This document shows positions 1 through 64,000 of a stretch of DNA of 64,000 nt, in pieces. Positions within the stretch are counted from its first letter, which is position 1. Each line of letters begins with the position of its first letter. Origin of the DNA: Azotobacter vinelandii CA. Lineage in GTDB: Bacteria > Pseudomonadota > Gammaproteobacteria > Pseudomonadales > Pseudomonadaceae. The stretch covers positions 1,550,001 through 1,614,000 of the forward strand of contig NC_021149.1 of NCBI RefSeq assembly GCF_000380335.1, given 5' to 3'. The position numbers and the translations under genes are program-made. The notes under the pieces were generated by a model. It had not been told where the DNA came from and searched no databases. It was given only the letters and a program-made list of their open reading frames with translations.

Positions 1-1029
1 GCGTACAAGTGGCTGGTCCGATATGAACAGCAAGGGCGTGCCGGCCTGGCCGACCTTTCCAGGCGCCCCAAGACCAGCCCACACCTGACATCGCCCAGTC
101 TGGAAGCCCGGGTGGTGGAGCTGCGCCAGGCCCATCCGTGCTGGGGTGGACGTAAGCTGAGTCGGCGCTTGCAAGACCTGGGGCATCCAGCCTTGGCGCC
201 AAGCACCATCACCTCTATCCTGCACCGTCACGGACTGATCGATCCCCTGGCCTCAGAAGCGGCCGTGCCCTGGAAACGCTTCGAGCACGCGGCACCCAAC
301 GATCTGTGGCAAATGGATTTCAAAGGGTATTTCCAGACATCCGAAGGCCCCTGTCATCCACTGACCGTGCTGGACGACCACTCGCGTTTCAACCTGGGCC
401 TGCGGGCCTGCGCCTGTCAGCGCCATGGCACCGTGCAGGGTGAACTGATCGGCATCTTCGAGCGCTATGGCTTGCCGGTACGGATCAACACGGACAACGG
501 CGCCCCTTGGGGTGCCTCGCGCCAACCGGGGCAATTGACCGAACTTGCCATCTGGCTGATCCGGTTGGGCATCCGCCTGAGCTTCAGCCGTCCTCGTCAC
601 CCGCAAACCAACGGCAAGGATGAACGCTTTCACCGCTCACTCAAGGCCGAAGTCCTCAATGGCCGCAGCTTCCACACCCTGCACCAGGCCCAGGAAGCCT
701 TCGACAACTGGCGTGTGGTCTACAACCACCAGCGACCCCACGAAGCCCTTCGGATGGTCACGCCTGTCACACGCTACCGAGTCAGCCCACGGACTTATCC
801 TGTACAACTGCCCACCATTGAATACGGGCCGGACGATACCGTGGTGACAGTGAAGGCGCTTGGGGCGATCAGGTTCAAAGGACGCAGCTACAAACTCTCC
901 AATCCACTGCGCGACCAGCCGGTGGCCATCCGTCCGAGCGGCGATACCGACGGCTTATACGACGTGTACTTCGTCCATCACAAGCTGGTGCAGATTGACC
1001 TGCGGGAGTTAGCCAAAACTGACGCATAA
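1..1029 (+). CDS. IS481-family transposase (5' partial)
   Basis: DDE-type transposase that cuts and rejoins the ends of its insertion sequence. The frame is open from base 1 to the TAA at 1027-1029, giving 342 visible codons; the true start lies outside the window. The first 40 codons are the end of a helix-turn-helix region (WLVRYEQQGRAGLADLSRRP). The rve integrase core follows with the catalytic acids visible in LWQMDFKGYF, RINTDNGAPWG and NGKDERFHRSLKAE. A C-terminal beta-rich region ends at LRELAKTDA. The visible part has no frameshift, so the gene may be intact. A GTG at 112 would be an internal start and is not preferred because the frame and the homology extend upstream of it. Confidence 0.9.
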   Translation, partial: AYKWLVRYEQQGRAGLADLSRRPKTSPHLTSPSLEARVVELRQAHPCWGGRKLSRRLQDLGHPALAPSTITSILHRHGLIDPLASEAAVPWKRFEHAAPNDLWQMDFKGYFQTSEGPCHPLTVLDDHSRFNLGLRACACQRHGTVQGELIGIFERYGLPVRINTDNGAPWGASRQPGQLTELAIWLIRLGIRLSFSRPRHPQTNGKDERFHRSLKAEVLNGRSFHTLHQAQEAFDNWRVVYNHQRPHEALRMVTPVTRYRVSPRTYPVQLPTIEYGPDDTVVTVKALGAIRFKGRSYKLSNPLRDQPVAIRPSGDTDGLYDVYFVHHKLVQIDLRELAKTDA

Positions 1030-1080
1030 TCCGTCAACCATGTCCCCGCACATGTGTCCACCATGTCTCCGGTCCGTACA
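1..1080 (+). mobile_element. IS481-family insertion sequence, right part only
   Basis: The window opens inside the transposase gene of an IS481-type element, so the left end is missing. The right end is placed at about 1080. There the strand opposite the gene reads TGTACGGACCGGAGACATGG, a TGT-starting end typical of the family. A related motif (CCATGTCCCCG, then CCATGTCTCCGG) occurs twice between 1038 and 1072, just after the gene, as in many members of this group. No target duplication can be tested because only one end is visible. Confidence 0.75.
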
Positions 1081-1087
1081 TCTGGCC

Positions 1088-1544
1088 AAGAAAAAGTAAC
1101 CCAAAAGAAGGCCACCCCCTCATCCGGCCCTGCGCTTCGCTCCGGGTTCCCTCCCTGCGTCGTCGCTCCAGGGGCACGTCCCGAAAGGCCATCCATGGCC
1201 CTCGGGCCTTTCGCCGCATCCCTGCGGCTCATCCCCTTGCGCGACGACTCCGCTCGGCCTCCTGAAGGGGGCATCCGGCGCGGCCTGACAGGCCGTGCCA
1301 CAGGAAGAGCAAAAGCGCTTTCAGGCAGCTCGGAACCGACTCCCGTTCAGGAGGCCGAGCGCAGGTGTCGCGGAGGGGGACGCGAGGCAGGACGCCGAGC
1401 GAGTCGCGAAGGGACAGGGACGTCCCTTCGCGACGTGCCCCCGGAGCGGCGCCGGAGCGAGGGAACCCCGGCGCAGCCGGGGCCGAATGATCGGGCGCGC
1501 TTTCTCTTTGGTTACTTTCTCTTTCGCGCGAGCAAAGAGAAAGT
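1088..1544. repeat. Non-coding block with nested inverted repeats
   Basis: This stretch between the IS and mtnA has no convincing gene. It is framed by an imperfect inverted repeat: 1088-1112 (around AAAGTAACCCAAAAGAAGGC) pairs with 1499-1524 (GCTTTCTCTTTGGTTACTTT). Inside are two perfect hairpins. TCGCGAAGGGAC (1404-1415) pairs with GTCCCTTCGCGA (1422-1433). ACTTTCTCTTT (1514-1524) pairs with AAAGAGAAAGT (1534-1544). Long open frames on both strands here are rich in Arg, Pro and Gly and look like GC-driven shadows. Blocks with AAAGTAACC-type arms recur in Pseudomonas and related genomes, but I know of no assigned function. Bases 1545-1728 show nothing further. Confidence 0.6.
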
Positions 1545-1705
1545 GACTCGGCCGGGGGGCCGAAACAGGGACTGTCCGGCCCCTCGGCAAGCAGCCGATG
1601 CACCGGATCTGGAGACCACGCCGGAACGGACCAGGCACACAATCTTTCCAGTCCGATATCAGGCGAGCGCTTCATGCGATTGCCCTGCCTCGACAGGCCC
1701 TGGTC

Positions 1706-1734
1706 GAGCACCCTTTCGTTCCGCTCGCTATAAT
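1706..1734 (+). promoter_or_regulatory. Probable sigma-70 promoter of mtnA
   Basis: A perfect -10 hexamer TATAAT lies at 1729-1734, 36 bases before the mtnA start. The -35 region around 1706-1711 is weak and does not match TTGACA well. The call rests on the -10 box and its position. Confidence 0.5.
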
Positions 1735-1770
1735 CCGCCCCTTTTCGTTTCCTGAACTGCGAGGTGTCCC

Positions 1771-2847
1771 ATGCGCGAGCGATTGCTGGCTGCGGAAAAA
1801 ATCAAGGCCATCGAATGGCGGGATGGCACTTTGCATCTGCTCGACCAGCGCCTGCTGCCCCAGGAAGAGCGCTGGCTCTCCTACGATAGCGCGTCGGGCG
1901 TGGCCGGGGCGATCCGCGACATGGTGGTGCGCGGCGCTCCGGCGATCGGCATCAGCGCCGCCTATGGCGTGCTGCTGGGCGCCCGCCGGCGGCTGGCGGC
2001 CGGCGGCGACTGGCGGGCGGCGCTGGAGGAGGATTTCCGGGTGCTGGCCGAATCGCGGCCGACCGCGGTCAATCTGTTCTGGGCGCTGGACCGGATGCGC
2101 GAGCGCCTGGCGCGCTTGAAGGACGGCGAGGACGCGCTGGTCGCGCTGGAGGCCGAGGCTGTGGGCATCCACGAGAGCGATCGCGAGGCCAACCTGACCA
2201 TGGCCCAGCTCGGCCTCGAACTGATCCGCAAGCACAGCGGCAGTCCCCAGGCGCTACTGACCCACTGCAATACCGGCGCGCTGGCCACCGGCGGCTTCGG
2301 CACCGCCCTCGGCGTGATTCGCGCGGCCTGGTTGGAAGGTCTGGTCGACCGGGTCTATGCCGACGAGACCCGGCCCTGGTTGCAGGGCGCACGCCTGACC
2401 GCCTGGGAGCTGGCCGAGGAGGGGATTCCCGTGAGCCTGAATGCGGATGGCGCGGCCGCCCACCTGATGAAGACCAAGGGCATCACCTGGGTGATCGTCG
2501 GCGCCGACCGGATCACCGCCGAGGGCGATGTGGCCAACAAGATCGGCACCTATCAACTGGCGGTGGTGGCCATGCACCATGGAGTGCGCTTCATGGTCGT
2601 GGCGCCCAGTTCCACCATCGACATGTCGCTGCACAGCGGCGAGGATATCCCCATCGAAGAGCGTGACGGGCGCGAGCTGCTGGAGATCGGCGGCAAGCGC
2701 GTGGCTGCCTCGGTGGAGGCGGTCAACCCGGTGTTCGACGTCACGCCGGCCGACCTGATCGATGCCATCGTCACCGAGCGGGGCGTGGTCGAGCGGCCGA
2801 ACGCGGCCAAGATGGCCGAGCTGATGAGCCGCAAGCGGCTGCACTGA
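1771..2847 (+). CDS. mtnA: S-methyl-5-thioribose-1-phosphate isomerase
   Basis: Converts methylthioribose-1-phosphate to methylthioribulose-1-phosphate in the cytoplasmic methionine salvage pathway. The 358-aa product has the usual length and the eIF2B-like fold signatures [15 protein letters not shown] (residues 52-66), [17 protein letters not shown] with the catalytic cysteine at 166, and [19 protein letters not shown] with the catalytic aspartate at 246. The ATG at 1771 follows a GAGGTG ribosome site at 1761-1766. It lies directly before gyrA, which is the established order in Pseudomonas. The other salvage genes are not in this window. Confidence 0.95.
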
Positions 2848-2988
2848 GCAGGCCTCGGCAGGGGCGGGCCGGCGCGGCGTTCCGGCCTCCGCTCGCCGCG
2901 TACGGCGTGCAGCCGGCGGTGGCTCCCCTGTGTTACCATTCCGCGCTTAAACGCAGGACACTGCTGACGTAAAAGGAACCCGGCTTCC

Positions 2989-5721
2989 ATGGGCGAACTG
3001 GCCAAAGAAATCCTCCCGGTCAATATCGAAGACGAGCTGAAACAGTCCTACCTCGACTACGCTATGAGCGTGATCGTCGGACGTGCCCTGCCGGATGCGC
3101 GCGATGGGCTGAAGCCGGTGCATCGCCGCGTGCTGTTCGCCATGAGCGAGCTGGGCAACGACTGGAACAAGCCGTACAAGAAATCCGCCCGCGTGGTCGG
3201 CGACGTCATCGGTAAGTACCACCCGCACGGCGACACTGCGGTGTACGACACCATCGTGCGCATGGCCCAGCCGTTCTCCCTGCGCTACCTGCTGGTCGAC
3301 GGCCAGGGCAACTTCGGCTCGGTGGACGGCGACAACGCCGCGGCCATGCGTTACACCGAAGTGCGCATGGCCAAGCTGGCCCATGAACTGCTCGCCGATC
3401 TGGACAAGGAAACCGTCGACTGGGTGCCCAACTACGACGGCACCGAGCAGATCCCGGCGGTGATGCCGACCAGGATTCCCAACCTGCTGGTCAACGGCTC
3501 GTCGGGCATCGCCGTGGGCATGGCCACCAATATCCCACCGCACAACCTCACCGAGGTGATCGACGGCTGCCTGGCGCTGATCGACGATCCCGAACTGACC
3601 ATCGACCAACTGATGCAGTACATCCCCGGTCCGGATTTCCCCACGGCGGGGATCATCAACGGCCGCGCCGGCATCATCGAGGCCTACCGCACCGGCCGCG
3701 GGCGCATCTACATCCGTGCCCGCGCCGAGATCGAGGATATCGACAAGGTCGGTGGCCGCCAGCAGATCGTCGTCACCGAGCTGCCCTACCAGCTCAACAA
3801 GGCGCGGCTGATCGAGAAGATCGCCGAACTGGTGAAGGAGAAGAAGATCGAGGGCATCACCGAACTGCGCGACGAGTCCGACAAGGACGGCATGCGCGTG
3901 GTAATCGAGCTGCGTCGCGGCGAGGTGCCCGAGGTGGTGCTCAACAACCTCTATGCCCAGACCCAACTGCAGAGCGTGTTCGGCATCAACGTGGTGGCCC
4001 TGGTCGACGGTCAGCCGCGGCTGCTCAACCTCAAGGACATGCTCGAGGTGTTCGTCCGCCACCGCCGTGAGGTGGTGACCCGGCGGACCGTCTACGAGCT
4101 GCGCAAGGCCCGCGAGCGCGGCCACATCCTCGAAGGCCAGGCGGTCGCGCTGTCCAACATCGACCCGGTGATCGAACTGATCAAGGCATCGCCGACTCCG
4201 GCCGAGGCCAAGGAGCGTCTGATCGCCACCGCCTGGGCCTCCAGCGCGGTGGAGGCCATGGTCGAGCGCGCCGGCGCCGATGCCTGCCGTCCGGAGGAGC
4301 TGGGTCCGCAATACGGCCTGCGCGACGGCAAGTATTACCTGTCGCCGGAGCAGGCGCAGGCCATCCTCGACCTGCGTCTGCACCGCCTGACCGGCCTGGA
4401 GCACGAGAAGCTGCTCGCCGAATACCAGGAAATCCTCGGCCAGATCGGCGAACTGATCCGCATCCTCACCAGCCCCGAGCGGCTGTTGGAGGTCATCCGC
4501 GAGGAGCTGGAGAAGATCAAGGCCGAGTTCGGCGATGCGCGGCGCACCGAGATCGTCGCCTCCCAGGTGGATCTGACCATCGCCGACCTGATCACCGAGG
4601 AAGAGCGCGTGGTGACCATCTCCCACGGCGGCTACGCGAAGAGCCAGCCGCTGGCCGCCTACCAGGCCCAGCGCCGCGGCGGCAAAGGCAAGGCGGCCAC
4701 CGGGGTCAAGGACGAGGATTACGTCGAGCACCTGCTGGTCGCCAACAGCCATACCACCCTGCTGCTGTTCTCCAGCAAGGGCAAGGTCTACTGGCTGAAG
4801 ACCTACGAGATTCCCGAGGCGTCGCGCACCTCCCGCGGACGGCCGCTGGTCAACCTGTTGCCGCTGGACGAGGGCGAGGGCATCACCGCCATGCTGCAGG
4901 TCGACCTGGAAGCGCTGCAGCAGCAGAATGGCGCCGACGACGAGCTGGACGAGGCCGAGGGCGCGCTGCTCGAAGGCGAGGTGGTCGAGACCGCCGAGAC
5001 CGAGGAGGTCGAGGGCGAGACCGCCGAGCTGGTCGCCGAGCCCACCGGCGCCTACATCTTCATGGCCACCGCCTTCGGCACCGTGAAGAAGGTGCCGCTG
5101 GTGCAGTTCAGCCGTCCGCGCAAGGCCGGCCTGATCGCCCTGGATCTCGTCGAGGGCGATACCCTGATCGCCGCCGCCACCACCGACGGCGCCAAGGAGG
5201 TCATGCTGTTCTCCGACGCCGGCAAGGTGATCCGTTTCGCCGAGCGCGTGGTGCGCACCATGGGCCGCAATGCCCGTGGTGTGCGCGGCATGAAGCTCGG
5301 CAAGGGCCAGCGGCTGATTTCCATGCTGATCCCCGAATCGGGCGCGCAGATCCTCACCGCTTCCGAGCGCGGCTACGGCAAGCGCACCCCGCTGAGCAAG
5401 TTCCCGCGCCGCGGCCGCGGCGGCCAGGGGGTGATCGCCATGGTCACCAACGAACGCAACGGCGCGCTGATCGGCGCGGTGCAGGTGCGGGAGGGCGAGG
5501 AGATCATGCTGATCTCCGACCAGGGCACCCTGGTGCGCACCCGCGTCGACGAGGTTTCCTCGCTGGGGCGCAACACCCAGGGCGTGATGCTGATCAAGTT
5601 GGCCAGGGACGAGACGCTGGTCGGCCTGGAGCGGGTGCAGGAGCCTTCGGACAACGGCGACGAGCTATTCGACGACGAGGAGACGACTCCGGCGGGCGTG
5701 GCGGAAGGTGGCGAGGATTGA
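2989..5721 (+). CDS. gyrA: DNA gyrase subunit A
   Basis: Breakage-reunion subunit of gyrase; works with GyrB to introduce negative supercoils. 910 aa. The catalytic tyrosine is Tyr122 in [11 protein letters not shown]. The quinolone-resistance region [11 protein letters not shown] carries Thr83 and Asp87, the wild-type residues in Pseudomonas numbering, so no common resistance change is present. The GyrA box is seen as QRRGGKG near residue 562. Residues about 645-685 form a Glu/Asp-rich insert between C-terminal blades, a feature seen in Pseudomonas GyrA. The start ATG follows GGAACC. It sits 141 bp after mtnA, so a separate promoter is likely. Confidence 0.98.
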
Positions 5722-5800
5722 GCGGCGCGGACCGCCCAACGGTATAGACAGTAGGCCGGAGCCCTTGGGTGGCGGCCATCGGTGAACGAGAGAGACAGAC

Positions 5801-6886
5801 GTGAGCAAGCGAGCCTTTAACTTCTGCGCCGGCCCGGCCGCGCTTCCCACCGCGGTGCTCGAGCGCGCCCAGGCCGAATTTCTCGACTGGCAGGGCAAGG
5901 GCCTGTCGGTGATGGAGATGAGCCATCGCAGCGACGAGTACGTGGCCATCGCTGCCAAGGCCGAGCAGGATCTGCGCGATCTGCTGGGTATCCCGTCGAA
6001 CTACAAGGTGCTGTTCCTGCAGGGCGGCGCCAGCCAGCAGTTCGCCGAGATTCCGCTGAACCTGTTGCCCGAGGGTGGCGTCGCCGACTACGTCGACACC
6101 GGCATCTGGTCGCGCAAGTCCATGGAGGAGGCGCGCCGCTTCGGCACCGTCAACGTCGCCGCCAGCGCCAAGGCCTACGACTACTTCGCCCTTCCCGGGC
6201 AGAACGAGTGGCGGCTGTCGAAGGACGCCGCCTACCTGCACTACGCCAGCAACGAGACCATCGGCGGCCTGCAGTTCGACTGGGTGCCGGAGACCGGCGA
6301 GGTGCCGCTGGTGGTGGACATGTCCTCGGACATCCTGTCCCGGCCGATCGATGTGTCGCGGTTCGGCCTGATCTACGCCGGCGCGCAGAAGAACATCGGT
6401 CCCAGCGGCCTGGTGGTGGTGATCGTGCGCGAAGACCTGCTCGGCCGCGCGCGCAGCGTCTGCCCGACCATGCTCGACTACAAGGTCGCCGCCGACAACG
6501 GCTCCATGTACAACACCCCGGCGACCTTCTCCTGGTACCTGTCCGGGCTGGTCTTCGAATGGCTGAAGGAGCAGGGCGGCGTCGAGGCCATGGCGCAGCG
6601 CAACCGTGCCAAGAAGGATCTGCTCTATGGTTTCATCGATGGCAGCGGGTTCTACACCAACCCGATCGCCGTCGACGCCCGCTCCTGGATGAACGTGCCG
6701 TTCCGCCTGGCCGACGAGAAGCTGGACAAGCCCTTCCTCGCCGGCGCCGAGGAGCGCGGCTTGCTCAACCTCAAGGGGCATCGCTCGGTCGGCGGCATGC
6801 GCGCCTCGATCTACAACGCGGTCGGCCTGGACGCGGTGGAAGCTCTGGTGGCCTACATGGCCGAATTCGAGAAGGAGCACGGTTGA
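5801..6886 (+). CDS. serC: Phosphoserine aminotransferase
   Basis: PLP enzyme that makes 3-phosphoserine from 3-phosphohydroxypyruvate for serine synthesis, and the matching phosphorylated intermediate for pyridoxal phosphate. The 361-aa product starts at a GTG at 5801 behind GAGAGA. The N-terminus RAFNFCAGPAALP is characteristic, and the PLP lysine is in YAGAQKNIGPSG. Its stop TGA overlaps the ATG of pheA by one base, which suggests coupled translation. It is the first gene of the compact serC-pheA-hisC-tyrA/aroA-cmk series. Confidence 0.97.
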   Translation: MSKRAFNFCAGPAALPTAVLERAQAEFLDWQGKGLSVMEMSHRSDEYVAIAAKAEQDLRDLLGIPSNYKVLFLQGGASQQFAEIPLNLLPEGGVADYVDTGIWSRKSMEEARRFGTVNVAASAKAYDYFALPGQNEWRLSKDAAYLHYASNETIGGLQFDWVPETGEVPLVVDMSSDILSRPIDVSRFGLIYAGAQKNIGPSGLVVVIVREDLLGRARSVCPTMLDYKVAADNGSMYNTPATFSWYLSGLVFEWLKEQGGVEAMAQRNRAKKDLLYGFIDGSGFYTNPIAVDARSWMNVPFRLADEKLDKPFLAGAEERGLLNLKGHRSVGGMRASIYNAVGLDAVEALVAYMAEFEKEHG

Positions 6887-7983
6887 TGAGCGACCAGGAT
6901 CAGCTCAAGGCTCTGCGCGTACGCATCGACAGCCTCGACGAGAAGATCCTCGAGCTGATCAGCGAGCGTGCGCGCTGCGCCGAGGAAGTGGCGCGGGTGA
7001 AGATGGCCTCGCTCAAGCCCGGCGAGTCGCCGGTGTTCTACCGGCCCGAACGCGAGGCCTGGGTGCTCAGGCACATCATGGAAATCAACAAGGGGCCGCT
7101 GGGCAACGAGGAGGTCGCCCGGCTGTTCCGCGAGATCATGTCCTCCTGTCTGGCCCTGGAACACCCGCTCAAGGTCGCCTACCTCGGTCCGGAAGGCACC
7201 TTCACCCAGGCCGCCGCGCTCAAGCACTTCGGCCATGCGGTGATCAGCCTGCCCATGGCGGCGATCGACGAGGTGTTCCGCGAGGTCGCCGCCGGCGCGG
7301 TCAACTTCGGTGTGGTGCCGGTGGAGAATTCCACCGAGGGGGCGGTCAACCACACCCTGGACAGCTTTCTCGAGCACGACCTGGTGATCTGCGGCGAGGT
7401 GGAGCTGCGCATCCACCATCATCTGCTGGTCGGCGAAAACACCAGGACCGACAAGATTTCGCGCATCTATTCCCATGCCCAGTCGCTGGCGCAATGCCGC
7501 AAGTGGCTGGATGCGCACTACCCGAGCGTCGAGCGCGTGGCGCTGTCGAGCAACGCCGACGCGGCCCGCCGGGTGAAGAGCGAATGGAACAGCGCGGCTA
7601 TCGCCGGCGACATGGCGGCCCAGCTCTACGGCCTGACCAAGCTCGCCGAAAAGATCGAGGATCGTCCGGACAATTCCACGCGCTTTCTGATCATCGGCAA
7701 CCAGGAAGTGCCGCCGATCGGTGACGACAAGACCTCGATCATCGTCTCGATGAACAACAAGCCCGGGGCCCTGCATGCGCTCCTGATGCCCTTCCACGAG
7801 AACGGTATCGACCTGACCCGCATCGAGACCCGTCCTTCGCGCAGCGGCAAATGGACCTACGTGTTCTTCATCGACTTCGTCGGTCACCGCCACGACCCGC
7901 TGGTCAAGAGCGTGCTGGAGCGGCTCAGCCAGGAGGTCGTGGCGCTCAAGGTGCTCGGTTCCTATCCCAAGGCAGTACTGTGA
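6886..7983 (+). CDS. pheA: Bifunctional chorismate mutase / prephenate dehydratase (P-protein)
   Basis: Converts chorismate to prephenate and then phenylpyruvate in phenylalanine synthesis. 365 aa, the usual Pseudomonas length. Domains in order: AroQ-type chorismate mutase (about 1-90, LRVRIDSLDEKILELISERA), prephenate dehydratase (about 95-270, with GPEGTFTQAA and ENSTEGAVNHTLD), and a C-terminal ACT domain (about 280-355, NKPGALHALL and ETRPSR) that in this family binds phenylalanine for feedback inhibition. The ATG at 6886 overlaps the serC stop. The same frame stays open far upstream, but those codons lie inside serC and show no homology. Confidence 0.97.
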   Translation: MSDQDQLKALRVRIDSLDEKILELISERARCAEEVARVKMASLKPGESPVFYRPEREAWVLRHIMEINKGPLGNEEVARLFREIMSSCLALEHPLKVAYLGPEGTFTQAAALKHFGHAVISLPMAAIDEVFREVAAGAVNFGVVPVENSTEGAVNHTLDSFLEHDLVICGEVELRIHHHLLVGENTRTDKISRIYSHAQSLAQCRKWLDAHYPSVERVALSSNADAARRVKSEWNSAAIAGDMAAQLYGLTKLAEKIEDRPDNSTRFLIIGNQEVPPIGDDKTSIIVSMNNKPGALHALLMPFHENGIDLTRIETRPSRSGKWTYVFFIDFVGHRHDPLVKSVLERLSQEVVALKVLGSYPKAVL

Positions 7984-8076
7984 TTGCGGCCGCCGCGCGC
8001 GCCCGGGAACCGGCCATCGGCGTACCGCTGTCCGGCCGGCCACGCAGTTCGCGGTTTCATGCTCGAGGCTTGATTC

Positions 8077-9189
8077 ATGACCTGTGATTTCCTCGCCCTG
8101 GCCGTGCCGGGCGTGCAGAAGCTGTTTCCCTACGTGCCGGGCAAGCCGGTGGATGAACTGGCGCGCGAGCTGGATCTCGATCCGGCCGGCATCGTCAAGC
8201 TGGCCAGCAACGAGAACCCGCTCGGTCCGAGCCCCAGGGTGCTGGAGGCGCTCCGCGGCGAACTGGCGGAACTGACCCGCTATCCCGACGGCAGCGGCTA
8301 CCTGCTCAAGGCCAGGCTGGCCGAGCGCTGCGGCGTGGCGACCGCGCAGATCACCCTGGGTAACGGCTCCAACGACATTCTCGATCTGGTCGCCCGCGCC
8401 TGGCTGGCGCCCGGATTCAACGCGGTGTTCAGCGAGCACGCCTTCGCCGTCTACCCGATCTCCACCCAGGCGGTGGGCGCCGAGGGGCGGGCGGTGCCGG
8501 CGAAGGACTACGGTCATGACCTGGAGGCGATGCTGGCCGCCATCGACACCGATACCCGCGTGGTGTTCCTCGCCAATCCCAACAACCCGACCGGCACCTG
8601 GTTCGGTCCGGATGCTTTGGAGCGCTTCCTCGCCCGGGTGCCGGCGCAGGTGCTGGTAGTTCTCGACGAGGCCTACATCGAGTACGCGTCGGGCGACGAT
8701 CTGCCCGACGGGCTCCGCTATCTGGCCCGTTATCCGAACCTGCTGGTTTCGCGCACCTTCTCCAAGGCCTATGGCCTGGCCGCCCTGCGCGTCGGTTACG
8801 CCGTATCCGCGCCCGAGGTGGCGGCCGTGCTGAACCGCGTGCGCCAGCCGTTCAACGTCAACAGCCTGGCCCTGGCCGCCGCCTGCGCCGCGCTGGAGGA
8901 TGCCGCGTACCTGGCCGAAGGCCGGCGCATCAACGATGCGGGCATGGCTCAACTGGAGGCCGGGCTGAGCGGGCTCGACCTGTCCTGGATTCCCAGCAAG
9001 GGCAACTTCATCGCCGTCGATTTCGGCCGCGATGCCGCGCCGATCAACGCGGCATTGCTGCGCGAAGGGGTCATAGTGCGTCCAGTGGCCGGTTATGGCA
9101 TGCCGACCTTCCTGCGGGTATCCATCGGTCTGCCGGAAGAGAACGCCCGCTTCCTGGCGGCGCTGCAGAAGGTTCTCGCCAGTGTCTGA
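8077..9189 (+). CDS. hisC: Histidinol-phosphate / aromatic aminotransferase
   Basis: Class I/II PLP aminotransferase of 370 aa. Motifs: LASNENPLGPSP, LGNGSNDILDLVARAWL, ANPNNPTG, VVLDEAYIEYA, and the PLP lysine in SRTFSKAYGLAALRVGY. Its position between pheA and the tyrA-aroA fusion matches the second hisC copy (hisC2) of Pseudomonas. In that setting it is thought to act on aromatic oxo acids or prephenate as well as, or instead of, histidinol phosphate; the sequence alone does not settle the substrate. ATG at 8077 after a weak GAGG at 8064-8067. The 93-bp gap after pheA shows no clear terminator. Confidence 0.93.
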   Translation: MTCDFLALAVPGVQKLFPYVPGKPVDELARELDLDPAGIVKLASNENPLGPSPRVLEALRGELAELTRYPDGSGYLLKARLAERCGVATAQITLGNGSNDILDLVARAWLAPGFNAVFSEHAFAVYPISTQAVGAEGRAVPAKDYGHDLEAMLAAIDTDTRVVFLANPNNPTGTWFGPDALERFLARVPAQVLVVLDEAYIEYASGDDLPDGLRYLARYPNLLVSRTFSKAYGLAALRVGYAVSAPEVAAVLNRVRQPFNVNSLALAAACAALEDAAYLAEGRRINDAGMAQLEAGLSGLDLSWIPSKGNFIAVDFGRDAAPINAALLREGVIVRPVAGYGMPTFLRVSIGLPEENARFLAALQKVLASV

Positions 9190-11440
9190 GCATGCATTCC
9201 CGACTGCCGCCGCGACGCAGCGGAAAGAGCCCGGGGTCGGCCGCCTGGTCGTGGTGGGACTGGGGCTGATCGGCGGCTCCTTCGCCAAGGGGGTCCGCGA
9301 GCGTGGCTTGTGTCGCGAGGTCGTCGGCGTGGATCTGGACCCGCATACCCGCGAACTGGCCGTGGCCCAGGGTGTGGTCGACCGTTGCGAGGAGGACCTC
9401 GCCGTCGCCTGCCGGGGCGCGCAGGTGATCCAGCTCGCCGTCCCCATCCTGGCCATGGAGAAGCTGCTCGGCGTACTCGCCGGGCTCGCTCTGGGCGACG
9501 CCGTCATCACCGATGTCGGCAGCTCCAAGGGATATGTGCTGCAGGCGGCGCGGCGGGCCTTCGCCGGCCGGCCCTTGAACTTCGTGCCGGGCCATCCGAT
9601 CGCCGGCTCCGAGCGCAGCGGCGTGGCGGCGGCCGACAGCGAACTGTTCCTCCATCACAAGGTCATCCTGACACCGGTGCAGGAGAGCGAGCCCCAGGCA
9701 CTGGCGCTGGTCGACGGACTCTGGCGGGGGCTTGGGGCGGTGGTCGAGCGCATGGCCGTCGAGCGCCACGACGAGGTGCTCGCCGCCACCAGCCATCTGC
9801 CGCATCTGCTGGCCTTCGGCCTCGTGGACTCGCTGGCCAAGCGCAACGAAAACCTGGAAATCTTTCGCTATGCCGCCGGCGGCTTTCGCGATTTCACACG
9901 GATCGCCGGCAGCGATCCGGTGATGTGGCGCGATATCTTCCTCGCCAACCGCGAGGCGGTATTGCGCACTCTCGATGTCTTTCGCAGCGATCTCGACGCC
10001 CTGCGCGCCGCGGTCGACGCAGGGGACGGGCATCAGTTGCTGGGCGTATTCACCCGCGCCCGCGTTGCCCGTGAGCATTTCAGCAAGATACTGGCCCGTC
10101 GGGCCTATGTGGATGCCATGCACGATAACGACCTGATCTACCTGGCCCTGCCGGGCGGTCATGCCCGCGGACATATTCGTGTTCCCGGTGACAAGTCCAT
10201 TTCTCACCGTTCGATCATGCTCGGCTCGCTGGCCGAGGGCACTACCGAAGTGGAGGGCTTTCTAGAGGGTGAGGATGCTCTCGCCACCATCCAGGCGTTC
10301 CGCGACATGGGGGTGGTCATCGAAGGGCCTCACCATGGCCGGGTGACCGTCCATGGTGTCGGCCTGCATGGCCTGAAGGCACCGCCGGGGCCGCTGTACC
10401 TGGGCAACTCGGGCACCTCCATGCGCCTGCTGTCGGGCCTGCTCGCGGCCCAGCCGTTCGACACCGTGCTGACCGGCGACGCCTCGCTCTCCAAGCGGCC
10501 GATGAACCGTGTGGCCAAACCCCTGCGCGAGATGGGGGCGGAGATCGAAGCCGGGCCGGAAGGGCGTCCGCCGCTGACCATCAAAGGCGGGCGCAGGCTC
10601 ACCGGCATGCATTACCAGATGCCCATGGCCAGCGCGCAGGTGAAGTCCTGCCTGCTGCTCGCCGGCCTCTATGCCGGCGGCGAAACCTCGGTCAGCGAGC
10701 CGGCGCCGACCCGCGACCACACCGAGCGCATGCTGCGCGGTTTCGGTTACCCGGTGAAGGTCGAGGGCAGCAAGGTCACCGTCGAGTCCGGCCACAAACT
10801 GCAGGCGACCCAGATCGAGGTGCCGGCGGACATCTCCTCGGCGACGTTCTTCCTGGTGGCCGCAACCATCGCCGAAGACTCCGAACTGCTGCTCGAGCAC
10901 GTCGGCATCAACCCGACCCGCACCGGGTCGATCGAGATCCTCAAGCTGATGGGGGCCGACATCACGCTGGAGAACCCGCGCGAGGTGGGGGGCGAGCCGG
11001 TCGCCGACATCCGCGTGCGCTCCGCGCGCCTGCAGGGCATCGAGATCCCCCTGGACCTGGTGCCGCTGGCGATCGACGAGTTCCCCGTGCTGTTCGTCGC
11101 CGCGGCCTGCGCCGAGGGACGCACCGTGCTGCGTGGCGCCGAGGAGCTGCGGGTCAAGGAGTCCGACCGCATCCAGGTGATGGCCGACGGTTTGCGGGCA
11201 CTCGGCGTCAAGGCCGAGCCGACCCCGGACGGCATCGCCATCGAGGGCGGCCCGATCGGCGGGGGGGAGATATACAGCCACGGAGACCACCGCATCGCCA
11301 TGTCCTTCAGCATCGCCTCGCTGCGTGCCAGCGCGCCGATCCGCATCCATGACTGCGCCAACGTGGCCACCTCCTTCCCGAATTTCATCGCCCTGGCCAA
11401 GCATGTCGGCATTCGCGTGGACGAGGAGGGGGTGTCATGA
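9182..11440 (+). CDS. Fused prephenate dehydrogenase - EPSP synthase (TyrA-AroA)
   Basis: Natural fusion of two aromatic-pathway enzymes, 752 aa from the GTG at 9182, which overlaps the end of hisC by 8 bases. The N-terminal TyrA part (about 1-300) has the NAD-binding [15 protein letters not shown] and [12 protein letters not shown]. The C-terminal AroA part (from about residue 325) has [46 protein letters not shown] and [15 protein letters not shown]. The AroA half resembles the class II type (for example [15 protein letters not shown] and KRPMNRV) more than the enterobacterial type. This is judged by eye and is only an inference. The fusion is a known Pseudomonas trait. It overlaps cmk by 4 bases (ATGA). 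Confidence 0.94.
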
Positions 11441-12126
11441 GCGTTCGTCCGGTCGTGATCACCATCGACGGCCCCAGCGGCTCCGGCAAGGGGACCGTGG
11501 CCGGCCTGCTCGCCAAGAGACTCGGCTGGAACCTGCTCGACTCGGGGGCCCTGTACCGTCTGCTCGCCTTCGCCGCGCGCAATCATGGTGTGGATCTGAC
11601 CAACGAAGAAGCGCTCAAGGTGCTGGCCGCTCATCTGGACGTGCAGTTCGTCACCTCCACGGACCTGCACCCGCAGCAGATCATCCTCGAGGGCGAGGAC
11701 GTCACCGATGCCATCCGCAACGAGCAGGTCGGCGCCGGGGCTTCCCAGGTCGCCTCGCTGCCGGCGGTGCGCGAAGCCCTGCTGCAGCGCCAGCATGCCT
11801 TCCTCGAGCCGCCGGGCCTGGTGGCCGATGGCCGGGACATGGGCACCGTGGTCTTTCCAGATGCCCCGCTGAAGGTCTTTCTCACCGCGAGAGCCGAGGA
11901 GCGGGCGCGCCGCCGCTACCAGCAGTTGAAGGAGAGTGGTGTCGATGCTAATCTGTCTAGTCTACTGGGCGAGATAAGCAAGCGCGACGAGCGCGACAGC
12001 CAGCGTGCCGTCGCCCCGCTCAAGGCCGCGCCGGACGCGATCCAGCTGGATTCCACGGAGCTCACGATCGAGCAGGTGGTGGAGCGCATCATGAGCGAAA
12101 TCGCCGCGCGAGATCTCGCCGGATGA
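11437..12126 (+). CDS. cmk: Cytidylate kinase
   Basis: Phosphorylates CMP and dCMP in the cytoplasm. 229 aa, the usual length. P-loop [18 protein letters not shown] at the N-terminus, then [29 protein letters not shown] and the C-terminal lid region [11 protein letters not shown]. It starts at the ATGA overlap with the tyrA-aroA gene and precedes rpsA, the order found across gammaproteobacteria. Confidence 0.97.
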
Positions 12127-12130
12127 TACA

Positions 12131-12169
12131 CAAGGGCCGCAGAGAACCAGGCCTTGTACTGCGGACTTT
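12131..12169 (+). promoter_or_regulatory. Alternative hairpins in the rpsA leader
   Basis: Two stems share bases between cmk and rpsA. CAAGGGCC (12131-12138) can pair with GGCCTTG (12150-12156). CCGCAG (12137-12142) can pair with CTGCGG (12159-12164), which is followed by ACTTTTT. The second resembles a weak terminator. The arrangement could be an attenuator or an S1 autoregulation site; this is inference only. Confidence 0.35.
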
Positions 12170-12245
12170 TTAAAGAAACGAACCCACATTGTCTGGAATG
12201 TGGAGATGGGCGGGTTTCCTCCCGCCTCAATCGACAGGAATCAAC

Positions 12246-13925
12246 ATGAGCGAAAGCTTTGCAGAACTTTTTGAAGAAAGCCTGAAATCCCTCGACATGC
12301 AGCCCGGTGCCATCATCACCGGCATTGTGGTCGACATCGACGGTGACTGGGTTACCGTGCATGCCGGCCTGAAGTCCGAGGGCGTCATCCCGGTCGAACA
12401 GTTCTACAACGAGCAAGGCGAACTGACCATCAAGGTGGGTGACGAGGTTCACGTCGCGCTGGATGCAGTGGAAGACGGCTTCGGTGAAACCAAGCTGTCC
12501 CGCGAGAAAGCCAAGCGTGCCGAGTCCTGGCTGGTTCTGGAAGCTGCCTTCGCTGCCGACGAAGTCGTCAAGGGCATCATCAACGGCAAGGTCAAGGGTG
12601 GCTTCACCGTCGACATCAACGGTATCCGTGCGTTCCTGCCGGGTTCCCTGGTCGACGTCCGTCCGGTGCGCGACACCACCCACCTGGAAGGTAAAGAGCT
12701 CGAGTTCAAGGTCATCAAGCTCGACCAGAAGCGCAACAACGTGGTCGTGTCCCGCCGCAGCGTCCTGGAAGCCGAGAACAGCGCCGAGCGCGAGGCCCTG
12801 CTGGAGTCCCTGCAGGAAGGCCAGCAGGTCAAGGGTATCGTCAAGAACCTCACCGACTACGGCGCGTTCGTCGATCTGGGCGGCGTGGACGGCCTGCTGC
12901 ACATCACCGACATGGCCTGGAAGCGCATCAAGCATCCGTCCGAGATCGTCAACGTCGGCGACGAAATCGACGTCAAGGTGCTCAAGTTCGATCGCGAGCG
13001 CAATCGCGTCTCCCTGGGCCTGAAGCAACTGGGCGAGGATCCATGGGTCGCCATCAAGGCCCGCTATCCGGAAGGCACCCGCGTCATGGCTCGTGTTACC
13101 AACCTCACCGACTACGGCTGCTTCGCCGAGCTGGAAGAGGGCGTGGAAGGCCTGGTGCACGTTTCCGAGATGGACTGGACCAACAAGAACATCCACCCGT
13201 CCAAGGTCGTTCAGGTCGGCGACGAAGTGGAAGTCATGGTGCTGGACATCGACGAAGAGCGTCGCCGCATCTCCCTGGGCATCAAGCAGTGCAAGTCCAA
13301 TCCTTGGGAAGACTTCTCCAGCCGTTACAACAAGGGCGACCGCATCACCGGTACCATCAAGTCGATCACCGATTTCGGCATCTTCATCGGCCTGGAAGGC
13401 GGCATCGACGGTCTGGTCCACCTGTCCGACATCTCTTGGAACGAGCAGGGCGAGGAAGCCGTGCGCCGCTTCAAGAAGGGCGATGAACTGGAAACCGTCA
13501 TCCTCTCCGTCGATCCGGAGCGCGAGCGCATCTCGCTGGGCGTCAAGCAACTGGCGGACGATCCGTTCTCCAGCTACGCCTCCCTCAACGAGAAGGGCAG
13601 CATCGTGCACGGCACCGTGAAGGAAGTCGATGCCAAGGGCGCGATCGTCGACCTGGGCAACGATATCGAAGCTGTGCTGAAGGCGTCCGAAATCAGCCGC
13701 GATCGCGTCGAAGATGCCCGCAACGTGCTGAAGGAAGGCGACGAGGTCGAAGCCAAGATCATCAGCATCGATCGCAAGAGCCGTGTCATCAGCCTGTCGA
13801 TCAAGGCCAAGGACGTGGACGACGAGAAGGACGCCATCAAGGAACTGCGCAAGCAGGAAACCGAGGCGCCCGGCCCGACCACCATCGGCGACCTGATCCG
13901 TGCTCAGATGGGCAACCAGAGCTGA
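12246..13925 (+). CDS. rpsA: 30S ribosomal protein S1
   Basis: Binds mRNA at the ribosome and unwinds it for initiation. 559 aa with six S1/OB repeats; repeated signatures are [56 protein letters not shown] and [14 protein letters not shown] at 12246 follows CAGGAA at 12234-12239; codons of the same frame upstream to 12189 are not part of the protein. Codon use is strongly biased to GC-ending major codons, as expected for a highly expressed gene. A strong terminator follows. Confidence 0.98.
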
Positions 13926-13945
13926 GTTCGGTGGTGCGTTGAATG

Positions 13946-13972
13946 AAAAGGGCGACTTCGGTCGCCCTTTTT
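13946..13972 (+). terminator. Rho-independent terminator of rpsA
   Basis: AAAAGGGCGAC (13946-13956), loop TTCG, and GTCGCCCTTTT (13961-13971) form a perfect 11-bp stem with a UUCG tetraloop and a U tract, 20 bp after the rpsA stop. Confidence 0.92.
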
Positions 13973-14242
13973 CGTTGTGGGTCGCAAGGATGGCTGGAGC
14001 CTCCAGTCTGCGGAAGCGGATTTATCCGCGGTGGAGCGCAAACCAGAACCGAATTCGCCCCCGCCAAGGTGCTATCGACCTCCTTTTCCTGGGCAAGGTC
14101 CCGAAAGGGGCTATCGTCCTGATTCCTTTCTTTCCGCGTGCCCGTCATTGCCGGGTTGTGCTCCGGGCTGTTCAAACTCTGTTCAGCATGCTAAAACCCA
14201 AGCACTATTTTGATCTAGCCGCTTGAAAACGAAGGGAAAACC
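13973..14242. other. rpsA-ihfB intergenic region with REP-like debris
   Basis: No gene is visible. GCGGATTTATCCGCGGT at 14017-14033 resembles GGGATTTATCCGCGGTCGG at 53197-53215. CGCCAAGGTGCTATCGACCTC near 14063-14083 resembles GCCAAAGCGCCATCGACCTC at 42507-42526. Both look like worn copies of dispersed repeats. The ihfB promoter should lie in 14150-14230, but no hexamer pair stands out. Confidence 0.45.
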
Positions 14243-14521
14243 ATGACCAAGTCGGAGTTGATCGAGCGCATCGTCACTCAGCAGGGGCAGTTGTCCGCAA
14301 AGGATGTGGAACTGGCCATCAAGACCATGCTGGAGCAAATGTCGCAGGCTCTGGCCACCGGGGATCGCATTGAAATCCGCGGTTTCGGCAGTTTCTCGCT
14401 GCACTATCGGGCGCCACGCGTCGGCCGCAATCCGAAAACCGGACAGACCGTTCGCCTCGATGGCAAGTTCGTGCCGCATTTCAAACCCGGCAAGGAGCTA
14501 CGCGATCGCGTCAATGAATGA
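14243..14521 (+). CDS. ihfB: Integration host factor subunit beta
   Basis: Forms the IHF heterodimer with IhfA; bends DNA at specific sites in transcription, recombination and replication. 92 aa with the HU/IHF fold: [20 protein letters not shown] at the start, the [18 protein letters not shown] signature, and the beta-arm [34 protein letters not shown] at 14243 follows GAAGGGAAAACC. The position after rpsA is conserved. Confidence 0.97.
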
Positions 14522-14670
14522 AATGACTATGTCATGCTCGAATGCCGGGACGGTACACTGAGCGACTTCGGAATTGGTTCGTCCGCACAGCGGATCGTCG
14601 CATCACCCTGGTGCGACAGGTTGTCCGGATAGAGCGAACGAAAGTGTAGTCATCACGAGAGAACTGCCTC

Positions 14671-14970
14671 ATGCGTCACTTGAAACGAATCTTGCTGGGA
14701 TTGATCCTGCTGCTGGTAGCCGCCGCCACGCTGGTGTTCGTACTGGAAAACCGCCAGGTCGCGACGCTGGTGCTCTTCGGCTGGACTACGCCACAACTGC
14801 CGATGGCCGTCTTCGTTTCCGCCGCCCTGCTGTTGGGGCTGCTGGCCTCGCCGCTGCTGGGAATGCTGTTCTACGGCCGTCTGAGAATGCAACTGGCCTC
14901 CCGTCAACGCCAACTGGTGGAGTGCCAGAAAGAGCTGGCCCGGTTGACGGAGCAGCCGACTGCGGACTAG
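14671..14970 (+). CDS. LapA-domain (DUF1049) inner-membrane protein
   Basis: 99-aa protein with two membrane helices (about 6-24, ILLGLILLLVAAATLVFVL, and about 44-66, PMAVFVSAALLLGLLASPLLG) and a charged C-terminal coil (RLRMQLASRQRQLVECQKEL). This is the usual shape of the LapA/YciS family encoded after ihfB. In E. coli the family member LapA works with LapB in LPS assembly control. No lapB gene follows here, so the role is inferred only from family and from its place next to a surface polysaccharide locus. Confidence 0.85.
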   Translation: MRHLKRILLGLILLLVAAATLVFVLENRQVATLVLFGWTTPQLPMAVFVSAALLLGLLASPLLGMLFYGRLRMQLASRQRQLVECQKELARLTEQPTAD

Positions 14971-15335
14971 CCGGGATATCTCCCTTTTAAAGCAGGATGG
15001 CAGGAGCCGCGATGTCCTTCCGGTATAGGGGCTCCTGTCCCCCCTGGCCGATCGCCGTGTGCCCTGTCAAGGCTTGCAATCTTCTTTTTGTGCTGCACAA
15101 TTCGCTCCTTCGATTTCATTGTGCCATCTGTCTTCAGGCTATCCGACTCTTTCTGAAGTCGCCGGTTTCGATGGTTCGGTTTCCGTTATCCGGACTCTGA
15201 AGGGTTCGCCGTTCTGGCAGCCCTGGCGAGAGATGAGCCTGGGCTGGCGTTCCGGTGCTTTGGCCAGAGCAGCCTGCTCGGCAGGATGTCGGGCATGGCG
15301 TGGCAAATGGAAGTGTCGAGCTGAAGGAGCGAGCA
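14971..15335. other. Intergenic region before the beta-CASP gene
   Basis: No gene is supported. Overlapping open frames here (for example from 14997 and 15059) have no recognisable domain and poor codon use. A weak promoter candidate is TTGCAA (15074-15079) with CACAAT (15096-15101), spacing 16. It would leave a long leader of about 230 bases. Confidence 0.4.
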
Positions 15336-16787
15336 GTGTCATACCCGGAAATTCTTCACCACGGCGCCACCCAGGGCGTCACTGGTTCCTGCCATCAGTT
15401 GCTGATGGATGCGCAGCACAGCCTGCTGATCGACTGCGGCCTGTTCCAGGGGGCGGAAACCTCCGCCGAAGGTCGGGCCGGAGCCGGCAGCCTGGCCATC
15501 GACTTTGCGCTGGATACCGTCAAGGCACTGATAGCGACCCATGTGCACGTCGATCATGTCGGACGGATTCCCTATCTGCTGGCGGCTGGCTTCAAGGGGC
15601 CGATCCTCTGCAGCGAGCCTTCGGCCAGGCTGCTGCCCATCGTTCTGGAAGATGCCTTCAAGCTGGGCGTAAGTAGCGACCAGCGACAGGTGGAGCGTTA
15701 TCTCGAATTGATCGGGCAGCGGTCGATCGCCTTGCCCTACAAGCACTGGTTCACCCTGGCGGATACATCGACGCTGCTCTGCAGGATTCGCCTGCAGCGG
15801 GCTGGTCACATCCTCGGCTCGGCCTACGTGGAGATCGACCTGACTTACAAAGCCATTGGCCGCAAGCGCCGCATCCTCTTCTCCGGCGACCTGGGAGCCC
15901 CCCATGCGCCGTTGCTGCCGGCGCCGCGGCCGCCTTACCGGGCCGATACCCTGGTCATCGAGAGCACCTACGGCGACCGTTTGCACGAAGATCGCCGCAG
16001 CCGTCGGCAACGTCTCGAAACGATGATCGAACAGGCGCTGGCCGACCGGGGCAGTGTACTGATTCCGGCCTTCAGCATCGGGCGAACGCAGGAGCTGTTG
16101 TACGAGCTGGAAGAGATCATTTATCGCAAGACTCGATCCCGTCCGGCAGCAAGGGAGGCGGATGTCCGGTCATCCAGCCACGCCGACTGGCCGCAGCTTC
16201 CCATCATTCTCGACTCCCCCCTCGCCAGCCGTTTCACCCAGGCCTATCGCGAGCTGCAACCCTTCTGGGACCGGGAGGCCACCAAGCGGGCCAGGTCGGG
16301 GCGACAGCCGCTGGGCTTCGAGCAATTGATCACGGTGGAAAATCACGCCGATCACCTGCGCATGGTCGAGCATCTGGCTAGCACCGCCCGCCCGGCCATC
16401 GTCATCGCCGGCAGCGGCATGTGCACCAGCGGGCGCATCGTCAACTACCTGAAAGCCATGCTGGGAGATCGTCGGCACAATATACTCTTCGTCGGCTACC
16501 AGGCCATGGGCACGCCCGGGCATGCTATCCAGAAATATGGGCCACGGGGCGGTTACGTGGACCTGGACGGCGAGCGCCTCGAGATCAGAGCCGGGGTCGC
16601 CACCCTGGGCGGCTATTCGGCCCATGCCGATCGGCAGGGACTGGTGAGTTTCATCACCCGGATGCGCGAGTGGCCGGACGAGATACGCCTCGTCCATGGC
16701 GAGGCCGACGCCAAGCGTGCGCTCGGTGCCGAACTGCGGCGGCGTTATGCGGAAAAACAGAAGAGGGTGAGCATTATTACCCCCTGA
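15336..16787 (+). CDS. Metallo-beta-lactamase-fold beta-CASP protein (probable RNA-processing nuclease)
   Basis: 483 aa from the GTG at 15336, chosen because AAGGAG lies at 15324-15329 and homology begins at once (YPEILHHGATQGVTGSCH). The metal-binding motif HVHVDH is in ATHVHVDHVGRIPYL. SGDLGAPHAPLL supplies the next acidic ligand. VLIPAFSIGRTQELLYEL, GSGMCTSGRIVNYL and GGYSAHADRQGL are the beta-CASP and C-terminal RMMBL blocks. The family includes CPSF73-like and RNase J-like nucleases; the exact substrate cannot be read from sequence. It stands alone between lapA and the polysaccharide locus. Confidence 0.88.
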   Translation: MSYPEILHHGATQGVTGSCHQLLMDAQHSLLIDCGLFQGAETSAEGRAGAGSLAIDFALDTVKALIATHVHVDHVGRIPYLLAAGFKGPILCSEPSARLLPIVLEDAFKLGVSSDQRQVERYLELIGQRSIALPYKHWFTLADTSTLLCRIRLQRAGHILGSAYVEIDLTYKAIGRKRRILFSGDLGAPHAPLLPAPRPPYRADTLVIESTYGDRLHEDRRSRRQRLETMIEQALADRGSVLIPAFSIGRTQELLYELEEIIYRKTRSRPAAREADVRSSSHADWPQLPIILDSPLASRFTQAYRELQPFWDREATKRARSGRQPLGFEQLITVENHADHLRMVEHLASTARPAIVIAGSGMCTSGRIVNYLKAMLGDRRHNILFVGYQAMGTPGHAIQKYGPRGGYVDLDGERLEIRAGVATLGGYSAHADRQGLVSFITRMREWPDEIRLVHGEADAKRALGAELRRRYAEKQKRVSIITP

Positions 16788-16833
16788 GGATGTCGTGAGG
16801 ATGGATTGGATGGGCAAAGCAAGTGCTTAAAGA

Positions 16834-16865
16834 GACTGTAGGAGCGAATTCATTCGCGATTGCCA
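16834..16865. repeat. REP palindrome
   Basis: CTGTAGGAGCGAATTCATTC at 16836-16855 runs into GCGATTGCC. It contains the stem GCGAAT-TC-ATTCGC (16844-16857). This is the standard Pseudomonas REP form and lies in the intergenic space before the rfaH-like gene. Confidence 0.8.
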
Positions 16866-17025
16866 AGGGGCCATACTGCTTCTGGCCCTGTCGGCGGGTC
16901 CGCCTGGTACATGGGATGTGTTGCTATTGGAGCGAGTGAAGTCTGTGGAGCGTAGCCAGGAACCTCGATGAATTGAAAAGCCCTGCAATGGTCAGGTCTG
17001 AGTCAAAGGCGGGGTGACATGGAAT

Positions 17026-17547
17026 ATGAATATTCGTACTGCGGGCGACATATGCGAAGTGCGTAATGGCAAAGCGTGGTATCTCGTGCAGTGCAAGCCT
17101 CGTCAGGACGAGCGTGCCGAAGACAATCTGAAGCGCCAGGGTTATGAATACTTTCGTCCACAATGCCTGCGGGAGCGCCTGATGCATGGCGCTCTGCGGG
17201 TCCAGAGCGAATCGTTGTTCCCCGGTTATCTGTTCATCCGCCTGGCTGCCGATGCCAACTGGGCTCCGCTGCGCTCGACTCGCGGGGTGAGTCGTCTGGT
17301 CAGCTTCGGCGACATGCCGCTATCGGTTAGTGACGAGTTGGTCGCCGAGCTGCAACGACGCATCGAGTCATCGCCCGAGCCAGCTCTGAAGCCTGGCGAC
17401 AGGGTACGGATCATCGCGGGAAGCTTCACGGAGTTGGATGCCATCTTCCTGGCGCTGGATGGTGAGGAGCGGGTTACGCTATTGATGAGGTTGCTCCATC
17501 GCGAGCACCGATTGAGCCTGCCTTTGGCAGACATACGCAAATACTGA
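17026..17547 (+). CDS. rfaH: RfaH/NusG-like transcription antiterminator
   Basis: 173 aa from the ATG at 17026; a GTG at 17014 in the same frame is possible and would add four residues. The NGN domain starts at KAWYLVQCKPRQDERAEDNL, followed by YEYFRPQCLRER, LFPGYLFIRLA and STRGVSRLVSFGDMPLSV. The C-terminal KOW-like part is KPGDRVRIIAGSFTELDAIF. RfaH proteins load at ops pauses and keep RNA polymerase moving through long surface-polysaccharide operons. Its place at the head of such a locus supports that role. Loading would need an ops-like element; the only partial match is discussed under rejected items. Confidence 0.85.
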   Translation: MNIRTAGDICEVRNGKAWYLVQCKPRQDERAEDNLKRQGYEYFRPQCLRERLMHGALRVQSESLFPGYLFIRLAADANWAPLRSTRGVSRLVSFGDMPLSVSDELVAELQRRIESSPEPALKPGDRVRIIAGSFTELDAIFLALDGEERVTLLMRLLHREHRLSLPLADIRKY

Positions 17548-17775
17548 TGATTCCCCGCTCGGCGATTGCTGGTTCGCGAGCGGTCGGCTCGTTGGGAAAT
17601 CCCCCGCATTTTTTGCAGAACTGGCGGTCGAATTCAGGTTGGGCATTTCTGCGGACTGGCCCCGAGCGAGTATCGGCAAGCCGCATGACTCGCCGTTTCG
17701 ATTGAGATAAAGCCGGTGTATTCCGGCAGACGCACCGGCATCATCGGCCGGGTGCATCGGGAGAGCTTTAAGGAC

Positions 17776-18831
17776 ATGACTATTCTGGTAACAGGCAGCG
17801 CAGGCTTCATCGGGGCGAACTTTGTCCTGGACTGGCTGCACCAGCATGACGAGGCGGTTGTCAGCCTGGATAAGCTGACTTATGCCGGTAATCTGGCCAA
17901 TCTGAAAAGCCTGGAAGGCGATGACCGACATGTCTTCGTCAAGGGCGATATAGGCGATTCGAAGCTGGTCGCCGGGCTTCTGGCGGAATACCAGCCGCGG
18001 GCCGTCGTCAATTTTGCGGCGGAGTCCCATGTGGATCGCTCGATTCACGGTCCGGAAGACTTTATCCAGACCAACATCGTGGGAACCTTCCGGCTACTCG
18101 AAGCCGTACGTGTCTATCATGCTCAACTGCATGATGGTGCCGCTGCTTTCCGTTTCCTGCATGTCTCGACGGACGAAGTATACGGCTCGCTGGAGCCCAC
18201 CGACCCGGCGTTCACCGAGCGGAACCGCTACGAACCGAACAGTCCCTACTCGGCCTCCAAGGCCGCTTCTGACCATCTGGTTCGAGCCTATCACCATACT
18301 TATAAGCTGCCGGTGTTGACCACCAACTGCTCGAATAATTATGGACCGTATCATTTCCCGGAAAAGCTCATCCCGCTGATCATTCACAACGCATTGTCAG
18401 GCAAGCCCCTGCCCATTTACGGCGATGGCCAGCAAGTCCGTGACTGGCTGTACGTGAAAGACCATTGCAGCGCGGTTCGCCGGGTGCTGGAAGCGGGGAA
18501 ACTGGGTGAAACCTATAACGTCGGAGGATGGAACGAAAAGACCAACCTCGATGTGGTGCATACCCTTTGCGATATCCTCGACCAGGAGCGGCCGCGTGGC
18601 GACGGCCGGAGCTATCGCGAGCAAATCACCTTCGTCAAGGATCGTCCCGGACACGATCGTCGCTATGCCATCGACGCGACCAAGCTCGAGCGCGATCTGG
18701 GCTGGAAACCGGCGGAAACTTTCGAAAGCGGCATTCGCAAGACCGTTCGCTGGTATCTGGACAACCAGGGCTGGGTCGAAAATATCACCAGCGGTGCTTA
18801 CCGCGACTGGGTGAGCAAACACTACCAATGA
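17776..18831 (+). CDS. rmlB: dTDP-glucose 4,6-dehydratase
   Basis: Second step of dTDP-L-rhamnose synthesis. 351 aa. ATG at 17776 has AAGGA just upstream. The NAD-binding motif is [27 protein letters not shown] supplies the catalytic T/D/E residues, and [15 protein letters not shown] holds the YxxxK pair. [16 protein letters not shown] and [12 protein letters not shown] are family blocks. It opens the rmlBDAC unit, and its stop overlaps the rmlD ATG (ATGA). Confidence 0.97.
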
Positions 18832-19727
18832 AAATCCTGCTACTGGGAGCCAACGGTCAGGTTGGCTGGGAACTGCAACGGGCCCTGGCGCCGTTGGGGC
18901 GGCTGGAGATCTGCGATCGTCTCCGGGCCGATCTGGACAGGCCGGAAAGCCTGGCCGCGCTGGTCGAGCGAATTCAGCCGCAGGTCATCGTCAATGCCGC
19001 CGCCTATACCGCCGTGGACAAGGCCGAATCCGACGCGGCTCGCTCGCGTCGGGTGAACGCCGAATCGGTGGAAGTGCTGGCGGATGCCGCGCGAAGTTGC
19101 GATGCCTGGCTGGTGCATTACTCGACCGACTATGTGTTCGATGGCTGCAAAGCCGCGGCCTATACGGAAGATGACCCCGTGGGGCCGCTGAGCGTCTACG
19201 GGCAGACGAAGCTGGAGGGCGAACAAGCTATTCAGGCTTCCGGGTGCAAGCACCTGATCCTGAGAACCAGTTGGGTGTACGCCGCACGCGGCAGCAACTT
19301 CATCAAGACCATGCTGCGCCTGGCCGCCGAGCGCGAAGAACTGCGTGTGATCGCCGATCAGATCGGAGCACCGACCAGCGCCGAACTGATCGCCGATGTG
19401 AGCGCTCTGCTTTTGTATCGGTTGAGGCATGATCGGGCATTGGCCGAGCAGGCAACGGGGGTCTATCACCTGACTGCCGCCGGCGAAACCAGTTGGCATG
19501 GCTACGCGCGTTTCGTCGTGGCCAAGGCTGCCGCATTGGATATGTCACTCAAGGCGGGGCCCGACGACATCCATGCGATCGGTACCGCCGATTACCCGCT
19601 GCCGGCCCGGCGCCCGGCCAACTCCCGGCTCGATACCGGCAAACTCCGACGTACCTTCGATCTGCATCTTCCACAGTGGGAATATCACGTCGAACGCATG
19701 CTGCACGAGCTCCTCGCCAAACCATAG
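18828..19727 (+). CDS. rmlD: dTDP-4-dehydrorhamnose reductase
   Basis: Last step of dTDP-L-rhamnose synthesis, NAD(P)H dependent. 299 aa from the ATG at 18828 that overlaps rml[15 protein letters not shown] is the nucleotide-binding motif, STDYVFDG and [10 protein letters not shown] hold the catalytic Ser/Thr and YxxxK residues, and [18 protein letters not shown] is typical. The frame is open upstream, but that part lies inside rmlB and is not homologous. Confidence 0.97.
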
Positions 19728-19745
19728 GGGCTGGCTCGCCTGTAT

Positions 19746-19766
19746 TGCCCGGCCATGGGCCGGGCA
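19746..19766. promoter_or_regulatory. Perfect 9-bp hairpin between rmlD and rmlA
   Basis: TGCCCGGCC (19746-19754), loop ATG, GGCCGGGCA (19758-19766). It has no U tract, so it is not a standard terminator. It could stabilise or stall the message inside the rml operon; function unknown. Confidence 0.45.
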
Positions 19767-19820
19767 CTGCCGAAGGGGCATGCGCCTCATACCCGCTCGA
19801 TACTTGACAGACACAAGCTC

Positions 19821-20702
19821 ATGAAACGTAAAGGCATCATCCTCGCCGGTGGCTCCGGTACCCGTCTGCACCCGGCCACCCTGGCCATATCCAAACAATT
19901 GTTGCCCGTCTACGACAAGCCGATGATCTACTACCCGCTGAGCACCCTGATGCTGGCCGGTATCCGTGACATCCTGATCATCTCCACCCCGCAGGACACC
20001 CCGCGTTTCACGCAACTGCTGGGGGATGGAAGCCAGTGGGGACTCAATCTCGCCTATGCGGTGCAGCCATCCCCGGATGGCCTGGCGCAAGCGTTCCTGA
20101 TCGGCGAGGAGTTCCTCGGCAAGGCTCCGTCCGCGCTCGTGCTGGGTGACAACATTTATTACGGCCACGATTTCCAGGATCTTCTGCGCAACGCCATGGA
20201 CCGCGAGCAGGGTGCCAGCGTATTCGCTTACCACGTATACGATCCCGAGCGCTATGGGGTCGTGGAGTTCGATGCGCAAGGGAAAGCCGTCAGCCTGGAA
20301 GAGAAGCCGGCACAGCCCAAGTCCAACTATGCGGTCACCGGGTTGTATTTCTACGACCATCAGGTGGTCGATATCGCCAAGAGCATCAAGCCTTCCGCCC
20401 GCGGCGAACTGGAAATCACCGATCTCAATCGCATCTACCTGGAGCAGGGCTCGCTCTCGGTGGAAATCATGGGTCGCGGTTACGCCTGGCTGGATACCGG
20501 CACCCATGACTCGTTGCTCGAAGCCGGTCAGTTCATCGCTACCTTGGAAAGCCGCCAGGGACTGAAGGTCGCCTGTCCGGAAGAAATCGCCTTCCGGCAG
20601 AAGTGGATCGATGCCGAACAACTGGAAAGGCTTGCCGAACCCCTGTCGAAGAATGGTTATGGCAAATACCTCAAACGCATCCTGGTGGAGACGGTTTACT
20701 GA
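19821..20702 (+). CDS. rmlA: Glucose-1-phosphate thymidylyltransferase
   Basis: First step of dTDP-L-rhamnose synthesis: dTTP + glucose-1-phosphate. 293 aa. The N-terminus [19 protein letters not shown] is the nucleotide-binding signature; [32 protein letters not shown] and [19 protein letters not shown] follow. The ATG at 19821 is chosen by homology; earlier in-frame codons from 19755 are leader. It overlaps rmlC by one base (TGATG). The enzyme is usually inhibited by dTDP-rhamnose. Confidence 0.97.
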
Positions 20703-21250
20703 TGAACGCCACCCCGCTCGATATTTCCGGTCTGGTCCTTTTCGAACCCAAGGTGTTCGGCGATGACCGTGGTTTCTTCTTCGAAAGCTACAACCAGCGG
20801 CATTTCGAGGATGCCGTCGGTCGCGCGGTGAATTTCGTCCAGGACAATCATTCCCGCTCCGCGCAAGGGGTGTTGCGGGGACTGCACTACCAGTTGCCGC
20901 CCCATGCCCAAGGCAAGCTGGTGCGGGTCGTACAGGGTGAAGTGTTCGATGTCGCCGTGGATATCCGCAAGTCGTCGCCTACCTTCGGGCAGTGGGTCGG
21001 GGTGCTGCTATCGGCGGAAAACAAGCGGCAATTCTGGATTCCGGAAGGCTTCGCGCATGGTTTCGTGACGCTTTCGGAGACTGCCGAGTTCCTCTACAAG
21101 ACGACCGACTACTACGCCCCGGACAGCGAACGAAGCATTCTCTGGAACGATCCCGCATTGGCGATCGACTGGCGCGGCATCGAGGCTCCGCTGCTTTCCG
21201 GCAAGGACCAGAAGGCTCCGCTGCTCGCCAATGCCGAGGTTTTCCCATGA
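20702..21250 (+). CDS. rmlC: dTDP-4-dehydrorhamnose 3,5-epimerase
   Basis: Cupin-fold epimerase of the dTDP-L-rhamnose pathway, 182 aa. LVLFEPKVFGDDRGFFFESY, the active-site region GVLRGLHYQLPPHAQGKLVR, VFDVAVDIRKSSPTFGQWVG and FWIPEGFAHGFVTLSE are all present. It overlaps rmlA by one base upstream and wzm by 4 bases downstream (ATGA), so rml synthesis and polymer export are co-transcribed and probably translationally coupled. Confidence 0.97.
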   Translation: MNATPLDISGLVLFEPKVFGDDRGFFFESYNQRHFEDAVGRAVNFVQDNHSRSAQGVLRGLHYQLPPHAQGKLVRVVQGEVFDVAVDIRKSSPTFGQWVGVLLSAENKRQFWIPEGFAHGFVTLSETAEFLYKTTDYYAPDSERSILWNDPALAIDWRGIEAPLLSGKDQKAPLLANAEVFP

Positions 21251-22086
21251 ACCCGCATGCGGCGCAGCCGACTTCGCTGCTGGCCTTCGCACACAGCCTG
21301 TGGAGGCATCGGCTGTTGATCCGGCAAATGACCCGGCGTGAGGTGATCGGCCGCTATCAGGGGTCTTTCCTGGGCCTTGGCTGGTCCTTTCTCAACCCCT
21401 TGCTAATGCTGTGCGTCTATACCTTCGTGTTCTCGGTGGTCTTCAAGGCGCGCTGGGGTGTGGCTCCGGAGGGCGGCGAGGAAAGCAGGTCCATGTTCGC
21501 CATCGTGCTGTTCGTCGGCATGATCGTGCACACGCTGTTCGCGGAAATCCTCAACCGCGCGCCCGGACTCATCATCGGCAATGTCAATTACGTCAAGAAA
21601 GTCGTTTTTCCCCTGGAGATACTGCCGGTAGTCTCGACCGGCGCAGCGCTGTTCCATGCCCTGGTCAGCCTGATGGTCTGGCTGCTGGCCTATTGGCTGT
21701 TCATCGGCACGCCGGACTGGCAGGTACTGTTGTTTCCTGTCGTCATGTTGCCATTGGTGGTGCTGGCGCTGGGACTCGCCTGGTTTCTTGCCTCGCTGGG
21801 AGTATTCCTGCGCGACGTGGGGCAGACCGTGACGATCGTCACCACCATCATGATGTTCCTGGCGCCGGTATTCTTTCCGGTGGACAGCTTGCCGGAAGAG
21901 TTCCGTCCGCTGATCATGGCCAATCCGATCACCTTCATCATCGAGCAGGCGCGCGGTGTCCTGATCAGGGGGCAGTTGCCGGATTTCGTCGGCCTGTTCT
22001 GGTACTTTGCGGCCGCCTCGATCGTAATGTGGGCCGGCTTCGCCTGGTTCCAGAAGACCCGTAAAGGATTCTCCGATGTGCTCTGA
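21247..22086 (+). CDS. wzm: Polysaccharide ABC exporter, permease
   Basis: ABC-2 type permease of 279 aa with six predicted membrane helices. LLIRQMTRREVIGRYQGSFL and GWSFLNPLLMLCVYTFVFS are typical of Wzm/KpsM proteins. It moves a completed undecaprenol-linked glycan across the inner membrane. The ATG at 21247 overlaps rmlC; the long in-frame extension back to 20992 lies inside rmlC. The end overlaps wzt by 11 bases. The absence of wzx and wzy in the locus fits an ABC-exported polymer. Confidence 0.92.
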   Translation: MNPHAAQPTSLLAFAHSLWRHRLLIRQMTRREVIGRYQGSFLGLGWSFLNPLLMLCVYTFVFSVVFKARWGVAPEGGEESRSMFAIVLFVGMIVHTLFAEILNRAPGLIIGNVNYVKKVVFPLEILPVVSTGAALFHALVSLMVWLLAYWLFIGTPDWQVLLFPVVMLPLVVLALGLAWFLASLGVFLRDVGQTVTIVTTIMMFLAPVFFPVDSLPEEFRPLIMANPITFIIEQARGVLIRGQLPDFVGLFWYFAAASIVMWAGFAWFQKTRKGFSDVL

Positions 22087-23431
22087 TGTGGCGATCAAGG
22101 TCGAAAACCTGAGCAAATGCTTTCATATTTACGACAAGCCCCGCGACCGCCTGCTGCAGATGCTTTGCCGGGGAAGGCGACGGTTCTTTCGCGAGTTCTG
22201 GGCATTGCGGGACGTGGCATTCGACATAAAAAAGGGCGAAACGGTTGGTATCGTCGGCCGTAATGGCAGCGGCAAGTCCACGTTGCTGCAGATCATCTGC
22301 GGCACCCTGACACCCACCTCCGGCCGGGTGCGAACCGATGGGCGTGTCGCCGCCCTGCTGGAGTTGGGTTCGGGATTCAACCCCGAATTCAGTGGGCGGG
22401 AGAACGTCTACATGAATGCGGCGGTGCTGGGCCTGTCGAAAGAGGAAACCGATGCCCGCTTCGCCGAGATCGAAGCCTTTGCCGAGATCGGCGATTTCAT
22501 CGACCAGCCGGTCAAGACTTATTCCAGCGGGATGATGGTGCGGCTGGCCTTTGCGGTGGCGATCAATGTCGATCCGCAAATCCTTATCGTCGACGAAGCA
22601 TTATCGGTGGGCGACGAATTGTTCCAGCGCAAATGTTTCGCAAGGATCGAAGCCATCAAGGCCAGTGGCGCGACCATCCTTTTCGTATCGCATGCCGGCA
22701 CTACTGTCATCGAGCTTTGCGACCGTGCGATTCTGATGGATGGCGGCGACAAACTTGCCGAAGGATTGCCCAAGGCGATCATCGGCAAGTATCAGAAGCT
22801 CCTTTATGCGCCGGCGGGCAAGGTCGAGGCGATTCGTGCCGCGATCGCTGGCGATGGCCACAAGGAATCCCTGTTCGCCGAAACTTCGACCGTGTCGCCG
22901 GAAACCCTGGAGCAAGGGCGAGCCGAGCCTGAACTGGATGAATGCTTCGATCCGAATCTGCGTTCGCAAAGCGTATTGTCCTACGAGTCCCATGGGGTAC
23001 TCATCGAGGCGCCGCAAATTCTCGATCTTGCCGGCGAGCCGGTGAATTGCCTCAAGAGCGGCAAAACCTATCGCTATACCTACCGGGCGAGCTTTGCCGT
23101 CGGCGCTACCGGAGTCCGCTTCGGCATGATGATCAAGACCCTGGCTGGGGTCGAATTGGGTGGGGCGGCCAGTGCAGCCAGCCTGCAAGATGCCATTTCC
23201 CATGTGGAGAAAGGGACGGTCATCCAGGTCGAGTTCGCATTTCAGTGCAATCTCAACCCGGGCACTTACTTTCTGAATGCCGGCGTACTCGGCGCGACAG
23301 CAGAAAGCGAGACCTATCTGCATCGTTTGCTGGATGCCTGCCTGTTCCGCGTATTATCGTCGGCGGACAAAACGGCTACTGGCGCTGTGGATTTCAAGTG
23401 TGTCCCAGACTTCACTATTTCGAATGAATGA
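22076..23431 (+). CDS. wzt: Polysaccharide ABC exporter, ATPase with C-terminal extension
   Basis: 451 aa. The N-terminal nucleotide-binding domain has Walker A GRNGSGKSTLL, signature YSSGMMVRLAFAVA, Walker B ILIVDEALSVGDELF and H-loop FVSHAG. About 180 residues follow the ATPase, with the block GKTYRYTYRASFAVGATGVR. These match the shape of the Wzt carbohydrate-binding domain, which in E. coli O8/O9a reads the terminal modification of the finished chain. An exporter of this type normally needs a matching chain-capping enzyme; the next gene is the candidate. Confidence 0.92.
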   Translation: MCSDVAIKVENLSKCFHIYDKPRDRLLQMLCRGRRRFFREFWALRDVAFDIKKGETVGIVGRNGSGKSTLLQIICGTLTPTSGRVRTDGRVAALLELGSGFNPEFSGRENVYMNAAVLGLSKEETDARFAEIEAFAEIGDFIDQPVKTYSSGMMVRLAFAVAINVDPQILIVDEALSVGDELFQRKCFARIEAIKASGATILFVSHAGTTVIELCDRAILMDGGDKLAEGLPKAIIGKYQKLLYAPAGKVEAIRAAIAGDGHKESLFAETSTVSPETLEQGRAEPELDECFDPNLRSQSVLSYESHGVLIEAPQILDLAGEPVNCLKSGKTYRYTYRASFAVGATGVRFGMMIKTLAGVELGGAASAASLQDAISHVEKGTVIQVEFAFQCNLNPGTYFLNAGVLGATAESETYLHRLLDACLFRVLSSADKTATGAVDFKCVPDFTISNE

Positions 23432-23443
23432 AAGATCAGGTGT

Positions 23444-26400
23444 ATGGAGCAGAAAAATATAGTTGTCGTACTGGGCATGCATCGAAGCGGTACTTCTGTA
23501 ATCACGCGAGGTCTGCAGGCGCTGGGTGTTCAGCTTGGTACCCGCTTGATGCCGGCAGCACCCGGAAACAATGAAAAGGGTTTCTGGGAGGATATGGATG
23601 TCAATGCACTCAACATCGAGTTGCTCGCTGCCCTGGGCCAGGACTGGCATACCCTGACACCTTTGCTGCCGGAGCATTTGAACCCTTCGGTTCTCGACTC
23701 CTTCAAACTGCAAGCCGTGCAATTGTTGAGGGAAAAGTTATCCGGTGTCGAAAGTTTTGGTCTGAAGGACCCCCGGATCGCCAGGCTGCTGCCATTCTGG
23801 ACGAGCATATTTGCCCATCTGGATGTTCAGGTTCGCTATGTGGTCGCCTGCCGCCATCCTATGAGTGTGGCTCGCTCGCTGGCCAAGCGTGATGGTTTCG
23901 CCTTGGAAAAAGCCTATCAGTTATGGCTGGAACACATGCTGGCAAGCTTGGCGGGAACGCAAAATCGTCCTCGGGTCGTTGTCGACTATGACCTTCTCAT
24001 GGAAGAGCCTGCCGTTCAGTTGCAGCGGATCGCGCAAGCACTGGATCTTGAGTTCGACGCGGACAGTCAGGCTTTTGCCGAGTACAAGGAAGAATTCTTG
24101 GAGGAAGGACTCCGGCATAGCCGTTTCGCAGCGGCCGATCTGTGTCTGGACAAAGCAGCTTCTCCGCAGGTGGAGGAGTTGTACGACGCTCTGCTGCAGA
24201 TGGCCAGTGATCGGATAGCCCCCGATATACAAGAGGTAGAAGGGCTTATTGCGGCGTTGTCCGAGGAGTTACAGCGGAGTTATTCGCTGCTGCATTACAC
24301 CGATCTATGCGAGATACGGATTGGCGAATTCACCAGTCAAGTGGCTATTCAAGAAAGACAAATAGCCGATGGTAACGCGCAGGTTGATACCTTGAATCAG
24401 ACCATTGCCGAGCGCGAAGGTCAGATTCACACGCTGAATCAGTTAGTGGCAGAAAGGGATGGGCAAATTGGCGGTCTGAACGGGATTGTCGCCGAGCGCG
24501 ATGGCCAGATTCATACATTGAATCAGGTAATCTTGGAAAGGGAAGGGCAGATTGGTGACCTGAACGAGGTTATCGCCGAGGGCAACGGCCAGATCCATGC
24601 GCTGAATCAGGTAATCGCAGAAAAGGAAGAGCAGGTTGGTAGCCTGAACGGGGTTTTAGCCGAGCGCGATGGTCAAATTCGTATATTGAATCAGGTAATC
24701 GCAGAAAGGGAAGAACAGATTGACGGCTTGAATAGGATTGTCGTCGAGCGTGATGACCAGATTCATGCGTTGGATCAGGTAATCGCCGAAAGGGAAGGGC
24801 AGATTGGCGGCTTGAATAGGATTGTCGCCGAGCACAATGGCCAGATTCATGCGTTGAATCGGATAGTCTCGGAAAGGGAAGGGCAGATTGGCGGCCTGAA
24901 CGAGGTAGTTGCCGGGCGTGATAGCCATATTCAAGAGCTGAGTCGGATTGTGCATGAGCGAGATATCCAGATTGCCGCCATGCAGGAAATACAGTATGCC
25001 CTACACAACTCCAGAAGTTGGCGTATCACTGCTCCTTTGCGTCGTGCCAACCATCTGAGACGCAAGGTTGTGGACGTTAAAGCTATCGCCTGTCGCCGGC
25101 TACGAGATGAGTCTTTATCGACTCTTCTGAAAAAGACGTTGGGAATCTTGCGTCGGGAAGGACTGAATGGGCTAAGAGCGAGAATTCGCCATCAGCATTA
25201 TCTGTCGACACTAGCCCCTGCGACTCCTGCACCGCAGCTCTCACCAACTCCTCCCTCCGCGGGAAATATGACCTCCATACCTATGGCCATTGTGCGCCAT
25301 TCTGGGGGACGCTACGAATTGGCCGCTACCTCTAAAGGCTATACCTATATCGAGCCACAGCGGCCTGCCGACTTGGGAGCCCGACTCGCAATTCTCGACA
25401 TTACGCCTTTGTTCTCGATCGTGGTACCTGCCTATAACACCAGCTCAGAACTACTGGATGCCGTACTCTCTTCAGTACGGGCCCAGTGGTATCCTCACTG
25501 GGAGCTTATTTTGGTTGACGACGCCAGCCCTTCCGAAGAAACTCGGCGGGCATTGGCCGAGATAGACGATCCGAAAATCAGGGTTCTGCACCTGGAGAGC
25601 AATAAAGGTATTTCCGGTGCCACCAATGTAGGCTTGGCTGCCGCTCAAGGCGAGTTCATCGTGTTCATGGATCACGATGACGAACTAACCGTCGATTGCT
25701 TGTATGAGTTGGCATTATGCATCAATCGCGACCAGCCGGATTTTATCTATAGTGATGAGGATAAACTTACCGAGGAAGGGGAATATACCCAGCCACATTT
25801 CAAGCCGGATTGGTCTCCCGATACCATGATGAGCACCATGTTCACCTGCCATGTATCTTGCGTGCGTCGCAGTCTGTTGAGCAAAGTGGGTGAACTGCGT
25901 TCGGAGTTTGATGGCTGTCAGGATTGGGATTTTATCTTGCGTGTCGTCGAGCATACGAATCGTATAAGTCATATTCCGAAGGTTCTTTATCATTGGCGAA
26001 TAATTCCGGCTTCCGTCGCATCCGATATCTCCGCCAAGCCTTATGTACTTGAAGCGTCCCGGCGTGTTCGACTGGATGCGTTGGAGCGTCGAGGCCTCAA
26101 AGGGAGTATAGAGCCGGTAGCTCAAGTTCCAGGATATTTTCGTGTCAACTATCACCTGCAAGGTTCGCCCCTGATTTCGATTATCATTCCTAGTCGGGAT
26201 AATGGTTCGGTTCTTCGCCGTTGTCTGGATTCCATCCAGGAAAAAAGTAGCTATCGGAATTTTGAAATCATCATCCTTGATAATGGTTCTGTTGAGGCTT
26301 CGACTGTTGCTTATCTGAAGGAGTTGCAAGAAAAAGGGGTAGCGCAGATTATTCGTCATGATGCTCCATTCAATTTCTCCGAGCTTAATAATATCGGTGC

Positions 26401-26992
26401 CAGGACTGCTGGTGGCGAATTGCTGTTGTTCCTCAACGATGATACCGAAGTGCTTTGCAATGACTGGCTGGAGCGCATGGGAGGGTATGCTCAGTTAGTA
26501 CATATTGGTGCTGTAGGGGCCAAATTGCTTTACCCGGATAGCTCTGAAATCCAACATGCGGGTGTCCTCAATTTGGCGAATGGCCCTGTTCATGCGTTCC
26601 TGCGTCATCATAGTGAGCGCCCAGGCTATTTTATGCGTAATTTGTTGGAGTACAACTGGCTGGCAGTCACTGGCGCCTGCTTGATGATGGAGGCTTATAA
26701 GTTCAATGAGTTGGGGGGCTTCGATGAAACCCTGCCGGTTGCTTATAACGATATTGAGTTGTGTATAAGAGCTGTTGAGAAGGGCTATTATAATGTGGTG
26801 TGTCAATCAGTGACTCTGATCCATCATGAGTCGGTCAGTCGAGGCCTTGATCATGTCGATCCTGTAAAATTCGCACGTTTACAGAGAGAGCTTCGGCGTC
26901 TTTATGATATGCATCCCATGTTTTTTCAATATGATCCTTTCTATAATCCGAACTTGCATCCAAATGGGATTAATTTTGAGGTGGCTTTATAA
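23444..26992 (+). CDS. Sulfotransferase-like / coiled-coil repeat / dual GT2 glycosyltransferase fusion
   Basis: 1182-aa multidomain protein. Residues 5-250 look like a PAPS-dependent sulfotransferase: the 5'-phosphosulfate loop GMHRSGTSVITRGLQALGV (11-29) and the 3'-phosphate motif RYVVACRHPMSVARSL (131-146). Residues 321-516 are fourteen tandem 14-residue units of the form IAEREGQIHTLNQV / VAERDGQIGGLNRI, each two heptads long, predicting a rigid coiled coil. NSRSWRITAPLRR follows. The first GT2 domain begins near 656 (FSIVVPAYN, VDDASPS, FMDHDDE). The second begins near 908 (LISIIIPSRDNGS, FLNDDTEVL). It lies 12 bp after wzt and overlaps the next gene (TAATG). A role in extending and capping the O-chain, with the coil as ruler, is inferred from WbdD-type systems. 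The sugar donor and acceptor are unknown. Confidence 0.85.
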   Translation: MEQKNIVVVLGMHRSGTSVITRGLQALGVQLGTRLMPAAPGNNEKGFWEDMDVNALNIELLAALGQDWHTLTPLLPEHLNPSVLDSFKLQAVQLLREKLSGVESFGLKDPRIARLLPFWTSIFAHLDVQVRYVVACRHPMSVARSLAKRDGFALEKAYQLWLEHMLASLAGTQNRPRVVVDYDLLMEEPAVQLQRIAQALDLEFDADSQAFAEYKEEFLEEGLRHSRFAAADLCLDKAASPQVEELYDALLQMASDRIAPDIQEVEGLIAALSEELQRSYSLLHYTDLCEIRIGEFTSQVAIQERQIADGNAQVDTLNQTIAEREGQIHTLNQLVAERDGQIGGLNGIVAERDGQIHTLNQVILEREGQIGDLNEVIAEGNGQIHALNQVIAEKEEQVGSLNGVLAERDGQIRILNQVIAEREEQIDGLNRIVVERDDQIHALDQVIAEREGQIGGLNRIVAEHNGQIHALNRIVSEREGQIGGLNEVVAGRDSHIQELSRIVHERDIQIAAMQEIQYALHNSRSWRITAPLRRANHLRRKVVDVKAIACRRLRDESLSTLLKKTLGILRREGLNGLRARIRHQHYLSTLAPATPAPQLSPTPPSAGNMTSIPMAIVRHSGGRYELAATSKGYTYIEPQRPADLGARLAILDITPLFSIVVPAYNTSSELLDAVLSSVRAQWYPHWELILVDDASPSEETRRALAEIDDPKIRVLHLESNKGISGATNVGLAAAQGEFIVFMDHDDELTVDCLYELALCINRDQPDFIYSDEDKLTEEGEYTQPHFKPDWSPDTMMSTMFTCHVSCVRRSLLSKVGELRSEFDGCQDWDFILRVVEHTNRISHIPKVLYHWRIIPASVASDISAKPYVLEASRRVRLDALERRGLKGSIEPVAQVPGYFRVNYHLQGSPLISIIIPSRDNGSVLRRCLDSIQEKSSYRNFEIIILDNGSVEASTVAYLKELQEKGVAQIIRHDAPFNFSELNNIGARTAGGELLLFLNDDTEVLCNDWLERMGGYAQLVHIGAVGAKLLYPDSSEIQHAGVLNLANGPVHAFLRHHSERPGYFMRNLLEYNWLAVTGACLMMEAYKFNELGGFDETLPVAYNDIELCIRAVEKGYYNVVCQSVTLIHHESVSRGLDHVDPVKFARLQRELRRLYDMHPMFFQYDPFYNPNLHPNGINFEVAL
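24404..24991 (+). repeat. Tandem 42-bp coding repeats (14 units)
   Basis: Fourteen in-frame units of 42 bp encode the coiled coil. Odd and even units differ at the end of the motif (HTLNQ / HALNQ versus GGLNR / GDLNE), so the higher-order period is 84 bp. Neighbouring units are very similar at DNA level (for example GGGCAGATTGGCGGCTTGAA near 24797 and 24886), so copy number could change by slippage or recombination without a frameshift. Confidence 0.9.
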
Positions 26993-28830
26993 TGGAGGAT
27001 ATTGCCAATGATTATTGCGATATGCCCAGCTTGGCTGCTCTACGCTTCTCGCTTGACGTTGCCGATGATCTTCAGCAACTGATTACAAGTGCTACAGCGA
27101 TCTCCTTCGATTTTTTTGACACTCTTTTCGTTCGCCCTCTTGCCCATCCCGAGGATGCTTTCGATGTCCTTGGCTGTCAATTCGATATCCCGGATTTCCG
27201 GGCTATGCGGCGTGCAGCGCAGGCCGAGGCCTTTCGCCGGATGCTGGCTTCCGGGCGAAAAGAAATCACGCTTGAGAATATCTATGCCTGTTTTGCAGAA
27301 ACAAGCACTCCCGCCGATGTATTGATGCGTGCTGAGTATGAGTTGGAGCGGGCATTGATAGAGCCAAACCCGGAATTGTTTCCGCTGTTCCGTATGCTAC
27401 TCGACAGTGGCAAGCCTGTGGTCATTACCTCGGATATGTATCTGTCTGTCGACTTCTTTCGTGACGTACTTAGGCCACATGGGCTGGAGCACGTGCCGCT
27501 GTTCATATCTGCGGATTGCAATGCGACCAAGCGCGATGCCGGTGAGCTCTTTGACATTCTAGCAAGTAGATTGGGCGTACGCACAAAGGAAATTTTGCAT
27601 ATCGGTGATAATGAAATGGCCGATGTGCAGCGGCCGCGTGAGAAAGGACTGATGGCTTTCCATTATCAGTCAAAACACTTACGCAGCATCAAGAAAGGGA
27701 GGTCACTCGCAGCCTCCATCGGTCATGGCCTGTTACAGACACGAGCTCGTGATATCGAGCCGAACTCCTATGTGGAACTCGGTTTTCTTTATGGTGGAGC
27801 TGCAATTCTTGGGTTTCTCGAGTGGATCAAGGAGCGTACCCATCAGGATGGTATCGATCATGTACTTTTCTTGTCTCGCGATGGCTATTCGCTTGAGCGT
27901 ATAGCCCGGGCTCAGGAGGATTGCGGATTACCCGATTTTTGTTATTTCCTGGGCTCGCGCACAGCTTATACGCTGGCCTCCATTACAGCCGATAATTTCA
28001 GTCAGTTTTTCCCATTTTTGCTCTCGGGAGGAGACGGCTTAGCACCATATGAGCTTCTTGAGCGCATTGGCGTACAGCCGCCATCGCAGCAGATCATGGC
28101 AGAGTTAGGGTTGGGAACTGATGTGCGCGTATGCCCGGCTCTTTATGAGAAAGTTTGTGGCTTCCTATACGGTTATCGTTGGGAAATTCTGAAAGTTTGC
28201 CAGCGTAACCGTCGAGCATTATATCAATATCTCAAACAAGTCGGTCTACAGCCAGGAAGTCGGGTAGCTTTGGTGGATGTAGGATGGAGTGGCACAACCC
28301 AGGAAGCATTTGAGCAAGCGATTCGTCCTCTGATGAGTCTGGAGGTATTCGGATATTATTTTTGCTTGGCGGATACACCCGAACGCCTCCGGCGCGAGCA
28401 GACTCAACGCATGTCGGCTATGGTTACGGCTGCCAATACTTCCGCTGCAACTGTTGCCGGAATTTATGCTAACCGCGTAGCAGTGGAGCTGTTTTTCTCT
28501 GCGCCGCATCACTCTGTAATTGGTTTGCAAGTCGGTACAAAAGCTATTGAGCCAGTTCTGGATAGTGGGCGTGGTGATACTGGCAATATGCAGCAGATCG
28601 CTAGAGAGGTAAGCAAAGGTATAGAACTTTATGCCGAGCAATATGCCGCAATACAGCGTAGGTTGAACTTTAAAGAATCTCCGATGCAGATTATTCTTCC
28701 TTTGATTGAATTGATTGCACATGAAGATAAAGCCACTCATGATTTGTTGAATAAGATCAAGAATTTTGATGCGTGGGGGAGTTCACGCAATCATAACCTG
28801 AGTCTGACTGACTATTTATCTTCCGCTTGA
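26992..28830 (+). CDS. HAD-superfamily hydrolase with large C-terminal domain
   Basis: 612 aa. Residues about 37-225 form a HAD phosphatase-like domain: DFFDTLFVRP with the two catalytic aspartates (40 and 43), VVITSDMYLSVDFF (motif II) and LHIGDNEMADV (motif IV). The rest, about 380 residues with FLSRDGYSLERI and VALVDVGWSGTTQEAFEQ, is a second domain that I cannot name. Proteins of this shape (COG5610-like) occur in polysaccharide loci, where their substrate is unknown. Its ATG overlaps the stop of the preceding gene, so the two are translated together. GC content is lower than in the housekeeping block. Confidence 0.75.
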   Translation: MEDIANDYCDMPSLAALRFSLDVADDLQQLITSATAISFDFFDTLFVRPLAHPEDAFDVLGCQFDIPDFRAMRRAAQAEAFRRMLASGRKEITLENIYACFAETSTPADVLMRAEYELERALIEPNPELFPLFRMLLDSGKPVVITSDMYLSVDFFRDVLRPHGLEHVPLFISADCNATKRDAGELFDILASRLGVRTKEILHIGDNEMADVQRPREKGLMAFHYQSKHLRSIKKGRSLAASIGHGLLQTRARDIEPNSYVELGFLYGGAAILGFLEWIKERTHQDGIDHVLFLSRDGYSLERIARAQEDCGLPDFCYFLGSRTAYTLASITADNFSQFFPFLLSGGDGLAPYELLERIGVQPPSQQIMAELGLGTDVRVCPALYEKVCGFLYGYRWEILKVCQRNRRALYQYLKQVGLQPGSRVALVDVGWSGTTQEAFEQAIRPLMSLEVFGYYFCLADTPERLRREQTQRMSAMVTAANTSAATVAGIYANRVAVELFFSAPHHSVIGLQVGTKAIEPVLDSGRGDTGNMQQIAREVSKGIELYAEQYAAIQRRLNFKESPMQIILPLIELIAHEDKATHDLLNKIKNFDAWGSSRNHNLSLTDYLSSA

Positions 28831-28966
28831 TGTTGTCCTTAGGGTTAGGCGCTGATTTTTGCCCAGCGTCTGTCTTCAAGGATCACTAGATTATTCGGCT
28901 GATTCAAAAAGATTTTTTGTGGAGGTTTCTCAGGTCTGATCCGAATCATAGTTGAGATGGAATTAC
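28831..28966. other. Short AT-rich intergenic gap
   Basis: 136 bp between the HAD gene and the membrane protein gene. It contains no clear terminator or hexamer pair. It is the first real gap inside the polysaccharide operon after rmlA, so an internal promoter here cannot be excluded. Confidence 0.3.
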
Positions 28967-31162
28967 ATGAAAAAAAAGTATTTATATTTGCTGGCTATTC
29001 TATGTTGTGGGGTAATTTATGTCTCACAATGCTGGTCGCCTTCATCGTATGGTTTGGTACTGCGCCAAATTGGTGTTGAGGATACTGGTATTGTTTTTGG
29101 TGAGCCGCGGCCCATTCGCTCTGATGAGTGGGGGGTAGTAACACCCTTTACCCAGGCAACCGTCAATAACGATTTCGAGCGCTATAATAAGACATCCTTT
29201 TATGGCGAGGATTTGCGAATAAATTATGGGCTGCCGATCTTCGATTGGGGGTTGTTGTTCAAGCCTAGCATGTGGGGGTATTTGATTCTCGCCCCTGAAT
29301 ATGCCTATTCGCTGCACTGGTTCGTGATGCTGGCCGCCTTTATCGTCGGCTATGCATTGTTGTTCGAAAAGCTGGGGCTCGGACGCGCGCAGGCATTGCT
29401 CCTTTCGGTCTGCCTCTATTTCACCGGCTTTACTCAATTCTGGTGGAACGAGAAGGGGCCGATCTTTGCGATATTCCCTTGGGTAGTGCTGGTTCTACTT
29501 TCCCGCTTTTCCGTTGCCGCTCGGCTCGGACTTTTCTACTGGTTGGGAACAACCTGGCTGCTGACCAATTTCTATCCCCCTCTTATTATATCCTTGGCTT
29601 TTGTCGGTGTACTTCTCGTACTGGCTCTCGGCCGCGACTGGTTAACTCCCCTGAGGCTTCTGCCGTTGATGCTCGCTTCTGCCGCTGCGTCGATAACGGC
29701 GGTTCTATATTTGAAGGACTATTTGCTCAGGTCGGCCTCGACGATTTATCCAGGTATGCGTAGCATGGTAGGTGGTTCGGTGCCCTGGCAGGAGTGGTGG
29801 ACGCAGTTTTTTCCCTTCGCAACCTTCGATTGGCGTTATGAAAGTGTTATTACTGGGCAGAATATTTGTGAGGTTGGTGTAGCCGGTTCGGCTATCATTC
29901 TCATGGTAATTTGTTTTTTGAATTACCAAAAACTTCGTGACGTAGTTTTCGAGAGAGGGACGGTCCGCTTTTCTCTCATCGTGCTCGGGGTCGGCTATCT
30001 CCTGATGACGGCCTGGATGCTGTTGCCGCTGCCTGCCTGGCTGGGACGTTTGCTGCTGTGGAACAGTGTCCAGCCGGAGCGCATGGAATATGCGGCCGGT
30101 TTCGTTCTGCTGATGTTCGTGGCTATCCTGGGCAAGGTAGTCGGAGTGCGGGTAACCACCGGGCGATTCGCCGTCTATCTGGTACTGGTCGTTTCGGGCT
30201 GGCTGCTGATCAAGGGCGACTCCTTCAGGTTCGATGCCGGTACGATGCTGCGCCTCAGTAATGATCTGGTCGTCATACCCGTGCTCGCCACAGTTCTATT
30301 TTTCAACCGCCGGTGGCGAATTGATCAATACACGATATTGATCATTGCTGCGGCGATCAGCAGCACTATAGTGCTGTTCGGCTTCAATCCAATCCAGTCG
30401 TCGAAGAGTTTCTTTGTGAGACACGATACGAATTTCATCAAAGAGCTCGATTCGGAAGTCCAGGGGACGCTCGGCTCACTGGTATTTAGTGACATGCCTG
30501 GAGCCACGTTGAATGGTCTGGGCTATGCTTCCGTATCGCATGTTACACCTATACCTATGCTGGAGTTCTGGCGCAAAAAATATTCGGATATGAAGGAAGA
30601 GGATTTTTTAGCTATTTTCAACCGATATGCGCATATTCGTTTGATTCCGGAGAAAGCACCGAGGTTGCTTCAGGCTGATGCCATTGGCGTTCCGATGGCT
30701 GATTTCCGGAGAGACTGGGTTGAGATATCCGTTTCTACTACTGGTGATGCAGCCCCTTTATGGCTTCAACAAAGCCAAAAGATGTCTGGTGAAATTTTCC
30801 CAGATCGCTCTGGCGTCGTTCAGATGATTAGTGTTTTCATTGGCAATGGAAATAATAGCTCGGATGGAGTATTGAGTCTAAAAGTATGTGGAGCAGCGGG
30901 CTGCACCGATGCTTCCCGGAAGCTTGCTGAATCAATCGACAATGCTTTCCTGCGTTTCAATCTTACTTCTCCAATCTCTGTGGAAAAGGATCAACCGGTC
31001 CGCTATGAGTTTTATTGGGAGCATGGACAGAAACCGGTAGCCTTCTGGACCTATCCCAAAGTATCCGGGCAGGTCACTATCCAAGTAAATGGTGTACCAG
31101 GCTCTTTGGTGCCGCGATTCCGGCTCAGATATAATTCCGATGAGAGTCTTTCCGCAAAATGA
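28967..31162 (+). CDS. Polytopic membrane protein, probable Gtr-type glycosyltransferase
   Basis: 731 aa from the ATG at 28967; a TTG at 28952 is possible but less likely. The N-terminus MKKKYLYLLAILCCGVIYVS is a membrane anchor. Roughly ten further hydrophobic helices run to about residue 480, then a soluble, probably periplasmic, C-terminal region of about 240 residues. The first loop has SDEWGVVTPFTQATVNNDF, in the place where GT-C enzymes carry acidic catalytic residues. It is followed at once by GtrB-like and GtrA-like genes, so it is best read as the specific transferase of a three-component glycan-decorating cassette. The sugar is unknown. Overlaps the next frame by 4 bases. Confidence 0.65.
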   Translation: MKKKYLYLLAILCCGVIYVSQCWSPSSYGLVLRQIGVEDTGIVFGEPRPIRSDEWGVVTPFTQATVNNDFERYNKTSFYGEDLRINYGLPIFDWGLLFKPSMWGYLILAPEYAYSLHWFVMLAAFIVGYALLFEKLGLGRAQALLLSVCLYFTGFTQFWWNEKGPIFAIFPWVVLVLLSRFSVAARLGLFYWLGTTWLLTNFYPPLIISLAFVGVLLVLALGRDWLTPLRLLPLMLASAAASITAVLYLKDYLLRSASTIYPGMRSMVGGSVPWQEWWTQFFPFATFDWRYESVITGQNICEVGVAGSAIILMVICFLNYQKLRDVVFERGTVRFSLIVLGVGYLLMTAWMLLPLPAWLGRLLLWNSVQPERMEYAAGFVLLMFVAILGKVVGVRVTTGRFAVYLVLVVSGWLLIKGDSFRFDAGTMLRLSNDLVVIPVLATVLFFNRRWRIDQYTILIIAAAISSTIVLFGFNPIQSSKSFFVRHDTNFIKELDSEVQGTLGSLVFSDMPGATLNGLGYASVSHVTPIPMLEFWRKKYSDMKEEDFLAIFNRYAHIRLIPEKAPRLLQADAIGVPMADFRRDWVEISVSTTGDAAPLWLQQSQKMSGEIFPDRSGVVQMISVFIGNGNNSSDGVLSLKVCGAAGCTDASRKLAESIDNAFLRFNLTSPISVEKDQPVRYEFYWEHGQKPVAFWTYPKVSGQVTIQVNGVPGSLVPRFRLRYNSDESLSAK

Positions 31163-31173
31163 GGGGATTGGGA

Positions 31174-32142
31174 ATGCTGTATCGCGGTCAACGGATTGCC
31201 TTGACAGTTCCTTGCTACAACGAAGAGGTAGCGATTGGTTCTGTCATCAGAGAGTTTCGTGCCGCCATGCCGGAACTCGAAATCTATGTATTCGACAATA
31301 ACTCTTCGGACAAGACTGCGGAGGTGGCAAAGGCGGAAGGGGCAAGCGTCATCTTCGTACCTTTGAAAGGCAAGGGTAATGTGGTGAGACGCATGTTTGC
31401 CGATGTCGAGGCGGATGTCTATGTGATGGTGGACGGCGATGCCACGTATGACGCCAGGTCGGTCGTCAGGCTGGTCGACAAATTGCTGGACGAACGGCTC
31501 GACATGGTGGTCGGCTGCAGGAAGGTCGATATGTCCACTGCCGGGCAGGCTTATCGAAATGGCCATCAGTGGGGAAACCGCATGCTGACACAGAGTGTCG
31601 TGCGTACCTTCGGCGGGGGCTTCACGGACATGCTCTCGGGATATCGGGCCTTTTCGCGCCGCTACGCCAAATCCTTTCCGGCATTGTCCCAGGGTTTCGA
31701 GACGGAAACGGAGCTGACCGTGCATGCCCTAGAGTTGCGGATGCCCTACGGCGAGATCATGACGCCCTATGGGGCGCGGCCGGAGGGTTCGGTCAGCAAG
31801 CTGTCCACCTATCGGGATGGCTGGCGCATTCTGACGACCATCGGGCGGCTTTATGTCAGTGAGCGTCCATTGGCTTTCTTCGGTATTTGTGCGGCCGTTC
31901 TGGCAGCAGTCTCGGTGCTGATTTCGCTTCCCTTGCTGGACGAGTATTTGCGAGCCGGAGTCGTACCTCGACTACCTACTGCCATATTGTCGGCCTCCAT
32001 GATGGTGTCGGCATTGCTGGCATTTTCGTGTGGCCTGATTCTGGACAATGTGACTCGCGGTCGGCACGAAATGAAACGCTTGTCCTATCTCGCGATACCG
32101 GCACCCAGCGTACAGGACAGGCCCCATGAAAATCCTTCGTGA
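31174..32142 (+). CDS. GtrB-like polyprenyl-phosphate glycosyltransferase
   Basis: GT2 enzyme expected to load a sugar onto undecaprenyl phosphate on the cytoplasmic side. The frame also has an ATG at 31159 overlapping the previous stop, but GAGGGG at 31161-31166 fits the ATG at 31174 better (322 aa). Motifs: IALTVPCYNEEVAIGSVI, VFDNNSSDKT, the DxD-like MVDGDATYDA and the FGGGFTDMLSGYRAFSRRY block. Two C-terminal membrane helices (LAFFGICAAVLAAVSVLISL and ILSASMMVSALLAFSCGLIL) match the GtrB shape. It overlaps gtrA by 17 bases. Confidence 0.85.
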   Translation: MLYRGQRIALTVPCYNEEVAIGSVIREFRAAMPELEIYVFDNNSSDKTAEVAKAEGASVIFVPLKGKGNVVRRMFADVEADVYVMVDGDATYDARSVVRLVDKLLDERLDMVVGCRKVDMSTAGQAYRNGHQWGNRMLTQSVVRTFGGGFTDMLSGYRAFSRRYAKSFPALSQGFETETELTVHALELRMPYGEIMTPYGARPEGSVSKLSTYRDGWRILTTIGRLYVSERPLAFFGICAAVLAAVSVLISLPLLDEYLRAGVVPRLPTAILSASMMVSALLAFSCGLILDNVTRGRHEMKRLSYLAIPAPSVQDRPHENPS

Positions 32143-32518
32143 GATCGTATTGTTCGGTGTGAGTGGCGCTTTCGGCTTCCTTGTCGACACTGCGGTCCTA
32201 TATATGCTCAAAGGCCCGATCGGGCCTTTTTATGGGCGGATTTTTTCGTTCCTGGCCGCAGTGCTTACCACCTGGCTGTTGAATCGATACTTCACGTTTC
32301 GCGAGCGGAAATCCGGTTTGTCGACGAGGCGAGAGTTCGTGGCCTATCTGCTGCTGATGCTCATAGGCGGAGGGGTCAACTATGGAGTCTATGCATGGTT
32401 GATCGTTTCCAGTCCGTTCGCGAGCCAGTATCCGGTCGTGGGGGTAGCTGCAGGCAGTCTGGCCGGAATGTTCGTCAATCTGGTCAATTCGCGTTATCTG
32501 CTCTATCGATTTTGCTAG
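32126..32518 (+). CDS. GtrA-family membrane protein (probable lipid-linked sugar flippase)
   Basis: 130 aa with four predicted membrane helices. The family blocks FGVSGAFGFLVDTAVLYML, WLLNRYFTFRER and GMFVNLVNSRYLLYRF are clear. GtrA proteins are thought to flip undecaprenyl-phosphate sugars so that a Gtr enzyme can use them in the periplasm. It is the last gene of the cassette and of the plus-strand locus. A terminator-like hairpin lies inside its coding sequence (separate entry). Confidence 0.9.
   Translation: MKILREIVLFGVSGAFGFLVDTAVLYMLKGPIGPFYGRIFSFLAAVLTTWLLNRYFTFRERKSGLSTRREFVAYLLLMLIGGGVNYGVYAWLIVSSPFASQYPVVGVAAGSLAGMFVNLVNSRYLLYRFC
32210..32231 (+). terminator. Terminator-like hairpin inside gtrA
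   Basis: AAAGGCCCGATCGGGCCTTT is a perfect 20-bp palindrome at 32210-32229 and is followed by two more T residues. It lies about 85 bases into the gtrA coding sequence. It has the form of an intrinsic terminator and could lower gtrA expression, or act only as coding sequence. Whether it works is not known. Confidence 0.4.
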
Positions 32519-32676
32519 ACGGTTGGTGCTGCATGGACAGTTCGTGTTTGAAAGCACTCCATGAATGCGTGGCAAGTGTTCGTCCTGTCGGTCTGTCGGA
32601 GCGGCTACCTTCGCTCGGGGCGAGTCCTTGCATGGCCCGAATGGTCTTTTCAGCGGCAGGGTAGTAGAAGCCGGGC

Positions 32677-33720
32677 CTATTGCTGCAGATATCGTGGTTT
32701 CCGTATTCGCGCCATTAACCGTTTGCGCAAGTTTTCTAGAGGTCGTTCGGCTAGATAGTGGCCGGCGGCTCCTGCGGCGATGGACAGGAAAATACCGATC
32801 AGAAAGGTAGCCATGTGCCCTGGCCAATGCCCGGCAAGCGTCATCAGTATCAGCCAGTGGAACAGGTAGGTGGAGTAGCTGAAGATACCGAGAAAGGCCA
32901 GTGGGCGACTGCAGAGCAGGCGGCCGGCGAGGCCATGGCCTTCCAGTAGCAAGCCAGTGAAGCATGCCCACATCAGGCCAAGATACAGATGCTTATCCAG
33001 CAGGTCATCGCTCAACGGTGTGTTGAATAGCCACAGGCGGCTGCCGGGTAAAGCCAGTAGCAGGATGAGCAAAGTGAATAGAGCGAAAGGCGTGGCCAGG
33101 CGTATGCGGGGCAGGCTGCGCAGGTATGGCAGCAGCAGGGCTGCGAGAATTCCGAACAGGAACGAAGGCAAATACCAGCGAGTATCCGCCGAGTTTTCCG
33201 GTGTTTGCCAGTAAGGCCAGACGGATTGCTGCAGAACCAGCAAGGTGGTGCCGGCGAGCAGTATGGCGGCGTTGCCGAGGCGGCGTTTCAAGCATAGCCC
33301 GGCCCAAGCCAAAGGAGGGAGTAGCAAGTAGAACTTGAACTCCACCGGAATGGTCCAGAGATGGATAAAACCTTGTTCGAAAGTCAGAGCGGCATGCAAT
33401 TGGTCGGTATTTTGAATGCCCATGCCAGCCCAGTAGTAGAGCAGGCATGCCAGGGTGAACAGCGGCAGGATGCGCAGGATGCGACCAAGAGCGTAATCCA
33501 GCAAGCTGACGGCAGTGAAACCGCGCTGTTGCAGGCGAAGAGTGAGCAGGAAGGCGCTGAGCACGAAGAACAGCCAGACCCCGTACTTGCCGCCTCCTCG
33601 TAGTAAGGGAAACGCCTCGGGCCAGCAGAAGCTTATGCCGTGCATGACCAGAACGATCAAGCAGGCAAGACCGCGGATGCCGTCGGCAGCGGGTAAGGGC
33701 TGAGGGTGCGGATTGGGCAT
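32677..33720 (-). CDS. Acyltransferase-3 family membrane protein (OafA-like O-acyltransferase)
   Basis: 347 aa with about ten membrane helices, facing the polysaccharide locus. The N-terminal signature GIRGLACLIVLVMHGISF holds the conserved Arg and His of the family; GKYGVWLFFVLSAFLLTLRL and SYSTYLFHWLILM are further typical blocks. Such proteins O-acetylate surface glycans, so the product may modify the polymer made next door; the acceptor is inferred. The ATG at 33720 has no clear ribosome site upstream. The 158-bp gap between it and gtrA has no obvious terminator. Confidence 0.85.
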   Translation of the reverse strand: MPNPHPQPLPAADGIRGLACLIVLVMHGISFCWPEAFPLLRGGGKYGVWLFFVLSAFLLTLRLQQRGFTAVSLLDYALGRILRILPLFTLACLLYYWAGMGIQNTDQLHAALTFEQGFIHLWTIPVEFKFYLLLPPLAWAGLCLKRRLGNAAILLAGTTLLVLQQSVWPYWQTPENSADTRWYLPSFLFGILAALLLPYLRSLPRIRLATPFALFTLLILLLALPGSRLWLFNTPLSDDLLDKHLYLGLMWACFTGLLLEGHGLAGRLLCSRPLAFLGIFSYSTYLFHWLILMTLAGHWPGHMATFLIGIFLSIAAGAAGHYLAERPLENLRKRLMARIRKPRYLQQ

Positions 33721-33910
33721 GGTGTTTTTGTGTTTTGGTCGTGTGAGTCGGCGGGGTTCCGCCGTAGATCGCCCAGAGGATATCTCGAATGGCTCGTCAT
33801 CTATCCTGGCGGCCGGGAAAAGACCGGAGGCTACGGGGCGGAGCGCCAGAAACGTTTTTTGTCACGCTGGTATTGTTCGTCTCTTCCATTTTGTGGTGAA
33901 ACGGCAAAGA

Positions 33911-33940
33911 AAAAGGGCAGCTTCGAAGCTGCCCTTTTTC
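33911..33940 (-). terminator. Bidirectional-type terminator after the secreted-protein gene
   Basis: AAAAAGGGCAGC (33911-33922), TTCGAA, GCTGCCCTTTTT (33929-33940). A perfect 12-bp stem with T tracts on both strands. It lies 38 bp beyond the stop of the minus-strand gene at 33978, which it should terminate. 33721-33910 holds nothing else I can name. Confidence 0.88.
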
Positions 33941-33977
33941 CGCAAGATCACTTCCAAATCGGATTTGGATATCGGAT

Positions 33978-35342
33978 TTAGAAAGTGGCGAAGCTGTTGG
34001 CGTCCTTGGATACGGTGTAGGTCTGGACGTCCAGGCTCGGCACTTCGCCTTCGACCACCAGGCGCAGCTTGCCTTGGCCGCTCAGGGCGAAGCCTTTGGC
34101 GACGGCGGCGGCATAAATGTCGTCGATGCGCATCTGGGTGGTGGAGGCGCGCGCGGCCAGTTCGGCCGGCTGACCTTCCACGTCGCTCAGGGCCAGGGAG
34201 GCAGTGCTGCCGTCGTCGGCGATCACGGTGATGAAGAACTTGCCGGCCAGGCTGGAGGTGTTGCTGATGCGGACGAAGTTGTCGTAGACGCCGCCTTCGC
34301 TCTTCGGCTTCAGGCTGAGGTTGACCTCCTTGGAGTCGCCGTTTTTCTCCAGCGAGCCCAGAGCACCGCCGGAAATATCCGTTGCCGAGGAGTTGGTAGC
34401 GGCGGTCAGATCCAAGCTGGTGGTGAAACCGCTCGGGGAAATCGCGTCGGTTTCGTTGGTGATGAAAGTGATGGGACCCGAGCCAATAACGCTTGCGGCG
34501 TTAGCAAACGGGAAGGTGGCGGTGGTTGCAGTGAGATTGTCAGGGTCGATGGAGCTCCCTGCCAACTGGACATCAGTCGCCGAAGAGAAATCACCGCTGA
34601 TGACGATGGAGTTGGCATTGGCAGTATCGGAAAGCAGGTCCTCAGCTTCCGTTGCCAGACCATCCGTCCACAGCACGGCGGAGTCGAGAGCAACTTCCAC
34701 CGTACCAAGGTCAGTCTCGTTACCCGTGGTGAAGAGCTTGGACTCTTGAGCGACATCGATCTTGCCGATGGCAGCGTTCGGAGTCGCCTTGAAACTCAAG
34801 GCCTTGGCGAAGCTGATCACAGAACCGCTCTTGCTGGCGAGAACCGCATCGCTACCTGCCAGGGCGGCTACGCCGGTTTCGTACAGGCGATACTGAAGCG
34901 TGACGTTGGCGGCGGACTTGGCCAGGATCTTCGGACTGAAGTTGAGCTCTTGCTCGTTATCCATGTCGCCGCCAGCAGCAAGTGGCGTGATTTCGAAGAT
35001 CACGTATTTCTTGTTGGTGCTATCCACTGCGGAAACTTGGACGCTGTACTCGGTGTCGATGGTCAGGCCGGCGGCAACCAAGTCGGCCGCTGCGACGTTG
35101 CTGGTATCGAACTCTGCGCCCGTGATGTCGAAGCGGACATAGCGAACGTTGCCAGCGGTGATCGAGAAGCCGGTTTCGACATCGACTGTTTCCCCTGCCG
35201 GCAGAGTCAGCTCAGTCCCGTCGGTAGTGTCGAATTTGATTTCGGAAGCGTACTTGAGGGCCGAATCGGTACCCAGTTCAAAAGCGAAGGCATTGGCGCT
35301 CAGAGCGGCGACGGCCAGGGCGAGCAGGGATTTTTTCATCAT
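33978..35342 (-). CDS. Secreted Ala/Ser/Thr/Asp-rich protein of unknown function
   Basis: 454 aa. The signal peptide KKSLLALAVAALSANAFA ends with an AFA cleavage site after residue 20. The mature protein is acidic, poor in aromatic residues and has no cysteine. It looks like repeated beta-sandwich sequence (NVRYVRFDITGAEF, LSLKPKSEGGVYDNFVRI, KLRLVVEGEVPSLDVQTYTV). I do not recognise the family; the composition resembles surface-layer or adhesin-like proteins. Two ATGs lie in tandem (35342 and 35339); GGAG about 10 bases upstream favours the first. It has its own terminator and a long upstream leader, and is separated from the type II secretion genes by a transposase remnant. It could be a secretion substrate, but that is only suggested by proximity. 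Confidence 0.8.
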   Translation of the reverse strand: MMKKSLLALAVAALSANAFAFELGTDSALKYASEIKFDTTDGTELTLPAGETVDVETGFSITAGNVRYVRFDITGAEFDTSNVAAADLVAAGLTIDTEYSVQVSAVDSTNKKYVIFEITPLAAGGDMDNEQELNFSPKILAKSAANVTLQYRLYETGVAALAGSDAVLASKSGSVISFAKALSFKATPNAAIGKIDVAQESKLFTTGNETDLGTVEVALDSAVLWTDGLATEAEDLLSDTANANSIVISGDFSSATDVQLAGSSIDPDNLTATTATFPFANAASVIGSGPITFITNETDAISPSGFTTSLDLTAATNSSATDISGGALGSLEKNGDSKEVNLSLKPKSEGGVYDNFVRISNTSSLAGKFFITVIADDGSTASLALSDVEGQPAELAARASTTQMRIDDIYAAAVAKGFALSGQGKLRLVVEGEVPSLDVQTYTVSKDANSFATF

Positions 35343-35851
35343 TACGGAGTAACTCCAAGTGAGCGTGGTGACCCGAAGGCTATCGGGCTGGTCCTTTACA
35401 CCGGGGGCCTGTTCCTGCCGCGCCCTTTCCGGATGGGCGGGTGGCTGGCCAGCCAGGCGGGTCTCTGTACAGAGGTAACCGCAAGCGATAGTAGCCAATA
35501 GATATCAAAGTGCAAGTATAGGGCCGGTATTTTGTTGTGAATAAAGTCGGGAGTTGCCTTGGATCAATGGCAGGAATCGCTGCTGGATGGCCGGCGAAAG
35601 GTGCAATATTCGTGATTTTTCGTGCCGTTTCGCCAGATGGAGCCAGGGAGGCCCCGATTTTGAGGCGCGATGGTGGGCAGGCGTTTTGTACGGATTAAGA
35701 CAAAATAGTGACATCGAATTGAAATCAAAATGCCATTCTCGCGAGGTGGCGAAGGCGGGCTCCTGGCTGGGGCGGGTAAAAGCAATCGTGAACGAGTTCG
35801 CTCCTACGGGGGATGATCTGTAGGCTGGTCCGTGTCGATCGAAGCATCGAT
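35343..35851. other. Intergenic region with possible promoter and REP
   Basis: On the minus strand, TATACT (35515-35520 complement) could be a -10 box for the secreted-protein gene, giving a leader of about 170 bases; no good -35 is seen. A REP half-palindrome, CGTGAACGAGTTCGCTCCTA, lies at 35787-35806. Open frames here show no domains. Confidence 0.4.
35783..35807. repeat. REP sequence upstream of the transposase remnant
   Basis: CGTGAACGAGTTCGCTCCTA with flanking CAAT and C matches the REP form seen at 16834-16865 (reverse orientation), including the conserved GCTCCTAC end. It flanks the REP-associated transposase on its 5' side. Confidence 0.7.
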
Positions 35852-35853
35852 CC

Positions 35854-36332
35854 GTGGCGACCGAGGCAATGGAATGCCGGATACCGGATTTCCACATGCT
35901 GCCGATCTGCGGCGCGGGCGTTTTTCCGAGCCGGAGTCGTCCTTACCTGATCACCACTGTCACTCGAGGTCGCAAGCCGGTCTTTCGGCATTTCGGCGCC
36001 GGGCGTCTGTTGGTCGACGAAATGCGCCTGAGCGAACGGGATTCGCTGGTCGAATCCTCGCCGGGGTGATCATGCCGGACCATCTGCACCGGTTGCTGGC
36101 GTTGCGCAGCGGTTCGTTGGCCACACTTCTCAAGCGGATCAAGGCTCGCAGCGCCCAGGCCATCAACCGGGAGTTCGGCCTGAGCGGGCAGCTCCGGCAA
36201 TGTGCTTATCATGATCGCGCCATGCGCCGGGACGACGACCTGCAGGCGATGGCCCGTTATGTCGTCGCCAATCCCCTGTGTGCCGAGTTGATCCCGAAAC
36301 TGGCGGACTATCCGCTACGGGATGCGGTGTGA
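35854..36332 (+). pseudogene. REP-associated tyrosine transposase (RAYT), frameshifted
   Basis: Y1-type transposase thought to move REP elements. The first part is read in the frame from 35854 (CGAGVFPSRSRPYLITTVTR, VDEMRLSERDSLVES) and stops at 36069. The rest (LAGVIMPDHLHRLL with the HxH metal site, KARSAQAINREF, YHDRAMRRDDDLQAMARYVV, NPLCAEL) continues one frame over to the TGA at 36330-36332. One base appears lost near 36046-36051, within GAATCCTCGCC. The tyrosine region YHDRAM and the C-terminal part are otherwise well kept, so the break looks recent, unless it is a sequencing error. Confidence 0.8.
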
Positions 36333-36355
36333 CTGTGAACAACTCCGCTGGAGAA

Positions 36356-36395
36356 CGGACTCATTCGCGATCGCGGATGGATCCGCTCCTGCAGG
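36356..36395. repeat. REP-like element downstream of the transposase remnant
   Basis: GGACTCATTCGCGATCGCGG (36357-36376) is followed by ATGGATCCGCTCCTGCAGG. It has the CATTCGCGAT core of the 16834 REP and a second CCGCTCCTGCAG half in the same module. With the copy at 35783 it brackets the RAYT gene. Confidence 0.7.
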
Positions 36396-36459
36396 GCAGT
36401 CATGACCTGTGCTCGCGGGGGCTATTTGCTCCTGCATATGCGCGTCGGCGCCGTCAGGT

Positions 36460-38718
36460 TCAGGGGCGATGCGCGGGGGCTGGTGGGGTTTCCGTGGCAT
36501 GGGGGGCATAGGCCGGCGGCAGGCGATGGTCGCCGCGGCGTTCGAGGCTGTCGCTGTTGTTCAGCGACAACTGCTCACGGTAGGTGCGGCTGAGGTCCTG
36601 GGCCTCGTCGAAGTCGCGGACGACGTAGGGGATGATCATCACGATCAGTTCGGTGCGCGTCTCGCTGTTGCTCTGCGACTTGAACAGGTTGCCGATCCAG
36701 GGGAGGTCGCCGAGCAGCGGTACGCCATTGTCGCCTTTGCCCTTGCTGCTGGAGATCAGTCCGGCGAGCATCACCGAGCCGCCGTCGCGCAGGGTGAGGG
36801 CGGTTTCCACCCGGCGGTTGTTGATGATCGGGGTGAGGGTATCGCCGGTGCCGGTATCGGTGCTTTCGGAAAGCTCCTGGCTGATCTTCAGGTCGACCAC
36901 GCCGCTGGCCTGCACGGTGGGCTTGATGTTGAGCAGCACGCCGGTCTTGCGGTACTGCACGGTCTGGGTGATGGGCGCGTTGTCGGTGTCGGTGGACTGG
37001 GTGGTGCCGGTGACCACGGGAATCTCGTTGCCGACCTCGATGGTCGCCTCCTCGCCGCTGCGCACCATCAGCTTGGGACTGGAGCGGATCACCGCCTGGT
37101 TGTTGTCGTAGAAGGCGTTGAGGGTGGCCTTGGTCTGCCCGGCGCTGTTCAGGGCGCTGATGTTCAGGCCGCTCGAACCTATGCCGTTGGCGGTGCCGAA
37201 GATCAGTTGCTTGCTGCCGAGGCTACCGGTGATGTTCTGCCAGTCGACGCCGAGGCCTTCCCTGTCGTTGAGGTTCACCTCGGCGAGCAGCACGTCGATT
37301 ATCACCGAGGGCACCGGACGGTCCAGTTCTTCCAGGAGCGGGCGCAGCTTCAGCCATTCCTGGCCGCTGCCTTTGTAGATGATGGCGTTGCGGTTGGCGT
37401 CGACCACCACGCTGCCCTGTTCGGGGTTGCCGGCGATGCTGGTCGGGGCGCTGGCGCGGGCGTTCGCGCCGGTGCCGGTGACGCTGCGGATCGGTCCGCT
37501 GGTGGCCAGGCTTTCGCCAGTGGAGGCGCCGGTGGGGGTGACGGTGTTGCTGGTGTTGAGGCCGGTGTCCGGGATGGTCGCGCTGTAGCCGAGGGCGCCG
37601 AGCATGCTGGCGATGCCGGCGGCCTGGGTGTTGCGCACCTGGTAGAGGAACAGGCCGTTCTCCACCTGTTCCTGGCTCTGGCGGTCGAGCAGTTCGACCC
37701 ACTGGCGGGCGGTGGCGAGGATCGCCGGGTCGGCGGCGAAGACGATCAGGCGCTGCAGCTCCTTGAGCTTGAGCACGACGACGCCACCGAGCGGTGGGTT
37801 CTCCGATACGTCGTAACCCTCGGCCTGGAGCACCTTGACCAGCGCCGTGCCGAGTTCGTCGGCCGAGGCGTAGACGGGGCTGATGGCCAGGCTGTGGCTA
37901 CCCTTGAGGGCTGGCCGGTCGAACAGTTCGATGGCCTGGCTGGCCTGGCGGATGAGATCGATGGGGCCGCGCAGCATCACCGCATTGCTCAGCGGGTCGC
38001 TACTGACCTTCAGGCTGCTGCCGGCGAACATGTCCTTGAGCCAGGCGACCATGGAGTCGCTGCGCACCACGCGCATGGGGATCTGCTGGAACACGGGGCG
38101 GTGCGACATGGGCACCTCGGGCAGGGCGCCACCGCTGACCAGCAGGGGCAGGCTGTCGTTGGGGGCGTTCTGGGCGGACTGGAAGAACAGCACGCCTTCG
38201 CGTTCGGTGACGGCGACGCCGTATTCGGAGAGCACGAAGCGGGCGGTGGCGAAGAGGTCGGCCGGTGTCTGCGGTTCGCTCAGGCGCAGGGAGATCAGGT
38301 CGGTCTTGCCCTGCAGTTCCGGACTGATGCCGAAGGACAGGCCGAGGCGGTTGCCGAACACCTCGTTGATGAAGGCCGGCAGCGGGAAGTTGTTCAGGTT
38401 GAGGGTGATCGGCTCGCCGGTGAGGTCCTGGCCGAGCTTGTCGGCGCTGGCGACGACGTAGCTCGGCCCCTGCTGAAGATGCTGGCCGGGCGTCGTCTGG
38501 AAGCGCGGGATCTTGGGTGCCTGTTCGCCTCGCACCGCTTCGGCCCGCAGGGTGCTTTCGCCGGCTTCCTGGCGCATCGGCGGGCGCAGCGGGCCGGGCA
38601 GGGGCTCCGGGTTGGGGTCGATGGCGCAACCGGCCAGCAGCAGGCTCAGGGCGAGCGGGCCGAGGGAGTGGCGCGGGAGGCGCCGGGCAGGCGGTGCGGG
38701 ACGTGTACGGCGAGTCAT
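36460..38718 (-). CDS. gspD: Type II secretion outer-membrane secretin, lipoprotein type
   Basis: 752 aa. Forms the outer-membrane channel. The signal sequence ends in the lipobox LLAGC with Cys31, so the protein should be lipidated; P. aeruginosa HxcQ is the known example of such a self-piloting secretin. N domains carry LNLNNFPLPAFINEVFGNRL, NAVMLRGPIDLIRQA and VVDANRNAIIYKG. The secretin core has EVGNEIPVVTGTTQ, VLLNIKPTVQ and MLAGLISSSKGKGDNGVPLL. A Ser/Thr/Gly-rich stretch (about 395-440) is a typical linker. The ATG at 38718 overlaps the gspC stop (ATGA). Last gene of the minus-strand operon. Confidence 0.93.
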   Translation of the reverse strand: MTRRTRPAPPARRLPRHSLGPLALSLLLAGCAIDPNPEPLPGPLRPPMRQEAGESTLRAEAVRGEQAPKIPRFQTTPGQHLQQGPSYVVASADKLGQDLTGEPITLNLNNFPLPAFINEVFGNRLGLSFGISPELQGKTDLISLRLSEPQTPADLFATARFVLSEYGVAVTEREGVLFFQSAQNAPNDSLPLLVSGGALPEVPMSHRPVFQQIPMRVVRSDSMVAWLKDMFAGSSLKVSSDPLSNAVMLRGPIDLIRQASQAIELFDRPALKGSHSLAISPVYASADELGTALVKVLQAEGYDVSENPPLGGVVVLKLKELQRLIVFAADPAILATARQWVELLDRQSQEQVENGLFLYQVRNTQAAGIASMLGALGYSATIPDTGLNTSNTVTPTGASTGESLATSGPIRSVTGTGANARASAPTSIAGNPEQGSVVVDANRNAIIYKGSGQEWLKLRPLLEELDRPVPSVIIDVLLAEVNLNDREGLGVDWQNITGSLGSKQLIFGTANGIGSSGLNISALNSAGQTKATLNAFYDNNQAVIRSSPKLMVRSGEEATIEVGNEIPVVTGTTQSTDTDNAPITQTVQYRKTGVLLNIKPTVQASGVVDLKISQELSESTDTGTGDTLTPIINNRRVETALTLRDGGSVMLAGLISSSKGKGDNGVPLLGDLPWIGNLFKSQSNSETRTELIVMIIPYVVRDFDEAQDLSRTYREQLSLNNSDSLERRGDHRLPPAYAPHATETPPAPAHRP

Positions 38719-39236
38719 TCGCGGGTCTCGGTGTTTGCGGTGGCCCGCGGGGTGTCCACCGGGGCGGTCGGGGCGTCGATGGGGTCGGGATAGAGGGGCA
38801 GCGTCCCTGTCTGCCCATCGGTGTCCTGCCAATGCAGGCGAGTCGCTTCGATGCGGCTGATCCGGCGCCGTTCGTCGAGCGCATCGCCGGGCGCCAGGGT
38901 GCGGATGTTGCGCTGCGGGTCCTGGAGCAGGGCGCTGTGGCGGCGGCCCTGGCCGATCACGCCGATCAGGGTCCAGGCCTGGTGCACGCCCTTGCCGGCA
39001 GCCGCCGCCGCTTCGGCGCCCGCGGCGGCCTGTTTCGGGTCGGCCGGGGTCCTGCCGGGCCAGAAGGTGGCCAACTCGGCAGGGAGGGTGGGCTGCCGGC
39101 GTTCGAGGGGCGCGGGCCAGTTCCAGGGATCGTCGCCGGCCGATGTCGCCGGCGGGGCAGGCAGCGGCCACAGGTAGCCGATCAGTGGCAGGCCGGGTAG
39201 CAGGGCGAGGGTGGGCAGCAGAGGGCGGAGCTTCAC
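38715..39236 (-). CDS. gspC: Type II secretion inner-membrane protein, GspC/HxcP-like
   Basis: 173 aa from the GTG at 39236. One N-terminal membrane helix (LRPLLPTLALLPGLPLIGYL), then a Pro/Ala-rich periplasmic stretch and the homology-region block WTLIGVIGQGRRHSALLQDP with NIRTLAPGDALDERRRI. This small protein should link the inner-membrane platform to the secretin. It overlaps both neighbours by 4 bases. It could also be labelled GspN-like or HxcP; similarity is weak in this family. Confidence 0.75.
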   Translation of the reverse strand: MKLRPLLPTLALLPGLPLIGYLWPLPAPPATSAGDDPWNWPAPLERRQPTLPAELATFWPGRTPADPKQAAAGAEAAAAAGKGVHQAWTLIGVIGQGRRHSALLQDPQRNIRTLAPGDALDERRRISRIEATRLHWQDTDGQTGTLPLYPDPIDAPTAPVDTPRATANTETRE

Positions 39237-39823
39237 GGCGCACTCCAGGGAGCGTACCAGACGGTGGCGATCAGCGAGAAAACCAGGTGCTTGCCCTGCT
39301 GTGCCTGCACGTTGAGGCTGTCGATGCGGTAGCCGGGGCTGCCCGCCTCCATGGCGGCGATCAGGTTGTAGAGCTGTTCGCCCTGGGCGTTGCCGGCCAG
39401 GCGCAGTTGCAGGGGGATCAGGCGGCTGTCGGGATCGGCCTTGCCGGCGGTGGAGACCTCGATGCGGATCTGCTCCAGGCGCTGGCGTTCGAGCAGGGCC
39501 TTGGCATTCGCCTGGATGTCGGCGCGGGCGAAGGCTTCGCTGTCGGCGCTGCCGAACAGGGCCTTGCGCTGGTTTTCGAGCTGCGCGCGGGCCTGTTCCA
39601 GGCGTTCGACCCAGGCGTCCTGGCTGGCCAGTTGGTGGGCATCGAGCAGTTCTGCGTGGAGATCGGCGATGGCGGCATGCAATTCGTGACGGCTGTCGCC
39701 GAGCAGCAGATTCAGGTAGAGCAGGGCGATCAGCGGGATGGCCATCAGCCCGAGGCGCAGGCGCGGGTTGGCGGCCAGTTGCGCGCGACTTTTCGCCCAT
39801 TCCTGTTGCCACCATTCCTTCAT
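39233..39823 (-). CDS. gspM: Type II secretion protein GspM-like
   Basis: 196 aa bitopic inner-membrane protein. Short cytoplasmic tail (MKEWWQQEWAKSRAQLAANP), one helix (LGLMAIPLIALLYLNLLLG), a coiled-coil periplasmic segment and a ferredoxin-like C-terminal domain (RLIPLQLRLAGNAQGEQLYN). Its place between gspL and gspC supports the call. The ATG at 39823 overlaps the gspL stop. Confidence 0.8.
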   Translation of the reverse strand: MKEWWQQEWAKSRAQLAANPRLRLGLMAIPLIALLYLNLLLGDSRHELHAAIADLHAELLDAHQLASQDAWVERLEQARAQLENQRKALFGSADSEAFARADIQANAKALLERQRLEQIRIEVSTAGKADPDSRLIPLQLRLAGNAQGEQLYNLIAAMEAGSPGYRIDSLNVQAQQGKHLVFSLIATVWYAPWSAP

Positions 39824-40845
39824 TGGCGGACGGACCTGTCCGGCAGAGGGATGGCCTGGAGCGTGACCATGTCGTTGCGCGCTTCGGGCTGCACCTGCAC
39901 GCCGCCGAGCAGGCCGGTGGCATCCAGGCGCTTGACGTAGTCGCGTGGGTCGGGACTGGGATCGCGCAGGAAGATCTGCAACCGGCCGGGCTGGTAGTCG
40001 TAGCGTTGCCAGAGGCCGGCCGAGGGCGGCAGGGCTTGGCCGAGCCGGGCGATCAGTTCGCTCTGGCTGCCCTGCAGCAGATCCCGGCGGGTCTGCCAGA
40101 GCTGGCGATCCTGCAAGGCGCGGCGGCGCGCCTGGGCTTGTAGCTGGTTGTCTTCTTCGAGACCGGCGAGCTGTTCCCGCAGGTCGTGCCGCTGCCGATT
40201 CAGATCCAGCCAGGCGCCGCCCTGCAACAGCAGGCCGACGAGCAGCAGCGCGGTGCAGGCGACGAAGGCGAGTTGCTGGAGCAGTTGGCGGTCGGCGGCC
40301 TGCAGGGGGGTACGCTGCACCGGATCGAGTCGCAGGAGGTTGTCGCCGCTCTCGGGAGTGGCGTGCCAGCGGCTGTCGATCAATTGCCGGTTCTGCCAGC
40401 GCTGCCACTCCTGGTCGTGCAGGCCGGCGACCAGGCGTTCGCCCTCGTGCAGCGGAAAGTCCAGGCTGAGCGCGGAATCGGGCAGGGTGCTGTAGCGGTC
40501 GCTGGCCGGCAGACGCTGGCGCAGGGCTGCCTGGTCCCAGATCCACAGTTGGGCGCGTGCGTCCTGCCAGCAGGCGTAGTGTCCCGGTTCGGCGAAAGGG
40601 GAAAGCAGCAGCAACTGCTGGCGCAGGGCCTGGTCGCGCTTGCCGGCGGGGATCTTGTCGAAGTTCAGGCTGAAGTGCAGGCACAGGCCGCGCGACAGCA
40701 GAACGCGCGGACGCAGGCCCGGATAGGGCTGCTGCCGGATGCTGTCGCGGTCAATCGTCCATTGCTGGCTCGAACAGCGGCGGAAAAGCCAGTGATAGAG
40801 GCGCTGTGGAAGGCTGCCGCAGACTGAAAACGAAGGTGTAATCAA
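39820..40845 (-). CDS. gspL: Type II secretion protein GspL-like
   Basis: About 341 aa. A cytoplasmic part (GLCLHFSLNFDKIPAGKRDQ, QLLLLSPFAEPGHYACW) is followed by a helix (LAFVACTALLLVGLLLQGGA), a coiled coil and a periplasmic ferredoxin-like domain (LQIFLRDPSPDPRDYVKRL). The start is uncertain. No ATG or GTG lies near the expected place. A TTG at 40845 (LITPSFSV) would overlap gspK by 95 bases. The next upstream ATG, at 40914, would overlap gspK further. It should recruit the GspE ATPase to the membrane. Confidence 0.7.
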   Translation of the reverse strand: MITPSFSVCGSLPQRLYHWLFRRCSSQQWTIDRDSIRQQPYPGLRPRVLLSRGLCLHFSLNFDKIPAGKRDQALRQQLLLLSPFAEPGHYACWQDARAQLWIWDQAALRQRLPASDRYSTLPDSALSLDFPLHEGERLVAGLHDQEWQRWQNRQLIDSRWHATPESGDNLLRLDPVQRTPLQAADRQLLQQLAFVACTALLLVGLLLQGGAWLDLNRQRHDLREQLAGLEEDNQLQAQARRRALQDRQLWQTRRDLLQGSQSELIARLGQALPPSAGLWQRYDYQPGRLQIFLRDPSPDPRDYVKRLDATGLLGGVQVQPEARNDMVTLQAIPLPDRSVRQ

Positions 40846-41785
40846 TTTCCCACGGGGCGAGTCTGGAGGCGGGCGTGGATGATAGCCCAAGCCATAATGG
40901 CTGTCTGCCTTCATCGGCCCAGAGCTGGATACGCAGGAATGACGAGGCCTGGCTGGGCGTTCCCAGCGGATCGAGCGGAATAATGCGGCCGAGACGCTGG
41001 TTGGCTTCGGCGAGGTCGACGAAGGGACGCTTGCGCCGTTCGTCGGCGAGCGCCTGGGCGAGTGCGTCATCGATGCCGGAGATGGTTCGCAGGACTTCCC
41101 GGGGCGCCGTGTTGATGTTGTGCAACTGGCCGCTACGGGGGGTGATCAGCGGCAGCAGCCGGAGGAGGTCATCTTGCAGGGCGGCGCCGTCGAGCAGGTT
41201 GAAGACTTGCCCGGGGCTGATCATCAGGCGCTGCGGCGGTGGGGGAAGGCCCTGGCTGGCGTAGTCGTTGGAGACGGCACCGTTGAGGCGGCGCAGGTCG
41301 TCCCGGTCGGTGTAGTCCTGCAACTGGTCGAGGAAACGTTCGGCCTGCTGCAGGCTCAGGCCGTGCTGCTGGAAAAGTGCGCTCCAGCGCTCGCGGTCGG
41401 GGTCGAGCAGGCTGAGCAGCGAGCCTTCGTCCTGCAAGACGAAGCGGCTGCTGCCGAGGCCTTGATAGACCTGGCCATCGACCTTGAGGTGCGGTAGTGC
41501 GCCGATGTCCGGGATATCCTGGCCGCGGGAAAAGGGGTCGTCGTTGTCGGCCCGGCTGGCGGGTGCCTGCAGCAGATAGGCGTTCTGTACCCGCGGACGG
41601 GTTGCGATGATATGCAGCAGGGTGGCCAGGGTGGCTTCGCTGTCGAGTTTGCCCTGCAGGCGTTCGCGCAACCGGTAGGTCTGTTCCATGCGCTGCTCGG
41701 CGTAACCGGCGATGAAGGCGGCGACCAGGGAGAGCACCGTCAGCAGGCCGAGCACGGCGATGAGAGCGAAGCCTTTTTGTTTCAT
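40751..41785 (-). CDS. gspK: Type II secretion minor pseudopilin GspK
   Basis: 344 aa, the large minor pseudopilin that caps the pseudopilus. N-terminal prepilin motif KQKGFALIAVLGLLTVLSLV, with Gly-Phe at the cleavage site and no Glu at +5, as is normal for GspK. LQDEGSLLSLLD, DYTDRDDLRRLNGAVSNDY and HNINTAPREVLRTISGIDDA are family blocks. The ATG at 41785 shares a base with the gspJ stop. Confidence 0.9.
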   Translation of the reverse strand: MKQKGFALIAVLGLLTVLSLVAAFIAGYAEQRMEQTYRLRERLQGKLDSEATLATLLHIIATRPRVQNAYLLQAPASRADNDDPFSRGQDIPDIGALPHLKVDGQVYQGLGSSRFVLQDEGSLLSLLDPDRERWSALFQQHGLSLQQAERFLDQLQDYTDRDDLRRLNGAVSNDYASQGLPPPPQRLMISPGQVFNLLDGAALQDDLLRLLPLITPRSGQLHNINTAPREVLRTISGIDDALAQALADERRKRPFVDLAEANQRLGRIIPLDPLGTPSQASSFLRIQLWADEGRQPLWLGLSSTPASRLAPWEIDYTFVFSLRQPSTAPLSLAFPPLFEPAMDD

Positions 41786-42396
41786 CAGAGATCCCGGTAG
41801 TCGAGGCGCGGGAAGGTGCGTCCGGGCAGGTTGGCGTACCAGCGCAGCGGCGGTTCTCCGGGCGGGGTGATCTGCAGCAGGATGGCGCCGGGTATTTGCC
41901 CGTCCGTCTGCTCCGCCGCTTCGGGCCAGCGTTCCGCGGGTCCGCCCTGCAGCGAGCGGTAGACGAACTGACCCTGGCTGCCGGCCGGCCAGGTGGCGAT
42001 CACCCATTGCAACTGGCCGGGCTGGCTGTAGGTGAGTTGCAGGCGGCCGCCGATGCCTTCCTCCAGTCGCCAGGCGAAGAAGCTGACCTGCCCGGGAAGG
42101 CCGAGCAGGGGACGGTGGGTGACGCCTTCCAGACTCCGGCCGTCGCCCCGGAACTGGCGTGGCGGGTCGAGTTCGGCCTGGGTACCGGCGAGGGTCGCGG
42201 CGAACCAGCCGTAGCCGAGTTCGAGGGGGATGCTGTCGAGCTGCCGGCGCTGGACCCGTTCGTAGAGACTCAAGGCATTGCCGAAGCCCTGCATGAGCAG
42301 GCTGCCGATCAGGGCGAGCAGGGTCATGACGACCAGCAGTTCGAGCAGGGTCATGCCACGCTGGCGGGAGGGAAAGCGGAAGGCGAGGGCAGCCAT
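41785..42396 (-). CDS. gspJ: Type II secretion minor pseudopilin GspJ
   Basis: 203 aa from the ATG at 42396. Prepilin motif SRQRGMTLLELLVVMTLLAL with Met in place of Phe after the cleavage Gly and Glu at +5. The globular part has ERVQRRQLDSIPLELGYGWF and PLLGLPGQVSFFAWRLEEG. It sits 174 bp after gspI, a gap that contains a REP copy, so the operon is interrupted but probably still read through. Confidence 0.85.
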   Translation of the reverse strand: MAALAFRFPSRQRGMTLLELLVVMTLLALIGSLLMQGFGNALSLYERVQRRQLDSIPLELGYGWFAATLAGTQAELDPPRQFRGDGRSLEGVTHRPLLGLPGQVSFFAWRLEEGIGGRLQLTYSQPGQLQWVIATWPAGSQGQFVYRSLQGGPAERWPEAAEQTDGQIPGAILLQITPPGEPPLRWYANLPGRTFPRLDYRDL

Positions 42397-42487
42397 TTCA
42401 AGATCTCCGGCCGAGTATCGTCGGCCGCTTGTCGGCAAGGGTTGTGGTGGCGGATTCAGCCATGATTGGCGACGAAGACCGGAGCAT

Positions 42488-42511
42488 CGCGAACAGGTTC
42501 GTTCCTGCCAA
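42488..42511. repeat. REP sequence inside the type II secretion operon
   Basis: GCGAACAGGTTCGTTCCTGC lies in the only sizeable gap of the gspF-D operon (42397-42569). It is a short palindrome (GAAC-AG-GTTC) with the REP CGTTCCTGCC end. A similar block, CAAAGCGCCATCGACCTC, follows and is also found at 14063-14083. Confidence 0.65.
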
Positions 42512-42569
42512 AGCGCCATCGACCTCTTCGGACAGGGGAGGCTCTGCGAGACCTCGACGGGAGTGGGTT

Positions 42570-43016
42570 TCAGAGGCCATCGGTAGGGTCGGGCAGTCCG
42601 GGCTTCAGCCGGTAGTTGACGATGCGGGTATACAGGGGGGGCAGGCTGCGTGTTGTCGAGCGGGCGGTCAGGCTGACGGCGTAGAGCGAGAGCAGGAAGT
42701 TGCTGCCGCCATATTCGGGGCTGCGGGTGCTGTCGGCTTCCAGGGCGCTGGCCCGCCAGTCGACGCTGATGGTGCCGGACTCGAAGGTGCCGGTGGGACG
42801 CCGGGCCAGATCGACGGTTTTCAGGTACTGCATGGCGCTTTCGATCGCCGGGCCGGCATCGATATAGAGTTCGGCGCGTTGCAGTTGCGTCAGGCTGGTA
42901 TTGATCCAGGCGAACAGGGCCATGCAGGCACCGGCGAGGATGACCAGGGCGACGATGGCTTCGAGCAGGGAAAAGCCCCGTTGTCGTTTCGGCACCGGCT
43001 GACGGCAGGCAGGCAT
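42570..43016 (-). CDS. gspI: Type II secretion minor pseudopilin GspI
   Basis: 148 aa from the ATG at 43016. Prepilin motif KRQRGFSLLEAIVALVILAG with Gly-Phe and Glu at +5, followed by LFAWINTSLTQLQRAELYID. It forms the pseudopilus tip complex with GspJ and GspK. Upstream in-frame codons to 43238 lie inside gspH and are not used. Confidence 0.85.
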   Translation of the reverse strand: MPACRQPVPKRQRGFSLLEAIVALVILAGACMALFAWINTSLTQLQRAELYIDAGPAIESAMQYLKTVDLARRPTGTFESGTISVDWRASALEADSTRSPEYGGSNFLLSLYAVSLTARSTTRSLPPLYTRIVNYRLKPGLPDPTDGL

Positions 43017-43017
43017 C

Positions 43018-43389
43018 TCAGGAGGACCACTGGCAGAAGGGGGGCAGCAGGTGGATGCTGTAGCGGTGATCGTCGCCCTGCCAGATTTCGAGCTGGCCGC
43101 CGAGACAGGCGCCATTGCCCTGGTAGAGGATCGGCGGATTGGCCGTCGCGCGCCAGGCGCCGGGCAACTGGACGGGCGCCCCTTGCTCGTCGATGCGCAG
43201 CGTGCTGCCATCGCGCAGGGCGAGCAGGGGAAGACCATTGATTTGCCGGCGCACTTCGAGCAGTTGGTTCTTCAGGGTCAGCTTGTCGCCCATGTCGATG
43301 AAGCGGGGGGCGACGATTCCGGCGACCAGGCCGATGAGGCTGAGCACGACCAGCAGTTCGAGCAGGGTGAAGGCGCGCTGCGGGCGCAT
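43018..43389 (-). CDS. gspH: Type II secretion minor pseudopilin GspH
   Basis: 123 aa. Prepilin motif RPQRAFTLLELLVVLSLIGL. The residue before the Phe is Ala rather than the usual Gly, which is accepted less well by prepilin peptidase. The rest (NQLLEVRRQINGLPLLALRD, NPPILYQGNGACLGGQLEIW) fits a short GspH. It is directly next to gspG and gspI with 0-1 bp spacing. Confidence 0.82.
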   Translation of the reverse strand: MRPQRAFTLLELLVVLSLIGLVAGIVAPRFIDMGDKLTLKNQLLEVRRQINGLPLLALRDGSTLRIDEQGAPVQLPGAWRATANPPILYQGNGACLGGQLEIWQGDDHRYSIHLLPPFCQWSS

Positions 43390-43827
43390 TTATTTTTCCA
43401 GGATGCCGACGTCGCTGTCCTGTCCTTCGCCGCCGGGTTTGCCGTCGGCGCCGAGGGAGTAGAGGGCGAAGCCCTGCAGATTTTCGACCGGAGCCTTGTA
43501 CTCATAGGGGTTGCCCCAGGGGTCTTTCGGCACTTCGTCTTCCAGATAGGGGCCTTGCCAGTTGCGGGTGTCGCCGGGGGCCTTCATGAGGGCGGCGAGG
43601 CCTTGCGCGGTGGTGGGATAGGAGCCGACGTCGAGCCGGTAGGTCTGCAGCGAGCCGCGCAGCATCTTGACCTGCGTTTCCGCCGTCTTGACCTTGGACT
43701 TGTCCACGTTGGAGAACAGGCGCGGGCCGACCAGACCGGCCAGCATGCCGAGGATCACCAGGACGACGAGCAGTTCGATGAGGGTGAAGCCCCGTTGCCG
43801 GGTACGGCGGTGAATGAGCGGTTTCAT
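43390..43827 (-). CDS. gspG: Type II secretion major pseudopilin GspG
   Basis: 145 aa. Prepilin motif RQRGFTLIELLVVLVILGML with Gly-Phe and Glu at +5. QTYRLDVGSYPTTAQGLAAL and the calcium-site loop region DPWGNPYEYKAPVENLQGF are typical. It builds the pseudopilus shaft. It lies 21 bp after gspF. Confidence 0.95.
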   Translation of the reverse strand: MKPLIHRRTRQRGFTLIELLVVLVILGMLAGLVGPRLFSNVDKSKVKTAETQVKMLRGSLQTYRLDVGSYPTTAQGLAALMKAPGDTRNWQGPYLEDEVPKDPWGNPYEYKAPVENLQGFALYSLGADGKPGGEGQDSDVGILEK

Positions 43828-43848
43828 GGGGGTGGTGGTTTCCGTGGG

Positions 43849-45048
43849 TTAGATGGCCATGTCGTTGACGCTGGTGATGGCCAGGATGATGCCAAGGATG
43901 ATAACGCCGATGACCGAGCCGATCAGCAGGATGGCGGCCGGCTCGATGAGGGCCAGCAATTTTTTCATGCGGTTCTTGCTGTTGTCTTCGTACAGGGTGG
44001 CCAGGGAAGACAGCATTTCGGCCGCACGGCCGGTACGTTCGCCGACCTTCACCAGGTTGATGCCGGTACGGTTCAGCATGTGGGTTTCGGCCAGGGCACT
44101 GGAGACGTTGCTGCCCGAGCGGACCAGACGGATCACCTCCTGCATCGCGGCGCGCTTGCGGGGGATGCGCATGGCGTGGATCGACAGTTCGAGGGCCGCG
44201 AGCAGGTCGACCTTGCAGCCCAGCATGGCGGACAGGGTATAGGACCAACTGGCCATGTCGGTTTCGTCGAGCCAGCGGCCGATGACCGGCAGGCGTGACA
44301 GCCAGTTGGTCAGGCTGGCGCGCAGGCCGGGTCGACGCAGAGCGCCGATGGCGATGGCGAGCGCGCATGCAAGCCCGGCCAGCAACAGATCCCAGTGAGC
44401 GTTGAACCAGGTACCGGTGGTCAGGACGAAGGTGGCCAGCCAGGGCAGTTCCGTTGCGTTCTTGTCGAGCATGCCGCTGAACTTGGGGACGACCACGATG
44501 AACATGAGCAGCACGGCGGCGACTCCGGAAACCACCAGAATGGCCGGGTAGGTCAGGGCGTTGCGCAGTTCGTTGGCGGTGCGCTCGTCGTATTCCATTT
44601 TTTCCTGGGCGCGCTTGAGGGCTCCGGCCAGGTCGCCGGTGAGTTCGCCGGCCCTGACCAGGTGCAGCAGGTAGTCGGGAAGCGGCAGGCCGCAGCGGGC
44701 CAGTGCCTCCGAGAAGGATTCGCCATGTTGCAGGGCGCGGGCGATGCCGGTGAAGGCATGGTCGATCTTCTCGTGGTGGCCGGCATCGGCCATCGCTTCG
44801 ATGGATTCGGCGATGGAGACTTCGGATTCGATCAGGCGGGTGAGTTCGTGCAATGCCTGGGTGATGTGCTGTCGGCTCAGGCGAGGGGCGAAAAGGCCGG
44901 GCCTGCGCTTGTCTTCCAATGGATCGAGTTCGACCGGGACGATGTTCTTGGCCTGCAACTGGCGCAAGGCTTCGAGCTTGTCGCCGGCCTCCAGCAGGCC
45001 GGTCTGCCGTTCTCCCTGGGCATCGAAGCCTTCGTAGGCGAATTTCAT
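43849..45048 (-). CDS. gspF: Type II secretion inner-membrane platform protein GspF
   Basis: 399 aa from the ATG at 45048; a GTG at 45057 is an alternative. N-terminal FAYEGFDAQGERQTGLLEA, then two T2SSF domains with HITQALHELTRLIESEVSI and WSYTLSAMLGCKVDLLAALE, and three membrane helices including AAILLIGSVIGVIILGIILA. First gene of the minus-strand operon and divergent from gspE. Confidence 0.93.
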   Translation of the reverse strand: MKFAYEGFDAQGERQTGLLEAGDKLEALRQLQAKNIVPVELDPLEDKRRPGLFAPRLSRQHITQALHELTRLIESEVSIAESIEAMADAGHHEKIDHAFTGIARALQHGESFSEALARCGLPLPDYLLHLVRAGELTGDLAGALKRAQEKMEYDERTANELRNALTYPAILVVSGVAAVLLMFIVVVPKFSGMLDKNATELPWLATFVLTTGTWFNAHWDLLLAGLACALAIAIGALRRPGLRASLTNWLSRLPVIGRWLDETDMASWSYTLSAMLGCKVDLLAALELSIHAMRIPRKRAAMQEVIRLVRSGSNVSSALAETHMLNRTGINLVKVGERTGRAAEMLSSLATLYEDNSKNRMKKLLALIEPAAILLIGSVIGVIILGIILAITSVNDMAI

Positions 45049-45403
45049 CGTGTGCACCCCGGCTTGCTTTCGTCCGGTACCGCCCCGATCGCAGATGAAT
45101 CTGCTCCTATAGGGTAGAAGTGTCCGGCAGAAGCGAACTTGTTCGCTATGTTTCTGTTTTTACTGGTCATTGCAGATGAGTCCGCTCCCGCACCTTGGCA
45201 ATCCCTCCGGCTGCCCACCGTACTGCTCGCAGCTTCCCGCTAGGTGAAAAGCCTGGGGGATATCCACGCCCAGTCGGGGGCGGCATTGTAGAGGATCGGC
45301 GTTTTTTTGGGGAAAGCCCCGTGCTGGAAAGCTAGAATGTCCGGTTTCGTGCATGGGCGTCCCGTGGATTGGGGCTTTCCCGCTGGTATTCCGAGGGGTG
45401 GCG
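45049..45403. other. Divergent gspF-gspE control region with REP copies
   Basis: REP-like units lie at 45088-45113 (CGCAGATGAATCTGCTCCTA) and 45132-45147 (AGCGAACTTGTTCGCT). CATTGCAGATGAGTCCGCTC at 45169-45188 is a third, worn copy. Promoters for both gsp units should lie in 45190-45390; no clear hexamer pair or operator is seen. Confidence 0.55.
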
Positions 45404-47062
45404 ATGAGATTGGGTGAACGGCTGGTCCGGGCCGGGCTGGTCACTGAGGATGATGTGCAGCGCGCCTTGGGGTTGCAGCAGCAGGCGGGTGGCCGGCTCG
45501 GCTCCATTTTCATTCGCATGGGCGCGCTTTCCGAGGATGCCTTGCTGGTTGTGCTGCATGAGCAGTTGGGGTTGCCGGTTCTGGACGGGGCCGGGATGCC
45601 GGTCCCGTCCACTGCCTACGCCTTCATGTCCGGTCTTCCGTTACGGCTGGGCTGGTTGCTCGACAACAATGTAGTGCTGTGGGAAGAGGCCGGCAGGGTG
45701 CACGTATTGGCCAAGGACCCGAACGATTCGCGGATCGGGGATCTGCTGGGCTACACCTTCGGTGACCGGGAACTGGTGCGCTATCTGGCCCGCGCTCAGG
45801 ATGTCGACACGCTCGTCGATCAGGTGCGCAGGGAGAGCGCCGTATCCGATCTGTTTCGCGATGATCGCCAGACCCTCAAGAGCCTGATCGAAGAAGCGCC
45901 GGTCGTCGAGCTGGTGAACAATCTCCTGGCGCAGGCGGTCGATTCGGGAGCTTCCGACATTCATGTCGAGCCCGAGGAGACCCGTTTTACCGTGCGGATG
46001 CGAGTCGACGGCGTTCTGCACACGCGCATGGTGCAGCCTTACGAGCGTTATCCGGCGATCGGTTCGCGCATCAAGCTGATCGCCGGGCTGGATATCGCCG
46101 AGAAGCGTTTGCCGCAGGATGGCCGGATTACCTTGCGCCTGAGCGGAAAGGACATGGATATCCGGGTTTCCACGGCGCCGGGAGTTTTCGGCGAGTCGAT
46201 CGTCATGCGGTTGTTGCCGAAGAACCGTGGTGCCCTGTCGCTGGGCAGCCTGGGTTTCGAGTCCGACCATATCGAGTTGCTCAGGCAGTGGCTGGCATTT
46301 CCTAATGGCATTGTGCTAGTAACTGGGCCCACGGGGTCCGGCAAGTCCACGACCCTGTATTCGGCGCTCGAGGAGATGCGCGATGGCAGCAACAAGATCA
46401 TCACCGTGGAGGACCCCGTCGAGTATCAGGTACCGGGCGTGACGCAGATCCAGGCGCACGCGGAAATCGGCTACACCTTCGCTCGTGCGCTGCGGGCCAT
46501 TCTGCGCCAGGACCCGGACACCATCATGATCGGTGAGATTCGCGACCTGGATACCGCGCAGATCGCCATCCAGTCCGCTTTGACAGGGCACCTGGTGTTG
46601 TCGACGCTGCATACCAATGACGCGGTTTCGGCCTTCACCCGCCTGATCGACATGGGGTTGGAGCCTTTTCTGGTGGCCGCTTCGGTGCGCGGTGTTCAGG
46701 CGCAGCGTCTGGTGCGCAAGCTCTGCGGGCATTGCGCGGTGCGCGACGAGGCGCCGGCCTTGCCGGCTGCCTGGCAGGCAATGGGACGTCGCGTCGCGGA
46801 GGGCGACTGGAAACGGGCATGCGGTTGTGCCCATTGCCACCAGACCGGCTATCGCGGTCGCATGGGGATATACGAGTTGGTACCCCTGAGCGCTTCCCTG
46901 CAGCAGTTGGTCAATCGCCAGGCGCCTCTGCAGGAGATGAAGGCGCTGATCAAGGGTCAGGGGCACCGGGGCCTGCTGGAGGATGGATTGATCAAGGCCA
47001 GCAAGGGTCTGACCAGTATCGAGGAGGTCATGCGTGTTGCTTGTGTCGAACAGGAATTCTGA
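45404..47062 (+). CDS. gspE: Type II secretion ATPase GspE
   Basis: 552 aa from the ATG at 45404, which has GAGGGG at 45392-45397. The N-terminal T2SSE domain (RLGERLVRAGLVTEDDVQRA) precedes the ATPase: ASDIHVEPEETRFTVRMRVD, Walker A GPTGSGKSTTLYSALEE near residue 308, ITVEDPVEY, Walker B DPDTIMIGEIRDLDTAQIA and LVLSTLHTNDA. The zinc site is CGHC with CGCAHC. Placement apart from and opposite to the other gsp genes is unusual; P. aeruginosa xcp is also split into two divergent units, but there gspE (xcpR) lies with gspF. Confidence 0.95.
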   Translation: MRLGERLVRAGLVTEDDVQRALGLQQQAGGRLGSIFIRMGALSEDALLVVLHEQLGLPVLDGAGMPVPSTAYAFMSGLPLRLGWLLDNNVVLWEEAGRVHVLAKDPNDSRIGDLLGYTFGDRELVRYLARAQDVDTLVDQVRRESAVSDLFRDDRQTLKSLIEEAPVVELVNNLLAQAVDSGASDIHVEPEETRFTVRMRVDGVLHTRMVQPYERYPAIGSRIKLIAGLDIAEKRLPQDGRITLRLSGKDMDIRVSTAPGVFGESIVMRLLPKNRGALSLGSLGFESDHIELLRQWLAFPNGIVLVTGPTGSGKSTTLYSALEEMRDGSNKIITVEDPVEYQVPGVTQIQAHAEIGYTFARALRAILRQDPDTIMIGEIRDLDTAQIAIQSALTGHLVLSTLHTNDAVSAFTRLIDMGLEPFLVAASVRGVQAQRLVRKLCGHCAVRDEAPALPAAWQAMGRRVAEGDWKRACGCAHCHQTGYRGRMGIYELVPLSASLQQLVNRQAPLQEMKALIKGQGHRGLLEDGLIKASKGLTSIEEVMRVACVEQEF

Positions 47063-47077
47063 GGAGGTATCGAGAGC

Positions 47078-47671
47078 ATGAGTACCAACCTGATGTCCCA
47101 GGCGCTGGCTGTGGATGCCGCGCGAAGGGCACGGGCGAAAGGGCAGAAGCCAGTCGCCCTGTGGCTGACCGGCCTGAGTGGGGCGGGTAAATCGACCATT
47201 GCCAATGCGCTCGAACTGGCGCTGGTCGAACGCGGACGGCATACCTATCTGCTGGACGGCGACAATGTGCGCATGGGGCTGTGTCGCGATCTCGGATTCA
47301 GCGATGCCGACCGCGAAGAAAACATACGCCGTGTCGCCGAAGTGGCCCACCTGTTCGTGGATGCCGGTCTGATCGTGATCAGCGCTTTCATTTCCCCGTT
47401 CCGGCGGGATCGGGCCATCGCCCGGGAAGTCATCGGCAACGGAGCCTTCATCGAGATCTTCGTGGACACGCCGCTGGCCGAGTGCGAGCGTCGCGATCCC
47501 AAGGGGTTGTATGGCAAGGCTCGCCAGGGGTTGATCAAGAATTTCACGGGCATCGATTCGGCCTACGAGCCGCCGGTCGATCCGCACATCCGCATCGATA
47601 CCCTGAAGGACGATTTGCCGACGGCGGTGGCCCGGATACTGGACTATCTGGACAAGTGGGAGAGGGCATGA
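47078..47671 (+). CDS. cysC: Adenylylsulfate (APS) kinase
   Basis: Phosphorylates APS to PAPS, the sulfate donor. 197 aa. Start ATG at 47078 behind a strong GAGGAGGT at 47061-47068. P-loop [72 protein letters not shown]. It lacks a fused sulfurylase (CysN) domain and no cysD or cysN is nearby. Pseudomonads usually assimilate sulfate through APS directly, so a lone cysC suggests PAPS made for sulfation. Overlaps the next gene by 4 bases. Confidence 0.95.
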
Positions 47672-49080
47672 AAACCCTGGCGATCATTGGCGCGGGTTTC
47701 AGTGGGGTCGTTACCGCCATCCAGTTCCTGCGGCATGCTTCGCTGGGAACGAAGGTCGTTCTGATCGATCGATCCGCGGCCATGGGCCCGGGGCTGGCTT
47801 ATGGCACCGACAGCCCGGATCATCTACTGAATGTGCCGGCCGGCAACATGAGTGCTCTGGCCGACGACCCCGACTCCTTCCTGCGCTTCTGCCAGGAGCG
47901 GATGGAGGGGGCGACGGCTCGTTCCTTCGCGACGCGCCGGTCTTACGGCGAATATCTGGCAGCGCTGCTGGACGCCGCCGAGCGCGACTGTCCGGCCGGC
48001 CTGTCCTTGCAGCGGGTGCGTGGCGAGGTGTGCTGTCTGAGGCCCCAGGGAAATGGTGCCGTCGTCGAGTTGGCTGGTGGCGAGGTGATTTCGGCCGATC
48101 GGGTCGTCCTGGCGTGCGGGCATTTCCCGCCGTCGGAGCCGCCCGGACTGCTATCCGCCGCCGAGGCGGGGCTCTACCTGCGTGATCCCTGGAAGGGGGA
48201 CCTCTGTGGGTTCGTCGACAAGGGCAAGCCGGTCTTGTTGCTGGGGGCTGGCCTGACGGCGCTGGACGTGGCCGTGGACCTGTTGCGTCGCAGGCCGCAG
48301 GGCCGCGTTTACCTGTTGTCGCGCCGAGGGCTGCGTCCGCTTGCGCATCGCCTGCGGCGAAGCGGCTCACCGTCTTCCCTGGACGTGGGTCTGCGCCTGC
48401 TGGGGATGCAGCCGACCATCCGTGGTTACCTGCGCGAGATGCGCCGGCAGTACCGGCAACTGGCGAGTGTCGCGGGGGATGATCCGGGCTGGCGGGATTT
48501 GATCGCCGCCCTGCGTCCCCATACTCCGCAGTTGTGGGGGCGTCTTCCGGAGGAAGAGCGCCGCCGGTTTCTCCGCCATGTGCAGCCTTTCTGGGAGGTG
48601 CATCGGCACCTGGCCGCCCCCGAGTCCCATCAGCGTTTTCAGGATGGACTGGCCAATGGTTCCATCGAGGCCCTGAAAGGGCGGATCGGCTCCGTCGAGG
48701 TTTGCTCGGGGGCCTTGCGGGTGAGTGTCCGGTTGCGGGGCAGCCGGCAGGTCGAGTCCATCGAGGTCGGCGGCATCGTCAATTGCACGGGACCCAACGC
48801 CGATCTGCGCAGGCTGGACAATGCGCTCATCGCCCAGTTGCTCGCGGAGGGGCATGTGCAGCCCGATGCTCATGGCCTCGGCTTGTCCGTGGACGAGCGG
48901 CTGGCCGTGAGAGATGCACGGGGAAGCGCCGCGTCCTGGTTGAGTTATGTGGGGCCAATGCTCCGGGCGAATTTCTGGGAGGCAACTGCCGTTCCCGAGT
49001 TGCGTCAGCATGCCAAATCCCTGGCGATCAGGTTGGCGGAAGACTTGCGGAGCGTCACTGCCCGCGATTCGCGCGACTAG
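47668..49080 (+). CDS. FAD/NAD(P)-binding protein of unknown substrate
   Basis: 470 aa. FAD-binding Rossmann motif [20 protein letters not shown] at the N-terminus, [20 protein letters not shown], a second nucleotide-binding motif [19 protein letters not shown] near residue 190, and [12 protein letters not shown] near 373. It belongs to the COG4529-like FAD/NAD(P)-binding group (NAD_binding_9). Coupling to cysC through an ATGA overlap suggests a shared role in sulfur chemistry or in glycan modification, but the reaction cannot be told from sequence. Confidence 0.75.
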
Positions 49081-49087
49081 GAGTCGT

Positions 49088-50362
49088 ATGAGGTTTTTGC
49101 TTGTATATAAAGGAAATTATCTGGCCGAGTTGCGTGGACCGGAGCTCCGTTATCTTTCTCTGGCCCGCGAACTGGTCCGCCAGGGTCACGACGCTGTACT
49201 GGCCGGGCGGTCGGCCGACGATGCGAGGTTGCCATCGGGCGTTCGGTTCGTTGCCGTCACCGATGTTTTCCGCCTGATCGCTTCGTTCGCTCTTGCCGAT
49301 GTGATTGTTTTGCACGGTGGGGGACCCGTACTTCTGTTTCTGGCGCTCGCTGCGGGTTTCGGTGGGAAGACGCTTGTTCTGGATGGTTATGTCCCGCACT
49401 GGATCGAGCTGGATGCTCTCATGAGGCGTAATAAGCGTCTCGCGCGGATGAAGATACTGATAAAAAGTCATTTCAATGCTGCGCGCAACCTGCTGGGAGG
49501 CTTGACCTTCAATGGCGTGATCGTGGCCAACAAGCGGCAACTGGATCTGTTCAGAGGTTCGTTGGCGCCTTTTTTTTTGACCCGCGAATTCAAGCGTATT
49601 TCCATAATTCCCTTCGGTTGCGATGCCTGCGGGGCTTTCGACAGGGAACGGGGAAGGGAGCTGTTGGGGCAATTGGCCGGTCGGCAATTTCAAGAGAATG
49701 ATTTTCTGGTCGGATGGTTGGGTGGGGTTTATGGCTGGTTCGATCTCGATTCGGTGATGCGTGGCGTTTCGGGGGCGATCGTCGAAAACAGGAACATAAA
49801 GATAATTTTTTTCGGGGCTGATGAGTTCCGTCAGGCCGAATTGCTGCGCTCCGTCGGGGAGGAGGCCTGGGCGAATGTCGTTTTCATGCCTTGGGTGGAG
49901 TTTTCCAGGCGCTTCGAATATTGGGCGGGACTCGATGTTTCTCTGGTGTGGGGAGCCGAGGGCTATGAGAACGACTATGCGTCGAGAACGAGGAACTTCG
50001 ATTGTCTGACCCTGGGCTTGCCGATCGTGCAGAACATGGATGACGAGTGGGGGGTGAGGCTCGAACGCGAAGGCGCTGGCCTGGTGGTGGACAGGACTAC
50101 CTTGGGCGAGACGCTTTCGAGTCTCAGCCGTTCTCCCGAGCGACTTTCCGATATGCGTCGAGCGTTGCGGGCCCTGGCTCCGCGCTTTTCCTGGACGGGC
50201 TTCGCCGAGCGACTGGGCACCTTGGTATCGAAGTCCTCCATGACGGTCATGCGGAGAATGGCGGGCCTGGCTGGTTTCGTATTGCTGGTGCCGGCCCTTC
50301 TGCTTTTCTTCACCTACGCCCTGGTCAAGGTGGTCTCGAGAACCGAATGCGCTACAAGCTGA
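49088..50362 (+). CDS. GT-B glycosyltransferase-like protein with C-terminal membrane helix
   Basis: 424 aa. MRFLLVYKGNYLAELRGPEL and LSLARELVRQGHDAVLAGRS form an N-terminal GT-B Rossmann half. IIPFGCDACGAFDRERGREL and RTRNFDCLTLGLPIVQNMDD mark the C-terminal, donor-binding half. A helix at the end (LAGFVLLVPALLLFFTYALV) would anchor it. It starts 7 bp after the FAD gene and overlaps the next gene by 16 bases, so the four genes from cysC form one unit. The sugar is unknown. Confidence 0.7.
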   Translation: MRFLLVYKGNYLAELRGPELRYLSLARELVRQGHDAVLAGRSADDARLPSGVRFVAVTDVFRLIASFALADVIVLHGGGPVLLFLALAAGFGGKTLVLDGYVPHWIELDALMRRNKRLARMKILIKSHFNAARNLLGGLTFNGVIVANKRQLDLFRGSLAPFFLTREFKRISIIPFGCDACGAFDRERGRELLGQLAGRQFQENDFLVGWLGGVYGWFDLDSVMRGVSGAIVENRNIKIIFFGADEFRQAELLRSVGEEAWANVVFMPWVEFSRRFEYWAGLDVSLVWGAEGYENDYASRTRNFDCLTLGLPIVQNMDDEWGVRLEREGAGLVVDRTTLGETLSSLSRSPERLSDMRRALRALAPRFSWTGFAERLGTLVSKSSMTVMRRMAGLAGFVLLVPALLLFFTYALVKVVSRTECATS

Positions 50363-51453
50363 ATATCCTGGGTACCCGGGGTGTCCCTGCCGCCTATGGT
50401 GGATTCGAAACCTTTGCGGAACGGCTGTCGCTATTTCTCGTCGACAAGGGCTGGGAGGTTACCGTCTATTGCCAGAGCTGCGGTCGTGGGAGTCTTTCGG
50501 AGAGCTTTTGGAAAGGGATTCGTCGTGTCGAAATCCCCGTGCGGCGAGACGATGGACTGGGTTCGATGATGTTCGACTGGAAAGCCACCCATCATGCGTT
50601 ATCGCAGGAAGGTATTTTCCTGACGCTTGGTTATAACACCGCAATCTTTAATCTGCTCCAGCGGCTGAAGGGGCAAACCAATATCATCAATATGGATGGT
50701 ATCGAGTGGCGCCGAGCCAAGTGGGGACGTTCGGCCAAGGCCTGGTTCTGGATGAACGAATACGCTGCATGCCGAATCGGTAATCATCTGGTAGCGGACC
50801 ATCCTGTGATCAAGGAGCACCTGATCGCCCGTGCCAGGCCCGAAAAGATTACGGTGATACCTTATGGCGCCGATGAGGTCCTTGATGCCGATTCGCGGCA
50901 ACTCGCGTCCTACGGCGTCGAGCCGGGGCATTTTTCCGTGGTCATCGCGCGTCCCGAGCCGGAGAATTCGCTGTTGGAGATCGTGCGTGCCTTCAGCCGC
51001 ACCGAACGCGGACATAAGTTGCTCGTACTGGGCGATTTGAAGCCGGAGCGCAATCCTTTCCATCGTTCGGTCATGAGTGCTGCAAGCGATGAGGTGATTT
51101 TTCCCGGTGCGATATATGAGCTCTTCATCGTGCAGGCATTACGCTTTTTCAGTCGCTTCTATCTGCATGGCCATCGTGTCGGCGGTACCAATCCCTCCCT
51201 GGTCGAGGCTCTGGGTGCAGGTTGTGCGATCATTGCCTACGACAATCCGTTCAATCGATGGGTGGCTGGCTCTGGAGCCGCCTATTTCGGAGATGAAGCG
51301 GCTTGTGCCGATTTGCTCGATGAACTTCTGACGGACGAGACGTCCGTCAGGAACATGAGAGCTGCGAGCCGTGAGCGTTTTCGGGCAGGCTATAAATGGA
51401 GCGATGTATTGAACGAATATGAACGGCTCCTGGTCCACTGGTATCCCGCTTGA
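50347..51453 (+). CDS. Glycosyltransferase with DUF1972-type N-terminus
   Basis: 368 aa from the ATG at 50347. KLNILGTRGVPAAYGGFETF is the DUF1972 signature, found in rhamnosyltransferase-like GT-B enzymes. The C-terminal GT1/GT4 part has ITVIPYGADE, LLVLGDLKPERNPF and VGGTNPSLVEALGAGCAIIA. With dTDP-rhamnose made by rmlBDAC in this window, rhamnose is a reasonable donor guess. The N-terminus of the frame upstream to 50047 is inside the previous gene. Confidence 0.82.
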   Translation: MRYKLNILGTRGVPAAYGGFETFAERLSLFLVDKGWEVTVYCQSCGRGSLSESFWKGIRRVEIPVRRDDGLGSMMFDWKATHHALSQEGIFLTLGYNTAIFNLLQRLKGQTNIINMDGIEWRRAKWGRSAKAWFWMNEYAACRIGNHLVADHPVIKEHLIARARPEKITVIPYGADEVLDADSRQLASYGVEPGHFSVVIARPEPENSLLEIVRAFSRTERGHKLLVLGDLKPERNPFHRSVMSAASDEVIFPGAIYELFIVQALRFFSRFYLHGHRVGGTNPSLVEALGAGCAIIAYDNPFNRWVAGSGAAYFGDEAACADLLDELLTDETSVRNMRAASRERFRAGYKWSDVLNEYERLLVHWYPA

Positions 51454-51683
51454 CTCCAGGGGATTTTCCTGATCTCGAACAGACGAGTCTTTGGTTCTTT
51501 CCAGGGAAGTATGTACGTGCCTTTCTGATATCGTTTCGCGCGGCCCGGTATCCGATACCATGATGTCAATTCGCGATTAGATCGAGTCGAAGGGGAATGT
51601 CGCCATAGAGCAGGGTCGCCAGATCGAGGTTTTGAACTCTGCTTCGTTCGGCGGCATACCCTCGGACTCCAAAAGGACATGTT

Positions 51684-53063
51684 TTGATTCCCCGTTTTCA
51701 GCCGACTTTCGCCGAGCGCTACCCCGTCCCTCTGTTCGTGGCGCTGTTGGACCTGTTTTTTGTCATTGCTGCAGCCCTCCTGGCCCATCAGTTTCGTTTC
51801 GATAATTTCGACATGTCGGGGCGTTACAACACCGCGACATTGCTGAGCGCGATCGTTGTCGTTTTTTGCCTGGCGCTGGCCGGGGTTTACGGTTCGCAAC
51901 GTGGTCGACCCTTCCAGCGCCAATTCAGTGTGCTGACCTTTGCCTGGCTCGTCGCGGCAGGCATATTGCTTTCGCTTTCCTTCCTGCTCAAGGTGTCGGA
52001 AAGCTACTCACGGCTCTGGTTCGTGAGCATGCTGTTGCTGGGGTGGTCCCTGAGCCTGCTGTTGCGTTTGGTGGCCTTCCTGCTGCTACGCCACCTGCGT
52101 GCCCTGGGGCGAAACCTGAAAACCGTACTCCTGGTGGATTCGGGAGGCAGTTCCGCCGGCCAACTGAGCGATGGGCGCGCGCTCGAGGAGCATGGTTTCA
52201 GGGTGGTTCACAGCCTGCCATTCAGTCGCGACCCGGACTGGCTGGATACCTTGGTCGCCGGGGTCAGGCAACATGGTGTGCATGAGGTATGGCTCTGTCT
52301 TCCTCTCGGCGAGGGGGGAGCCATCCGCTCGATTCTCTACGCATTGCGTCACCATACGGTAGAGATACGTTTCATTCCCGAATGGGACGATATCCGCCTG
52401 TTCAATCACCGCATCAGTCATATCGCCGGCCTCTATACCCTGGACCTGAGCTTCAGCCCGATGAACGGTCCGGCGCGACTGATCAAGCGGCTGGAGGATC
52501 TGCTGATCGCCATTCCCGTCATGGTATTGATCCTGCCTCTCTGTCTCCTGATCGGCCTGGCCGTCAAGCTCACCTCTCGGGGGCCTATGCTGTTCAAGCA
52601 GTACCGCACCGGCATCAACGGCAAGCGCTTCAAGGTCTACAAGTTCCGCTCGATGGTGGTGCACCGGGAGAAGGACGGCGAGGTGACCCAGGCCTGCCGT
52701 AACGATGCGCGCGTCACGCTCCTGGGAGCCTTCCTGCGGCGCACCAGCCTCGACGAACTGCCGCAGTTCTTCAACGTGCTGCAGGGGCGCATGTCCATCG
52801 TCGGTCCGCGTCCCCATGCCCTGGAGCACAACGAGTACTACAAGGATCTGGTCGAGTCCTACATGCAGCGCCACAAGGTCAAGCCGGGCATCACCGGCTG
52901 GGCGCAAGTCTGTGGCTACCGGGGCGAGACGGATACCTTGGAGAAGATGCAGAAGCGGGTGGAGTACGACCTCTGGTACATCGACAACTGGTCGTTGTGG
53001 CTGGACCTGAAGATCATCTTCCTGACGGTGTTCAAGGGGTTCGTCGGCAAGAATGCCTATTGA
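51684..53063 (+). CDS. Undecaprenyl-phosphate sugar phosphotransferase (WcaJ-like)
   Basis: 459 aa polyprenol-phosphate hexose-1-phosphate transferase that starts a repeat unit on the lipid carrier. The start is a TTG at 51684, supported by AAAAGGA at 51671-51677 with 6-base spacing; the nearby ATG at 51679 is out of frame and stops at once. About four N-terminal helices, a CoA-binding-like middle and the C-terminal catalytic block: KRLEDLLIAIPVMVLILPL, FKVYKFRSMV, RRTSLDELPQFFNVLQG, SIVGPRPHALEHNEYY and PGITGWAQVCGYRGET. It ends with a membrane-associated FLTVFKGFVGKNAY. The preceding 230 bp gap holds no gene. Confidence 0.92.
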   Translation: MIPRFQPTFAERYPVPLFVALLDLFFVIAAALLAHQFRFDNFDMSGRYNTATLLSAIVVVFCLALAGVYGSQRGRPFQRQFSVLTFAWLVAAGILLSLSFLLKVSESYSRLWFVSMLLLGWSLSLLLRLVAFLLLRHLRALGRNLKTVLLVDSGGSSAGQLSDGRALEEHGFRVVHSLPFSRDPDWLDTLVAGVRQHGVHEVWLCLPLGEGGAIRSILYALRHHTVEIRFIPEWDDIRLFNHRISHIAGLYTLDLSFSPMNGPARLIKRLEDLLIAIPVMVLILPLCLLIGLAVKLTSRGPMLFKQYRTGINGKRFKVYKFRSMVVHREKDGEVTQACRNDARVTLLGAFLRRTSLDELPQFFNVLQGRMSIVGPRPHALEHNEYYKDLVESYMQRHKVKPGITGWAQVCGYRGETDTLEKMQKRVEYDLWYIDNWSLWLDLKIIFLTVFKGFVGKNAY

Positions 53064-53848
53064 GTGAGTCCCGGCTCTTTCAAGACCTTCGCTTGCTTGC
53101 CGGCGAGGGCCGTGGGAGGGCACCGCCAGTTGGCGGATGGCCGAAGCCTTCCACCATGGTGGACAAGCCTGCGGTGTTGTCCACGAACTGCGAAGGGATT
53201 TATCCGCGGTCGGGTGGCGGCAGAGACGTTCCGTCTGTCCGACCGGGCAAGGCTTTCCCATCCCATCCTGTGGCTGGTCCGATTCCGCATTCCCACCCGT
53301 TCTTCCTGTCCTTGGCTCGGCCATGCGGCTGCGGCGGCCGGCTGTCCGATTGATATCGAATAGCTCGACTATTGACGTCATAAGGCCATTGTCCATCCTG
53401 TTTCCGGTCGATGTGTAACTCACGGACAGCGGCCAGGTTCGACTTCTCATGAGGAATTGGTTTCCGATTCATGACGATAATTTATCCGGGAATTAGTTCG
53501 CCGTTTCGTGAAGGGAGAAAGAACAGTCAAATCAAAGATTAATGGTGGCTTCCAAGGTGATCGCTCGAACTCTTCGTGTTTTTCGACTCTGTTTTTTTTG
53601 CCTTGCCTTATCTCTTCTTGCCTACAATTTGTCTGCATGCTGCAAGCCGGATTTTTCATGCGGGATGATGGCAATTTGATGGCTTGATGCCATTCGTTAA
53701 ACGGACTGAGCTATGCGTAGCCGAAGGAATATGGCTGTCAAGGCGCGAAGAAACATTTGGTCGGAACGGAGACATCCGGTCTTTGGGGCTCGGATCGCGT
53801 GTGATAACGTACCGCCTTTATTTTTTTACCTTATCCGAGCGACACAGT
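53064..53848. other. Long intergenic region before the type I secretion operon
   Basis: 785 bp with no gene that I can support. A repeat with two hairpins lies at 53135-53184, and a REP-like GGGATTTATCCGCGGTCGG follows at 53197-53215. From 53470 the DNA becomes AT-richer. TACAAT (53623-53628) with TTGCCT upstream (53598-53603, spacing 19) is a weak promoter candidate for the secretion operon. The frame of the ABC gene is open from 53684, but codons before 53849 show no homology. Confidence 0.5.
53135..53184. repeat. GTGGATGG/GTGGACAA repeat, copy 1
   Basis: GGATGGCCGAAGCCTTCCAC (53135-53154 less one base) and GGTGGACAAGCCTGCGGTGT followed by TGTCCAC (to 53184) form two successive hairpins. 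The same module occurs at 58370-58423 and, in a longer version, inside hrpA at 60399-60515. Confidence 0.65.
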
Positions 53849-55591
53849 ATGCGTAATGTACGTGAGAACAGCCTGCAGGCTGCCCTCAAGATCTGCAAAG
53901 GCAGTTTCATTTCGGTCGGCTTCTTCAGTTTTTTCGTCAATGCACTGATGCTGGTCCCTTCCTTTTATATGCTCCAAGTATATGGACGAGTTCTGACCAG
54001 CGGAAGCATAACTACACTTTTGATGCTCACGCTTATCATGACCGCGCTCATGGTGACTATGGGCTCTCTGGAATGGACGCGCTCCCGGATCATGGTCCGC
54101 ATCAGCAGCAGGCTGGATGCTCTGCTCGGGCGAGATGTATACCGGGCGAGTTTCAAGCGGGCACTGGACAGTGGCGGAATGGATGCTTCGGCGCAACCGC
54201 TCAATGATCTGACCGGACTGCGGCAGTTCCTGACGGGAGCCGGACTTTTCGCATTCTTCGATGCTCCCTGGTTGCCGGTTTATATCGGGGTCATGTTCTT
54301 TTTCCATCCGTGGTATGGCTGGATCGCCATTGCCAGCGCGATCGTTCTGCTCTGCCTGGCCGCATTGAACGAGAAACTTACCGGCAAGGCCCTGGCGGAA
54401 GCCAATAAACAAAATATCGCGGCCAATCTTTATACCACCAAGAATTTGCGCAATGCCGAAGTGATCCAGTCCATGGGCATGTTGCATAGCCTCATTGCCC
54501 GCTGGAGTGTGCGCCAGAATAAAGTTTTGCACTTGCAATCGGTCGCCAGCGACAAGAGCGGTTTCATCACTTCTCTGTCGAAAACGTTCCGAATGCTCGT
54601 CCAGTCGCTGATTCTTGGTGTGGGCGCCTATCTGGCCGTCAAGCAGGAAATCAATCCCGGCCTGATGATCGCCGGTTCGCTTCTGCTGGGACGGGCACTG
54701 GCGCCGATCGACATGATGATCGGCGGTTGGAAGGGGTTCATCACCGCCCGTTCGCAGTATGCGCGACTCAACGAGATTCTCGACCGGCAGAAATCCGAAC
54801 AGGAGCGCATGTCGTTGCCGGCGCCCGAGGGCCGTGTCCAGGTGGAAAACCTGGTCGTCGGCGCGCCCGGTTCGAAGACGCCGATCCTGAAGAACATCAG
54901 CTTCACCGTGCCGGCCGGTTCGGTCGTCGGCATCATCGGCCCGAGTGCCTCGGGCAAGTCCACCCTCGCCAGGGCACTGCTCGGCGTATGGGCGCCCCAG
55001 CACGGCGTGGTGCGCCTGGACGGCGCCGACATCAACAATTGGGACAAACGGGAACTCGGACCCCATATCGGCTACCTGCCCCAGGACATCGAACTCTTCG
55101 AGGGCAGCATCAGCGAGAACATCGCCCGCTTCGGCGAGATCGAGCCGGACAAGGTGATCCAGGCCGCCAGGATGGCCGGCGTGCACGAGATGATCCTGCA
55201 ACTGCCGGATGGTTACGACACCGTGATCGGCAGTGAAGGGATCAGCCTCTCCGGCGGTCAGCGCCAGCGCGTGGGGCTGGCCCGTGCCCTCTATGGCAAC
55301 CCGCGCCTGCTGGTCCTCGACGAGCCGAACTCCAACCTGGACGACGTGGGCGAGCGCGCCCTGGCCAGTGCCATCCGGCAAATCAAGGCGACCGATGCAA
55401 CCATTTTCATCATTACCCATCGAACCAACATCCTGGCCCAGTTGGACTCGTTGCTGGTGATGCACAACGGTACGCTCGCGCTTTCCGGCCCGCGCGACAA
55501 GGTGCTGGCCGAGCTCGCCGCTCAGCAGCAGACGGATCTGGCCAAGCAGGCCAGGATCTCGCCCGACGCCGCCCAGGCCGGCAAGGCTTGA
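53849..55591 (+). CDS. Type I secretion ABC transporter (AprD/PrtD-like)
   Basis: 580 aa from the ATG at 53849. Inner-membrane ATPase that drives one-step export through HlyD and TolC partners. The membrane domain has VPSFYMLQVYGRVLTSGS and FFDAPWLPVYIGVMFFFHPW, typical of the AprD/PrtD group; there is no C39 peptidase domain. The ATPase has GIIGPSASGKSTLARALLG, LPQDIELFEGSISENIARF, LSGGQRQRVGLARALYG and VLDEPNSNLDDVGE. It starts a three-gene operon. Confidence 0.93.
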   Translation: MRNVRENSLQAALKICKGSFISVGFFSFFVNALMLVPSFYMLQVYGRVLTSGSITTLLMLTLIMTALMVTMGSLEWTRSRIMVRISSRLDALLGRDVYRASFKRALDSGGMDASAQPLNDLTGLRQFLTGAGLFAFFDAPWLPVYIGVMFFFHPWYGWIAIASAIVLLCLAALNEKLTGKALAEANKQNIAANLYTTKNLRNAEVIQSMGMLHSLIARWSVRQNKVLHLQSVASDKSGFITSLSKTFRMLVQSLILGVGAYLAVKQEINPGLMIAGSLLLGRALAPIDMMIGGWKGFITARSQYARLNEILDRQKSEQERMSLPAPEGRVQVENLVVGAPGSKTPILKNISFTVPAGSVVGIIGPSASGKSTLARALLGVWAPQHGVVRLDGADINNWDKRELGPHIGYLPQDIELFEGSISENIARFGEIEPDKVIQAARMAGVHEMILQLPDGYDTVIGSEGISLSGGQRQRVGLARALYGNPRLLVLDEPNSNLDDVGERALASAIRQIKATDATIFIITHRTNILAQLDSLLVMHNGTLALSGPRDKVLAELAAQQQTDLAKQARISPDAAQAGKA

Positions 55592-55605
55592 ACAGAGAGA
55601 CACAA

Positions 55606-56931
55606 ATGACCGATGCAACCACCAACCGCCAGCTTCCCGTGCTTGCCGAGCTGCCGACGTCCGACCATGGCACGCGCGCGATAGGTTTCCTGATCGTTTT
55701 CGTCACGTTCGGCATCTTCGGCACCTGGGCCGCCGTCGCTCCCCTGGACAGCGCGGCCCTGGCCCCGGGGGTCGTGACCGTGCAGACCTATCGCAAGACC
55801 GTGCAGCACCTCGAGGGGGGCATCGTCAAGGAGCTGCACGCGCGCGACGGCGATATGGTCAAGGCCGGCGATCCGCTGATCGTCCTCGACGAAACCCAGA
55901 TCCGCGCCGAGAACGAGGTGACCCGCAGCCAGTTGATCGCGGCGCAGGCGATGGAGGCCCGGCTGCGCGCCGAGCGCGACAATCTGGAAACCATCAATTT
56001 CTCCTCCATGCTCGAGCTGGACAGCGCGCGTGCGCGCGAGGCCCGCGACGGCGAAACCCAGGTGTTCACGGCCCGCCGCAACTCCCGCCTGGGAGAGGAG
56101 GCCGTGCTGGAAAAGCGCATCGGCCAGTTGCACGAGCAGATCAACGGCCTGAAAGGCGTGATCCGCACCAAGGGCAGCTTGCAGAACTCTTTCACCAAGG
56201 AAATCCGCGAACTGAAGGAGTTGCTGGCCGAGGGGTTCGTCGATAAGCAGCGCCTGCTCGAGCAGGAACGCAATCTCGACAAGCTGCGCGCCGAGATCGC
56301 CGACCACAGCTCGGAAATCACCAAGATCCGCTTGCAGATCAATGAAACCGAGCTGCAGATTCTCCAGCTCAACAAGGACTTCAACGCCGATGTCGTCAGC
56401 CAGTTGGCCGAGGTGCAGACCAAGGTCTTCGATCTGCAGGAGAAGAAGTCCGCCCTGGAGGACCGCCTGAGCCGCGTGGTGATCCGCGCGCCCGAGGACG
56501 GCATGATCCTGGGTATGACGGTGCATACCATCGGTGGCGTGATCAATCCGGGAACGCCTCTGCTGGACATAGTGCCGTCCATCTCCGATCTGGTCATCGA
56601 GGCCCAGGTCGCGCCCAGCGATATCGACCGGGTCGAGGCCGGCAAGTCCGCCGATATCCGCTTCAGTGGCTTCAACAGCCGCACGACCCCGGTCGTCGAG
56701 GGCAAGGTGCTGCGGGTTTCCGCCGACCGCCTGGTCGACGAGAAGAACGGCATGCCCTATTACCTGGCCCGTATCGGCCTGACCGAGGAGGGAGCCCGGC
56801 GCCTGGGCGAGCTCAGGCTGCAACCGGGCATGCCGGCGGAGGTTTACATCAACACTGGCAAGCGCACCATGCTGCAATACCTGCTACAGCCGGCCACCGA
56901 TGCGTTCGCCAGATCGCTGATTGAGGAGTGA
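55606..56931 (+). CDS. Type I secretion membrane fusion protein (HlyD/PrtE family)
   Basis: 441 aa. One N-terminal helix (AIGFLIVFVTFGIFGTWAAV) then the lipoyl half VQTYRKTVQHLEGGIVKELH, long periplasmic coiled coils (RNLDKLRAEIADHSSEITKI) and the C-terminal beta-barrel RLQPGMPAEVYINTGKRTML. It bridges the ABC protein and the outer-membrane channel. ATG at 55606 follows GAGAGACA; a short in-frame extension to 55588 is not needed. Confidence 0.93.
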   Translation: MTDATTNRQLPVLAELPTSDHGTRAIGFLIVFVTFGIFGTWAAVAPLDSAALAPGVVTVQTYRKTVQHLEGGIVKELHARDGDMVKAGDPLIVLDETQIRAENEVTRSQLIAAQAMEARLRAERDNLETINFSSMLELDSARAREARDGETQVFTARRNSRLGEEAVLEKRIGQLHEQINGLKGVIRTKGSLQNSFTKEIRELKELLAEGFVDKQRLLEQERNLDKLRAEIADHSSEITKIRLQINETELQILQLNKDFNADVVSQLAEVQTKVFDLQEKKSALEDRLSRVVIRAPEDGMILGMTVHTIGGVINPGTPLLDIVPSISDLVIEAQVAPSDIDRVEAGKSADIRFSGFNSRTTPVVEGKVLRVSADRLVDEKNGMPYYLARIGLTEEGARRLGELRLQPGMPAEVYINTGKRTMLQYLLQPATDAFARSLIEE

Positions 56932-56933
56932 CC

Positions 56934-58346
56934 GTGCAACGCACGCCCTACATCATGTTTCTGGCCCTGGTGAGCGTCTCGGTACAGGCCGCGCCCCCAC
57001 GGAGCGATTCGACGCCGGCCGTGCCGTCCGGCGCGGAAAAACGGGAAGTCCGCGCCTCGGAATACACCGCCGATCTGCTGCAGTTGTACGGGGAGTCGCG
57101 GCTGGAGGACCCGCGGGTCCTGGCCGCCTATGCGCGCGCCCAGGCCGGCAAGGAGCGGCAACGCGAGGCGCTGGGAGAGTTGCTGCCGCAGGTCTCGGCG
57201 ACCACCGTGTTCAGCCGCAACACGCGCGACGACGATGCGGCGCGTAGTTCCTACGACACGGAGCGTTATTCCCTCACCTTGACCCAGCATCTCTACAACA
57301 AGCCCGCCTGGGAGAATTACCAGCGCTTCAAGAGTCTGGCCAAACGCGACCAGTCCGAGGCCGAGGATGCCCAGGCGGAAGCGGCCATCGACCTGGCGCA
57401 GCGCTATTTCGTCGCCCTGGCTTCCGACGACGAGCTCGAGCTGGTCCTGGCCGAGCGCCGCGCCACCCAGAAGAACCTGGACCGCGTCAATGCGCTCTAC
57501 GAAAAGCAACTGGCGATGATCACCGACGTCCTCGATCTCCGGGCGCGCATCGATGCGCTGGCCGCCGACGAGGTCGACGCGCGCAACCAGGTTCGTCTCA
57601 GCCGCGAGGAGCTTTCCGAAGTCATCGGGCGCCCTGTGCAGGAGCGGCTCAGCCGTATCCGCGACGACATCGAACTGCAGGCTCCCCAGGAGACCCTGGA
57701 AGTCTGGATCGATCGCGCCATCGCCGCCAACCCGGGGCTCAAGGCGCGGCAGGACGCGCTCGCGGCGGCCGATGCGGCCATCCGCGAAGGCAAGGGCGGG
57801 CACTATCCCTCCCTCAGTCTCAACCTGTCGGCGCTGCGCAGCGACGCCGGCTACGACAACAACCAGACGAACCGCTACGACAACTATTCGGCCGGTATCG
57901 CCCTGCAGGTACCCATCTACAGCGGCGGTTCCACCTCCGCCCGGGTCCGTGCGCTGCACAACGACCGGGATTCGGCCGAGCAGGAGCTCGAGGCGATGCG
58001 GCGTCAGGTGTTCAAGGAAACCACCAGCTCCTATCTCACGGCCCAGGCCAGCGTGGAGCGGATCCGCGCCTCGCGCAATGCGCTCGAGTCGGCGAAGAAG
58101 TCCACGGAGGCCGCCGAAAAGGGCTTCCAGTTCGGCGTGGTGAACGCGGCCGACGTGTTGACCAACGTGCAGAACGAGTACCGGGCACGGCGCGATCTCC
58201 TGCAAGCCCAGTACGACTTCATCACCAATCTTCTGATTCTGAATCGCTGGGCCGGCAGGCTGTCCAAGCAGACCATCGAGAACGTCAACATATGGCTCGC
58301 CCAGGGCGCTCCGGGGCGTGTCGCCAGGCGCAACGCATCGCGCTGA
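56934..58346 (+). CDS. TolC-like outer-membrane channel (AprF/PrtF family)
   Basis: 470 aa. GTG at 56934 chosen because GAGGAG at 56923-56928 has good spacing; a GTG at 56928 is the other option. Signal peptide VQRTPYIMFLALVSVSVQAA. Two OEP repeats with long helices (EAAIDLAQRYFVALASDDEL, SRNALESAKKSTEAAEKGFQ) and strands such as YSAGIALQVPIYSGGSTSAR. It completes the type I system. Downstream is hrpA; no RTX-repeat substrate or protease gene is found on either side. Confidence 0.92.
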   Translation: MQRTPYIMFLALVSVSVQAAPPRSDSTPAVPSGAEKREVRASEYTADLLQLYGESRLEDPRVLAAYARAQAGKERQREALGELLPQVSATTVFSRNTRDDDAARSSYDTERYSLTLTQHLYNKPAWENYQRFKSLAKRDQSEAEDAQAEAAIDLAQRYFVALASDDELELVLAERRATQKNLDRVNALYEKQLAMITDVLDLRARIDALAADEVDARNQVRLSREELSEVIGRPVQERLSRIRDDIELQAPQETLEVWIDRAIAANPGLKARQDALAAADAAIREGKGGHYPSLSLNLSALRSDAGYDNNQTNRYDNYSAGIALQVPIYSGGSTSARVRALHNDRDSAEQELEAMRRQVFKETTSSYLTAQASVERIRASRNALESAKKSTEAAEKGFQFGVVNAADVLTNVQNEYRARRDLLQAQYDFITNLLILNRWAGRLSKQTIENVNIWLAQGAPGRVARRNASR

Positions 58347-58369
58347 GGACACGGGGCGACGGGCAGTCG

Positions 58370-58423
58370 GGTGGATGGCCGAAGCCATCCACCGGGGCGG
58401 ACAGGCCCGCGGCGTTGTCCGCC
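58370..58423. repeat. GTGGATGG/GTGGACAA repeat, copy 2
   Basis: GGTGGATGGC-CGAA-GCCATCCACC (58370-58393) and GGCGGACA...TGTCCGCC (58396-58423) are two perfect-arm hairpins between the TolC-like gene and hrpA. It is the best-preserved copy of the module at 53135 and 60399. Confidence 0.75.
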
Positions 58424-58532
58424 CTGTGAACAGCGAAACGGGAAAGGCGCCTTTCCCGCCGAACCCGGAACGACTCCCGCCGGCCAAATCTGCGACAATC
58501 GCGGCTTTTCAGCGAATCGCCAACGGCTGTCC

Positions 58533-61500
58533 ATGACCGACGCAATGCCCGCTTTCGACTCTCTCCTGAACAACCTCGACCACGCCCTGATCGCCGATCG
58601 TCACCGCCTGCGCCGCCAGCTCCACGAACTGCGCAAGAAGCCGGGGACGCCCCAGTCCGACGAGGCGAGGCTGGCGCACTGGCTGGAGCGCTTCCAGGCC
58701 TCCTGCGCCAGGGTCGAGGCGCGGCGGGCCAGCGTGCCGGCGCTGCGCTACGACGACCAGTTGCCCATCGCCGCCAAGCGCGAGGAGATCAAGGCGGCGC
58801 TTGAGAAACATCAAGTGCTGGTGATCGCCGGCGAGACCGGCTCGGGCAAGACCACCCAGTTGCCGAAGATCTGTCTGGAGATCGGTCGCGGTGCGCACGG
58901 GCTGATCGGCCACACCCAGCCCCGGCGCCTGGCGGCGCGCAGCGTGGCGACCCGGGTGGCGGAGGAGATCGGCTCGCCGCTGGGCGAACTGGTCGGCTAT
59001 CAGGTGCGCTTCGAGGACCAATCCAACGAGCGCAGCCTGATCAAGCTGATGACCGATGGCATCCTGCTCGCCGAGACCCAGCACGATCGCTACCTGGAGC
59101 GCTACGACACCATCATCGTCGACGAGGCCCATGAGCGCAGCCTGAACATCGACTTCCTGCTCGGCTACCTGAAGACCCTGTTGCCGCGCCGGCCCGACCT
59201 CAAGGTCATCATCACTTCGGCGACCATCGATCTGGAGCGTTTCTCCAGGCACTTCAACGCTGCGCCCATCGTCGAGGTGTCCGGGCGCACCTACCCGGTG
59301 GAAACCTGGTATCGCCCGCTGGCCGCCGAGGTTGACGAGGAGGGCAACCGGGTCGAGGACGACCTGAGCGTCGACCAGGGCATCCTCGCCGCCCTCGACG
59401 AGATCGCCGCCCACGAGCGCTCGGTCGGCAAGCGTCCCGGCGACGTGCTGGTGTTCCTGCCCGGCGAGCGCGAGATCCGCGACTGCGCCGAGGTACTGCG
59501 CAAGGCCAACCTGAAACACACCGAGGTCCTGCCGCTCTACGCTCGCCTGACCCCGGCCGAGCAGCAGAAGATCTTCCGCCCGGCGGCCGGGCGCAAGATC
59601 GTCCTGGCGACCAACGTCGCCGAGACCTCGCTTACCGTGCCGGGCATCCGCTACGTGATCGATAGCGGCACGGCGCGGATCAGCCGCTACAGCTACCGGG
59701 CCAAGGTCCAGCGTCTGCCCATCGAGGCCGTCTCCCAGGCCAGCGCCAACCAGCGCAAGGGCCGTTGCGGGCGGGTGGAGCCGGGCATTTGCGTGCGCCT
59801 TTACAGCGAGGAGGATTTCCTCGCCCGTCCGGAGTTCACCGATCCGGAAATCCTGCGTACCAACCTCGCCGCGGTGATCCTGCAGATGCTCCACCTGCGC
59901 CTGGGCAGCATCGAGGATTTCCCCTTCATCGAGCCGCCGGACGGCAAGGCGATCAGCGACGGCTTCAACTTGCTGCAGGAGCTGTCCGCGGTCACCCGCG
60001 AAGGCCAGCTCACTCCGCTCGGCCGTCAACTGGCGCGCCTGCCGGTGGACCCGCGCCTGGGCCGCATGCTGCTGGAGGCCGCCCGCCTGGGCAGCCTGGA
60101 AGAGGTACTGATCGTCGCCAGCGCGCTGTCCGTGCAGGACGTGCGCGAGCGCCCGGCGGAACGCCAGCAGGCCGCCGACCAGGCCCATGCCCAGTGGAAG
60201 GACCCGGATTCCGACTTCGCCGCGCTGATCAACCTCTGGCGCGGCTTCGAGGAGCAGCGCCAGGCGCTGGGCTCCAACGCCCTGCGTACCTGGTGCCGGA
60301 AGAATTTCCTCAACTACCTGCGCCTGCGCGAATGGCGCGACGCCCACCGTCAGCTCGCGCTGATCGTGCGTGAACTCAAGCTCGGCATGGGCCAAGCGGT
60401 GGATGGCTCCGGCCATCCACCCTACGCAAAATCCGACTCCCGTAGGGTGGACAACGCCGAAGGCTTTTCCACCGGACAGGGCCGTAGGGTGGACAACGGC
60501 GAAGCCTTGGCCAGCGAAGTGCCCGCCCCGACTACCGACAACAAGGTCAACGCCATCGTTCGCCAGCAGGCCGAGGCCAGCGAGGCCGCGCAGAAGGTCA
60601 GGAACTACTCCGCCGTGCACAAGGCCATCCTCTCCGGCCTGCTCAGCCAGATCGGCCAGAAGACCGAGGAGGGCGACTACCTCGGCGCCCGCCAGCGGCG
60701 GTTCTGGATTCACCCCTCCAGCGTGATCGGCCGCAAGAAGCCGGCCTGGGTGATGGCCGCCGAGCTGGTCGAGACCACCAAGCTGTTCGCGCGCATGGTG
60801 GCGAAAATCGAGCCGGACTGGATCGAGCCGCTGGCCGGCCATCTGCTCAAGAAGAACCATTTCGAACCGCACTGGGAGAAGAAGCGCGGCCAGGTCGTCG
60901 CCTTCGAGCAGATCACCCTCTACGGGCTGATCGTGGTCGGTCGCCGTCCGGTGCACTACGGGCCGGTCGATCCGCAGGTTTCCCGCGAGCTGTTCATCCG
61001 CGAGGGGCTGGTGCGCGGCGAGATCGCCAGCCGCGCCAGGTGCCTGAGCGCCAATCGGGAACTGCTGGAGTTGCTCGACGAACTGGAGGCCAAGGCGCGC
61101 CGGCGCGACATCCTCGCCGACGAGGAAACCCTGTTCGCCTACTACGAGGCGCGCCTGCCGGCGGACATCTGCCAGACCGCGAGTTTCGACGACTGGTACC
61201 GGCGCGAGAGCGCGAAGGACCCGCAGCTTCTGATGATGCGCGAGGAGGACGTGCTGGCCCGCGACGCAAGCGAGGTCACCGCCGCGCAATACCCCGACAG
61301 CCTGCGCCTCGGCGAGCTGCAATTGCCGCTGACCTACCATTTCGAGCCGGGCCATCCCCGCGATGGGGTGACCGTCCGCGTGCCGGCGCCGCTGTTGCCG
61401 CAACTGCCGGCCGAACGTCTCGACTGGCTGGTGCCGGGCCTCCTGGAGGCCAAGTGCGTGGCCCTGGTGCGCAACCTGCCCAAGGCGATCCGCAAGAACT

Positions 61501-62657
61501 TCGTGCCGGTACCGGACTTCGTCAAGGCGGCGCTGGCCAGGATGGCCTTCGCCGAAGGCGCCTTGCCCGAGGCGCTGGGCCGCGAGCTCACGCGCATGAC
61601 CGGCGCCCGCGTGCCCGAGGAGGCCTGGGTGGAGGCCGCCGTCCAGCTCGAGAATCACCTGAAGATGAACATCGAGGTGGTCGATGCGCGCGGCAAGTTC
61701 CTCGGCGAGGGCCGCGACCTGGCCGAACTGACCGCCCGCTTCGCCGAGGCCAGCCAGGCGGCCCTGGCCATCCCGCAACGCAAGGCCGACGCCGCGCCGG
61801 TCGAGGCCAAAGGCTTCGCCCCGCTGGCGGAAAAGACCCAGCAGAAGATCGCCGGCCTCTCCATGACGGTGTTCCCGGCGCTGGTGGAAGAGGCCGGCAC
61901 GGTGAAGGAGAACCGCTTCCCGACCCAGGCCGAGGCCGACTTCCAGCACCGCCGCGCCCTGCAACGCCTGCTCCTGCAGCAACTGGCCGAACCGGCCAAG
62001 CAGTTGCGCGGCAAGCTGCCAGGACTCACCGAGCTCAGCCTGCTGTACCGCGACATGGGCAAGCCGGACGCCCTGGTCGAGGACATTCTTCTGGCCAGCC
62101 TCGACGCCAGCATCCTCGACGGCGAGCCGCAACTGCCCCGCGACGGTGCCGCGCTGGCCGCGCTGGCCGAGCGCAAGCGCGGCGCCTGGGCCGAACAGGC
62201 CGGCCGCCTGGCGAAGCTGGTGCTGGACATCCTCAAGCTGCGCCACGACCTGCAGAAGCGTTTCAAGGGGCGCATCGACCTGGCCCAGGCCGTTGCCCTC
62301 AACGACATCAAGGCCCAACTCGCCCGGCTCGTCTTCCCCGGCTTCGTCCGCGACACGCCGGCCGACTGGCTGCGCGAGTATCCCCGCTACCTCAAGGCCA
62401 TCGAGCAGCGCCTCGACAAGGTCGGCGGCCAGCTCCAGCGCGACCGCGTCTGGAGTGGCGAACTCGCCGCCCTCTGGGAGCAATATCAGGCCCGCGCCGC
62501 CAAGCACGCCCAGGAGGGCAAGCGCGACCCCGAGCTGACCCTGTATCGCTGGATGCTGGAGGAATACCGGGTATCGCTGTTCGCCCAGCAACTGGGGACC
62601 AGGATGCCGGTGTCGGACAAGCGGCTGAGCAAGCAATGGGCGGCGGTGGAAACCTGA
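58533..62657 (+). CDS. hrpA: ATP-dependent RNA helicase HrpA
   Basis: 1374-aa DEAH-box helicase acting on RNA and stalled ribosomes. ATG at 58533 (MTDAMPAFDSLLNNLDHAL). Walker A AGETGSGKTTQLPK, HTQPRRLAARS, DEAHERSLN, ITSATIDLERF, ATNVAETSLTVPGIRYVID and QRKGRCGRVEPG are intact, followed by the large HrpA-specific C-terminal region (RELFIREGLVRGE, LRLHRL-like helices and MPVSDKRLSKQWAAV at the end). It is longer than the usual ~1300 aa. Part of the excess is residues about 623-661, which are encoded by an inserted intergenic repeat (separate entry). Confidence 0.96.
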   Translation: MTDAMPAFDSLLNNLDHALIADRHRLRRQLHELRKKPGTPQSDEARLAHWLERFQASCARVEARRASVPALRYDDQLPIAAKREEIKAALEKHQVLVIAGETGSGKTTQLPKICLEIGRGAHGLIGHTQPRRLAARSVATRVAEEIGSPLGELVGYQVRFEDQSNERSLIKLMTDGILLAETQHDRYLERYDTIIVDEAHERSLNIDFLLGYLKTLLPRRPDLKVIITSATIDLERFSRHFNAAPIVEVSGRTYPVETWYRPLAAEVDEEGNRVEDDLSVDQGILAALDEIAAHERSVGKRPGDVLVFLPGEREIRDCAEVLRKANLKHTEVLPLYARLTPAEQQKIFRPAAGRKIVLATNVAETSLTVPGIRYVIDSGTARISRYSYRAKVQRLPIEAVSQASANQRKGRCGRVEPGICVRLYSEEDFLARPEFTDPEILRTNLAAVILQMLHLRLGSIEDFPFIEPPDGKAISDGFNLLQELSAVTREGQLTPLGRQLARLPVDPRLGRMLLEAARLGSLEEVLIVASALSVQDVRERPAERQQAADQAHAQWKDPDSDFAALINLWRGFEEQRQALGSNALRTWCRKNFLNYLRLREWRDAHRQLALIVRELKLGMGQAVDGSGHPPYAKSDSRRVDNAEGFSTGQGRRVDNGEALASEVPAPTTDNKVNAIVRQQAEASEAAQKVRNYSAVHKAILSGLLSQIGQKTEEGDYLGARQRRFWIHPSSVIGRKKPAWVMAAELVETTKLFARMVAKIEPDWIEPLAGHLLKKNHFEPHWEKKRGQVVAFEQITLYGLIVVGRRPVHYGPVDPQVSRELFIREGLVRGEIASRARCLSANRELLELLDELEAKARRRDILADEETLFAYYEARLPADICQTASFDDWYRRESAKDPQLLMMREEDVLARDASEVTAAQYPDSLRLGELQLPLTYHFEPGHPRDGVTVRVPAPLLPQLPAERLDWLVPGLLEAKCVALVRNLPKAIRKNFVPVPDFVKAALARMAFAEGALPEALGRELTRMTGARVPEEAWVEAAVQLENHLKMNIEVVDARGKFLGEGRDLAELTARFAEASQAALAIPQRKADAAPVEAKGFAPLAEKTQQKIAGLSMTVFPALVEEAGTVKENRFPTQAEADFQHRRALQRLLLQQLAEPAKQLRGKLPGLTELSLLYRDMGKPDALVEDILLASLDASILDGEPQLPRDGAALAALAERKRGAWAEQAGRLAKLVLDILKLRHDLQKRFKGRIDLAQAVALNDIKAQLARLVFPGFVRDTPADWLREYPRYLKAIEQRLDKVGGQLQRDRVWSGELAALWEQYQARAAKHAQEGKRDPELTLYRWMLEEYRVSLFAQQLGTRMPVSDKRLSKQWAAVET
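60399..60515. repeat. Intergenic-type repeat inserted in frame within hrpA
   Basis: GTGGATGGCTCCGGCCATCC starts the module (compare GTGGATGGCCGAAGCCATCC at 58371). It then has two near-identical 24-bp units, CGTAGGGTGGACAACGCCGA (60441-) and CGTAGGGTGGACAACGGCGA (60483-). The segment reads through without a stop as VDGSGHPPYAKSDSRRVDNA and continues to NGEALASEV. It falls between conserved helicase regions, where HrpA normally has a short linker. Confidence 0.8.
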
Positions 62658-62711
62658 GCCGGAACATTTTCCGGTTCTCGGCTCATACGGGGTGGAAAAT
62701 CGCGCAGCCAA

Positions 62712-62963
62712 ACTATCAACTACACCACGGCCCGCCAGCATCTGGCGGAAACCATGGAGCGGGTGAACGACGACCGCGCGCCCATCCTGATCACCCGGCA
62801 GAAAGGAGAGCCGGTCGTCATGATGTCCCTGGCCGATTACAACGCTTTCGAAGAGACGGCCTATCTGCTGCGTTCGCCCGCCAATGCCGAACGACTGATC
62901 CGCTCGATCGCCAATCTGCGGGCAGGGAAGGCGGAGCCGCGAACGCTCGTCGACGAAGATTGA
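62712..62963 (+). pseudogene. YefM/Phd-family antitoxin, start codon apparently lost
   Basis: The frame encodes TINYTTARQHLAETMERVND, ILITRQKGEPVVMMSLADYN and AFEETAYLLRSPANAERLIR, a full YefM-like DNA-binding and toxin-binding protein. YefM normally starts one or two residues before TINYTTAR. Here the codon in the start position is AGC (62706-62708), and no ATG, GTG or TTG precedes the domain in this frame. The first ATG is at 62754, codon 15 of the domain, which would give a 69-aa protein without the first beta strand. Either a rare start is used or the gene is damaged. Confidence 0.7.
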
Positions 62964-63220
62964 CGCTGAATATTCTCTTCACGCCCGAGGTTTGGGACGA
63001 CTATCTGTGGTTCCAGCAGAACGACAAGGCCGGGCTGAAACGGATCAACCTGCTGATCCGGGAGGCGCAACGCGATCCTTTCGGTGGCCTGGGCAAACCG
63101 GAACCTTTGAAACACGACCTCAGTGGTTTCTGGTCGCGTCGCGTCAGCGAGGAACATCGATTGGTCTACAAGGTGAACGGCGATGCCCCGCAGATCGTGA
63201 TGTGCCGTTATCGCTACTGA
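62960..63220 (+). CDS. YoeB-family mRNA interferase toxin
   Basis: 86 aa from a TTG at 62960 that overlaps the antitoxin stop; no ATG is available. YoeB cleaves mRNA at the ribosomal A site. Homology is strong: WDDYLWFQQNDKAGLKRINL, GKPEPLKHDLSGFWSRRVSE and EEHRLVYKV carry the catalytic Glu and Arg (E46 and R65 in E. coli numbering). The C-terminal CRYHY of E. coli YoeB, with His83, is CRYRY here, so a residue important for cleavage is changed. Its partner antitoxin also looks damaged. Confidence 0.82.
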   Translation: MTLNILFTPEVWDDYLWFQQNDKAGLKRINLLIREAQRDPFGGLGKPEPLKHDLSGFWSRRVSEEHRLVYKVNGDAPQIVMCRYRY

Positions 63221-63251
63221 TTTTTTGCCGTAGTTGACGGTCCGCCGCTCC

Positions 63252-63263
63252 GGGTATATACCC
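63252..63263. promoter_or_regulatory. Palindromic operator upstream of marR gene
   Basis: GGGTATATACCC is a perfect 12-bp palindrome that ends 7 bases before the ATG of the MarR-family gene. The identical sequence is found at 63702-63713. It also contains a TATATA -10-like core, so binding would block transcription. Confidence 0.75.
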
Positions 63264-63270
63264 TTATCCC

Positions 63271-63684
63271 ATGCTTCCGACACCCTGCCTCTGCACCAAG
63301 CTCCGCCGGGCCACGCGCAGCGTGAACCGGCTGTACGACGATGCTCTCGCCGGCGTCGGGCTGAATGCCGCGCAATATGCGTTGTTGCGCAACCTCGAAC
63401 GGCTGCGGCGGCCGAGCATCACGGAACTGGCCGAGGCGATGGGGCTGGATCGCAGCACCCTCGGGCGCAATCTGCGGGTGCTGGAGGGCAAGGGGTTGTT
63501 GGCGCTGGAGGGCGGCGAGGATCAGCGTAACCGGCTGGTGTCTCTGACCGCGGCGGGCAGGGCTTGCCTCGACGAGGCGAGACCTGCCTGGGAGCAGGTG
63601 CAGGAGCGGCTCGGGCAGCGCCTCGGAGCGCAGAAGCGCAACGCCTTGCTGGCGCTGCTGGACGAACTGGAAAGTCTCGGCTGA
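63271..63684 (+). CDS. MarR-family transcriptional regulator
   Basis: 137 aa winged-helix regulator. LNAAQYALLRNLERLRRPSI, the recognition region TELAEAMGLDRSTLGRNLRV and the wing LALEGGEDQRNRLVSLTAAG are typical. The ATG at 63271 has no ribosome site and lies 7 bases from the palindrome, so the message may have almost no leader. It probably represses itself and the MFS gene that follows 43 bp downstream. The ligand is unknown. Confidence 0.93.
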   Translation: MLPTPCLCTKLRRATRSVNRLYDDALAGVGLNAAQYALLRNLERLRRPSITELAEAMGLDRSTLGRNLRVLEGKGLLALEGGEDQRNRLVSLTAAGRACLDEARPAWEQVQERLGQRLGAQKRNALLALLDELESLG

Positions 63685-63701
63685 TTTTTTCACGGATAAG
63701 C

Positions 63702-63713
63702 GGGTATATACCC
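63702..63713. promoter_or_regulatory. Palindromic operator upstream of MFS gene
   Basis: Second perfect copy of GGGTATATACCC, 15 bases before the MFS start codon. Two identical palindromes at the regulator and its neighbour support a MarR-type operator. Confidence 0.75.
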
Positions 63714-63727
63714 ATAAAGGATATTTC

Positions 63728-64000
63728 ATGACTTCGACGATGTGGCGCACCAGTGGCTGGGTCCTGCTGGGTGCCTCGCTGATCCTGGCCCTGTCGCTGG
63801 GCGTGCGCCATGGCTTCGGCCTATTCCTGGCGCCGATGAGCGGCGAGTTCGGCTGGGGGCGGGAGGTGTTCGCCTTCGCCATCGCCCTGCAGAACCTGAT
63901 CTGGGGACTGACGCAGCCCTTCACCGGGGCGCTGGCCGACCGCTACGGCGCGGCGCGGGCGGTGGTCGTCGGCGGGCTGCTCTATGCGCTGGGGCTGGTG
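63728..64000 (+). CDS. Major facilitator superfamily transporter (3' partial)
   Basis: The first 91 codons of a membrane transporter that runs off the window. ATG at 63728 follows AAAGG. SGWVLLGASLILALSLGVRH is the first helix, RHGFGLFLAPMSGEFGWGRE is typical of the oxalate/formate-like MFS group, and GALADRYGAARAVVVGGLLY contains the loop 2-3 signature DRYG. Control by the adjacent MarR protein is likely. The substrate cannot be told from the part seen. Confidence 0.88.
   Translation, partial: MTSTMWRTSGWVLLGASLILALSLGVRHGFGLFLAPMSGEFGWGREVFAFAIALQNLIWGLTQPFTGALADRYGAARAVVVGGLLYALGLV

Follow-up and report, generated by a model that had tools for sequence, protein, structure and literature searches.

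Does a bacterium use sulfate to end the polysaccharide chains that it exports to its surface? The question is raised by a 1182-amino-acid (aa) protein encoded at positions 23444 to 26992 of the window, the 64,000-nucleotide stretch of Azotobacter vinelandii CA DNA that was analyzed here (all features described below lie on the forward strand). The open reading frame starts with ATG and joins, in this order, a sulfotransferase domain (residues 2 to 286), a coil (residues 304 to 523) and a pair of GT2 domains (residues 648 to 1130). The terminator-type domain and the polymerase part stand at opposite ends of an extended coil, which is the layout of the ruler family. From the analysis below, this bacterium appears to end surface sugar chains with sulfate, and its relatives suggest that this manner of halting and exporting surface chains recurs and has gone undescribed.

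The fusion protein and its operon

Two GT2 domains had been claimed in a sequence-only reading of the locus, and Pfam recovered both (PF00535, E value of 1.1e-49); domain 1 (25385 to 26119, residues 648 to 892) carries a DHDD motif at residue 743 and domain 2 (26153 to 26833, residues 904 to 1130) an NDD motif at residue 998. The gene was also rightly placed directly after wzm (21247 to 22086; Pfam ABC2_membrane), encoding the permease of an O-polysaccharide ABC exporter, and wzt (22076 to 23431; Pfam ABC_tran and Wzt_C), both immediately upstream. The cluster is headed by a NusG/RfaH-like regulator (17026 to 17547; Pfam NusG, E value of 4e-20), followed by rmlB (17776 to 18831), rmlD (18828 to 19727) and rmlA (19821 to 20702), each over the cut-off of an NCBIfam equivalog, and by rmlC (20702 to 21250), which matches the rmlC-placed ORFs of related loci. 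Judged by sequence, these four genes (17776 to 21250) are the dTDP-rhamnose supply. The gene that follows the fusion (26992 to 28830), overlooked in the earlier reading, encodes a ribofuranosyltransferase (phosphoribosyl transferase plus HAD phosphatase) and is a conserved neighbor of the GT pair. In phmmer searches of the PDB, its product matched the ribofuranosyl transferase 7shg (E value of 5.9e-13) and Bcs3 (E value of 1.4e-16); going by these matches, it is the second half of an O7-type polymerase. Because of this gene, a plain rhamnan polymerase was rejected, and the claim that chain extension lies wholly in one polypeptide was dropped, since the enzyme is needed for an O7-type repeat. 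Further downstream, a DUF7657 membrane protein (28967 to 31162; Pfam), a GtrB-like GT2 (31159 to 32142; Pfam; 58.8% identical to GtrB in locus L010) and a GtrA-like protein (32126 to 32518; Pfam) are encoded; the genes from 28967 to 32518 probably serve side-chain glycosylation outside the cytoplasm. A genus search of four genomes found no second copy of the 1182-aa protein, and a plasmid search found no place covering 80% of it. A chance N-terminal fusion or a frame error was rejected because the same fusion occurs in L016 and because L008 and others hold the pieces in other combinations.

The N-terminal domain (23447 to 24301), the proposed chain terminator, was assigned to the PAPS sulfotransferases from Pfam, a PDB profile, its fold and its motifs. 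The motifs are GMHRSGTS at residue 11, KDPR at residue 108 and RHPMSVARSL at residue 137. A 5′ loop (RSGT, residues 14 to 18) and a 3′ motif (RxPxxxxxS, residues 137 to 145), which we take to be PAPS-binding motifs, are both present, and the R, G, T and S of the loop, R136 and S144 (numbering of the cut-out domain) were invariant across 43 relatives. Pfam Sulfotransfer_3 matched residues 7 to 205 with 27.6 bits in the whole protein (cut-off of 27) and scored 31.7 bits with the cut-out domain; thin on Pfam alone, this assignment is borne out by the fold match and by a 43-row domain profile, for which 28 of the 30 PDB matches were named sulfotransferases. A phmmer search of the PDB with the single domain returned gamma-tubulin complex chains alone, as chance matches. 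A structure model (pLDDT of 78, pTM of 0.82) matched 8w5z best (E value of 3.8e-7, TM of about 0.5), and at E values of up to 0.001 sulfotransferases made up 32 of 40 fold matches, the remaining eight being PFKFB kinases of the same P-loop fold. The PAPS-type motifs that had been read from the sequence thus agree with Pfam, the profile and the invariant residues, and the structural comparison that had been suggested for the N-terminal region found the fold. Sulfotransfer_3 was recognized by Pfam in 31 of the 43 relatives; at E values of up to 0.001, Pfam reported no sulfotransferase in L008 or L016, where the domain was assigned by BLAST to that of the window (43% and 32% identity, respectively). 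The genome is able to make PAPS and has four APS_kinase matches; the best of these, a stand-alone APS kinase (CysC; 47078 to 47671) outside the operon, is a possible PAPS supply for the sulfotransferase.

The coil and the exchange of terminator-type domains

The candidate ruler (24353 to 25012) is a single unbroken heptad-like stretch of 14-aa units; coil and units had been described correctly, while the length proved to be about 220 residues instead of the 196 claimed. Its self-identity was 0.45, 0.54, 0.44 and 0.46 at lags of 14, 28, 42 and 56, a level that 1000 shuffles did not approach (0.17 at most, whatever the lag), and an 84-bp tandem DNA array (24407 to 24933, 6.3 copies) lies within it. 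By a crude measure, a run of at least 50 residues, a coil was present in 28 of 43 sulfotransferase proteins; among the controls, such runs were found in 0/33 Wzm, 0/28 RmlA, 6/38 Wzt-like, 1/17 HAD-like, 0/3 GtrB-like and 5/51 GT proteins. L016 is the nearest full-length relative with the same fusion as the window. No long coil was detected by this measure between its sulfotransferase and GT, its longest run (42 residues) lying inside the sulfotransferase domain.

The same GT pair, 49 to 69% identical, occurs in related loci with differing N-terminal domains. This domain is a methyltransferase of one of two kinds (L006, L009, L010, L011 and L012), a Capsule_synth domain of the Kdo type (L020) or a sulfotransferase (the window and L016); the scan of N-terminal domains covered 8 of the 19 named loci. 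The sulfotransferase-coil also occurs without a GT (L084 and L105) and fused to other, unrelated GTs (L086, L087, L088, L092 and L104). The module behaves as a portable terminator. Terminator-type domains of other chemistries at this position of the GT pair, together with the co-travel of Wzt described below, give strong comparative support to the core of the earlier idea, a sulfate terminator with a coil ruler and reading by Wzt; we infer that the chains are capped, that the cap influences their length and that Wzt recognizes it. The sulfotransferase could instead decorate internal (or many) residues during growth, with the coil as a spacer or oligomerization device that measures nothing. Marine bacteria with sulfotransferase genes are reported to make sulfated capsular polysaccharides (PMC11641403, PMC11766843), and a Wzt-like ATPase without the C-terminal domain was found in 12 of the 21 sulfotransferase loci that have a Wzt-like ATPase in the stretch, both of which would fit such decoration. 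However, the domain occupies the place of a proven terminator, separated from the GT pair by the full coil (PMC11231755), and the neighboring Wzt bears a co-travelling Wzt_C domain; we consider internal decoration unlikely.

Wzt and the proposed mechanism

Wzt comprises an ATPase part (about 22076 to 22831; Pfam ABC_tran) and a C-terminal carbohydrate-binding domain (about 22946 to 23425; Pfam Wzt_C, 104.5 bits). The model of the latter matched Wzt C-terminal domains at ranks 1 to 17 of the PDB fold search, confirming the type of extension that had been claimed. Wzt co-travels with the sulfotransferase: 11 of 12 sulfotransferase-adjacent C-terminal domains fell into one supported clade, which holds a single further row, whereas the GT pairs show no grouping by sulfotransferase. 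Three of nine held-out sulfotransferase-adjacent domains scored low (59, 28 and 28 bits). The Wzt NBD tree also clusters by sulfotransferase label (5 changes versus 10.2 when shuffled). Part of the co-travel signal is therefore accounted for by wzt being inherited as an entire gene along with the sulfotransferase gene, and sulfate reading by the C-terminal domain is not isolated from it. Sulfation might then end the chains while Wzt reads terminal sugars alone or is just a co-inherited neighbor, as the NBD clustering and the many sulfotransferase loci with a Wzt lacking the C-terminal domain would allow. This appears quite improbable, given that the C-terminal clade is tighter than that of the NBD (3 versus 5 changes), that in studied systems the Wzt C-terminal domain reads the cap, as stated in part of PMC9445017, and that the sulfotransferase gene of L008 has a CBM-only gene as its neighbor at a distance of 8 bp, in a metagenome bin with a possible assembly error. 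No Wzt NBD was found in this 22-kb locus, and another Wzt-like frame is present in the L008 genome. That the N-terminal domain is catalytically lost or acts on another substrate, with termination by other means, would fit a Pfam score near the cut-off and a P-loop fold common to PFKFB kinases but is highly improbable in view of the invariant PAPS-binding signature, the predominance of sulfotransferases among both profile and fold matches, and the capacity of the genome for PAPS synthesis.

In the mechanism that we propose, the operon product would be a polysaccharide that resembles O7, consists of rhamnose and ribofuranose, and is exported by Wzm/Wzt. The two GT2 domains would add the rhamnoses and the neighboring enzyme the ribofuranose, at the end of the coil that faces the membrane. 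The non-reducing end would grow as far as the distal tip of the coil, where the sulfotransferase, with PAPS as donor, would sulfate the terminal rhamnose (at O-3, by analogy with O7). Sulfation would stop growth, and the Wzt C-terminal domain would bind the sulfated end and license export. We regard this proposal as a whole (sulfate on the non-reducing end, timing by the coil, reading by Wzt) as likely. Counted against it were the 12 of 21 loci whose Wzt-like ATPase has no C-terminal domain, the NBD clustering and the low held-out scores, as well as L016 without a long coil and Aeromonas salmonicida without known sulfate. We also lean toward sulfate acting, in addition to methyl, (methyl)phosphate and Kdo, as a signal that ends ABC-exported bacterial polysaccharides, carried in Gammaproteobacteria-like genomes by a portable sulfotransferase-coil with a matching Wzt domain and shuffled between polymerases. 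If so, sulfate would be added to the few known groups that end chains; the terminator, the polymerase and the Wzt reader would be swappable modules; and about one sulfate per chain, easily missed by repeat-unit analysis, would be displayed on the surface of many species. With the matched terminator-reader pairs found here, Wzt recognition of different caps is directly testable.

Comparison with known systems

Our literature search found no description of a sulfate terminator. In A. salmonicida, the wbsalmo ORF19 resembles the window in that a sulfotransferase-domain gene adjoins wzt in an ABC-exported O-antigen cluster; it differs in being stand-alone (216 aa), and there a large WbbB-type protein bears a capsule-type domain (PMC4483657). 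Its authors left the function of ORF19 open and knew of no O-chain sulfate (PMC4483657). In E. coli O9a, the terminator of WbdD tops a coil serving as the ruler, and the Wzt C-terminal domain reads the cap (PMC3482155, PMC11231755). This layout resembles the split relatives L084 and L105; WbdD has methyltransferase-kinase chemistry and a separate polymerase protein, whereas the window has a fused sulfotransferase. WbbB of Klebsiella pneumoniae O12 and R. terrigena, like the fusion, has its terminator, its coil and a pair of GT modules on a single polypeptide, but with a Kdo terminator and other GT families.

The GT pair and the ribofuranosyltransferase match the K. pneumoniae O7 kit (ORF6/ORF7), a likeness drawn from PMC11231755 and from L006/L009/L010-type loci. 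O7 ORF6 is built as terminator-coil-GT2-GT2, with a proven methylphosphate terminator in the N-terminal position (PMC11231755). The O7 terminator is a methyltransferase-kinase, in place of which the window has a sulfotransferase, and the ORF3-like adapter (rhamnosyltransferase) of O7 is absent between rmlC (to 21250) and wzm (from 21247). Both clusters include rml genes as well as wzm/wzt, and the two systems also share the O7-type DXDD (domain 1) and NXD (domain 2) motifs, found here as DHDD and NDD, and the succession of N-terminal terminator, coil, GT2 pair and ribofuranosyltransferase.

Sulfotransferase domain of the fusion protein

The open reading frame at 23444-26992 encodes a 1182-aa protein in which a sulfotransferase domain is followed by a coil and two GT2 domains. 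Its N-terminal part scored 27.6 bits against Pfam Sulfotransfer_3 (cut-off, 27), and the cut-out domain alone scored 31.7 bits. The domain was modelled with AlphaFold2 from an input of three sequences (pLDDT, 78; pTM, 0.82). The best PDB fold matches of the model were tyrosylprotein sulfotransferases (8w5z; E, 3.8e-7; TM, about 0.5); at E up to 0.001 there were 40 matches, 32 to sulfotransferases and 8 to PFKFB kinases, which share the P-loop fold. A profile of 43 relatives matched 30 PDB sequences (E, 0.1 or lower), of which 28 are named sulfotransferase. Residues G10, R13, G15, T16, S17, N42, G45, E48, K107, R136, S144 and R148 (cut-out numbering, i.e., protein numbering minus one) were invariant across these relatives.

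In the order, 47 of 293 genomes matched a three-row profile at E up to 1e-10, and in the class 38 of 369 did; both counts include the window's own genome and short single-domain sulfotransferases. Longer stretches were analyzed for the 20 top matches in each of the two lists, the window itself set aside; several of these stretches are cut short by contig ends. Of these 40 matches, 39 have a sulfotransferase domain that begins by residue 70 (exception, L112), and a Wzt-like ATPase lies within the stretch in 21 of the 40 loci. This Wzt carries a C-terminal extension in 9 of the 21 (L084, L086, L087, L088, L099, L100, L104, L105 and L119) and lacks it in 12 (L091, L093, L096, L098, L101, L107, L108, L109, L110, L117, L121 and L122); the latter count against a universal cap-reading partner.

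Association with the Wzt C-terminal domain

Excerpts of PMC9445017 describe the Wzt C-terminal domain of studied systems as reading the cap, being required for export and being able to act in trans. The model of the window domain (pLDDT, 82) matched Wzt structures at all of PDB ranks 1 to 17. Across the 293 genomes of the order, Pfam Wzt_C occurs at 63 sites; sequences from 49 of these were compared, the other 14 being low scoring except for a 77-bit fragment in genome G065. A profile built from the domains of the window, L008 and L016 was applied to 66 Wzt tails (63 distinct); 12 of the distinct tails lie at most 2 kb from a sulfotransferase gene. Six of the nine held-out adjacent tails scored 179 to 233 bits (L104, L086, L087, L084, L105 and L088), and three scored low (L099, 59; L119, 28; L167, 28 bits). 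None of the 51 other tails exceeded 102 bits. That value was reached by L168, with a sulfotransferase 3.4 kb off on the other strand; L141, L142 and L157 ranked next. In L141 (84 bits) the sulfotransferase lies about 14 kb away on the same strand, and in L142 (81 bits) and L157 (76 bits) on a different contig.

In a tree of 59 Wzt domains (three duplicates, L007, L021, L023 and L155 were left out), one starred clade held 11 of the 12 adjacent rows and one other, L168; L119 and L099 formed long branches. Adjacency required 3 changes on this tree compared to 11.1 after shuffling (0 of 500 as low). The tree of the Wzt ATPase part (58 rows) clusters too, with 5 changes compared to 10.2 (0 of 500 as low); thus, the entire wzt gene travels with the sulfotransferase. 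In L008, a 164-aa gene for a stand-alone Wzt C-terminal domain (4330-4824) lies beside the sulfotransferase-coil gene. No Wzt ATPase part was found in this 22-kb locus of a 7.6-Mb metagenome bin, and a Wzt-like 463-aa frame occurs elsewhere in the genome. Judged from gene content, L008 may be a natural case of the domain working in trans.

Coil and exchange of modules

A single coil-like stretch built of 14-residue units spans residues 304-523 of the window protein. The underlying DNA is an 84-bp tandem array, and the coil could therefore lengthen or shorten in steps of 28 residues. Coil-like runs of at least 50 residues occur in 28 of the 43 sulfotransferase proteins, in 27 of them past the sulfotransferase domain. 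L016 shares the window's fusion and lacks a run of this length past that domain (residues 312-389 gave a subthreshold coil-type Pfam match), and this counts against a ruler role.

A scan of named genomes yielded 19 loci; by our own threshold, both glycosyltransferase modules are present in 22 proteins from 21 loci, window included. N-terminal domains were scanned in 8 of the 19: Methyltransf_12 in L006, L009 and L012 (where Methyltransf_11 scored stronger), Methyltransf_24 in L010 and L011, Capsule_synth in L020, and sulfotransferases, assigned by BLAST, in L016 and L008, the latter in a gene separate from the glycosyltransferase pair. The tree of the 22 pairs did not cluster by sulfotransferase presence (4 changes compared to a shuffled mean of 5.4; 50 of 500 as low), and the pairs closest to the window are those of L006 (methyltransferase type) and L008 (path, 0.66 each). 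In the L020 protein (Amantichitinum; 8099-12112), the pair stands behind an N-terminal Capsule_synth domain of the Kdo-transferase type, which suggests a Kdo-capped version.

The sulfotransferase-coil unit is fused to WbsX-GT2-GT4 domains in L104 and L086, to GT2 in L087, to GT2 and GT4 types in L088 and to RgpF plus a HAD part in L092; it occurs without any glycosyltransferase in L084 and L105. L085 (8697-12671), L092 (9371-13411) and L093 (6357-10304) represent another polymerase combination, in which a middle region (RgpF type in L092) joins the sulfotransferase to a ribofuranosyltransferase-like HAD part. In L111 (2540-8518), a single 1992-aa protein combines a ribofuranosyltransferase-like part with two GT2-like stretches; a 550-aa sulfotransferase gene adjoins it.

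Gene cluster and comparison with known systems

The fusion gene is preceded, on the same strand, by a NusG-like gene, rmlBDAC, wzm and wzt. The genes after it encode a ribofuranosyltransferase, a DUF7657 protein, a GtrB-like GT2 and a GtrA-like protein. An acyltransferase family 3 gene just past the cluster on the opposite strand (32677-33720) could acetylate the polysaccharide. We consider a sulfate terminator the best-supported reading, and a probable one. The core of the sequence-only proposal is supported; its placement of all chain extension in one polypeptide is not, given the separate downstream ribofuranosyltransferase gene, which it had not mentioned.

Three strong NifH matches and the G+C content of the window's genome point to Azotobacter, possibly A. 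vinelandii. Four APS-kinase matches occur in this genome; the best (47078-47671) could supply PAPS. This stand-alone gene lies 20 kb downstream and follows a type II secretion ATPase gene. Wzy_C-family proteins (ligase or polymerase) gave two matches. No WecA/WbpL-type initiator was found in the genome, since its sole Glycos_transf_4 protein, beside a MurF-like frame, reads as MraY (named by eye); the Bac_transf sugar transferase at 51684-53063 might start the chain. A second polysaccharide-like group at 50047-55591 comprises a GT4-type protein, this transferase and an ABC transporter.

Among the matches listed in the literature searched, no description of a sulfate terminator was found; subscription papers lay mostly outside the search, and novelty is therefore likely, not proven. 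Wzt and sulfotransferase occur together in four papers, PMC4483657 and PMC4390846 among them, and the sulfotransferases in the available parts of PMC3071791, PMC10269572 and PMC13171606 serve other uses.

According to PMC11231755, Klebsiella pneumoniae O7 ORF6 consists of a methyltransferase-kinase, a coil and two GT2 domains; its first GT2 (DXDD) extends ribofuranose by two rhamnoses and its second (NXD) attaches the third rhamnose, ORF7 adds ribofuranose, and the cap is phosphate or methylphosphate at O-3 of the terminal rhamnose. The GT2 domains of the window protein (residues 648-892 and 904-1130) carry DHDD at 743 and NDD at 998. Gluconacetobacter diazotrophicus PAL5 encodes ORF6 and ORF7 homologues and makes an O7-type backbone that bears a glucose side chain (PMC11231755), and the GtrB-like gene of L010 (G. 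diazotrophicus PA1 5) is 58.8% identical to that of the window. From these parallels, with O7 matched by its published description, the window cluster likely makes an O7-like chain bearing a side-chain sugar. In Aeromonas salmonicida, a sulfotransferase-domain gene adjoins wzt as in the window, and according to PMC4483657 no sulfated residue is known in its O-chain.
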